From a virus: 40,072 bases of DNA. A program made the translations under genes and the position numbers. The stretch is taken from IMG/VR virus record IMGVR_UViG_3300014839_000019, positions 1 through 40,072 of that record. One strand, written 5' to 3'. Shown in pieces: positions 1-40,072 of this stretch (its first letter is position 1; every line of letters starts with the position of its first letter). The notes under the pieces were generated by a model. That model ran no database searches and was not told the origin of the DNA. It saw only the letters and a list, made by a program, of their open reading frames with translations.

Positions 1-2195
1 CCCCTTTTGGCAATTTCAAGTTTTATAAGAACCGAATTCGGGAAGGTCTTATCGAAACGAGTTAATTTATCAAAGAGGTTCGCCCACCTTTCCTGGGTTT
101 CAATGGATGCAAGATTTTGGATACTTTTCTTCTGAGCGCCTAATTCGGTATGCAATTCATTTATTTGATTTTGGAGAGAAGCAATTTGTGCAGGATCTTT
201 TGATTGTTTAATTTGTTGTGTCAACTTATCAACTTCAATAGAAGTTTTCTTTGCTCCAGAAGGATCTACAACTCCTCTTTTCTGAAAATTTGTAGTTTCA
301 TTTACAACTATATGGTATCTAGCATCTACACCTGCTTTCAAAAGATTAAAACCTGGAATGTAACTATTCACAGGGTCATCTTCTTGGAGAGAGTCAAATG
401 TTGCCCAACCCCACATAGTATTTATATCAGAACTGTTTCCTTTAAAAAGAAGTCCGTGGACCTTTTCTGTTAATTCATTAAAGTATATAGTTGATTCTGC
501 AACTAAAGATTTGTATCTCTCGTGTTGCTTGTCATCAGTGATTCCATTAATTCCATAATTATAGAAACCGCTCTCAGATTGTTTGAATGTTCTCCCGTCG
601 AGAGGGTTATCACCTCTTGGAGTCATATTCTTTTGCATAATACCAAAGATCATCTTCTTGAGACCAATGGCGCCACCAACAAATTCTTGTCGAAGAACTT
701 CAGGATTATCTTCTAATTTAGTAGTAGATTTAATTCCATTCTCAGCAAACATGAGAGAGATCATACTTCTTCCAGGCATAGAAGGAATAGTTTCACTTGA
801 AATACTTTCCGTTACGAACTCTTCTAGACCAAACATTCCAAGAAAATCATTCTGTATAGTTAAATTGAGTAGACCTTGAGGAACTTGGCGGAATTTCAGT
901 GCCGTAGATTCCATCGAGTCATACATAATATTTATTTTTTCAAGATCAGAGAGTCCATATTCTTTATAGTTTTTTGCATTAATTAGAAAGGATACACGAG
1001 TTCCCTGTGAACCAACATGTTGAAGTGTCGGATATCGATAACCGACCATAGGAATAACAGCAAGAGTGTTTTCAAAAGAAACAGTTACTTGTTGGATAAC
1101 TGAATTAACTTCTGCTTTTCCATAAAGTTGATGTTCGATTGTATGGTATCTCTTTCTTCCATAGAGCTGCATAGTTCCAAGATTTGTATCTAAATCTTTT
1201 AAATGAACTTTTGCAGAAGTCTCTAGAATCTTTTGATAATCACCATCGGTGACCTTATCCACTTGACCTTGTTTCCCTTGCACTTTCTTTTTATCTTGTT
1301 CAATTTTTTGGGCAAGAAGAGAACCAGGGGTTGGATTCAACGGAGTCTGATTTGGATTTTCTTTCACAGGAAAGAAAGTTGTTACTAGAGAAGCAGGAGG
1401 ATTGAGTGGAGTTTGATTTGGATTTTGACTAGTAGGATAAAACTCTTTAGTATTTGTCGTAGAAGTATTTGTGGTAGAAGCTAATTTAAATTCTCTCCAC
1501 ATAAATATAGTCTTTGCTTTTCCTCCACTACCATGAGGATAATCTGCAGGGGCACAACCAGTCTCGAAAGGTGAATAAAACTTTCTCCAGATAGGACTCT
1601 TTGAAGGAGGTCCAGGTTGATTGAGAAGGGTACCTGTTTTGAATGCAATGATTGGCGTGAATGGTAGATAGTTAAAATACATCATATCAAACACACCTCT
1701 AACACAATCTGGCTTTCCCTCATGTCCAAGAGTAGAGAAAGTCATCTGTGATAGAGCGAGCATTATTGGTTTGAAAGATTTATAACATTTGTCAGGATCT
1801 ATGGTTGAGGAATCTCCTTCTCCTGGTTTACCAAGTACACTTTCAACATATCTGTTCTGAACTACACAGAAGGGAGTCGCGCGTAAACCTGCAACAAGAC
1901 TAATCATATCTGGGAAATCTGCATTAGTAAAAATTACATCAAAGGAAACACGCGCAATGCTATACCCAGATTTAGATTGTCTCTTTTGAATAGTACGAAG
2001 AGTTGCCCATTCATGATTGAATGCTTGTTTTTCTATGTGGATATTCTGAGGAGATATAGCAAGAGTGATATCATTTATAGTAAATTTATCTGGTTCTGTT
2101 TTTGTAGCATCTGGAAGACGAAGCGGTTCTTCCCGTTCTTCATCATCAGTTATATTATTGGTAGTTACAGGAAGAAGGGGTTTAGAAGCTGCCAA
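1..2195 (-). CDS. Putative baseplate/tail structural protein, partial (C-terminus beyond left edge)
   Basis: This open frame runs 731 codons from a TTG at 2195 to the left edge with no stop. TTG is chosen because AAAGGAGA sits 6-7 bases upstream and an in-frame TAA lies just before that site. Two similar beta-rich halves (about residues 40-210 and 345-480) flank a Pro/Asn-rich linker in which NPNQTPLNP occurs twice. A Gln-rich coiled coil follows near residues 660-700. No signal peptide or enzyme motif is seen. Its place after the tail tube, chaperone-position and giant virion genes suggests a baseplate hub or wedge component; that is inference from gene order. It has its own consensus promoter immediately upstream, unlike most genes here, so it may be expressed independently of the upstream operon. 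Confidence 0.8.
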   Translation of the reverse strand, partial: MAASKPLLPVTTNNITDDEEREEPLRLPDATKTEPDKFTINDITLAISPQNIHIEKQAFNHEWATLRTIQKRQSKSGYSIARVSFDVIFTNADFPDMISLVAGLRATPFCVVQNRYVESVLGKPGEGDSSTIDPDKCYKSFKPIMLALSQMTFSTLGHEGKPDCVRGVFDMMYFNYLPFTPIIAFKTGTLLNQPGPPSKSPIWRKFYSPFETGCAPADYPHGSGGKAKTIFMWREFKLASTTNTSTTNTKEFYPTSQNPNQTPLNPPASLVTTFFPVKENPNQTPLNPTPGSLLAQKIEQDKKKVQGKQGQVDKVTDGDYQKILETSAKVHLKDLDTNLGTMQLYGRKRYHTIEHQLYGKAEVNSVIQQVTVSFENTLAVIPMVGYRYPTLQHVGSQGTRVSFLINAKNYKEYGLSDLEKINIMYDSMESTALKFRQVPQGLLNLTIQNDFLGMFGLEEFVTESISSETIPSMPGRSMISLMFAENGIKSTTKLEDNPEVLRQEFVGGAIGLKKMIFGIMQKNMTPRGDNPLDGRTFKQSESGFYNYGINGITDDKQHERYKSLVAESTIYFNELTEKVHGLLFKGNSSDINTMWGWATFDSLQEDDPVNSYIPGFNLLKAGVDARYHIVVNETTNFQKRGVVDPSGAKKTSIEVDKLTQQIKQSKDPAQIASLQNQINELHTELGAQKKSIQNLASIETQERWANLFDKLTRFDKTFPNSVLIKLEIAKR

Positions 2196-2221
2196 AGATA
2201 TTCTCCTTTAGTCTATTCAGA

Positions 2222-2250
2222 AGTATAGGAGCTTACTTCTATAGTGTCAA
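2222..2250 (-). promoter_or_regulatory. Consensus sigma-70/sigma-A promoter
   Basis: On the minus strand TTGACA (2250-2245) is followed after exactly 17 bases by TATACT (2227-2222). This is a perfect -35 box and a five-of-six -10 box at ideal spacing, lying in the 60-base gap between the 1509-aa gene and the baseplate-type gene that starts at 2195. A 7-bp inverted repeat (AGAAGTA at 2240-2234, TACTTCT at 2225-2219) overlaps the spacer and -10 box and could be an operator or a weak hairpin. The predicted transcript would start near 2215, just before the ribosome binding site. Confidence 0.75.
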
Positions 2251-2255
2251 AGAGT

Positions 2256-5200
2256 CTATCTACCTCTTATTAATGAAGATAGTTTTTGCGGGGTAAGGGA
2301 TTTGCGATCATCTCTAATCAGAGTAGAACTGCGCGAATTACTCCCTGTAACAGATCTCATTCTCCCACTCATACCTTCATAATCTGTAGGTCGAGAAACA
2401 TTCCCACTAATAGAAACATTGTATCCAGGATTGGCCGCAATGCGCGCTGTATTCCCTGATGGTGTAAAGTTAGAAACTGTAGGTCTTCCTTGGACACCTT
2501 CATTAGGATGGAGTCCTTCAGGACCAACATTGCTTCCACCAGATCCACTAGAAAGATTTGGACGTGGTGGAGTATTGGCGCCAGGAGGAAGCATTCTTGG
2601 AGGATCTGAGAGAGCCATCGCTATTCCAACTGCTACACCCACTCCAATAGCAAGAGGTTTCGCATGAGACAACATTCCTTTTCCCATTGCAGCCATTTTA
2701 TTGAGAGAGGAAAGAGCACGTTCTGAAGCAGCAGCCATTGGACTACCTTCTGCTTTTGCAAAGTTCTGAACAAAAGAAGAAAGAGGAGATTGCGCCATTG
2801 TTTCTTTACTCATCAACCGAAGTGCCTCTTCAGAAGTAAGTGTCTTTCCTGTTTTCCCATATATCTGACGAAGACGCGAAGCAGTCACTCCTCCTGCTTC
2901 TGATCTTTCAAATGCACCACGAGATTTAACAATATCTGCCGCACCTCGTTCCATGTCCAACCCTGGAATAAATCTCGTCTCTGAAGTACCTCTTTTTATT
3001 TCATCAGTAGCAATTGTGATTCCTTCATGCATTGAGCCTATCCCAGTCTCTTTTGCGGCTCCCATAACTTCATTTACAGTTGAAATAAGTCCACCTACGT
3101 TCTTTTTTGCTAAACTAGAATGCATTCTGTTTAGAAGATTGAGTAGAGATTCCTCTTCACCAGTTGCTACGTGCTTAGCAGAAATAGGCGTTTGTTCCAT
3201 CCATTCAAGAAGGCCGAGTGCATTCATTTGAGATTTTGCTGAAAGCCCTCCAGCCCCAGAAAGAACAGAAGCCTTGTACATTGCCATTTCGTTAGAGATG
3301 GCACCTAGTTTGTTACCTTTGGTAATCCCAAGTTTAAAGACAGAACCTTTCATTGCTTCTGAAATATTTGCAGCACCGGCACCTGCCGCTTTTGCTTTCA
3401 TATATTGAGAACGGAGAATATATTCTTCATAGAGTTGAGTGGATGCAGGATTTAAAAGTTCTTTTTCTATTTGTTTCGTCAACTGAGGTCCAGCAAAAAT
3501 AGCAGAGACTACGTCTCCATCTGTATCTCCAGCCGATCCAACAAGAGGAGAAAGACGAAGAGGATTACTCGTTATTTCTGCTCCCATTTCTTGAAGTTTC
3601 CCAAGAGATTTACGTCCACCTCTGAAAGCATTTGTAGCAAGTTTCGAAAACTCTTCTTCCTCTGCGGCACCAAGACGACCTTTTACTGCAATAGCATTAA
3701 CTCTTCTTTCATTAAACATTGCTATTGGTCTGTCACCTTCTATTTTTTGGAACTGTACTAGTTGAGACGAATAGGGTCCAATCATTGGGTGTCTTTCCAG
3801 CACCCCAGCAATAGGAACTCCTTTTTTAAAGAAATTTTCTCTCATACTAGCAATATCGTCTTTTGCATAGATACCAAGTTCTTCCATTTGAGAGAACATT
3901 CGTTCTGCATAAGGACCAGTTATTCCAACGGATTTTGTAGAGAGGTTGTATTCCGCAGTTGTTTCAACAGCACGGAGGGCCATACTTCCTGGAATTCTAT
4001 TTCGAAGAACTCCACCTTTACTTGTGACTGTCCCAATAACTGCTTGTCCAATATTAGAAGTGAGATTTTCAAGTTCTTTCTTCATTAAATCTTTTGTAAG
4101 GTTTCCTTTTTCGTATTCATTTGCGGCTTCTATCACATCACGATAGGAATGCGCAAGAGGAGAATCTACTGTCATCTTACTTTCTGTTTGATAGGAAGAA
4201 AGTTGATTCATTGTTGTAGATCCAGGAATATATATATCTCCCAGACCAGATATTTTCATATTAGTCCCACTAGTCGGTAGGAGATTCTCCCCAGCTGACT
4301 CAAGAACGCTTGCGGCTGAGAGAGATCCTTCGCGTTTCCCAAGTGACGAAATAGAAGAAAGAGAAGACATCAATTCTTTTTGCTCATATAGTCTTTCAGG
4401 ATGTTGACTCATAAGACGGTGAGCAATATCTTGTTTCAGTTCGTTACCAACAGATCCGAAATGTGGGGCACTCAACATTTCAAAACCACGAGGTTCCATT
4501 GTCGCCATATTTCCCGCACCAGTTTCAGGACCTGATCCAGCAAACCAGAGTTGGGTTCTTCCAGTAGCAACCCCTCTATTTATTTCTAGAAGTTCTTGTT
4601 CATTTAGTCTATCGGCAAATATATTTTCCCATCCTTTCCCATAAATATCTGGAACAGCACCGAAAACTCTTCCCATTTGTTCTGCAGAAAGTTTTGATGA
4701 ACGTGCAATTCCAAAAAGTTTTCGGATGAGTAATTCATCATTTCTAATATTTTCTTTAATAGCAACTCTATTCATTTTAGCTATTATCTTTGTAGGATCA
4801 TTAACAAAATTACTACCAAGAGTAGCCATATGTTTTCCAGATTCCATATTAGTTTTAGAAAATTCCCAGAGAGAAGTTATCATTTGATTGAAATGAAGTC
4901 CCCGATCTTTCCGAAGTTCTTCCATAGAGATAACTGCTGCGACATCTCCCACTGTTTCTCCAGTTACTCCAACTCTACCAAGAATATCTAGGATTCCCCT
5001 TTTTGTAGTTGGTGCAGCAATTCCTTTTGCACCACCATAAACTTTTGCCCAATCAAGTGTTTCTGATTCAGAGAAACCCATTATTTTAGTGAATTGTTTT
5101 TTCTGTTCATCTTCAAATGTTGTTGCTGCTGTAAGAAAGGTATTCTGCGGTAGAGAGACGGGTCGTCCTTGTGCATCATATCCAAGGAGCGTCCCTTTGC

Positions 5201-6785
5201 TAACCATTTCTCCAGTTTTCCAACCTTCAACCTTCGAAGCAATCTCAAATTGAGAAAGACCCTCTACACCTCTCATTTTATTCATCTCACGAGAAACAAG
5301 AAGTTGTCCTTCGGAAGAAACCCCTAGTCCTTGAAGTGCTTGTCCATGTTTTGCAGAAACGAAAGCCGCTTCAATAAGAGGAGTTTTTACTCCACCTTCT
5401 GCTGCGGCCCAAGAGAGACTTTTCTGTATAGTATTTGCTTCCATTTCTACAAGAGCATCTACAGAAGGAGAAAATCCATGTCGGATATATTGTTGTGGTC
5501 TACGACCAAAATCTCCCGCAGAAGGAATCAGATATTTAGAAAAGGTTGTTGGATTCTGAAGAGAAGCGACACCCTTCGCTATCTGATTAGGAGAAGTTCC
5601 TGGAAAAACTTTCAAAGAACCACCGCCAGGAAGACTAATTCCACTTTCTACGGCTTCGGCATATTCATAAGGAGTAATTGGGACAATCCCGTCTTCACCT
5701 TTTTTGAAAAGATGTACTCTTGCAGCATTTTGTCTGATGTATTCATCAAGTCCCTCATGAAGACCTGTTCCAAGAGAGGGTAACCATTCTCCAGACTTAA
5801 TTACTTCACTTTCAAATTGTCTAGTAACTGTATTTATTTCTCGTTGTTTTAATCTTTTACTACTAATTAGTTTAGGTATTAGTTCTTCATTGGCACGCCA
5901 TGCCATATATTGCTCATGGTTAAAAGATTCCTTCATCATTCCATTATCCACTAAACCATAAACACCAGTGAGATATGTAGATTGTTGAGTAGCACCTTTA
6001 GTAATTGTAGTTCCCATACCAGCGAATGGACCAGTTACAAGAGAGTGGGCATTTGAAGTACGAGGGATACGAAGTTTCATAGAAGCACTTCCGAGTTTAC
6101 CTCCAGAGAGAACTGCTTCCATTTGTTCTCCAAGAACATCTTCTCTCCACTTAGAAGTAAGTTTAACTGTACCTCCTGTAATCTTTTCCATTCTTCTAAA
6201 CTGATCAGCAAGTTTAGAATCAAGTTGACCAATTTCAAGAGAAGTTCTTCTTCTAGAAACTTTTGCTCCAAGTCCTTGTGGATTAATAGATAACCCCTTT
6301 GCTACTCTTTCGGAAAGATAAGAAATATCTTGAGTGAATGCACTAATAGTTCTCTGCATATAAACAGAACGAGGATGTGTCTTGAATATTTCAGAAATAT
6401 CTTTTAGAGCCTCTTCTCCTGTTTTCGCATCAGAAAGTCTTCTAGAAAAAACAGAAGTAAGATGACCCGTAGGATCAATACTTGTAGCAAGACGAGTAGC
6501 AATTTCCTTTACTTGTCCTGCTGTTAGTTTTGTATCAGCAGCAACAGTTCCAATCTTTTTAGAAAAATATTCTTTAGCTTCAGATGTAATCTCTCCAGTA
6601 GAATAATGTTCAGCAAAATTTTTGAGTACTTCATTGGCTTGAGAGAGTTGAGAAGGCGCGGCATCTTGAATCATTTCTGACCAAGAAGAACGAATTTTCC
6701 CAATAGACGAAACGGCACCAGCAATAACTGGAGCACCAATAAGTGCATTCTTAAAGAATGAACCACCATCATTATCGTTTGGCAT
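2256..6785 (-). CDS. Putative virion-associated, two-barrel (cellular-type) RNA polymerase
   Basis: This 1509-aa protein shows landmarks of single-polypeptide DNA-directed RNA polymerases with two double-psi beta-barrels, as in YonO and crAss-like phage gp66. In order: GEMVSKGTLLGYD (525-537) and AKVYGGAKG (580-588), resembling the beta-subunit barrel with its paired lysines (candidates K581, K587); KGGVLRNRIPGSMALRAV (923-940), like the beta' KRVDYSGR region; RHPMIGPYSS...EG (998-1017), like RxPTxHR...EG; and LRLSPLVGSAGDTDGD (1076-1091), matching catalytic DxDGD (D1087, D1089, D1091). TPISAKHVATG (1199-1209) may be the trigger loop. A hydrophobic segment lies at 1378-1391, before a Gly/Pro/Ser-rich tail. 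The start overlaps the preceding gene by 14 bases, with AGGAGA upstream. Its site among tail genes suggests a packaged, injected enzyme. The motif order is convincing; overall homology is unproven. Confidence 0.7.
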   Translation of the reverse strand: MPNDNDGGSFFKNALIGAPVIAGAVSSIGKIRSSWSEMIQDAAPSQLSQANEVLKNFAEHYSTGEITSEAKEYFSKKIGTVAADTKLTAGQVKEIATRLATSIDPTGHLTSVFSRRLSDAKTGEEALKDISEIFKTHPRSVYMQRTISAFTQDISYLSERVAKGLSINPQGLGAKVSRRRTSLEIGQLDSKLADQFRRMEKITGGTVKLTSKWREDVLGEQMEAVLSGGKLGSASMKLRIPRTSNAHSLVTGPFAGMGTTITKGATQQSTYLTGVYGLVDNGMMKESFNHEQYMAWRANEELIPKLISSKRLKQREINTVTRQFESEVIKSGEWLPSLGTGLHEGLDEYIRQNAARVHLFKKGEDGIVPITPYEYAEAVESGISLPGGGSLKVFPGTSPNQIAKGVASLQNPTTFSKYLIPSAGDFGRRPQQYIRHGFSPSVDALVEMEANTIQKSLSWAAAEGGVKTPLIEAAFVSAKHGQALQGLGVSSEGQLLVSREMNKMRGVEGLSQFEIASKVEGWKTGEMVSKGTLLGYDAQGRPVSLPQNTFLTAATTFEDEQKKQFTKIMGFSESETLDWAKVYGGAKGIAAPTTKRGILDILGRVGVTGETVGDVAAVISMEELRKDRGLHFNQMITSLWEFSKTNMESGKHMATLGSNFVNDPTKIIAKMNRVAIKENIRNDELLIRKLFGIARSSKLSAEQMGRVFGAVPDIYGKGWENIFADRLNEQELLEINRGVATGRTQLWFAGSGPETGAGNMATMEPRGFEMLSAPHFGSVGNELKQDIAHRLMSQHPERLYEQKELMSSLSSISSLGKREGSLSAASVLESAGENLLPTSGTNMKISGLGDIYIPGSTTMNQLSSYQTESKMTVDSPLAHSYRDVIEAANEYEKGNLTKDLMKKELENLTSNIGQAVIGTVTSKGGVLRNRIPGSMALRAVETTAEYNLSTKSVGITGPYAERMFSQMEELGIYAKDDIASMRENFFKKGVPIAGVLERHPMIGPYSSQLVQFQKIEGDRPIAMFNERRVNAIAVKGRLGAAEEEEFSKLATNAFRGGRKSLGKLQEMGAEITSNPLRLSPLVGSAGDTDGDVVSAIFAGPQLTKQIEKELLNPASTQLYEEYILRSQYMKAKAAGAGAANISEAMKGSVFKLGITKGNKLGAISNEMAMYKASVLSGAGGLSAKSQMNALGLLEWMEQTPISAKHVATGEEESLLNLLNRMHSSLAKKNVGGLISTVNEVMGAAKETGIGSMHEGITIATDEIKRGTSETRFIPGLDMERGAADIVKSRGAFERSEAGGVTASRLRQIYGKTGKTLTSEEALRLMSKETMAQSPLSSFVQNFAKAEGSPMAAASERALSSLNKMAAMGKGMLSHAKPLAIGVGVAVGIAMALSDPPRMLPPGANTPPRPNLSSGSGGSNVGPEGLHPNEGVQGRPTVSNFTPSGNTARIAANPGYNVSISGNVSRPTDYEGMSGRMRSVTGSNSRSSTLIRDDRKSLTPQKLSSLIRGR

Positions 6786-9700
6786 TAGCTAAACTTCTCC
6801 TGAGTTGTTCTCTGTCTGTTTTACTTCTGTCTTCTTTGAACTCAAGCTTTGTAGTCGTCTGTCCTGCCCCTGTAGGAACGATGTTAATAGAGGCTCTCTG
6901 TATACCTGCACCGAGTAGAACGTCGTTTATGCGGCCTCTCAGGGCTTCCTGTGGCAAGGGAGAAATGTCTTGTAACTGTTGAGCAGCTTCTTGGGCCATA
7001 GGCTTTCTGGCAAGGTTGCGAAGTCTATCTGGCCAAAGATCGTATTCGAATGCATTTTTCCCTTCGTCAGTTATAACCTTCATTTTTATATCTTCAAGAT
7101 CTACATTCGGCGAGTTGTGGTAAACGCCAATGAAGGTTTGGTAAGAATGTCCAACTGGTATTTCGAAATCGTAAACTTCTTCATTAGATGCAATTTCTTT
7201 TATAGTTTCAATTCTATAAGCAACAAAAGAAGAAGTAATGATAGCTGAAGTTGTATTTGTCAATGGACCTACAGAAAAAATAGGTTTCCGGTTATATCGA
7301 GTAATTGGACTTAGAAGCGAAACGGGAATTCCTTGAGTTTCCCAAATGCATTTGGCAAGAAAACAAAAAGATTCATTTGTTATTACTAAACGATCTCTTC
7401 CATCTTTGCTCCCATCTCCAGTAAGAATTCCTTCAAGAAAAGCAACTTGGCTTTTGCGTGTTAATTCTTCTATCCAAAGAGGAGGATGTTTAGTGTCACA
7501 ACCTCTTCCTATCCATGTTTCGAAGAGAGAACCTAAAATACCACTATTTACCTTAAGACAAGAAGAATTCCCAGTTTTCCTATATCTTTTAATAATTTGA
7601 CTTTCAATTCCAAATTTTTCTTTGACTATTTTTTGAGCTAATTCAAGAATAGGGATTTCTTCGATAGACATAGTTATCATGAAACCCCTCATTCGTTTTC
7701 CAGTAGACCAAACATTTCCATCAGCGACGACTAAACCAACTAACCACATAAGAGATTCGTCTAAAGAAACTATTTTCTTAACTGGTCTGATTAAACCAGA
7801 AAGTGGTCTTAAAGTCGTTTCGTCTATTTTTAAACGATCAGAAACTTGTTTTGGGATTTCTTTCGAAATATCAACTATAGGAGTTTCTAAAGAACATTTT
7901 AAGTGTGGTCTAACTAAATAGTGGTTAAGAGTTAATTTTTCGATTGGAGTCCATTCAGGAATATATTTCTCAAAATGTTTGTTCTCACAATGAGAACATT
8001 TCCATCGATCTTCTTTGCTTAGACAAACAGAACTAGGTCTTACATCATATTGACATCTTTTAGTTTCAAAAGCTAAAACTAGATGGTTTGGAGTTGCTTT
8101 CATGGTATGAAGATCGTCATGTGTTACTTTAATTTCAAAAAGATTTTTATAGTTCATACGTTTAAATATAGCACTTATTGTCCGAATGTCACCATACTTG
8201 TCATAAAGTTGATTTCCAATTTTTAAATTTGAGGTCTTTTCTTTTTGAAATCCTGGAATCAAAAGTTCTTGTTCTCCTGGTAAGCACCAACCAACCCAAT
8301 CGGGTCCAGGAAGAGAACGACCTTCTAGTTTCTTTGCAAGAAGTTTAGTTCTGCGATACCAATCAGGATAACTTTCCTCCTGCGCGCGAGTTGAATTGAA
8401 CTCTGCCCAAAGTTCTTTATCCTTCGGCATTCCCTGTTCTTGTTTCTGAACTGCAAGATCTTCGAGGGTAACGGTTGCTTTTTGTTTTTGTTCATCTGAA
8501 AGAAGTCCAGCCTTTTCTGCTTTCTGTATATCTGCAGCATCCTTCATCTTCCAACGAGCATTCATAAGTGCTTTTTCATTTTCTGGAAGAGAGGAATATA
8601 TCTCTGGACGTTCTTCTATAGAGGCTTGAGAAAATGCATCAAAATAGTCTCTCTCTCGTCGAGGAAGACCACGCATTATATAAGTATAGTTAAAGGTAAA
8701 AGGGTTAACTCCAAACATAGTTTCTCTACGTTTAGAACCCATTTCTTTTGCTGTTTCTTCATCACCTGCAACTTGTGCTTCTCTTTCGAGACGAGTTGCT
8801 TTTACATACTTCAGAATATCAAAGTACTCTTCAGTATCACGTTTTTCTTGCACTTCTGAAGGAATAGAATGTGAACCAAGAGCATGAGTAGTACTAGTTG
8901 TGAATGGTTTCAGGAAGTCTCTAATTGGGTGTTCCCAGAATCCAGATTGAGTTCCATACAACTGATTCTTTTTATAATCTTCAAGAGCTGTTCTCATATG
9001 AACAAATTTAGAAGCAGGAGAAACTGGGGTTAGGAACTCAAGAGGAGTTTCAGATTTGTGAGCAAGATTCTCCCAATAAGAACCAACAGTTCTTTCGAAC
9101 CAAGAGGGATCGCGAGTTTCCTTCTGCGACTCATTCGAAGTAGCAAGGATCCTTTCCATAGGAGTCTTATCTTCATCTTTGTAGAGATATGGAGAGAATT
9201 CTTTCTTTGTTTTGCGTGCCGCTATTTCTTTCATGGTCTGATGATATTGATTCACATCTTCAGGAGATATATCCCCTTCAGAAACTAGTTTTTTAACTTG
9301 TCCAAGAGTCTGACCATATTCAGAAGAATAAGGAGCGATATCTGCAAGAATAGAAAGACGAGTTATAAGAGGATAGTTTTCAGGTGCAATACCTTTCATC
9401 TCTGGATGAAGTGCAGAGTTATGGACAAGAAATGAAGTTACGAATTCATGAGTATCTTCAATTTCAAAGTCGTAAACTATCCCCTCATATCGACTATTAT
9501 CAATATTCCTTATTTTGAATGCTCGATGACTATCAATAATAAAATTACTTATTGTCTTAGAAGTAGAAAGATCAACTGATTTGTTCCCATCAAGATGGAG
9601 AAGATGGGAACTAGAAGCCAATATTGTAATTTCCCAACAAGGCTTGCCTCGAATAGTTTTTCCAGTTTTTTTATAAACTGATTTTCTTGATGGTCTAAGT

Positions 9701-12700
9701 ATTGTCGAATAATCAATATCGAAAATATTCAAGTAATAAAATAATTGAGATAACAATTTTGGGTATTTTGTCGATACACAAAGTGTATAAGTTTCTTTTG
9801 CTAAATGAGAATCCCCTTGAAATAATCCATCCAAAAGCCAAAGAAATTGCTGTTTACTTAAAGTTGAAGGAAGTTTTTTATTTTCAGAAGTCCCAAATAT
9901 ATTTTTTAAGTACAAACCAAGAACTATATTGTATGTGACATGGGTATAACTATGTTCTTCTCCACTTTTCTTAGAAAATTTACCGTTAATAACTTTGCCA
10001 ATTTTATCTGAAATAAACTTCTCTTCTTCTGAAAGAGCAAAATCAATTCGGGAATTTCTAGTACTAATAGAACCCTCCGCTAAGTATAGACCAAACATAT
10101 ACCAAGTTTCCTTATCGTCTGGCAGAGAGCAAAAGATTTGTTTATTTCTTCTTAATTTTCCTTTAAGAAGATTCCAAGTTTGATATAGATTTTCTCCTTC
10201 TGAAGAAATCCCTGTTCCCTCAATTACAGAAGCAATATCAATTGGGAATGGAACTAAATCTTGGTTTAGAAGAGGTAAGGTAACGTAATCTCCTTTCTCA
10301 AGATTTTTCGCCATAATCCATTCAATTTTATTTTTTTGATAATCTCGACATTTTGTCTGTTTGCACATAGAAGAGAATTTACAAGGACGACGAGATTTAT
10401 TTGCCGTATCTCCTTTATGGTATTTACATTGAGAAATTTTTACTGTTTTGACTTGGTGTTCTGGTGTTAGAAGTGTAGCTTCTCTTAACCCACCATAACT
10501 TTCGATAGAAAAAATCTCTCCTGCAAATTGACGAGTAAAGATATTTAGTACTGACTTGAATCCTTTAGAAGTAAGGACTTTATCTTCTAGTCTTATATCA
10601 GATGCTTTTTTGTATCCTTCGATTGTATAAACTTTTGTTTCAGGATGCAGACAATATCCAGGACCAGGAAGTCGTTCTTCGCCTAATTGAACTTTTGCAT
10701 ACGGATCACCTGTCCGAAAGTCAGGAGATCTTTCTCCAGAAGTTGGCATCCATGAAGGCATAGTATTCTGAAGAGGATTATACTGTGGAATTTCTCTCCT
10801 ATGGTGAGGATAAAGTCTTCGAAAGAGTTCGGATGTCGATGCCATCCCACCCATTTCTTTATCCCAATAATCTCTCTCTGCAGAAGTTATTCTTCCAGCA
10901 GATTCTAACATTGATTCTTGTGCGAAAACATCTTGATTACCAGTTATTCGAGAATAGAGAGAGTTGAGTACGAACCCTGGCATACCTACTGCTTCTTGGG
11001 CACGGTAGATTTCTTCACCAACAACACTTTTTATTCCGAAGGGAGATATAGGCGCTCCTTGTCCTGATTCTCCTGGAGTAGTAATCTCTCCAAACTTTGG
11101 AGGCATAGGTTTAAACGCGCCACCTTCCCCACTCTTCATAAATTCATTTTCGTGCATAAGAACAGGAGGTTTAATTAGTCTACCAATAGTAGAAGAAATA
11201 AGAGGACCAACGAAAGGTATATCTTCTCCAAACCCACCCGAAAGTGGATAAGGACGGTCCCAGTAATGTTCACGTTCTACGTCATATGTAAAATTCTTTT
11301 TATACCATTTAGTAAGTGGAGATAATTCTTCTTCTCCATATACCGATTTGTCTTTTGCTCTTGCAAGCATTCTTGGATACCAATGTTGTTGGAAACGATC
11401 TATCTTATCGCCTTCCCACGCAGATCTTCCAGCTTCCCACCAACGACCTTTTCTAATTTCAACCTTCTCTTGACCAGAGTAGAGAGCTTCGAGTTTCTCT
11501 GGTCTATCTGAAGGGACAAGGGCGCCAGGAACGAAAGGAGCAACGAGAGCAAGACCAACAGCAAGACCACCCATCCAACGAAGTTTGCCAGGAGTTACTT
11601 CTCCAACTACACGAGAAAGAGATCCGACAATAGAACGACTTCTCTGACGAGAAGCAATCGCAGTTGCTATCTTGCCTTCCCATGATGCTAGTTTCTTTTC
11701 TGTTTCTTGTTGAACAAGATTAATTCCTCTATCGGAAAGAGTAGAGAGAATTTCATTTCCCATTGCTTTCCCATGAGCGAATGCTTTAAAACTTGCATCT
11801 ATCGCTCTGGGAATGGCTACTGCTTCTTCAAGAGAAAATCCTGCTGCCTGAAGGCCAATCTGTTTCTTTACACGAAGACCATAGTTTATTCCAAGACCAC
11901 CAAGAGCACCCATAATTGGGAATGCTGCCAATTTAGTTAGAGAAGTAGATCCTGGTGCTATTTCTTCTTGTCTCTCTCTATAGTCGTGGAGACCAAGAAC
12001 TTCTGCAGTGCGAGAAATCGCCTTCTGTCCTTTTGTCCAAACAGTTGCACCAGCAGCAGTAATACCTTCATCAAAAATAGTGTTACTTAATACATCAGAG
12101 TTTCTTACAGAATAATCTAATTGCTTATACCCAAGATATGCAGCAACACCTATACCTGCTTTACCTGTTAACTTCGCAAGAGTTCGAAGTCCACTAGATG
12201 ACTCAACTCCAAAACCTTTTTTGAATCCAGGAATTTTCTTAATCTGATTAAACAGATTAGACATTCCGGGAAGTTCTGCGGGTTGTTGGGCTAATCTATT
12301 CAGTCTTTCTATCGCAGAGGTGCCCCATCCTTTAATACCTCTTGTATAAGATTGGAATCTGCTTTTTCCTCCACCAAAAGAAATAATGTCAGAAGCATCT
12401 TCACCAGAAAGAGTTCCATAAGTGATTTTTGCTTTCAGAGATTTGGAGAGTCCTGCAATATCTCCTTTTGCAATAGAACGCGCTAATCCTTCTTGGTAAG
12501 TTGCACCAGCTAATGTAGGAGAACGAAGAGTATAGGCATGTTTGAGAAGAGTAGTTTTCTTTTCGTCTAGAAGAAGAAGTCTTCCTCCACTAAAAGCAAA
12601 ACCATGTTTTCCTACTCTGCCAGTAGTGATATCTTCGCCAATAGTATTTGAAAGATTTTCTAACCAAGTCCGACCTTCAGGACTTTGTGCTAGATTGCGA

Positions 12701-13029
12701 ATATGTTGGTCGGAAAATATCTTTGTAGCTTTACTAGCAGTTTCAAGAGGAGAGAAGATATGAGAGAGTTGAAAGGTACGTAGAATACCACCAGGAGAAT
12801 ACTCTTCAGCAGTTCTAATTCCCTGAAGGGCATAATCCCATCCACGTCCATGAAAGGCATATTTATTTAGAAGTTTTCCAGCTCCCCAGATACTGGAGAC
12901 AGTCCCAGCAACGCCGAGTAAAGAATGGAATTGATTAGATAAAGGATTCGGAAGAGGTTGAGGACCATCGGTCCATTCCTCAGGTTGAACTTGTTGATGA
13001 AGTTGGGAACCTCTAAATGCGAATGCCAT
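6772..13029 (-). CDS. Giant tail-module virion protein interrupted by two inteins (tape-measure candidate)
   Basis: The precursor is 2085 aa; removing inteins at residues 793-1204 and 1582-1972 leaves a 1282-aa product. The N-terminal 500 residues are Gly/Ala-rich with hydrophobic stretches, for example near 365-380 and a likely membrane segment at 485-503. The middle is Pro/Tyr/Trp-rich, and residues 1240-1560 are charged and helical. The gene directly follows the chaperone-position genes, the usual tape-measure slot, and the hydrophobic segments fit a tape measure or an internal ejection protein. It lacks the long uninterrupted coiled coil of many tape measures, so that label is positional only. 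The ATG at 13029 has no obvious Shine-Dalgarno sequence, which is unusual here. The last 14 bases overlap the RNA polymerase-like gene, implying translational coupling. Confidence 0.8.
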   Translation of the reverse strand: MAFAFRGSQLHQQVQPEEWTDGPQPLPNPLSNQFHSLLGVAGTVSSIWGAGKLLNKYAFHGRGWDYALQGIRTAEEYSPGGILRTFQLSHIFSPLETASKATKIFSDQHIRNLAQSPEGRTWLENLSNTIGEDITTGRVGKHGFAFSGGRLLLLDEKKTTLLKHAYTLRSPTLAGATYQEGLARSIAKGDIAGLSKSLKAKITYGTLSGEDASDIISFGGGKSRFQSYTRGIKGWGTSAIERLNRLAQQPAELPGMSNLFNQIKKIPGFKKGFGVESSSGLRTLAKLTGKAGIGVAAYLGYKQLDYSVRNSDVLSNTIFDEGITAAGATVWTKGQKAISRTAEVLGLHDYRERQEEIAPGSTSLTKLAAFPIMGALGGLGINYGLRVKKQIGLQAAGFSLEEAVAIPRAIDASFKAFAHGKAMGNEILSTLSDRGINLVQQETEKKLASWEGKIATAIASRQRSRSIVGSLSRVVGEVTPGKLRWMGGLAVGLALVAPFVPGALVPSDRPEKLEALYSGQEKVEIRKGRWWEAGRSAWEGDKIDRFQQHWYPRMLARAKDKSVYGEEELSPLTKWYKKNFTYDVEREHYWDRPYPLSGGFGEDIPFVGPLISSTIGRLIKPPVLMHENEFMKSGEGGAFKPMPPKFGEITTPGESGQGAPISPFGIKSVVGEEIYRAQEAVGMPGFVLNSLYSRITGNQDVFAQESMLESAGRITSAERDYWDKEMGGMASTSELFRRLYPHHRREIPQYNPLQNTMPSWMPTSGERSPDFRTGDPYAKVQLGEERLPGPGYCLHPETKVYTIEGYKKASDIRLEDKVLTSKGFKSVLNIFTRQFAGEIFSIESYGGLREATLLTPEHQVKTVKISQCKYHKGDTANKSRRPCKFSSMCKQTKCRDYQKNKIEWIMAKNLEKGDYVTLPLLNQDLVPFPIDIASVIEGTGISSEGENLYQTWNLLKGKLRRNKQIFCSLPDDKETWYMFGLYLAEGSISTRNSRIDFALSEEEKFISDKIGKVINGKFSKKSGEEHSYTHVTYNIVLGLYLKNIFGTSENKKLPSTLSKQQFLWLLDGLFQGDSHLAKETYTLCVSTKYPKLLSQLFYYLNIFDIDYSTILRPSRKSVYKKTGKTIRGKPCWEITILASSSHLLHLDGNKSVDLSTSKTISNFIIDSHRAFKIRNIDNSRYEGIVYDFEIEDTHEFVTSFLVHNSALHPEMKGIAPENYPLITRLSILADIAPYSSEYGQTLGQVKKLVSEGDISPEDVNQYHQTMKEIAARKTKKEFSPYLYKDEDKTPMERILATSNESQKETRDPSWFERTVGSYWENLAHKSETPLEFLTPVSPASKFVHMRTALEDYKKNQLYGTQSGFWEHPIRDFLKPFTTSTTHALGSHSIPSEVQEKRDTEEYFDILKYVKATRLEREAQVAGDEETAKEMGSKRRETMFGVNPFTFNYTYIMRGLPRRERDYFDAFSQASIEERPEIYSSLPENEKALMNARWKMKDAADIQKAEKAGLLSDEQKQKATVTLEDLAVQKQEQGMPKDKELWAEFNSTRAQEESYPDWYRRTKLLAKKLEGRSLPGPDWVGWCLPGEQELLIPGFQKEKTSNLKIGNQLYDKYGDIRTISAIFKRMNYKNLFEIKVTHDDLHTMKATPNHLVLAFETKRCQYDVRPSSVCLSKEDRWKCSHCENKHFEKYIPEWTPIEKLTLNHYLVRPHLKCSLETPIVDISKEIPKQVSDRLKIDETTLRPLSGLIRPVKKIVSLDESLMWLVGLVVADGNVWSTGKRMRGFMITMSIEEIPILELAQKIVKEKFGIESQIIKRYRKTGNSSCLKVNSGILGSLFETWIGRGCDTKHPPLWIEELTRKSQVAFLEGILTGDGSKDGRDRLVITNESFCFLAKCIWETQGIPVSLLSPITRYNRKPIFSVGPLTNTTSAIITSSFVAYRIETIKEIASNEEVYDFEIPVGHSYQTFIGVYHNSPNVDLEDIKMKVITDEGKNAFEYDLWPDRLRNLARKPMAQEAAQQLQDISPLPQEALRGRINDVLLGAGIQRASINIVPTGAGQTTTKLEFKEDRSKTDREQLRRSLANAKR
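7114..8286 (-). other. Intein 2 of the 2085-aa protein (LAGLIDADG type)
   Basis: This 391-residue in-frame insertion starts at Cys1582 (CLPGEQELL) and ends VYHN at Asn1972, with Ser1973 as the +1 nucleophile, as expected for a splicing intein. The block-B-like motif is ATPNHL near 1645-1650. Two LAGLIDADG helices are visible, LVGLVVADG (1763-1771) and FLEGILTGDG (1864-1873), so a homing endonuclease is probably present and intact. A four-cysteine cluster (C1659, C1669, C1678, C1681) between splicing block and endonuclease may bind zinc. The insertion point follows LPGPDWVGW in the extein. Confidence 0.93.
9418..10653 (-). other. Intein 1 of the 2085-aa protein (LAGLIDADG type)
   Basis: This 412-residue insertion starts at Cys793 (CLHPETKVYT) and ends FLVHN at Asn1204, followed by Ser1205. 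Penultimate His plus Asn/Ser is the canonical splice end. The block-B-like motif is LLTPEHQV (853-860). LAGLIDADG-type helices are FGLYLAEGS (979-987) and LLDGLFQGD (1065-1073). It has a Cys-rich insert (C868, C883, C889, C894) at the same relative place as intein 2, suggesting a shared origin. It interrupts the extein after LPGPGY. Confidence 0.93.
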
Positions 13030-13067
13030 TGGAAATTAGAATATCTTGTTTAGAGAATATGTCGTCT

Positions 13068-14024
13068 CTAACCTTGTTTTTTCTTTTCTAATTCAGCAAG
13101 GAGATCGGCATAAACCCATTGAGCTGTTTTTATTAGATTGTTTCTTGTATCTTTTGTTTTCATTTCAAGAATTTTTGCTCTCACATCAGGATGGGCATTT
13201 TTCTCATCATTGTCGAGAGACATATCATCTGCGTCTCTGGAATCAGCAGCAAAATCTATCTTCTTTTTATTTTTTGCTTCAAGAACAGGAGAAACCTTCC
13301 ATGGTTTTTCTTTTGAAGAGAGAGGTGTTTCCATCTCTTCTTTTTTAATTTCAACAGGTGGTTTCTTTGGAGTTTTCTGTTGTTTCTCCCATAGAGCTTT
13401 TGCATCTATCCGAGGAGAGAGAGTCTCTTCAGGAGGTGGACCTTTTGGTTGTTCAATATGGTTTAGATCACGGAATTCAACACGAGGTTTCTTTTTCTTT
13501 TGTGTTTCTTCAGAAGCATCTTTCATTTCTATAGGTTCCTTCAACATACCCATTTCGAGAAGTTTCTTCTCTGCCATAGCAACACGAAGAAGAAATGTTT
13601 CATAATCCATTGCATATATTTCTTCTGGTTTGTAAGGGAATGCCATAGTTATTACTTGAACAAGATCTTGAATAGCACGAGTACCATCTGAGAATAGAAT
13701 AGTACGCGCCATTTCTAGATCATTATTAAATTCAGTGATTCCTACTGGACCAGACATCTCCCATATATTCTGGACAACAACACTGATTATTCCAGCCTTC
13801 ATAAAAGGCATCTGACGAATAAATGTCTTCTCTATAACGCATTTCTTGAATATCTCATCCTCTAGGATAGAAGTTGGGATTAATTTACGCGCATAATCTC
13901 TAGAGTATTTGAGATAGTCTCCAAGAGAGAGAGGACGCCAGGGGATAACAGGGCCATCAGGGAAAGAGGTAAGATAAGTATCGCCATACTCCTGACGAGT
14001 TTTGGAGAAAAGCGATATAGTCAT
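13068..14024 (-). CDS. Putative tail assembly chaperone-like protein (long form)
   Basis: This 318-aa protein lies between the tube-like genes and the giant 2085-aa gene, where tail assembly chaperones normally sit. Its N-terminus (YGDTYLTSFP..., residues 13-22) resembles the neighbouring 131-aa protein (YGDVYVSGF), suggesting the two are paralogs. The C-terminal half from about residue 175 is highly charged, Lys/Glu/Pro-rich and probably disordered. The ATG lies 3 bases after the stop of the 131-aa gene with no clear Shine-Dalgarno, so translation probably depends on reinitiation. No slippery heptamer was seen joining the two, unlike lambda gpG/gpGT. The functional call rests on position and this weak repeat. 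Confidence 0.55.
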   Translation of the reverse strand: MTISLFSKTRQEYGDTYLTSFPDGPVIPWRPLSLGDYLKYSRDYARKLIPTSILEDEIFKKCVIEKTFIRQMPFMKAGIISVVVQNIWEMSGPVGITEFNNDLEMARTILFSDGTRAIQDLVQVITMAFPYKPEEIYAMDYETFLLRVAMAEKKLLEMGMLKEPIEMKDASEETQKKKKPRVEFRDLNHIEQPKGPPPEETLSPRIDAKALWEKQQKTPKKPPVEIKKEEMETPLSSKEKPWKVSPVLEAKNKKKIDFAADSRDADDMSLDNDEKNAHPDVRAKILEMKTKDTRNNLIKTAQWVYADLLAELEKKKQG

Positions 14025-14027
14025 CTG

Positions 14028-14423
14028 TTATAGTTTAGCGCAAAGAGTAGATGCCATCTGAGGAGTTACGAAACAAGAATTTTGAAGAACTTGTTCTTGG
14101 ATACCAGAAGGGATACCAGCCTTACATTTGTCCCAAGTAGTTGGAATAGATTTCCAAAGAACACAAATATCACAAATTGCTTCTTCGAATTTGAATGTAT
14201 CCATTTTCGCTTCGGGATCAGCAGACTTTACTTGAAGAGCAACCCATTCTGGACGTGTAATAGCACGGAATACAAAGAGTTCTGTCTCTGAGAATCCTGA
14301 CACATACACATCGCCATAATCTAACTTCCACCCTTCGATGACTTCTGGTGTTGGTGAGTTTGGGAAAGCTTTCAAGATATCTGGAAGTGTTTGAGGTTGT
14401 TCTACTTTTTCTTCTTTAGACAT
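14028..14423 (-). CDS. Putative tail assembly chaperone-like protein (short form)
   Basis: A 131-aa acidic, mainly helical protein starting at ATG 14423 with AAAGGAG 8 bases upstream. Its YGDVYVSGFSETELFVFR segment (residues 36-53) resembles the N-terminus of the downstream 318-aa protein. Five cysteines are scattered with no metal-binding spacing. In many phages a short and a long chaperone related at the N-terminus precede the tape measure, and the same arrangement is seen here, though as two separate genes. I do not recognise the family directly. Confidence 0.55.
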   Translation of the reverse strand: MSKEEKVEQPQTLPDILKAFPNSPTPEVIEGWKLDYGDVYVSGFSETELFVFRAITRPEWVALQVKSADPEAKMDTFKFEEAICDICVLWKSIPTTWDKCKAGIPSGIQEQVLQNSCFVTPQMASTLCAKL

Positions 14424-14434
14424 ATATCGCTCCT

Positions 14435-14557
14435 TTATTTAATTGGATGCCAAGGAATATATTCTTCAGCAGTAAAATTAATAAATTCTTCCATAATAAT
14501 GTCATCAATAGAGACACCAAATTTTACAGAAGTTAATTTTATTTTTTTTAATTCCAT
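14435..14557 (-). CDS. 40-aa mini-paralog of the tail-tube C-terminal module
   Basis: A 40-residue frame from ATG 14557 ends with a TAA at 14435, immediately before the ribosome binding site of the 131-aa gene, typical tight packing. Its GVSIDDI followed by a W-x-P end closely matches the C-terminus of the 225-aa tube-like protein (GVSIDDI...GWTPV). Similarity extends about 8 codons upstream of the ATG, back to a TGA, in a frame +1 to the end of the 254-aa tube-like gene. It could be a remnant of a fourth tube copy, a small expressed protein, or a C-terminal extension reached by frameshifting. There is no clear Shine-Dalgarno at this ATG. Confidence 0.5.
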   Translation of the reverse strand: MELKKIKLTSVKFGVSIDDIIMEEFINFTAEEYIPWHPIK

Positions 14558-14573
14558 TGTTGCTTTTTGCCCA

Positions 14574-15338
14574 TTATACTGTCACCTGGCAAAGGAATTG
14601 ATATTGTTCCTGTATCGGCCCTTCAGACATTCTAATTGTTTTTCCTTGGGAAAGCAAGGATACATTAATAAATTTTAAAACTGTATGGTTGGGTTCTTGG
14701 CTTGAAAAGTTGCCGAATACAAGAAACATATCAAACCCATTAAAAACTGTGTTAGTTGGTTTTCTTATTTGTTTGAGAAGATCTTCATTCGAAACACCAT
14801 TTCTCCATACTTCGTTTTCGAATTCATCCATCAAATTAGCAAATCTAGTATCCTTTGCCTTCCCTTTCATTTTTGGATCAGATGTAGCATAACCAGCTAG
14901 ATCGTGATAAAACTGAAACTCCTCTCCTCTAGTTGCTTTCCCTTGAGTAACTCTCTCGATACTTTCACGAGTAATGCCAGTATGGTTGTTCCCAGACCAG
15001 ACTATAGGAGAAGTTTTACCTGCATTTCCAAGTGCTTTTTCTGCTTTAGTAGAATTGACCGAGAGTGACAAACCCTTGAATCTTCTGAGAACAGCCCAGA
15101 GATACCCTTGTTCCTTAAAGTTAATAGTGAAATTACCTTGTACAAGACACTGTCCCGCCGCGAGATCATCGAAAAGCTGTGAGGCATATCCGTATATGGG
15201 AGTTTTATTCTCACTATCTTCATATGAAATAGAAGTAATTTCATCCACCCAGACATCTCCGATATAGAGGAACATCTGACAGGGATCAAAATAATCAAGA
15301 TCGTATATAGCAGTAGAAGGAGAGGCGTATTTTGGCAT
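14574..15338 (-). CDS. Tail tube-like virion protein, paralog 3
   Basis: This 254-aa protein carries the tube-like signature: VDEITSISYEDSENKTPIYGY early, a Q...G.F.I strand, and a terminal FDMFLVFGN...FINVSLLSQG...MSEGPIQEQY pattern, equivalent to elements of the two preceding genes. An extra insertion (about residues 85-190) lies between the two halves. Its ATG at 15338 follows an AGGAAA site and lies 12 bases after the stop of paralog 2. It could be a minor tube protein, a tube initiator or terminator, or an adaptor between tube and baseplate. Family membership is fairly sure; the exact role is inference. Confidence 0.7.
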   Translation of the reverse strand: MPKYASPSTAIYDLDYFDPCQMFLYIGDVWVDEITSISYEDSENKTPIYGYASQLFDDLAAGQCLVQGNFTINFKEQGYLWAVLRRFKGLSLSVNSTKAEKALGNAGKTSPIVWSGNNHTGITRESIERVTQGKATRGEEFQFYHDLAGYATSDPKMKGKAKDTRFANLMDEFENEVWRNGVSNEDLLKQIRKPTNTVFNGFDMFLVFGNFSSQEPNHTVLKFINVSLLSQGKTIRMSEGPIQEQYQFLCQVTV

Positions 15339-15350
15339 GTCGTTTTCCTA

Positions 15351-16319
15351 CTATAGGAAAGGATTACGTCTCAAATTGAAACGGTCCATCGCTGAATTTT
15401 TCTGGAAAGTATCATATTCAGGATCGTTGAGAAGATCGGTCGCACGAGTTCCTGTAAATGCTGTTTTCAACATTTGAGAGGGATTGTCTTTCTTTATCTT
15501 AGACTTTCTAGCTCTCATAGGATCTAAATCGCGCGCTACATATTGTACTGTACTCTCTGTAAGAAGATCTTCAATAGACATTACTGTTCCTTCAGACACG
15601 AACTCAACTCCAAAAATAGTCATAATAGATTCAGAACCATATTCATTCGCAAGGGTAATAATGATATCTACTGGTGGTAGTTGATCGAGTATAGCTGAAG
15701 AAAAAACATTTCCATCAAAGTCAGAAGGATGTGCTTCTAGAATTCTCCAAAGAACACTTTGGTCGAATACAGTGAATACAAGACTTCCAGCTATAGTTCT
15801 AGACCCGCGAGTGAATCCCTTTGGATAGACACAACCGCAAGCTCTGACATCTTTCTTATCTCGGAATGTCGATATAGAAAGAGACTGACATTCTGCGAGA
15901 ACAAGTGTTGAGACATTGGAAAGAATCAGAGAAACATCTTTCATTTGAGATTGAAGACTTTGAAGAGTATTATTTAATTCAACAAAACGTTCATTTGATG
16001 CGCGAAAAGTTTGTGAATATGTCTCGTAATCTGGCGTTCCTTGATGAGTAGAGGGAAGTTTGTTTTGAGCAATTTGAGATTGTTTTTTAACAAGAGCTAT
16101 TTCATCTTCAGTTTTTTTAATATCTTTCTGAAGAGAACTTGCTCTATCATTGTTCGGTTTTCCTCCATCAGGAAGATTAATAACAATTTTTATATCTGCT
16201 CCTGAGTAAGAAGTATTCGATCCCAGATAAACTGATCCCGGTGATATTTTCTCCTGGATATCAGTTTGAGCAGCGTTATTAATAAAAGTAGTTATACCTG
16301 TTTCAGAAAGAAAGGCCAT
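15351..16319 (-). CDS. Tail tube-like virion protein, paralog 2, with coiled-coil insertion
   Basis: This 322-aa protein shares its core with the 225-aa upstream gene: L-A-E-C-Q-S-L-S, FTRGSRTIAGSLVFTVFD and DQLPPVDIIITLANEYG align with LQAIS, FSRGKRGIAGTLIFIVFD and DQIPPFDVTLAAANEYG. An insertion at about residues 58-135 is charged and Gln-rich, probably a coiled coil, absent from its paralog. The ATG lies beneath a hairpin that could mask its ribosome binding site, which might lower its expression relative to the major tube. It is probably a minor tube or tube-baseplate adaptor; this is inference from sequence comparison and order. Confidence 0.75.
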   Translation of the reverse strand: MAFLSETGITTFINNAAQTDIQEKISPGSVYLGSNTSYSGADIKIVINLPDGGKPNNDRASSLQKDIKKTEDEIALVKKQSQIAQNKLPSTHQGTPDYETYSQTFRASNERFVELNNTLQSLQSQMKDVSLILSNVSTLVLAECQSLSISTFRDKKDVRACGCVYPKGFTRGSRTIAGSLVFTVFDQSVLWRILEAHPSDFDGNVFSSAILDQLPPVDIIITLANEYGSESIMTIFGVEFVSEGTVMSIEDLLTESTVQYVARDLDPMRARKSKIKKDNPSQMLKTAFTGTRATDLLNDPEYDTFQKNSAMDRFNLRRNPFL

Positions 16320-16321
16320 AT

Positions 16322-16359
16322 AGTCTCACCCCCACCAGAGTAACTGTGGGGCAAAGACT
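16322..16359 (-). promoter_or_regulatory. Hairpin over ribosome binding site of paralog 2
   Basis: On the minus strand AGTCT and CCCCAC (16359-16355, 16351-16346) pair with GTGGGG and AGACT (16335-16330, 16326-16322) around a 10-base loop. The GGTGAG that would serve as the ribosome binding site for the ATG at 16319 lies within the 3' arm. No U-run follows, so it is not a typical terminator. A translational throttle is the simplest reading; it is not demonstrated. Confidence 0.4.
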
Positions 16360-16394
16360 GTCAAGTTGTGAGAGAAAAAGAAAAGAGGAGAAAA

Positions 16395-17072
16395 CTATGT
16401 GAGGCTACCCTGAGAAGCGATACGGGCAGCGTTTAGAGAAGGAACTGGAGTCCAACCAATGATAGTACGAGCGACATACGTGTGCTGTTGTTCTGAAACG
16501 ATGTCGTCGATAGAAACACCGTATCCTTCATTGAGTAGTTCCACACCGAGTACACTCATAACAGCAAGCGCGCCATATTCATTAGCAGCCGCTAGAGTAA
16601 CGTCAAAGGGAGGAATCTGATCAGCATACCAAGCAGTAGCTAGTTCTTGGTCGCTCTTTACGTTAGAAATAGTTGATTCCTGACCTTGTACTGGAGTACC
16701 AGCAGTAACGCCACTTGAAGAAGAAAGACTAGTAGCAAATGCGCCAGTTCCAGGAAATCTAAACTGTGGACGAATATCATCTCTATCTGACTGGAAGACT
16801 AATCCACCATCAGGAGAGTATCCTCCAAGAGTAGATAGAAGGACGTGTCTATCGAATACAATGAAGATTAGAGTTCCAGCAATACCTCTCTTCCCTCTTG
16901 AGAAGGAACGGGGGTCAGCAGATCCCATCGTATAGATTGGAGCTTTTTCACGGGTGATTGAATAACTGATTGCTTGGAGTTCGGCAATAACTTTATTACC
17001 AAACACACCCTTGATATCAACTCCAGAAAATGAGTTATAACTTCTTGAGTAAGGTGAACTAACAGCGGGCAT
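16395..17072 (-). CDS. Tail tube protein candidate, paralog 1
   Basis: A 225-aa protein directly after the sheath gene, where the tail tube gene of contractile-tail phages usually lies. It is beta-rich, with FSRGKRGIAGTLIFIVFD near residues 57-74, DQIPPFDVTLAAANEYG near 150-166 and a GVSIDDI...GWTPV C-terminus. A Ser/Gly/Thr-rich loop spans about 110-130. The ATG at 17072 follows GGGAGGAC, a strong ribosome binding site consistent with high expression. It is the shortest and cleanest of three related tandem genes, so it is the best major-tube candidate. Confidence 0.75.
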   Translation of the reverse strand: MPAVSSPYSRSYNSFSGVDIKGVFGNKVIAELQAISYSITREKAPIYTMGSADPRSFSRGKRGIAGTLIFIVFDRHVLLSTLGGYSPDGGLVFQSDRDDIRPQFRFPGTGAFATSLSSSSGVTAGTPVQGQESTISNVKSDQELATAWYADQIPPFDVTLAAANEYGALAVMSVLGVELLNEGYGVSIDDIVSEQQHTYVARTIIGWTPVPSLNAARIASQGSLT

Positions 17073-17091
17073 TTAAATGTCCTCCCTGTAA

Positions 17092-18990
17092 TTACTGAGC
17101 AGCAAGTGAAATCATGACCGTGATCTGCCTCAATTCGAATGCAGGCACGCATACTAATTCTACAGTAGCTTTCCCTTGAACTTGCTGTGCTGGAGTTGAG
17201 GTTACTATAGCATCGTATCTTTGCAAGTAACTTCCCTGTTGTAGTTTCTGAAGAGCGCCATTAATAGCTGTTTCTAGAGCAGCTAGTCTAGAACCAGTAA
17301 TAGGTTCTCCAAGGAACTTCTCAGAAGCAGCACGAATAGCCTGTACAGTCGCATCGATAATACGGAAAGTAGTAAGACGACGATAATCAGAGTCAGTACG
17401 AGCACCCGTAGGAGCATCACTTACAACAACTCCCTGTGGCTTCTGTTGGAACATAACGTAACCAGCGCCAGCTAGAGCATCTAGTTTCCCAACACTTACA
17501 CGGAAGGGAAGACGAACGCCTGGTTGAATCTTATTAGTAGGAGCACTATTTTCTGGAAGACTCGAAACAAATCCAGCATAAACAGTTGCACCTGAAGCAG
17601 CATATGAGAAGAGACTAGTACTATTCGAAAGAATAGTCTGAGCACCGACAACTGAAAGATATTTACCAATATCAATACGGTGTTCATTGTTATCTTCTAG
17701 TTGACCACCATCTACCCAACCACTATCAGTACCTACAAAACCGCCGCCACCTAGACCATCAACACCATCGATTGGGAAAGCAGGAAGACCCGAAACGATA
17801 CTACCCAGACGACCGGCTTTCCATTTATTACCTAGAAGTCCAGTACCGTTAGAAGTGATAATCGACTGACCTGAAGTATTGGTAGTAACTACTGGTGAAC
17901 GACCTACCCAATTATTTACATCTTTTAATGACCAAGAAAGGGGAGGATTCACGCCGATCATTCCATGGACAACTCTGTCATTTTCAGACTTGCGGTAACA
18001 GAAATCAGCAAGTTGGTAACCAAAGTTTACTTCATGAAAGTCTCCAGCAGCAAGAGCAACACCAAAGGCGTCAGTCGTTGCGGTCGCAGAACCTACAGAA
18101 GTTGCAGGGAAAATTTCCGCAGCACCGTCATTATCAAGATCCCACCAGAAATAAGTCTCACCATTATATTCTTGGACAAAGACTTTTCCTAGAATATCGT
18201 AAATACTTCCTGGAATAGGATAAGCAGAACTAGCGAGCCAAGGAGGAGCAATATTGAGAGCCGAAACCTCAGTAGTCGTCATATCCATAACGTTGAGATC
18301 GTCTAGATAGGCATTAGCAGGAACAATAATATCTACAATTTCATTTTCTAGAAGAGCATAAGCCTTGTAGAAAGCTTCGTATAGTTCCATCCGTGATAGA
18401 AGAATACCATCAGTTCCAGCAGTAAAAACAGAACCCGAAACGCCATTCGCAGCTAGAAGAGTAATCGCACCAGCATAGGTAGTAGAACCTACATTAGCAC
18501 CAGTAGCATTCGCGGTTCCTGAAACAGAAACTTCATTCGTGTCTATAGCAGCAGAAGGATAGGCAGGATTATTGTCATAAACCAATGATTGATCAGATAC
18601 TCTCCAAACTTGGAGACGACCAGCAGCCTGGTCCCAAAATAGTTTGTAGTTGATTCCAGCATCATAGTCTTTCTGAGCAGTTGTAACAGTTAAAGTAGAA
18701 CTTGTATGTCCAATTTTTGTTAGAGAAGCTGAAGTTGCACCAACGCGCATAAGACGAACATTTCTTGCGCCACCGGCAATAACTTCATAGAGTGAACGAA
18801 CTAGAGTACCATCAGTTTTACCGAAAACTGAAGCTGCAATCGAAACACTAGCAACGGAATAAGTACTGTCTGCATCTCCTGAAGGGCTAGTACCAAGAAT
18901 TAGAACAGCAGGATTGTTATTTGGTTCACTTACTTGGAGGTTCCCGTCCTGAAAGAGAGGAAACGTACCGGGTAGATTCTGATAGCTCAT
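17092..18990 (-). CDS. Tail sheath protein
   Basis: A 632-aa protein with the layout of contractile-tail sheath subunits: an N-terminal strand region ending AVLILGTSPSGDAD, a SLYEVIAGGARNVRLMRVG segment, a large variable Ala/Ser/Thr-rich insertion, then a conserved C-terminal domain. That domain includes KIQPGVRLPFRVS, a YVMFQQKPQGVVVSDAPT strand, RRLTTFRIIDATVQAIR, a FLGEP...L..A..GAL helix, and a final strand with VCVPAFELRQITVMISL. The C-terminal sequence supports the call and places it in a myovirus. ATG 18990 follows GAGGAGGA. The sheath surrounds the tube and contracts during infection; the tube gene follows 20 bases later. Confidence 0.9.
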   Translation of the reverse strand: MSYQNLPGTFPLFQDGNLQVSEPNNNPAVLILGTSPSGDADSTYSVASVSIAASVFGKTDGTLVRSLYEVIAGGARNVRLMRVGATSASLTKIGHTSSTLTVTTAQKDYDAGINYKLFWDQAAGRLQVWRVSDQSLVYDNNPAYPSAAIDTNEVSVSGTANATGANVGSTTYAGAITLLAANGVSGSVFTAGTDGILLSRMELYEAFYKAYALLENEIVDIIVPANAYLDDLNVMDMTTTEVSALNIAPPWLASSAYPIPGSIYDILGKVFVQEYNGETYFWWDLDNDGAAEIFPATSVGSATATTDAFGVALAAGDFHEVNFGYQLADFCYRKSENDRVVHGMIGVNPPLSWSLKDVNNWVGRSPVVTTNTSGQSIITSNGTGLLGNKWKAGRLGSIVSGLPAFPIDGVDGLGGGGFVGTDSGWVDGGQLEDNNEHRIDIGKYLSVVGAQTILSNSTSLFSYAASGATVYAGFVSSLPENSAPTNKIQPGVRLPFRVSVGKLDALAGAGYVMFQQKPQGVVVSDAPTGARTDSDYRRLTTFRIIDATVQAIRAASEKFLGEPITGSRLAALETAINGALQKLQQGSYLQRYDAIVTSTPAQQVQGKATVELVCVPAFELRQITVMISLAAQ

Positions 18991-19006
18991 TAATATCCTC
19001 CTCGAA

Positions 19007-19729
19007 TTAAAGTACTGTACTTGAAGATAACCTTATTTGAACTTCTTCTAAGGTCTTCTGACTAACACTAATCAATTTCTCAGTCCTTACATAAAAATCT
19101 ATTGGTCTTCCGAAATACAAATTATTATCTATATTCAAAAATACTGGTGATTGCCAACCTTCGTAAATAATTCTATTCACTCCGCTATAAGAAAACCACC
19201 AAGTATATTCTTCAAACATATTTTCAAGCCAAATGGCTCTTTTATTTGCTACTTTATTTGTTCTAGCCCAAGCAGTAATTCTGACTATGTTGTCGTAAAA
19301 ATAACCAAATATCGCTTTCTTGTAACTAGGGTTTTCAGGGTCATCTACTGTTTCTCTAAGTACAGGTCTGAGATTCTTTACCTTGCTTTCTCCTGGTCTC
19401 CCTTGTGCAAACATTCCGGGTGCTCTTGAAGCAAATGAAATAGAAACTGTTTCTCCCTGGAATGCTTTTTCTGGTCTTTCAAAAACAACATCAACACGAG
19501 CTTCTTCAGTTGTTTTCCATCTCTTCTCATAATCACGTATCGCTTGTTCAATCAACTCTGATACTTCTATAATGTCTTTAGCAGGACCTGGAGTAACAGT
19601 AGGTTGCGAAATCGAATGTTCTAAAAAATAATTAAAAGGATCAGGTTCATTTATTTCTATTGTTACTCTTACTGGTTCTACTAGCAAATCTGGGGAAATA
19701 ATATCTGTACGAAGTATTGGATTTGCCAT
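19007..19729 (-). CDS. Putative tail completion/terminator or neck protein
   Basis: A 240-aa protein between the zinc-motif neck candidate and the sheath. It is mixed alpha/beta with a conserved-looking centre (AIFGYFYDNIVRITAWARTN, about 144-163; residues W-L-E-N-M-F-E-E-Y-T-W-W nearby) and a beta-rich end. The order neck protein, tail terminator, sheath, tube is common in myoviruses, which is the main reason for the call. The ATG lies 3 bases after the preceding stop without a strong ribosome binding site, indicating translational coupling. I do not recognise the family by sequence alone. Confidence 0.55.
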   Translation of the reverse strand: MANPILRTDIISPDLLVEPVRVTIEINEPDPFNYFLEHSISQPTVTPGPAKDIIEVSELIEQAIRDYEKRWKTTEEARVDVVFERPEKAFQGETVSISFASRAPGMFAQGRPGESKVKNLRPVLRETVDDPENPSYKKAIFGYFYDNIVRITAWARTNKVANKRAIWLENMFEEYTWWFSYSGVNRIIYEGWQSPVFLNIDNNLYFGRPIDFYVRTEKLISVSQKTLEEVQIRLSSSTVL

Positions 19730-19732
19730 TAT

Positions 19733-20344
19733 CTAAACTTTCTCGTAAAAAGGTGCATTTATATAACGATATGTATTCTCGTGTGCGAACACTTTCCAAT
19801 ATTCTAACTTACCAAGATCAGAACGATAATCCCAAACAGTACCTATTGCAAAAATCGCTATTCTTCTCATTGGTTGAACTGGTTCACCACTATTATCTAA
19901 TTCAAGTTGCACAATCTGGTCTAGTCTCGTGACAAGAGAATCGTACCTTATATAGAATACAATGATCGGAATATTAATCAAGCCCGGCTGTGTAGGTTTG
20001 TCTCGTAGAGATTTTGATGTGTCAAGCCCTGCAACAGTACGATAAAACTGTACAGGAACTTCGTCATTCATCCATCCCATCCCCAGACATATTGGACACC
20101 ATCTATCTTTATCTGGTTCTCCAGTTGTTTGATCTCTACAAGGACAAGGGACAGGTTGCCCCCATTCATCTCTTCTTGCACGACGGATAAGACCATACTG
20201 AGCCTTACTTATTTCAGGACCAAACCCATCCATTGTCTTTATCATTTCTTCTCTAATGTTTATTTCACTACCACCAACAGATCCCGTATAAACGTTATCT
20301 GAAGTAATTCCTTTACTATAAAAATCATCACGTTTACGTGTCAT
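19733..20344 (-). CDS. Putative neck/head-tail adaptor protein with zinc-binding motif
   Basis: A 203-aa protein containing CPC (C67, C69) and CPICLGMG (C83, C86), a C-x-C...C-x2-C arrangement likely to bind zinc. After the zinc region the sequence is beta-rich, with IIVFYIRYDSLVTRLDQIV and a repeated strand pattern ending YINAPFYEKV. Such small proteins with a Cys knuckle occur between connector and tail genes of large phages and are usually called head-tail joining or neck proteins. The call is inferred from context. ATG 20344 has only a weak AGGAA site. Confidence 0.55.
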   Translation of the reverse strand: MTRKRDDFYSKGITSDNVYTGSVGGSEINIREEMIKTMDGFGPEISKAQYGLIRRARRDEWGQPVPCPCRDQTTGEPDKDRWCPICLGMGWMNDEVPVQFYRTVAGLDTSKSLRDKPTQPGLINIPIIVFYIRYDSLVTRLDQIVQLELDNSGEPVQPMRRIAIFAIGTVWDYRSDLGKLEYWKVFAHENTYRYINAPFYEKV

Positions 20345-20373
20345 TGGTTATTTGTTCCTATGACGCACTGCGT

Positions 20374-22173
20374 CTAACGTTCCCACCAGCCTCGATGACC
20401 ATAAACATTCTTAACTCTACGTGAAATAAGAGGACGCACTCTCATATTTGCAGCAGGAGTCTGAGTATTCAACCAATCACGAGTATGTAGCCATTGACGA
20501 CCAATTTGAGGTCTATCGATATCCCATTCACCCTTTACAGAATAAAGAGGTTTTTGTATTGCCCTACCACCTGCTTGAAGTTCTTTTTCCCATTTATCCA
20601 AACATTGTTGAACTCTATTCATAGGAATTGCGACATTTTCTTTTGTAGTATCATATTCAACAGCAAGATCACCAAGTTGTTTTCTTTTTGGTCTTCCTGG
20701 ACCACCAATAGTATTAGAAAGGATAATCTGAGTAGCTCTACAACAGGTCCATTCACTTCTAACAAAATTATAGAAGTCTGGTTCCATATCTGTCTTATTC
20801 CACGTACGTTCATCAGCTTCCATAGAAGCGAGGTGAATAGCTAGATAGAGGGTATCGTCAGGAATGCCTGTCATATACTGTCCAGCAGCAAGTCTGAGTC
20901 TTCTGGCACTACAATAGAGTGGTGTATAAGCGGTAGAGAAAGAAAAATCGTATGTTTCCCCTAGATATACTCCACTTGTATTTGCTAGTGCCGCATCTAG
21001 AGAGATAGTTACAAGATTGTTCCCAGTAAGTTGTCCTGATGCTAGTATTATCTGTAACTGATTACCATTAACCGAGAGAGAATAATCCAGGGGGCCTTTC
21101 GCTCCACCAGAAGGATATATCCCATCAGAACCTATGCCTGTAACAGGTTCTGAGAATGCATCGATAGTTACCCCACTTACAACAGTCAGAGGATCGATTG
21201 GAGAGTCGAAATTAACATAAATAGGATAATCATTCGCTGGTATCGTTTGATTAGTAGCAAAATCTGTTGGTCGAGTAGAAACAATATTGAATGTTGGAGA
21301 AACGGTAGTAACCGAAGTACCGGCAATAGTTGTAGCTATTACTGATGTAGAAATATCATCAGGTATAACTTCTATCGATCCAGAACCAGTTTTGAACGGC
21401 CAGTTTATGTTCCCAGAGAAGGTTTCGGGACTTTTTACTGCCACGGTCCAAGTATCACCAGCAACATAACTGCCATCAGTAAATGTCGCCACTACTCCAT
21501 CAGAAAGAGGAACTCCAGATAATCTAGTTTTGAATGGACCAAATACAGTAAAGGGATCACTAGTTCTGTAGAAGGAGAACTTTGCAGTAGAAATATCTCC
21601 AGAGATAGCAATAGATAGATTGTAAGTATCAGTTGGTGCAGCACCAAAGTAACTTCCAACGAATCCTACTTCTCCAATAGAGGTTATTCCACTAGCTGCG
21701 ACACTATCAAATACGGTACGAGATAATACGCCACTATCGATATCATCAGTAGCATCTTCATCTCCAGAGAGATAGACAGTATATTCAGTATCTACAGCAA
21801 GTTTCTCTCGTGGAGTGAATATAACTTTAGTTCTATATAGGAGACCACTACCAACAGTATCTAAAGTTGTAACAATAGAATCACTAGAAAGGTCAAGTCT
21901 TTCAAAAGTGAAAGTTCCCTGTACCATTCCATGGTATCCAGGAGATTGCAGTATCTCACTTTCAGTACCTACCGAAGGACGATCTTGAAAGATTTGGAGG
22001 TCTGGGCCAGACCAAGTATCGAAATCAGGTCCAGCAACAAAAAGATTCCCATTTGAAAGAGAATCTTCATCAATCTCTCTATCAAAAACAACCCAAACCT
22101 TATCAGATAAAATGATTCCTATACCGCTAGCGGCAGGATGAATTTTCGAGACGATATCAATCAAATTAGCCAA
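20374..22173 (-). CDS. Ig-like domain protein with putative head-tail connector C-terminus
   Basis: A 599-aa protein starting at TTG 22173, supported by GAGGTG 7 bases upstream. Two Big_5-like bacterial Ig domains are suggested: about residues 8-160 (VWVVFDREIDEDSLS; RTKVIFTPREKLAVDTEYTV) and 297-415 (STRPTDFATNQTIP; YPIYVNFDSPIDPLTV; a closing FSFST strand). A Gly/Thr-rich beta region links them. The helical C-terminal 180 residues (LRLAAGQYMTGIPDDTLYLA; EADERTW; FVRSEWTCCRATQIIL) resemble small head-tail connector proteins. A connector decorated with Ig domains fits its position after the capsid gene. The Ig identification is moderately sure; the connector role is inferred. Confidence 0.65.
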   Translation of the reverse strand: MANLIDIVSKIHPAASGIGIILSDKVWVVFDREIDEDSLSNGNLFVAGPDFDTWSGPDLQIFQDRPSVGTESEILQSPGYHGMVQGTFTFERLDLSSDSIVTTLDTVGSGLLYRTKVIFTPREKLAVDTEYTVYLSGDEDATDDIDSGVLSRTVFDSVAASGITSIGEVGFVGSYFGAAPTDTYNLSIAISGDISTAKFSFYRTSDPFTVFGPFKTRLSGVPLSDGVVATFTDGSYVAGDTWTVAVKSPETFSGNINWPFKTGSGSIEVIPDDISTSVIATTIAGTSVTTVSPTFNIVSTRPTDFATNQTIPANDYPIYVNFDSPIDPLTVVSGVTIDAFSEPVTGIGSDGIYPSGGAKGPLDYSLSVNGNQLQIILASGQLTGNNLVTISLDAALANTSGVYLGETYDFSFSTAYTPLYCSARRLRLAAGQYMTGIPDDTLYLAIHLASMEADERTWNKTDMEPDFYNFVRSEWTCCRATQIILSNTIGGPGRPKRKQLGDLAVEYDTTKENVAIPMNRVQQCLDKWEKELQAGGRAIQKPLYSVKGEWDIDRPQIGRQWLHTRDWLNTQTPAANMRVRPLISRRVKNVYGHRGWWER

Positions 22174-22188
22174 TTAGAAACACCTCGT

Positions 22189-22857
22189 CTATTTTGAAAG
22201 TCCTATCTCAACCAATTCTTTAGTGGAAAGATAGATTGTTTTCTTTTCTGATTCTATCACAGTAAATCTTTCTGCCAAAGGGTCCTTCCGAGAGTGGATC
22301 TTGAAAGATTTTAATTGTTCTGCAGTTCTCTTTTCAATCTCTTTTTCAAGTTTTTGTTCTATCACTTGTATCCTATGTTGGAGATATTTTATATTGAGAG
22401 ATCGTTTCTTCCCATTTTCTTCCATAAGAAGAAGTGTTCTGAAGAGACGTAGTTCAGTATCATTCTTAACTGAATTTCTCAAATGGTTGAAACCAAGAGT
22501 AGAAAGGTAGGCAAGTCTTTCTTGATACTTTTGTTCTTTCTCTCGTAATTTTGCTTCTCGTTGAAGACGTTGAGACATTTCTAGAGAGATATTCTCTTCA
22601 TGCACTATCTGTGTTTCTGATTTTTCTACAGGAGGATTCAATTTTGCCCAATCAGAATAGATCTCATGAAAGGGTTTGTCCGATTCTAGGATTCCATTCT
22701 TTAGAGCAATAAGAACCTTTTGCTGAAGTATCTTGGTCAAACCATAAAAATCTAATTCTACTGGTCCAGGGTTGGCACAAGAGAGAGAAAGAATCAAATT
22801 TCTTGGATCTCCCAGAAAATACATAGGGACCTTTTCGCTAACTAGTTTAATTTGCAT
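22189..22857 (-). CDS. Hypothetical coiled-coil virion-region protein
   Basis: This frame codes for 222 aa from ATG 22857. A TTG one codon earlier is possible, but AGGAGA is better spaced to the ATG. Residues about 75-170 are rich in Glu, Lys, Gln and Arg with leucine heptads (LQREAKLREKEQKYQERLAY; IQVIEQKLEKEIEKRT), indicating a long coiled coil. No catalytic motif is seen. It is the first gene after the terminator that follows the capsid gene. I do not recognise it; a structural or assembly role is only suggested by location. Confidence 0.65.
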   Translation of the reverse strand: MQIKLVSEKVPMYFLGDPRNLILSLSCANPGPVELDFYGLTKILQQKVLIALKNGILESDKPFHEIYSDWAKLNPPVEKSETQIVHEENISLEMSQRLQREAKLREKEQKYQERLAYLSTLGFNHLRNSVKNDTELRLFRTLLLMEENGKKRSLNIKYLQHRIQVIEQKLEKEIEKRTAEQLKSFKIHSRKDPLAERFTVIESEKKTIYLSTKELVEIGLSK

Positions 22858-22885
22858 CAATATCTCCTAGCACAATAAACAAAGA

Positions 22886-22921
22886 AAAACTTCTAGAGTC
22901 AGTATAGACTCTAGAAGTTTT
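22886..22921 (-). terminator. Intrinsic terminator after the major capsid gene
   Basis: A perfect 15-bp inverted repeat, AAAACTTCTAGAGTC and its complement around a 6-base loop, lies 35 bases beyond the capsid gene stop. On the minus strand it is followed by TTTTTCTTTGTTT. It would end most capsid transcripts and lower transcription of the next gene. A-tracts on both sides make it potentially bidirectional. Confidence 0.85.
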
Positions 22922-22955
22922 CATTGCAAGGAGAAGTAAGAAGAAGAGGAGAGTA

Positions 22956-24218
22956 CTACAGACCGATAACGGTGTTTGGCTCGATCTTGTGGAAGTTGCT
23001 GCTGATATCAATGTGCGTCTCAGCAGGAAGAACGATTTCGTTGGGTACGACGTGGACGTTACGCATAACAGCAATACCCTGACCTTCGTTCAAAATACCA
23101 ATCGCATAACGTTCCCGTAATTTAATCTTACGAATGTCAACGCGAGGATCATCAAATTCCTCAGTCGTTAGGTCTTCGTCAACAACTAGTACGCCCAATT
23201 CGTTAGAATCGAACATATAGATGTCAGTAAGTTTCCGGCGAGGATCGTAAGGAACAAACGGACTTACGATGATGCGGAATGGAACGTTCATGTAATTCGG
23301 TAGAACTGGAGCCGAAGTAATGAACTGCGGATACTGTAACAGAGGAGTTGAAGAAAGACCACTCTGTTGTGCACCACCCGTAGAGGTCTGGCCAGGAACT
23401 GGCATCTGTCCAGGAGCTACGCCGAGACCACCTTGTGAAGCAGCGCCCCAGGGAGCTAGACCAGCAGGATTGCCAGTCCAAGTCGCGAAGAACGTACCAC
23501 CTCCATTCGCTTGAACGAATGCACGTAGTTGAGCATCTTTAACGAACATTGTCCAGGTTAGTGGGTGCATTAGAAGAGTATTTGGCATAAAGCCCTGGGT
23601 AACTACCTGGGCAAAACAATCAAATACGTCATCCATTGTTACTGAACCGTTAGCTGAACCATCTAGCGAACGTCCGGTAGTTACACCGAAGAGTGACGGA
23701 CCATTGAGGTTATCAAAGGCAGTGACTCCCATAGTCTGGATGTAATTGAAGATCTTGACTTCTTTGTGACGCGCAAGAGCACGACCGGCGGCACGAAGGT
23801 GAAGACCGATTACATCGAACTGGCTATAACGGATCATTTCATCAGTAACACGGACAGCAAGTCCACTCTTACCGATAGTCGCCGTTACAGTAGCTCCACC
23901 CATCTGAAGGGTGCGTTCTGGGTATTCTCCACCCTCGGGGATGTCAGCAGCAGCTAGTGCACCGACAGCGGGGAAGGTGATAGTCTGACCATAACTATAG
24001 TTAATTCTCTGTAGAAGAGAAGTAGCTACAAGTAGTGGCTCAACAGCTTCACGAACGATATTAGAAATAACTTTCGGGAAAAGCAATGGAGCATTAGGAA
24101 CGCTAAGAGCGTCCTCTAGTTTGATATAATCACTTTTGCCAGGGCCGACTTTGCCGTTATTATCCCAAAGCCAACGAAGTTCCTCTGGTTGTGAGACATC
24201 TTTTAGATTGAATTCCAT
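22956..24218 (-). CDS. Major capsid protein (HK97-fold type)
   Basis: A 420-aa protein with features of HK97-like capsid subunits: an N-terminal helical arm, a PLLFPKVISNIVREAVEPLL segment, GQTITFPAVGALAAADIPEG leading to an E-loop-like strand, and a spine region near DEMIRYSQFDVIGLHLRAAG. A peripheral domain has PNTLLMHPLTWTMFVKDAQL, and a C-terminal set of A-domain strands includes RIIVSPFVPYD and YAIGILNEGQGIAVMRN. A Gly/Gln/Pro-rich insertion (about 245-295) may project from the surface. ATG 24218 follows AGGAGG. Protease upstream, terminator downstream and strong ribosome binding site all fit a highly expressed capsid gene. Confidence 0.9.
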   Translation of the reverse strand: MEFNLKDVSQPEELRWLWDNNGKVGPGKSDYIKLEDALSVPNAPLLFPKVISNIVREAVEPLLVATSLLQRINYSYGQTITFPAVGALAAADIPEGGEYPERTLQMGGATVTATIGKSGLAVRVTDEMIRYSQFDVIGLHLRAAGRALARHKEVKIFNYIQTMGVTAFDNLNGPSLFGVTTGRSLDGSANGSVTMDDVFDCFAQVVTQGFMPNTLLMHPLTWTMFVKDAQLRAFVQANGGGTFFATWTGNPAGLAPWGAASQGGLGVAPGQMPVPGQTSTGGAQQSGLSSTPLLQYPQFITSAPVLPNYMNVPFRIIVSPFVPYDPRRKLTDIYMFDSNELGVLVVDEDLTTEEFDDPRVDIRKIKLRERYAIGILNEGQGIAVMRNVHVVPNEIVLPAETHIDISSNFHKIEPNTVIGL

Positions 24219-24257
24219 AATTAAATTGCCTCCTAAATTTCAGTACCTTTCCTTAAA

Positions 24258-25670
24258 TTATCGACTAATTAAGTTAATAATTAGAACCGTATCCGCACCA
24301 CCAGCGAAAGTGAGTAGATCGGGGATACCACCTGTAGCACTACCAGGCATACGATCTAGTTGACCAAGATGAGCACTTGCGCTACCTAAAGCACCAGCAC
24401 CAACTGAACCAGCGGAACTAGTTCCGATAGCAGGATTGAAGGCAGTCTTGACACGATCTAGACCATCAAGTGGCCATACTTCTCTACCAATGATCTGACC
24501 TAGAATATCTGGACCATGGGCAACAGTGTTATCTACAACAAAGTTACTACCAGTTCCCCAAGCTAGGAAGTCACCAGGAGTTACTCCACCAGAAGGAGCT
24601 AGAACACAAGCAAACTTTGATAGAACCGCAGCATTCCCATCATAGTGAGAGTAGGTAATAGTCGGAGAACCGCTGGTCAGACCAGCAGGAAGTGTTGCAC
24701 CATCAGCACTATAAATAAAGATAACACCAACTTCATAGTCTACAAAGTATTTACCAGCCGCATTCACCTGAGCAACAGAATTAACTTCATTTACTAAGAT
24801 AGCCGCAGCAGCCGTAGGAACAGCAGTATTAGCAATCGAGAATGGATTGATAAGAGTCTGCTTCGCAACAGGATAATGATCAAGAGCTAAAGCTACAACA
24901 GTTGAAGTGGCCGCGACCTTAACAGTACCATAAGTACTATCATAACGACCCGTCGCATTTAGAATAGCATAAGCAGCAGTCTGGATAGCGCGAGTACCAA
25001 AGACGAGGGCGCTATTCGTTACCGAACCATCTACAGTTTCAGTAAGTGGAACAAGTGGAACAAGTGGAAGACGAATAACATAGTCACAGAGAACAGCAAC
25101 GGCGTGTTGCATATTGTAGTTGTGCTGAGTGTACTGTGAAGGGTTAGAACCGTCGCCACCAGGACTCATTAGATAAGCATAAGGAGCTACACCCATCGCA
25201 TGGCGAAGAGTTACAGTAGTAGAACCGTTAGCACCTGGCCACGCCATACCTAGACGACCCATAAAACCACAAGTAGTACTTACACCACCAGTGACACCAG
25301 CCGCAGCTTGGTAAACACCGTTAATATAACCAAATGTAACAGTACGAGCAGTAGTTACAGGTAGACCAGTACAAATATCGATAGTACCAGCAACGATATC
25401 GTTTGTAGTATAAGTAAGTGCAGCACTTGCTGAGCAGTATTCCGCTGGCATTACTTTGCCATCGGGATCAAGAGCAACAGCTTTACCAGGCATAACAACT
25501 AACCAATTCTCGTAAAACTTATCGTAGAACTGGACAGGTAGCCAAGCAGCGACTTGGTAAGCAATAGCGGGACGTTCGCCTTCACTATGCTCGATATCGG
25601 GGATGATATTTCCAACATGATCCCACGGTTTGTGATTAGCTGAGTAGCGGTTAGCAGCATCGAAAGACAT
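24258..25670 (-). CDS. Probable capsid accessory/decoration protein
   Basis: A 470-aa, Ala/Gly/Thr-rich, strongly beta protein placed between the protease/scaffold gene and the major capsid gene. The N-terminus (SANHKPWDHVGNIIPDIEHS) is followed by repeated strand-and-turn segments, and the last 60 residues are Gly/Ser-rich before ending DTVLIINLISR. Strong ribosome binding site GGAGGAA and capsid-adjacent position indicate an abundant head protein, perhaps a decoration or minor capsid subunit. No enzyme motif is present and the family is not recognised with certainty. Confidence 0.6.
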   Translation of the reverse strand: MSFDAANRYSANHKPWDHVGNIIPDIEHSEGERPAIAYQVAAWLPVQFYDKFYENWLVVMPGKAVALDPDGKVMPAEYCSASAALTYTTNDIVAGTIDICTGLPVTTARTVTFGYINGVYQAAAGVTGGVSTTCGFMGRLGMAWPGANGSTTVTLRHAMGVAPYAYLMSPGGDGSNPSQYTQHNYNMQHAVAVLCDYVIRLPLVPLVPLTETVDGSVTNSALVFGTRAIQTAAYAILNATGRYDSTYGTVKVAATSTVVALALDHYPVAKQTLINPFSIANTAVPTAAAAILVNEVNSVAQVNAAGKYFVDYEVGVIFIYSADGATLPAGLTSGSPTITYSHYDGNAAVLSKFACVLAPSGGVTPGDFLAWGTGSNFVVDNTVAHGPDILGQIIGREVWPLDGLDRVKTAFNPAIGTSSAGSVGAGALGSASAHLGQLDRMPGSATGGIPDLLTFAGGADTVLIINLISR

Positions 25671-25691
25671 TTATTTTTCCTCCTAAGAAGG

Positions 25692-27665
25692 TTACCCTTT
25701 GACAGGGATTTCGTTTGGGATAAGACCTTGATTCCTACAATCTTCTAAAAACTTGTCCTGAGCTTCAGGACCTTTGTATCTACGAATATTCAAAGCTTGT
25801 AACTTAATTTGTTTTGCTATCTCTAAATTATACTTTACTTCATTCTGTACAACTGCTGTACCATCTTGTTTTATTGCATCAATTATACCAGCAGTAGGAT
25901 CAGATACTTCGCCTTCAGGTTTAATATTGCTTAACCCAGAATTAAGAGTATCAGCGATTTTCTGCATGTCAACGGCACGATTTAACTCATTTAACATTTC
26001 TCGAACTTCTGGGCCTGTTTTGTCCTTTAATTCAAGAACAATAGTATCTAGGGTAGTCTTTTCTCCTTTCAAAATACGAAGATTACAGATTTGATGGATG
26101 TGAGAAGTACGAATTTCAGCAGTAGCATCAGAAAGGGCATGATTTAGATTTTCCATATCTGCTAAATCAAGACCTTTTGCTTTACGAGTTTCGTCTAAAA
26201 GAACTTCTAATTCTTTAACTCGAACACTTTCTGCAATTTGGTTACAAGGTAAACAGTCAAGAGTTCTTTCTTTTAGAGCATCAACAAGACCAAGAGACAT
26301 TCTTTGAAGTTGTTCATCATCGAAAGCATCAAAATATTCTTTACTATAGTCTCCAGGAGTAAGGGCATCTTTCATTTTCTTCTCTCCAATTGGACATCCA
26401 AGACGAGCAGCCTTTCTTTTTGCGCAAGCGGTTATAGCAGAGGGATTTGCTGCATGAGAAGCTAAACGTACAGCAGCACGAGCATGAGTACAATCTGGGA
26501 CAGGATAGGAACGATCTGGACCACAGAATGTTTTACCTGAAAGTTTGTTTCTCTCCGCAGATTTGAGAACTGCATCTTTTACTTCTTTAGAAACTGCCTC
26601 TTTCTCATCTTCGGAAGCGTCAAGAATAAGACCATACATCATCTTAGCATATTCAACACCCCAAACACCATCTGTGATTTCATCAAAATCACTACCAAAG
26701 AAATCTTTGATAACCTGCATCTCATCTTTGATTTCAGTTTGTTCAGTCTTTGGCTCTTCAACGATAGGAGGAGTAACAGGAACTATTTCATCAACTACTT
26801 TAACTTCCGGGACAAGGGTATTGTCTTTGATTAGAGAAATTTCAGGGATAGTTTCATCTTTTGTCATTTCGTCTTCACCCATTTCAACGAAGTCTCTAAC
26901 TCCATTGACATTAACTTCGATTATTTTCGAATGCCTATCAGCAGGTTTATTCACTAATGAATATTCATCATAGAACAAATCGCCAGCAATGAGAACACAT
27001 TTTACTGCATCATATACCTTTCCAGGTTTATGGTCACAAGGACCTTCTTCAGCCCAGTTTTGTTTACAATTGGAACATACAGCTTGGTTAGTGGCCGCAC
27101 CTACGGAACCAGTTAAATATCTTCCATCAAGAACTTTTTGGATAGCATCAGGATCTGTGATAGAAGCTATTAGTTCAATATAACCGAGACCTTCATAATC
27201 TGGATCTTCAGATAGTCTAGAGTCTTTTATGAAATAAGAACTAGCAAAATCCATTATCTCTCTGTGTGAAAGAGTCCCTTTTATGAAACCATCAAGAGTC
27301 CGAGAGAGAGGACGAACCGAATCATTCCAAACATTCTTTGTATCTAGGGAATCACGTACTCTACTAGAAATATCAATATAGTTAGCGGCGATTACTCTTC
27401 CAACAGGATCTTTCTTATCTTCATGGTGAACTTGAATTGGTTTATTATATTGTTTCGTCCAAGTACTAGTACCTTCCTTCATCTTATGGGGAAGATAAAA
27501 ACCATTGTTACGAGTTATTTTTCCAGCATGAGTAGCTGCAATTCTAATCTTTAGAGGTTGGGCACTGTTAGAGGGATTAGCATAGAAATCCTTCACCTTT
27601 TGTGAGGTTTCTCCAATAACGGGAGCTAGGTCTACGGTGTCAAAAAAACGAACATAATTAGTCAT
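25692..27665 (-). CDS. Prohead maturation protease fused to a scaffold-like region
   Basis: A 657-aa protein between portal and capsid genes. The N-terminal 250 residues resemble prohead proteases: KPIQVHHEDKKDPVGRV (75-91; candidate His80/81) and YLTGSVGA (183-190; candidate Ser187), followed by a likely zinc knuckle (C197, C200, C210, H212). Residues 265-320 are acidic and low complexity, as in scaffolds. Residues about 378-426 (FCGP...VPDCTHARAAVRL...KRKAARLGCPI) resemble the small Cys-containing domain (DUF6582-like) found in other capsid protease proteins. The C-terminal 230 residues are helical. The start overlaps the portal gene end by 8 bases. The protease is thought to cleave scaffold and capsid arms during maturation. 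Confidence 0.75.
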   Translation of the reverse strand: MTNYVRFFDTVDLAPVIGETSQKVKDFYANPSNSAQPLKIRIAATHAGKITRNNGFYLPHKMKEGTSTWTKQYNKPIQVHHEDKKDPVGRVIAANYIDISSRVRDSLDTKNVWNDSVRPLSRTLDGFIKGTLSHREIMDFASSYFIKDSRLSEDPDYEGLGYIELIASITDPDAIQKVLDGRYLTGSVGAATNQAVCSNCKQNWAEEGPCDHKPGKVYDAVKCVLIAGDLFYDEYSLVNKPADRHSKIIEVNVNGVRDFVEMGEDEMTKDETIPEISLIKDNTLVPEVKVVDEIVPVTPPIVEEPKTEQTEIKDEMQVIKDFFGSDFDEITDGVWGVEYAKMMYGLILDASEDEKEAVSKEVKDAVLKSAERNKLSGKTFCGPDRSYPVPDCTHARAAVRLASHAANPSAITACAKRKAARLGCPIGEKKMKDALTPGDYSKEYFDAFDDEQLQRMSLGLVDALKERTLDCLPCNQIAESVRVKELEVLLDETRKAKGLDLADMENLNHALSDATAEIRTSHIHQICNLRILKGEKTTLDTIVLELKDKTGPEVREMLNELNRAVDMQKIADTLNSGLSNIKPEGEVSDPTAGIIDAIKQDGTAVVQNEVKYNLEIAKQIKLQALNIRRYKGPEAQDKFLEDCRNQGLIPNEIPVKG

Positions 27666-30600
27666 TGGAACTAACCCCTTTAATTAACTCTTCTATAATA
27701 ACGCTATTCTCATCTTCTTCAAGATGGTCCTTTGGTCCACCAGTTGAGGCAGGTAATTCAGCTTCTTCTTTTCTCTTTTTGGGAGGCATAGGAGAAATAG
27801 GTTTGCCACCTGTCATCTTTTTGGGGCGTTCCTTCTCTTGGAAGACATAAGTACATCTTGAACAGAAAAAACTAGGAGAACGTCTTTGTCTAGTAGCAGT
27901 ATAACCACAACGAGGACATACACGAGTTTGAAGAGCTAAAGCCTCATTAGGTTGTTCTATAGCAGGTTTTCCTGGTTGTCTTGTTGCTATAGTGCCAGAA
28001 CCACCAACATTAAGATCGTCTTCTGTATCTTCACTACCTGTATCAGGACTTTCGAAAAGAGGAAGAAATTGCATTCTGCTCTTTGCATGAAATGGAGGAA
28101 CATCATCTAGATCGGAACTTTCGGAAAGAACTCTCCATCCATGGACTGATTTGCATTGTTCGCAGGAAGTATCATGCGCTTCTAATTGGAAACCGTATCC
28201 ACCAAGATATCTCATTCCAAGGAGACGACCAAAATTATATGCTTTTCTAATTTCAACATCCCAGATGAATTCTGCACGATATCTAATCGCATCGAAAGCT
28301 ATATGAAGTTCTTCTGCAATATCCCCTGAAGCAGAAATGACAATCGCGTCTCCAAGACGTTTTTCTATTCTATAATGAGAAAGTTCAATTGCATCTTTCG
28401 CTAGTTTAGCGAGTCGTAGATCAATTCTTTCTTGAAGAGATTTTCTACCAAGAGAGAGATAACCTTCGGCATCCCCTGGAGTTCTTCCAACTTGATCAAT
28501 GAAACCCTGAACAAATTGAGCATTAGCAAGAGTAAGTAATTGGCGCGCAGTCTTTTCGCTCCATGATCTACCTTGCGCAGAAAGATAATCTTTATCAATT
28601 CTTCCACGATTTTCTAAAGAGAAACCAAGTCTTGAAAGAGTATCTCTCTCTAGATCGTCAAATGCTTTACTTAGAAAACTATCAGTACAATCTTTGGCTC
28701 TTGGTGCCTTTGAGGGTCGGGATTGAGAATTGACCTTTCCAACATTCTTTGCTTTAATCGCAGCAATGTTACCAGCTTCTGACTTTTGTTGTTGTTGGGA
28801 AGTCATTGAAGTAGTTCTTGCTGCAACAGCGGCTTGTGCTTGTGGACTGTTTCCACACCAGCAAACATGACCATTTCTTCTTACATAGACAATGCCAGTA
28901 GTCGTTTCTACACAGTAAACTTTGTCATTATAGTCGATAAATTCTTCAGTATTCGTATGAGCGAATTCATGGTGGTTTGAACGATCTGCTACATCGACAT
29001 ACTTCTCGCGATGAATGCCAACTCTGTATATAGGAGTTTCTCTACCTGAATAGTCTTTCCTTACAGATGCTGCCCAGCCCGCATAAAGACAAAGTTCTTG
29101 TACGTCATTAGCAAGTTTTTTAGAAACAGTCGAATAAAGGTAGTGGTAATTTATTTCACCATCTCCAAGCATCATTGTATTTAAAAAGAGTTGGATAAGA
29201 CGAGGAGATAGTTTCTTTATGAATGAAGGAACGGATTTATTTTCGGCATAATCAGGGATATTATTTTTGATGTAGGAATAAATTTGCTTATCATAGAAAA
29301 CAAGACCTGTTTCTGTCCTTCCCTTTTCAGAATTAAAACCATTGACACCTTTTACCACACAACAATTTGATGCAGATATGCTTTTGATTGTTTCTAGAAT
29401 ATTTTCAAAATTTTCAGGATGAACATCTAACGATTGACAAATATTAATTCCATATCTGTCTTTTGTTAAATATCCTTCACTGATATACCAAGCAAGAAGT
29501 TTCAACCAGTTTTCCATAGAAACTATTTTTTCTGGGATTTCTATAGTCTTGTATTGGTTAATTCCTTTTTGGACTCCAGGAAGGGTAAAACTTATTGATT
29601 CTTCTCCGATCCATTGAGCGCTTCTTCGAAATTTTTTATATTTGCCAATAACTTCTTGGGGCAATTTAAAATTATACTTATATTTGAACTCCCCCTTCTC
29701 TCTATATTCGTCTCCGACATAAAGTCTGTGGTTTGGAGTCACAAGTAAATTGATAAACCGAGTATCTAGATGATACATTTTGCCGCTATAGTCGAATTGG
29801 AAATAATTCAATGGTTTTTCAAATTCCAATTTTTCTCCATCTCTGAGAATAGCCACTTTATCAGTGTCATCTAGTTCAGGGAATAATTTCCATCCACATT
29901 CTGTAAGAATTTCAGTATCTTTTGAATAGCAGTATGGTTCATCAACAGCACGAATAAGATTGATAGGTTCTTCGAAGAGTTTCCAGTTTGTGTTATGCCA
30001 TTCAGGAAATTTCGAAGGATCTTGATCTTCTCCATCTTCAGGAACAAGAATTGGCTCTAAACCAAGTTCTTGTCTGAATTCGTCCCAGGTAATACCATAT
30101 TTCTTAAACATATCAGCAGCATGCGCTTCATGTTTAACTTTGCTTTCAATATCTATCTCATTAAACTGGAGATGAACAAGGTTTTCTTCTTCTAAGACCA
30201 TTTCTCCAAAAGTAGATTCAAGAAGAAGTTCTTTTATAACATGTTGATCCCATTGAGCTTCAAACTCGGCTTGTACAGACTTCACAGAATCGATGAGAGC
30301 ACGCGAAGCTACTTGAGAAGCAGCACGGTTAGTAGAAGAAGTCTCACCGAAATCTACTTCGGACATACCAAGACCAACATAGACTCTTTTTTTGAAGTAG
30401 TTCATATACCCTTCAGCAGCAAGGGCTCTACCTTCTGCACCAAGGGCTTTTATATCTACTCGGTGGTCTGTAACAAGACCACTTTCAGATGGCATCATTT
30501 TAATTTGCATCTGAAGGGCATCTACTTCTCTTTGCCCATCTTCAGCATAGGTAGCGGGGAGAGTATCTGTACCTACTTTAAAATGAAAGAGAGGAAACAA

Positions 30601-31338
30601 GTGTTGGTAAATAAGTAATTCGATATTCTCTTCAATTTGACGTAGAGCGCGTATATCGTCTACAACAGGAACTGTAAGAGGAACTCCATATGAGAAACCT
30701 TCTCTTTTCTCAAGATGGAAATGAATTACGTCTTCTGGTTTAAAAAGTTTGTACCAACCATTTGGAAGTTGTTGTCTCCAGTGACGAATCTTACCTGATT
30801 CAGGATCAAGATCCATTTTAAACATTTCAGGAGCCGCAGGAAAGTAAGCAGCTACAGGTTGAAGTGATTTTCCATCAGCAGTATATCTAACTTGCCCACC
30901 AGAAGCCCTAGTGTTTCTTACTTTTACAAGATAGGCATTAGAAACACGGATAAGACTCTTTAGGGTTCTCTTCATAAGAGAGAGTTCTGGGATACCAGAA
31001 GCTTGAGACATTTGAGACATTCTGGTTTTAAGATATTGGATTGTTGCCTTGTTCTTTCCTCGATAGGCGATACCTTCTTTGAAAGCAAGACCTTCTTTTT
31101 TACGAAAAGCTTGACGGACGATAGATTCACTATCTTCAATTTTCCCAATTTCAGCAAGATCGTATTCAGGAGGGAGAAAAAAGACACCTCTGTTTATCCG
31201 AGCAAATTGCTGGGCATAAACAAGAGGAGCAACTTTAACAGATGGAATTCTAGAAACAGGAACAGAAGATGGTTTTACAGAAGTAACTGTAATAGCATCT
31301 TTCTTTTTAAAAGATATATCAAGGCCAAATAATCTCAT
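27658..31338 (-). CDS. Portal protein with intein, MuF-like domain and zinc ribbon
   Basis: The precursor is 1226 aa, or 865 aa without the intein at 470-830. Residues 50-420 have portal features: NGWYKLFKPEDVIHFHLEKR (193-212), an ALRQIEENIELLIYQHLFPL helix, YMNYFKKRVYVGLGMSEVDF and a DSVKSVQAEFEAQWDQHVIK helix. After the intein, residues 890-1095 look like a Mu gpF/SPP1 gp7-type head morphogenesis domain, with IRKAYNFGRLLGMR, CEQCKSVHGW and PPFHAKSRMQFLP. A zinc ribbon follows (C1141, C1144, C1159, C1162), then a basic, acidic-tipped tail. The portal forms the DNA channel of the head; the MuF domain is usually a separate minor head protein. GGAG precedes ATG 31338. Confidence 0.9.
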   Translation of the reverse strand: MRLFGLDISFKKKDAITVTSVKPSSVPVSRIPSVKVAPLVYAQQFARINRGVFFLPPEYDLAEIGKIEDSESIVRQAFRKKEGLAFKEGIAYRGKNKATIQYLKTRMSQMSQASGIPELSLMKRTLKSLIRVSNAYLVKVRNTRASGGQVRYTADGKSLQPVAAYFPAAPEMFKMDLDPESGKIRHWRQQLPNGWYKLFKPEDVIHFHLEKREGFSYGVPLTVPVVDDIRALRQIEENIELLIYQHLFPLFHFKVGTDTLPATYAEDGQREVDALQMQIKMMPSESGLVTDHRVDIKALGAEGRALAAEGYMNYFKKRVYVGLGMSEVDFGETSSTNRAASQVASRALIDSVKSVQAEFEAQWDQHVIKELLLESTFGEMVLEEENLVHLQFNEIDIESKVKHEAHAADMFKKYGITWDEFRQELGLEPILVPEDGEDQDPSKFPEWHNTNWKLFEEPINLIRAVDEPYCYSKDTEILTECGWKLFPELDDTDKVAILRDGEKLEFEKPLNYFQFDYSGKMYHLDTRFINLLVTPNHRLYVGDEYREKGEFKYKYNFKLPQEVIGKYKKFRRSAQWIGEESISFTLPGVQKGINQYKTIEIPEKIVSMENWLKLLAWYISEGYLTKDRYGINICQSLDVHPENFENILETIKSISASNCCVVKGVNGFNSEKGRTETGLVFYDKQIYSYIKNNIPDYAENKSVPSFIKKLSPRLIQLFLNTMMLGDGEINYHYLYSTVSKKLANDVQELCLYAGWAASVRKDYSGRETPIYRVGIHREKYVDVADRSNHHEFAHTNTEEFIDYNDKVYCVETTTGIVYVRRNGHVCWCGNSPQAQAAVAARTTSMTSQQQQKSEAGNIAAIKAKNVGKVNSQSRPSKAPRAKDCTDSFLSKAFDDLERDTLSRLGFSLENRGRIDKDYLSAQGRSWSEKTARQLLTLANAQFVQGFIDQVGRTPGDAEGYLSLGRKSLQERIDLRLAKLAKDAIELSHYRIEKRLGDAIVISASGDIAEELHIAFDAIRYRAEFIWDVEIRKAYNFGRLLGMRYLGGYGFQLEAHDTSCEQCKSVHGWRVLSESSDLDDVPPFHAKSRMQFLPLFESPDTGSEDTEDDLNVGGSGTIATRQPGKPAIEQPNEALALQTRVCPRCGYTATRQRRSPSFFCSRCTYVFQEKERPKKMTGGKPISPMPPKKRKEEAELPASTGGPKDHLEEDENSVIIEELIKGVSSND
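28849..29931 (-). other. Intein in the portal protein (LAGLIDADG type, GN/S end)
   Basis: A 361-residue insertion from Cys470 (CYSKDTEILTECG) to Asn830, with Ser831 as +1 residue. The block-B-like motif is LLVTPNHRLY (531-540). Endonuclease helices are LAWYISEGY (615-623) and LFLNTMMLGDGE (717-728). The C-terminal end is CWCGN/S, so the usual penultimate His is replaced by Gly, a variation known in some active inteins. It separates portal core from the MuF-like region. Confidence 0.92.
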
Positions 31339-31342
31339 GCCT

Positions 31343-32665
31343 TTATGCTCCTAAGTTGTTTAACTCTGAAATCCAAGTATTCATACGTGCAGCCTCTTCA
31401 GAAGATGGAGCAGTTAATTTACAAGGCAACTTGATTCCAGGAGCATTTATTTGTGTTTGGATAGACTGTATAAGTTCTGGAGCTATCAAAGGTTGCCCTT
31501 TCAATTGAAGCATATCCCCGACATTTAGCAAGGGTTGATTCCCATTGTCTATTTGAAGTTGACCATTGGGATCAATAAAGATATTAGCAGAAATTTGTGG
31601 ATTCAGAAAGTTTTGAAAGAAGTTATTTAACTCATCCTGTTCTGGAGTTTTTGTAGGATCGCAGGCAGAATGACCTTTCGCTAAAGCCGAAATGATAGCG
31701 ACAATAAAAGCAACCATACGAATCAAGTTAAGAATTCTGAGTTTACTTTGAATATAGGAAGTATCTCCAGCACCAAGATCTCCCAACATCGCTTTTATTT
31801 GAGCCATATAGAAATTAAGTTTTTGTTCTATTGTGAAAATAGAAGACGTAAGCATCAAATTCAATTGTGAAAGACCACCACCAACTTGTGTGACAAGAGC
31901 ATTATTCTCACTTGGGTTTTGGTAATATCCAGTTTCAAGAGAACGTGATTTGAGTGTCGCATTAATTATGTCGATAACACACTTAAGTGGTCCTACAACT
32001 AATTGAGAAAATTGGTCCAAGAGAGAGGTGACTGTATTCAGTAGTGGTGCGAAGAGTGGTGCTACCAGAGCCTGTAATATTCCTATCATCCCATCAAGAC
32101 TTGTTGCTTCTAACATAAATTGTGCCATTAGAAGAGCGATCATTCTTTGTAAATCTGGAATACACATGAAAGAAAGCAAATTAAATAAACTACAAAGATC
32201 TATATACATATCAACATTATTTAATAAAGAAATGATATCTAGAAGTGACTGAAGAGATCCTTTTATAGATGTTTCAAATATAGAAAGAAGATTTAAATTA
32301 GGCTTTAGTTGGAAATGTGAAAGTAAACGAAGATCACAAGGTATGCAATTTTTTGCCATATCCAGTAACTTGCTGCCAAAGTTGTTTCCAAGAGTTACTG
32401 TAGAGTCTCCTGCGAGATTCAATCCTTGAAGTTCTGTTGGACTAGTTTCTCCAGATACTTGAGAAGATACATTGTAAGAAGAAAAAGTTTGCGAAGCTAA
32501 ACTTGAAATTTGTTTTTTGTTTTGGAGAACTCTGGTTAGAGTAGCAAATACAGCAGCTTCTGTTGGAACAGAATGAGCACCTCTTTCAAAAGTACTTGCA
32601 ATAAGAGAACAATCTTGTTGATCAATTCCAAGTGTTATCTTTGAGGGATCTAATTCTGTAGTCAT
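31343..32665 (-). CDS. Virion-region protein, hydrophobic, function unknown
   Basis: A 440-aa protein between two smaller unknown genes and the portal. Residues about 130-230 and 290-345 are rich in Leu, Ile and Met with helical character (LLDIISLLNNVDMYIDLCSL; LIRMVAFIVAIISALA), so it is membrane-like or forms a packed helical bundle. The C-terminal 110 residues are polar, with Asn/Gln-rich strands. Cysteines are spaced irregularly. AGGA precedes ATG 32665. A place beside terminase and portal suggests a virion or packaging component, but I do not recognise the family. Confidence 0.6.
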   Translation of the reverse strand: MTTELDPSKITLGIDQQDCSLIASTFERGAHSVPTEAAVFATLTRVLQNKKQISSLASQTFSSYNVSSQVSGETSPTELQGLNLAGDSTVTLGNNFGSKLLDMAKNCIPCDLRLLSHFQLKPNLNLLSIFETSIKGSLQSLLDIISLLNNVDMYIDLCSLFNLLSFMCIPDLQRMIALLMAQFMLEATSLDGMIGILQALVAPLFAPLLNTVTSLLDQFSQLVVGPLKCVIDIINATLKSRSLETGYYQNPSENNALVTQVGGGLSQLNLMLTSSIFTIEQKLNFYMAQIKAMLGDLGAGDTSYIQSKLRILNLIRMVAFIVAIISALAKGHSACDPTKTPEQDELNNFFQNFLNPQISANIFIDPNGQLQIDNGNQPLLNVGDMLQLKGQPLIAPELIQSIQTQINAPGIKLPCKLTAPSSEEAARMNTWISELNNLGA

Positions 32666-32667
32666 TA

Positions 32668-33306
32668 TTATCCTGGTATAAACTTTTTAATCAATCCAAT
32701 AATCATTGGGGTGAGTGTAGCAAAAAGAGTTTTAATTGCTTGTTCCTGGAAAGCAGGAATATCAAGTGGTTGAATATTCAAAGGTGAAGAAAGTTCTGGT
32801 CTATTTTCTCCATTGGTATTTCCAGAACCACCAAAATCAGTTCGAAGAGGATCTAATTGGGCTTTTTCTATTTCGCTAAAAGATACTCCTTGAGGAGTCA
32901 CAAGACTAGTGCCTAAGCAATCGAGAGCTTTTCTATAGTCATCATAAGTAATAGTAGTTGGATCTGTTTTATCAGGGAATCTTCTTTTCATTGCAGAAAT
33001 AGTTGCAAAATCTTTTACTGGATCCAATTTTATACTAACTCCACCAAGGGAACTCACCTTTGCATCTACTTTCTTTTGGACAAGAACACAAAGATCAACT
33101 ACTGCATTTAGACTATTGATAACAGCAATTGTTCTATCTGTAGTTGTATCGAGAGTAGTTTCTGGAGGAGAAGATAGAGTAGTTTCTATGGGTACTTGTT
33201 CTGGTTCTACGAAAGAAATATTGGGACGATAATTAAGAATAGAGTCGTCTCTAGCACCAAATGATTCAGAATATCCAGAAACAATATCGTTATTTCTTTT
33301 TACCAT
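32668..33306 (-). CDS. Virion-region protein, function unknown
   Basis: A 212-aa protein whose ATG overlaps the preceding TAA by one base (TAATG), so it is translationally coupled. The N-terminus is Ser/Thr/Pro-rich, the middle is helical (INSLNAVVDLCVLVQKKVDA), and the C-terminus is hydrophobic (LFATLTPMIIGLIKKFIPG), possibly an amphipathic or membrane-binding helix. It has no recognised catalytic motif. Coupling to its neighbours suggests that the three genes between terminase and portal act together, possibly in the same virion structure. Confidence 0.55.
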   Translation of the reverse strand: MVKRNNDIVSGYSESFGARDDSILNYRPNISFVEPEQVPIETTLSSPPETTLDTTTDRTIAVINSLNAVVDLCVLVQKKVDAKVSSLGGVSIKLDPVKDFATISAMKRRFPDKTDPTTITYDDYRKALDCLGTSLVTPQGVSFSEIEKAQLDPLRTDFGGSGNTNGENRPELSSPLNIQPLDIPAFQEQAIKTLFATLTPMIIGLIKKFIPG

Positions 33307-33788
33307 TAAACAACATTCCCTTCATCGGCAACAATAGAAAGAGTGTTTAATTTTAATGTCTGAACTTTTAATTTACGTTGTTTTTCAACTCTAACCCAAA
33401 GAGGGAAAAAAGTTACAATATCTGCTTTTGCAACCGAACCTATGTCTTGAGAGTATGTACAAGTATTATTTTCTGATACGACCTTCCATTCATCTTCAAA
33501 AGGTTTTGTATTTTTTTCAAGAAATTTCCAAATTAAATATTGATCATCACTAGAAGAGACTGCCCAATAACCAATCGATTCTCCTTCTGCTGGTACCCAA
33601 ACAGCACTATCATAGACAACAGGTAAAATTTCTATATTGTTATAATATTTAGTTGGATCTTCGTTATGTAGATAGACAAGTTTGACAAGAGAAGATCTAT
33701 TTTGCTCTCCATGGAAAGTAAGATTAAATGGATTTTTATCATCTATAATAGAATCTATAGAAGGAGAAGTGTATAATGCTAGTCCCAT
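33306..33788 (-). CDS. Small beta-rich virion-region protein
   Basis: The frame gives 160 aa from ATG 33788. The frame is open to a GTG at 33800, but AGGTGGTG lies about 7-8 bases before the ATG and better marks that start. The sequence is mainly beta strands (SLVKLVYLHNED; ILPVVYDSAVWVPAEGESI; YWAVSSSDDQYLIWKFL; FFPLWVRVEKQRKLKVQTLK), with no signal peptide or catalytic motif. It follows the terminase gene by about 15 bases. An Ig-like or tail-completion type beta fold is possible but unproven. Confidence 0.55.
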   Translation of the reverse strand: MGLALYTSPSIDSIIDDKNPFNLTFHGEQNRSSLVKLVYLHNEDPTKYYNNIEILPVVYDSAVWVPAEGESIGYWAVSSSDDQYLIWKFLEKNTKPFEDEWKVVSENNTCTYSQDIGSVAKADIVTFFPLWVRVEKQRKLKVQTLKLNTLSIVADEGNVV

Positions 33789-33803
33789 TCGAGTCACCAC
33801 CTA

Positions 33804-35828
33804 CTAGAACTTTACACGATTTGGACGAGTTCGTCTAGATATTCCGAAATTTATTCTTTTTCCTGCTTCTTTCATCGCTTCATCAAGTGTTCTTACGTTG
33901 GGTCGAGGTGCATCACGTAGGAAACCAGGATAATTCCAGAGTTTATTATTTGGATTTGCCATATTACCTCCAGGTATATCTCCATGAGGAGAACCAATAA
34001 GACTCTTTGTTTTGCCTGCAAAGTCTTTTCTATTCATAGAAGGACGATGGCTATCAGCCAACTTGCCCATAGAATCCTGAGTATTTTTTTCAGGAGTCTT
34101 ATCTCCTTCGCCCATCTTCCCAACAAAGGAAATACTCGTCATAGGATAGGTAGGTTTGCCAAATTTACTTTTTTCAAGAGTAAATGCTACTAAAGCCAAA
34201 TTGACTGCATCGAGAAAATGGTCTCCAACTAATTCATTCCTTGCTTCATAAATAGGTCTACCTGTTTGTGAAACTCGTTTAACAACATATCCAAGAAGTT
34301 GTTCTGTGAAATTTGTATCCGATTTGGGGTATTTAAAATTAAGATTTTCAAATCTTCTTACAGAGTTTTCGACAAGAAAGGGTTTGGCGGGTTTTTTCGA
34401 AGGTTGTTGAGTAAAAATATCTCGCACTTCAATAGAACTACCAAAATCATATGCTTTAACAATATTTCTCAAACGAGCATCAGGATGTTGCGCTCCAAGT
34501 TTAAGAAACTGTTGTTGTCCAAAATCGTGCAATACCTCTACCTGAACACATCCATAACCTGCATCTACATATATATAAGATGGCAACCAGAGTCTATTCA
34601 TTTCAGCTATTTTATCACAAGCAGTAAGTTGAGTTCTCTCATTCCTGGTTACAATGTGTTTGTCTACAAGATAGAAGTATCCTGTCACAGGATTAAAACC
34701 AATAACAGCTATAGTCGTTCCTATCTTTACATCGTTCCAATCAACACCTATCATATAAACCATTGATGGGTCATATTTCTTGTCCGCATATTCATACTCA
34801 TCTTGAGCACTTTCTACATACTTAATTTGGTAAACACCTTCTTCTTGATCTCCAAATTCGGCACCAATCTCGTGTTTATAACCATCTTCAGTAAGATTAG
34901 TTCTAAAATATTTTTCAAAACCTTCATTCCAAGTTGGACTATGAGAAGAAGAAAAATGGAATTCTTTATATTCAGGAGAAAAACAAGATTTATAGAATTG
35001 TTCCCTTCGTCCAGAAGGTGTTGAAGACATCCAAACTGAAGCATCTGGATGGGAAATAATAACTGCAAGAGCAGCATCAATATCAGCAGGATTTAAAAAA
35101 TCCGTTTCATCGAATGCTAAAAAATTCGCCCCCTGCCCTCGTGCAGAACCAGCCCCTTGGCCTGACCGACTTCCAGCGGTGAACCCTTTGACAATACTTC
35201 CATTTTTAAATTCTATTTTGTAATTTGGTGATTTAACATTTCGTGCAACCGAACCAAGTAGAATTGAACTATTCTGCATTAGTTCTTCTAATCTTTTAAA
35301 CATAGCATCTATCTGAGCTTGGTAAGGAGTTAGAAGAAGGACTTCGAAATTATTTCTTGTAAATACATTGTAAAGTATAGAAACACAAAGTGATTCCGAC
35401 TTCCCTGCTCGGCGACCGATACGAAAGATTTTTCTCTTAGCTGTGCAAGATAACATCGCAAACTGATAGGGACGATGATAGGGAGACTTCCCATTTTTTA
35501 ATCTTTGAATATGATCAGGATTATCGGGTTGGAATCTTTCAGTTGAACCTGTTGAACCTTCTTCTGATTTCTTTCTCCAAATTATCCCATCAGGATCTAG
35601 GCAATGCCAATCAAGATATTCTCTTGCCCAAGTTACTGGATCCATCAGAGCTACAGCTTTATTTGAATCTTCTCCAAGAGAGGAAAGTAGTTCATCTGGG
35701 ATATACTTCTCTGGGATACCAGTACAAGCAATTTCAAACTTATCCCCTCTTTTCAATCTAAACTTATTAGAATAGTTCTTTATACAATCTTTGCATATAC
35801 CATTACAATTTTTTAAATTGATTGCCAT
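33804..35828 (-). CDS. terL: Terminase large subunit
   Basis: A 674-aa DNA-packaging motor with both expected domains. The ATPase part has Walker A IGRRAGKS (137-144), Walker B FLAFDE (236-241) and coupling motif SSTPSGR (268-274). The RNase-H-like nuclease has acidic residues in GVDWND (D363), YVDAGYG (D422) and GDHFLDAVNLAL (D540). The C-terminal 120 residues are basic and Pro-rich. Unusually, the N-terminus carries C8, C12, C15 and C35, a possible zinc site. No small-terminase gene is recognisable in this window. ATG 35828 has a weak GAAATGAG site. It packages genome DNA through the portal and cuts concatemers. Confidence 0.95.
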   Translation of the reverse strand: MAINLKNCNGICKDCIKNYSNKFRLKRGDKFEIACTGIPEKYIPDELLSSLGEDSNKAVALMDPVTWAREYLDWHCLDPDGIIWRKKSEEGSTGSTERFQPDNPDHIQRLKNGKSPYHRPYQFAMLSCTAKRKIFRIGRRAGKSESLCVSILYNVFTRNNFEVLLLTPYQAQIDAMFKRLEELMQNSSILLGSVARNVKSPNYKIEFKNGSIVKGFTAGSRSGQGAGSARGQGANFLAFDETDFLNPADIDAALAVIISHPDASVWMSSTPSGRREQFYKSCFSPEYKEFHFSSSHSPTWNEGFEKYFRTNLTEDGYKHEIGAEFGDQEEGVYQIKYVESAQDEYEYADKKYDPSMVYMIGVDWNDVKIGTTIAVIGFNPVTGYFYLVDKHIVTRNERTQLTACDKIAEMNRLWLPSYIYVDAGYGCVQVEVLHDFGQQQFLKLGAQHPDARLRNIVKAYDFGSSIEVRDIFTQQPSKKPAKPFLVENSVRRFENLNFKYPKSDTNFTEQLLGYVVKRVSQTGRPIYEARNELVGDHFLDAVNLALVAFTLEKSKFGKPTYPMTSISFVGKMGEGDKTPEKNTQDSMGKLADSHRPSMNRKDFAGKTKSLIGSPHGDIPGGNMANPNNKLWNYPGFLRDAPRPNVRTLDEAMKEAGKRINFGISRRTRPNRVKF

Positions 35829-35847
35829 TCATTTCTCATTTCTAGGG

Positions 35848-36354
35848 CTACCTAGATAAAGAACTTTGTACCCGACGGAATGCCTTCGCAGTTGTATTTC
35901 CAATATATCTAGCAGAAGAACTTCCCATTCTCGACAAATCTCTACCTGTCGCTTTTAAACTCTGTCCTAACATCCAACCTGTCGCTCCAACGGCATTTTT
36001 CATCCCATATCCTGCTCTTGCAACTCCCCATCCCATACCAAGTGCAGGTAATGCATGTTTGGCCATTCCTCCAGCGAGACCACCAATTGCCGCCCCTTTC
36101 ATAGCGCCACCGAGGACACTGCCATTATCAGACATTCCTCCAGCAATGCCACCGATAGCACCACCCGCTAATGCTGAAAGACCCGTATTCCCCATTCTCC
36201 CTAGTGCCGAAGCAGCAGCAGATCCTCTTCCCCAAGCAGTAGCCGCACGATAGGCATTGTTTGCATCACTTGCCAACATGCGGGTAGCCATACCACCACC
36301 CAAACGAGACATTGCTGATCTTGCAGGATTGAAGAGCTTATCAAGAATTGCCAT
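35848..36354 (-). CDS. Glycine-zipper virion-region protein A
   Basis: A 168-aa Gly/Ala/Met-rich protein. The central part (about residues 55-95) has repeated small-xxx-small spacing (GGAIGGIAGGMS, GGAMKGAAIGGLAGG), the glycine-zipper pattern of membrane-inserting or oligomeric helices. It ends with a basic, Arg/Ser-rich tail. GAGGTG precedes ATG 36354. Two more genes of like composition lie immediately upstream. A holin is possible on composition alone, but a packaged internal or ejection protein fits the structural neighbourhood better. Function is not established. Confidence 0.6.
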   Translation of the reverse strand: MAILDKLFNPARSAMSRLGGGMATRMLASDANNAYRAATAWGRGSAAASALGRMGNTGLSALAGGAIGGIAGGMSDNGSVLGGAMKGAAIGGLAGGMAKHALPALGMGWGVARAGYGMKNAVGATGWMLGQSLKATGRDLSRMGSSSARYIGNTTAKAFRRVQSSLSR

Positions 36355-36371
36355 TTATATCACCTCACTAA

Positions 36372-37046
36372 CTACCTGAAATAACTACGGAAAGCGTAGG
36401 TCGCTTCATGAGAAAGACCACTTCTTCCATTTATTTTACTATTCTGTATTGCTTGTATACTTCTCTGTCTCATTGTAGCAACAGTACCGAATTGATCAAG
36501 AACTGGACGACCCATTTCTACATGAGCAAGTTTTTTTGAGTGTTCTGCAACTGCTGGACGTGCAAGCATTGCCATCCATCCTGCCCCAGAAGCATTTACT
36601 CCCCAAGGAGCGACACCTTGTATTGCTCCTCCTATCGTTGCTCCAATAGCGGCTCCTGCGAGAGCGACACCTGCATATGTCCCAACACCCTTCATTCCAA
36701 TACCGAGGGCCTTGAATCCGGCTCCTACTGCATAATCTTGAACAAGGGCTTCTGCTCCACTTCTTATCGCTCCTGATACTCCACCTTCTTTATATCCTTG
36801 ATAAACAGAAAACGCAGTCAAACCAAGTCCGAATGCTCTACCTTTCCAACCTACATGACCTTTGGTAAGTTTGCCAGTCCAACTACCATTCACCATCTCT
36901 CTTTCGAGAGGAGCTATGCCCAAGTTGAATCTGAGCATGTTAGCGCCAGAACGATGGATACTAGAAGCAGAATAACTACTCCACCCCTGTCTCAAATTAG
37001 AGAGAATTGACGAATTTTTGACTCCACCAGTTATAGAAACACTCAT
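36372..37046 (-). CDS. Glycine-zipper virion-region protein B
   Basis: A 224-aa protein with a basic N-terminal third, then Gly/Ala-rich hydrophobic segments around residues 70-150, including GVALAGAAIGATIGGAIQG, a clear glycine zipper. The C-terminal part is polar with basic clusters. GGGAG lies before ATG 37046. It belongs to a run of three short Gly-rich genes between the nuclease-bearing gene and the terminase. Membrane penetration or a packaged internal protein role would suit the composition; no family is recognised. Confidence 0.6.
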   Translation of the reverse strand: MSVSITGGVKNSSILSNLRQGWSSYSASSIHRSGANMLRFNLGIAPLEREMVNGSWTGKLTKGHVGWKGRAFGLGLTAFSVYQGYKEGGVSGAIRSGAEALVQDYAVGAGFKALGIGMKGVGTYAGVALAGAAIGATIGGAIQGVAPWGVNASGAGWMAMLARPAVAEHSKKLAHVEMGRPVLDQFGTVATMRQRSIQAIQNSKINGRSGLSHEATYAFRSYFR

Positions 37047-37049
37047 CGA

Positions 37050-37418
37050 TTATCTCCCATGACGCCCGCGCGATAACCCTTGTACTAATCCAGAAGTAGA
37101 GTTTTCAAACATAAATCTATCTTCTTGTCTTCTAGAGGCGCCCATTCCAAGATCAAATCCAGTAGAAGGAAGTCCACTCTTTTGTGCCACAGCAGACATC
37201 CCAGAAAGGGAAGACCCAGCATCTCCTGTTCCTGAACGTGCAAGACCATATGCGCCAAGACCAACTGCACCAAAGGCAATTGCAGTCTTTGGATTTTGCA
37301 TTGCGAAGGAGAGAACTGAACTAGCATCTCTCATTCCTGTACGGGCGACTCCCCCAAGGAATTTTCCAACTCCAAGTCCAGTCTTACCTGCAGAGAGTGC
37401 TTTTGAAAAGAAACCCAT
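37050..37418 (-). CDS. Small glycine-rich virion-region protein C
   Basis: A 122-aa protein, basic and Gly-rich, with one hydrophobic stretch (TAIAFGAVGLGAYGLA, about 45-60) that could cross a membrane. The tail ENSTSGLVQGLSRGRHGR is basic and ends with Arg/His/Gly residues, loosely like the HGG-type end of the upstream 756-aa protein. GGAGGAGGA upstream of ATG 37418 is a very strong ribosome binding site, so the product may be abundant. Its function is unknown. Confidence 0.6.
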   Translation of the reverse strand: MGFFSKALSAGKTGLGVGKFLGGVARTGMRDASSVLSFAMQNPKTAIAFGAVGLGAYGLARSGTGDAGSSLSGMSAVAQKSGLPSTGFDLGMGASRRQEDRFMFENSTSGLVQGLSRGRHGR

Positions 37419-37420
37419 TG

Positions 37421-39691
37421 CTATCCTCCTCCATGTCTAGGAGATAATTCTACCACAGATCTTCCACCTGCCATTTTAGTATGCCCATGACCGCCATGAA
37501 GAGAAACATCAGAAAGGAAAGACTGTGCACGTTTTAAGTCTCTTGAAGATTGGACGAAATCAGATGTAAGTTTCTGAGAAACAACTGATGTCTTTTCTCC
37601 GAATGCTTCAAGTCCTACTTTATATATCTGTCTTTCAGATCTCCAAGCGACCTTTGTACTAGTTCTAACTACACCAAAGAGTTGTTTAACTTCTTCACTT
37701 TGAAGTTGACTAACAAATCCCGCTTCCCCAAGAATAACCTGTCCTCCAAGGTGAGAAGCCATCTTTCTAGTTTTACTAAACCCAGTGTGGATACTTTTCT
37801 CAAGATGTTCGTGATAAAGAAGTGTTTTCAAAAAATCTTCATGTTGGACTGCTTTTGTTGCAACTTCTTCAGACAATCCTGCCTTCATTCCAAGTACTTT
37901 CCATTCTTCTTGGACTCTTGGAACAACCATATGGACATTTCCTTCTGTTCCACTGATTCCAACAGAAGCAATTTTATTTATATCTTTTCCACTTGCCGCA
38001 AAGGCATCTCTAAATATATCCATTGTATCTTGACGGATAATAGTCGATTTTCCTCCAAGACTTTCTGCGAAAGCTTCAACGCTTTTTCCACTAGCCATTT
38101 TCGCAGCTTCCACTGGATGAAGAAGACCTGAACCACCTTTCGCCATAAACTTCGAAAGATTACCTGTTATACTCCCAATACTTCCTCGAAACTTCCCAAG
38201 GATACCAGTCCAACCAGATCCGAAATCAGTCATCTGACGACGTTTCTGTTGCGCCCATCCTCCGTGTTTTAGTCCTTCAATAGTATTGTATTCGTCATCT
38301 TTTCCAGAGAACTGAGAATAGGTATTTGAGATTCCCTGCCCAAGTCCACCCCAAGTCCAGTATCCAGCTCTTCTAGCAGTATAAGCAATATCATCGAGTG
38401 TTTCGAGAACGGCCATAGGATTGGGCATCCATCCAGAACCGAACTCTGTTAACTCATGACGTTTCTTTTGTGCAATCCCTTTGTGAGAAAGACCTTCTAT
38501 TGTGTTGAATGCATCATCCTTTGCAGAAAATCTGTTTCCTTCTAGACCATGAAGGTAAGACATCTCCTGTGAGTAAACGTCCTTAAGATAACCGAGTCTT
38601 CCGGCGTTCCTCTCTAGCTCGGCCTTCTCGCTATTCGCCCCTTCTCTGAGAGTCTCCAGGGAGGCCCCACGAGGTAGTTGACTCCTCTCCCATTTTCCAG
38701 AAGATATACCTGCTTCTACTTCTGCACGGGCACTCTCCATTCTTGAGATATCTGCATCCAATAATTCTTGAGAGAATGGAACAACTATCTTTTTCCTTGA
38801 TTCGGTATTCTCTCGATTGATGTATTCCAGAGTTCCTTCTGATGCCCCAAGTTGAGCCATATAGAAGTTAAGTTGGGAAACATGTTTGGGGAACGCACCC
38901 CAACTCTTTACTCGATTCATTCTCTCTGGAGCAAGAGTCTTTATATCTACTGGATTTCCAGAAGGATCTGTAAAATCGATGTGACCAGTAACACGATGCA
39001 CTGGATCATACACAAATTGTTCTACAGAAGAAGTCTGTCCTGCCGCCTGTTTCTTTGTCTCTTCAACTAAGTGTAGAGCAGTACCAGCAGAAGAAGTAGC
39101 AAGGAGATATTCAGATGCGTGCTCTTTCTGGGTAAAGTATTTAACTAGTTCAGATTTACTCTTTCCAAGTTGAGAAGCTCTCATTAGTTCTAGATGAGGA
39201 GTCTCTTCTGCTTGGTTATATTCAGGTGAAAGCCAAGGATTGGGTCCTTGATATCCAGAACCGAAGTCAGTCAAGATATGACGTTGTTGCGCCGCCATTC
39301 CCAACTCTGGAAGTCCTTCTATAGTATTGTAGTAATCGTCTTTACCAAATATACGATTAGCGGCCCAAATACCAGCAATACCAACTCCAATTCCAACCCC
39401 AATCTTCTTTCCTTTAGAAAGGGAAGACCACCGCGAAATTACTCCCCTACTACTACCTTTGCCTACATTAGAACTCCCTGGTTGAGAACTTACAACTCTG
39501 AGATTACCTGATTCTGGTCCAGTGATTCGAGAAGTAGAACGAGGAAGATTGTAATTCTCATGGGCACGAATTATCCCTGCTTCTTTTTTGGTAGATCGAT
39601 CTCCAATTTCTTCTTTAAGTTTTTCAAGAAGTTCAGCATCAGAAAGAGTGTAGTCGGGACGTGCCCATTCCTCCAAAGAAGGAGGAGGCAA
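37421..39691 (-). CDS. PD-(D/E)XK nuclease-domain protein with three NTIEGL/TDFGSG repeats
   Basis: This 756-aa protein contains a RecB/Cas4-type nuclease core: GTALH (203-207), GHIDF (236-240, D239), VDIKT (248-252, D249 and K251) and QLNFYM (273-278). Its three 32-residue repeats (118-149, 392-423, 465-496) share DD-x2-NTIEGL...G-x-A...R...T-(D/E)-FGSG-(Y/W). A hydrophobic segment (IGVGIGVGIAGIWAANRI) lies at 97-114, before the first repeat. The C-terminal 250 residues include HEDFLKTLLYHEHLEKSIH and end in HGGG. The TTG at 39691 has no ribosome binding site. The frame is open upstream to a TAG at 39775, and GGAGGA sits 5 bases before an in-frame CTG at 39736 that would add 15 residues. It may process DNA inside the virion or on entry; this is inference. 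Confidence 0.75.
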   Translation of the reverse strand: MPPPSLEEWARPDYTLSDAELLEKLKEEIGDRSTKKEAGIIRAHENYNLPRSTSRITGPESGNLRVVSSQPGSSNVGKGSSRGVISRWSSLSKGKKIGVGIGVGIAGIWAANRIFGKDDYYNTIEGLPELGMAAQQRHILTDFGSGYQGPNPWLSPEYNQAEETPHLELMRASQLGKSKSELVKYFTQKEHASEYLLATSSAGTALHLVEETKKQAAGQTSSVEQFVYDPVHRVTGHIDFTDPSGNPVDIKTLAPERMNRVKSWGAFPKHVSQLNFYMAQLGASEGTLEYINRENTESRKKIVVPFSQELLDADISRMESARAEVEAGISSGKWERSQLPRGASLETLREGANSEKAELERNAGRLGYLKDVYSQEMSYLHGLEGNRFSAKDDAFNTIEGLSHKGIAQKKRHELTEFGSGWMPNPMAVLETLDDIAYTARRAGYWTWGGLGQGISNTYSQFSGKDDEYNTIEGLKHGGWAQQKRRQMTDFGSGWTGILGKFRGSIGSITGNLSKFMAKGGSGLLHPVEAAKMASGKSVEAFAESLGGKSTIIRQDTMDIFRDAFAASGKDINKIASVGISGTEGNVHMVVPRVQEEWKVLGMKAGLSEEVATKAVQHEDFLKTLLYHEHLEKSIHTGFSKTRKMASHLGGQVILGEAGFVSQLQSEEVKQLFGVVRTSTKVAWRSERQIYKVGLEAFGEKTSVVSQKLTSDFVQSSRDLKRAQSFLSDVSLHGGHGHTKMAGGRSVVELSPRHGGG
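38204..38299 (-). repeat. NTIEGL/TDFGSG protein repeat, copy 3
   Basis: Codes residues 465-496 of the 756-aa protein, with NTIEGL, HGGWAQQKRR and TDFGSGW. It shares with the other two copies the leading Asp pair, NTIEGL, a central Gly-x-Ala, an Arg, and T-x-FGSG followed by an aromatic residue. Confidence 0.85.
38423..38518 (-). repeat. NTIEGL/TDFGSG protein repeat, copy 2
   Basis: Codes residues 392-423, with NTIEGL, HKGIAQKKRH and TEFGSGW. It lies 73 residues before copy 3 and after a coiled-coil-like stretch that follows the nuclease domain. Confidence 0.85.
39245..39340 (-). repeat. NTIEGL/TDFGSG protein repeat, copy 1
   Basis: Codes residues 118-149, with NTIEGL, ELGMAAQQRH and TDFGSGY. 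It lies between the hydrophobic segment and the nuclease domain of the same protein. Confidence 0.85.
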
Positions 39692-39733
39692 TTCATAGTC
39701 GTCAGGAAAATATCTACCGGATGGAGTTTTTTT

Positions 39734-39746
39734 CAGAGAATCCTCC
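39734..39746 (-). promoter_or_regulatory. Ribosome binding site before possible CTG start
   Basis: GGAGGA (39746-39741) lies 5 bases before an in-frame CTG (39736-39734). It follows the upstream TAG by 26 bases. It is the only strong ribosome binding site near the 5' end of the 756-aa frame. It is partly complementary to CTCC just upstream, so a small hairpin could mask it. Confidence 0.5.
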
Positions 39747-39772
39747 GTAGAGGAGACGGAATAGAAAACCGG

Positions 39773-40072
39773 CTACTCTTCACCACCAATTATATCTTCA
39801 GGAGAGAGACTGTCGATGGGAGAGGATGGACCAACTTCTGTGGCATCTATGATATCTCCCTCTTCAAGTCGGCCCTTCTCATGAAGAGCTTTTGCCTGAT
39901 AGAGGAGACGGTCAATCTGGGAACGAAGATGAGCAGCAGAGATGGAGGGATCTTCTTCTGTTCTCTGGTGGAGCGCCGCTTCTCTCTTATATTTCTCTTG
40001 TCTGTCTCCAACCATTAGTTTGATTAGTTTACTCTTTCTATTCTGAAGTCTCTCTTTTACTTCATACAGAGC
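39773..40072 (-). CDS. Coiled-coil hypothetical protein, partial (N-terminus beyond right edge)
   Basis: The frame is open from the right edge (40072) to a TAG at 39775-39773. An ATG at 40015 would give 80 aa, but 19 further codons upstream continue without a stop and read as the same Lys/Glu/Arg-rich helix (ALYEVKERLQNRKSKLIKLM), so the true start is probably outside the window. The visible part is a charged coiled coil with an acidic C-terminus ending DIIGGEE. It lies in the same frame as the 756-aa gene, separated only by this TAG and 25 sense codons before the ribosome-binding region and start. Function is unknown. Confidence 0.65.
   Translation of the reverse strand, partial: ALYEVKERLQNRKSKLIKLMVGDRQEKYKREAALHQRTEEDPSISAAHLRSQIDRLLYQAKALHEKGRLEEGDIIDATEVGPSSPIDSLSPEDIIGGEE

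Follow-up and report, generated by a model that had tools for sequence, protein, structure and literature searches.

The tail module of virus record IMGVR_UViG_3300014839_000019 encodes a 1509-aa protein (positions 2256 to 6785, minus strand) that is very probably a single-chain two-barrel RNA polymerase (RNAP), judged from residue conservation, an AlphaFold2 model, and Foldseek comparisons. The window discussed below is the whole 40,072-base record, and all of its features named here lie on the minus strand. We think it likely that the protein is carried in the tail, is ejected with or before the DNA, and is responsible for transcribing the first phage genes. Catalysis, ejection, and early transcription by this protein are what we infer from the evidence as a whole.

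Residues K581 through D1091 span positions 3513 to 5045, and every peptide quoted by the original prediction was present at its residues and coordinates. A strand-rich region at residues ~494 to 606 (4968 to 5306) was taken as the β-like double-psi barrel (DPBB-B), based on strands in both models, conservation, and the matches of a fragment covering residues 380 to 905; we place the exact barrel boundaries at about these residues. It contains the candidate paired active-site lysines, K581 and K587 (5025 to 5045). Residues 923 to 940 (3966 to 4019; family consensus approximately RGKxxGSRFLT) are probably comparable to the KRVDxSGR stretch of β′. The R998-H-P...S1006-x-Q1008 segment (3762 to 3794) is the apparent equivalent of RxPT..(I)Q upstream of the catalytic loop. 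D1087-x-D1089-x-D1091 (3513 to 3527) is the putative catalytic Mg-binding triad of the β′-like barrel (DPBB-A). The stretch between the barrels, of ~330 aa, appears long. In the model, DPBB-A leads into long helices, one of which bears a conserved E-(Q)-x-P-I-S-x-K-H motif (E1197-QTPIS-x-K1204-H1205; 3171 to 3197), a candidate trigger-loop/bridge-helix element. The chain ends with a hydrophobic segment (from about residue 1375) and a C-terminal tail ending IRDDRKSLTPQKLSSLIRGR; this block (residues 1368 to 1509; 2259 to 2684) has similar counterparts in relatives and is a candidate tail-anchoring or ejection domain. In the proposed chain order, the β-like half with the K581/K587 barrel would precede the β′-like half with the R998 motif and the three aspartates, and nucleotides would be added where the two barrels meet.

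Sequence searches with the 1509-aa protein gave no Pfam, PHROGs, or PDB sequence match of note, no tblastn match among 50,697 phage records, and no relatives when viral contigs were searched directly. PHROGs contained no RNAP match, the Pfam RNAP profiles matched neither this protein nor 31 relatives, and a PDB profile search gave no sequence-level link to a known RNAP. The RNAi-polymerase profile had no match in the family. With hhalign, the family profile had no significant match to the single sequences of P23-45 gp96, P23-45 gp64, YonO, or the C-terminal part of phi14:2 gp66.

Relatives were reached through neighboring genes. A search with the tail sheath yielded four related viral contigs; two had a counterpart of the 1509-aa protein downstream, with 25 to 28% identity, and a third had a partial relative at the same place. 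A profile of the more conserved upstream neighbor gene then retrieved 73 loci, and an iterated profile search among their open reading frames (ORFs) gave 32 nonredundant long family members, whose identity to the window protein was 16 to 41% (median, 20%). Ten large related contigs had a strong match, and each of them carried exactly one family copy, always at this locus. Beyond these, the profile recruited nothing but intermediates from the same locus (L041, L042, L058, and L038, and, more weakly, L037, L081, and L077). Giant ORFs of 1370 to 2944 aa follow the neighbor gene in L037, L041, L042, L056, L063, L075, L076, L077, and L081, and they carry DxDxD-type motifs (DFDGD, DFDRD, DVDND, DFDSD, DYDRD, and NADVDAD). 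Several of them are too divergent for the family profile, and therefore the family is probably wider than 32 members. In L058, the gene at the RNAP position seems to be split into overlapping ORFs of 910 aa (12193 to 14922) and 896 aa (14877 to 17564); the second has DTDLD and matches the profile, and the arrangement is possibly a natural β/β′-like split. No confirmed relative emerged when 84,980 prokaryote genomes were scanned with the neighbor-gene profile, so that the scan provided neither a host assignment nor a hint of prophages.

Several residues named by the original prediction were among the most conserved in the 32-member alignment. D1091, D1089, D1087, and R998 took ranks 1 to 4 of the 1509 residues, each at 100%, and P1000 (rank 9, 97%), K581 (rank 12, 97%), S1006 and Q1008 (ranks 18 and 19, 94%), and K587 (rank 21, 94%) followed closely. 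Only 9 of the 1281 well-filled columns were invariant (P241, G535, G540, G742, P854, R998, D1087, D1089, and D1091); G535 and G540 lie in the DPBB-B region, as do the near-invariant K581 and K587. If columns are treated as interchangeable, the probability that four residues named in advance all land in invariant columns is ~1e-9. No remaining Asp exceeded 78%, and no other Lys exceeded 69% except K1204 (94%). In the helix after DPBB-A, E1197 was 97% conserved, and K1204 and H1205 were 91 to 97% conserved, depending on how gaps are counted. The three aspartates, R998, and the paired lysines had been named before any homolog was known and yet rank at or near the top, which is more than chance. 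As read from the alignment, the pattern is that of a catalytic site under selection.

Parts of the proposed motifs had to be redrawn. The paired lysines stood, and the putative β-like barrel has two conserved basic residues, as in the two-barrel superfamily. The DxDGD motif kept its three aspartates but not its usually constant glycine: the fourth residue can be A, K, G, R, F, N, L, or D, and the motif is better written DxDxD. In the KRVDYSGR-like stretch, conservation was strong only at G933 (91%) and S934 (81%); K923 was conserved in just 6% of members. R998 and P1000 of the proposed RxPT...EG motif held, whereas its EG end was weak (G1017, 34%).

We modeled residues 195 to 1390 with AlphaFold2, using the 32-row alignment, and compared the model (pLDDT, 83.3; pTM, 0.83) with 350,542 PDB chains in Foldseek. 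All 43 PDB matches at an E value of ≤0.001 were RNAP chains. They were mostly bacterial β′ subunits, together with archaeal and phage AR9 β′-type chains and the second subunits of vaccinia virus RNAP and Pol IV. To test the β-like half, residues 380 to 905 were modeled alone, without DxDxD (pLDDT, 82.0; pTM, 0.73). The best 50 PDB matches of this fragment were all β/Rpb2-type RNAP chains, with a top E value of 5.5e-6. The rmsd values were 5 to 50 Å. Foldseek TM-scores were low (0.11 to 0.31, query normalized), which would not be surprising in enzymes that have diverged so far and contain so many insertions. In the models, then, both halves, β-like and then β′-like, resemble two-barrel RNAP folds. 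The original prediction had named two findings that would speak against a divergent two-barrel RNAP, namely, loss of the aspartates in homologs and a fold lacking the barrels. Instead, the aspartates were invariant in 32 of 32 members, and the predicted fold resembles both halves of such enzymes.

Among predicted viral protein structures (BFVD), the best match was a "minor tail protein" of a siphovirus (A0A8S5SD80, from ctnpt50; E value, 5.8e-10). The other top matches were an uncharacterized ME3 protein, in two halves, and viral RNA polymerases. The siphovirus match, between predicted models, suggests tail-borne RNAPs in another phage group.

The remaining window genes on the minus strand include terminase-, portal-, and capsid-like genes and those for the tail sheath and tube. 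From the sheath gene, the order runs through the tube gene, several small genes, and a large conserved neighbor to the RNAP gene, which is followed by a hub gene with an M23 peptidase. Sequence searches identified the contractile tail sheath gene (17092 to 18990, minus strand), which bears out the predicted contractile-tail phage. The neighbor gene (6772 to 13029, minus strand) encodes 2085 aa including two inteins, and its product is a relative of ME3_35, a virion structural protein. The start of the baseplate hub/peptidase gene lies at 3 to 2195 (minus strand), with a PHROG endolysin match, and the gene runs off the window; the gene at the hub place in contig L014 (10867 to 16797) has a Peptidase_M23 match. 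Acinetobacter phage ME3 and Bacillus phage 0305phi8-36 (L080) have the same gene order. The two intein-like insertions that break the neighbor gene have intein splicing and LAGLIDADG matches; both insertion sites, one following RLPGPGY and the other LPGPDWVGW, are highly conserved. The portal-like gene (27658 to 31338, minus strand) has a LAGLIDADG match as well. In a 198-kb relative, simple k-mer counting turned up no phage-specific promoter motif beyond the level of shuffled sequence.

A block similar to the C-terminal domain is present in 0305phi8-36 gp146, in KLEB27-3 gp034, and in a 193-aa protein of contig L021 (13740 to 14321). The L021 protein, like that of L022, consists only of the hydrophobic segment and tail domain and lies between the neighbor and the hub. 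There is no other family match on those two contigs, and the polymerase module appears to be naturally absent there. This stand-in suggests that the polymerase is cargo that an anchor domain can do without, and it makes the neighbor more likely to be the tape measure. Both its position and L021 point to the gene at 6772 to 13029 as the candidate true tape measure protein. We also considered the 1509-aa protein as the tape ruler itself, and we rejected this because L021 and L022 hold only the 193-aa C-terminal domain at that place.

The closest functional parallel is P23-45 gp96, a virion RNAP that forms the N-terminal part of a 5002-aa tape measure chain (PMC10770324). Like the window protein, it is a one-chain two-barrel RNAP of the tail module, with DxDxD and an association with the tape measure, and neither protein has recognizable sequence similarity to other RNAPs (PMC10770324). 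The two differ in arrangement: the gp96 polymerase is fused N-terminally, whereas here it is a separate 1509-aa gene beside the likely tape measure, with the shared tail domain at its C terminus. The gp96 motif is DFDGD, whereas the fourth DxDxD position is free here. P23-45 has a very long noncontractile tail, and the window phage is contractile tailed. gp96 is flat and clamp-less, which its discoverers tied to passage through the tail.

Phages phi14:2 and N4 have short tails. The crAss-like phi14:2 gp66 and the N4 virion RNAP resemble the proposed enzyme in being very large, virion carried, and used for early transcription (PMC10770324). However, gp66 has specific elements in common with the RNAi RNAP QDE-1 (PMC10770324), and the N4 enzyme is a member of the RRM-palm family, which is unrelated (PMC7824862). 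The phiKZ/AR9-type enzymes are two-barrel virion RNAPs of contractile-tailed jumbo phages, but they are multisubunit, with β and β′ split. The β-like and β′-like halves here share one open reading frame, which sets the protein apart from the phiKZ type.

Isolated phages have counterparts at the same locus. In Acinetobacter phage vB_AbaM_ME3 (genome, 234.9 kb), ME3_36 (AND75197.1, "hypothetical protein") lies between ME3_35 and the hub, in the same position as the 1509-aa protein. It matches the family profile over the paired-lysine region (E = 3e-6) and has GGDHDQD, but it is very divergent and has no RNAP annotation. KLEB27-3 gp034, annotated as a "structural protein," has RYPTINQSTIQ and KADYDGD. 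The 0305phi8-36 protein at the RNAP place, which we take to be gp146, shares the gene position and a similar C-terminal domain, but its frame is without DxDxD, and the phage has a separate RNAi-type polymerase elsewhere (gp99). In that phage, orf146 was assigned as the tape measure mainly on length, and orfs 143 and 144 were named as the only nonstructure genes nearby (PMC2147016). Among 20 records searched, only 0305phi8-36 and the L081 phage had a second, RNAi-type RNAP. L081 is a 199.8-kb contig in which the tail-module ORF with NADVDAD occurs together with this separate polymerase; the two are possibly a virion/nonvirion pair.

We weighed these data against other readings. The RNAP fold could be a retained scaffold, inactive or nearly so, in what is mainly a structural tail protein such as a tape measure or ejected pore. 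The protein does sit where 0305phi8-36 has gp146, its assigned tape measure (PMC2147016), and has a similar C-terminal domain, and the glycine of DxDGD is gone in many members. However, the catalytic residues are the most conserved while the remainder diverges to ~20% identity, and a polymerase part that can be dispensed with, leaving a 193-aa domain, is hardly a ruler; we consider such a scaffold unlikely. Chance motifs in a tape-measure-like protein would fit with the use of short motifs only by the original prediction, but this explanation is largely refuted already, by conservation ranks 1 to 4 and by two fold searches with solely RNAP chains among the top matches listed, and we give it almost no credence.

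It seems to us quite unlikely that the protein is a real polymerase that stays out of the virion as a late product of the structural operon. Synteny alone is no proof of packaging, and P23-45 gp64 is a nonvirion enzyme of the same superfamily (PMC10770324). Nevertheless, the C-terminal domain is common to proteins at the tape measure position, the KLEB27-3 counterpart is annotated as structural, and a polymerase produced alongside tail proteins would arrive too late to serve early or middle transcription. We regard it as very unlikely that the two-barrel polymerase uses a different template or makes a different product (RNA dependent or primer making, of the RNAi or PolD type). The superfamily does include RNA-dependent enzymes and DNA polymerase D (PMC10770324, PMC7824862), and 0305phi8-36 orf99 resembles RNAi polymerases (PMC2147016); yet the family has no RNAi-polymerase profile match, its best PDB matches are DNA-dependent RNA polymerases, and an injected RNA-dependent enzyme would be of no obvious use to a DNA phage.

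We therefore favor a tail-carried, DNA-dependent RNAP. The unsuccessful sequence-level searches, the low TM-scores, the free fourth DxDxD position, and the empty promoter count speak against this reading. Its packaging in the virion, as the original prediction had proposed, is suggested by the gene position, by the shared C-terminal domain, by the structural annotation of the KLEB27-3 counterpart, and by analogy with precedents including P23-45 gp96. In this scenario, the C-terminal hydrophobic segment and tail would probably anchor the RNAP within the tail, either in the lumen or at the hub of the baseplate. The enzyme would probably be delivered together with the DNA or before it, and it would transcribe the first genes until transcription passes to the host polymerase or to a later one of the phage.

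Neither the two-barrel superfamily nor the concept of an RNAP carried in a tail is new. What is new is the putative RNAP family itself, in contractile-tailed phages of the ME3/0305phi8-36 lineage. Further new points are that the polymerase has a gene of its own yet shares a tail domain, that the fourth DxDxD position is free, and that one relative naturally lacks the module. We found no report of this RNAP family in the open-access literature; an earlier listing may exist in subscription papers or in the supplement of the P23-45 survey.

A broader proposal, which we hold with about even confidence, is that this contractile-tailed lineage (ME3, KLEB27-3, 0305phi8-36, and dozens of uncultured phages) ancestrally carries a one-chain two-barrel RNAP that rides on a tail-lumen anchor domain as a cargo module and leaves through the contracting tail. 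The anchor would have been kept through several losses or replacements of the RNAP module, and the fourth DxDxD position would tolerate many residues. The presence of the gene in isolated phages makes direct testing possible, and the removable C-terminal domain would be a testable candidate for a tail-loading signal. If the proposal is true, then in a lineage described since 2007, many proteins at the tape measure place would be polymerases that are invisible to sequence searches, and ME3 would be a further case. Polymerase delivery via tails would not be unique to P23-45, and early transcription independent of host enzymes would be widespread among contractile-tailed phages.
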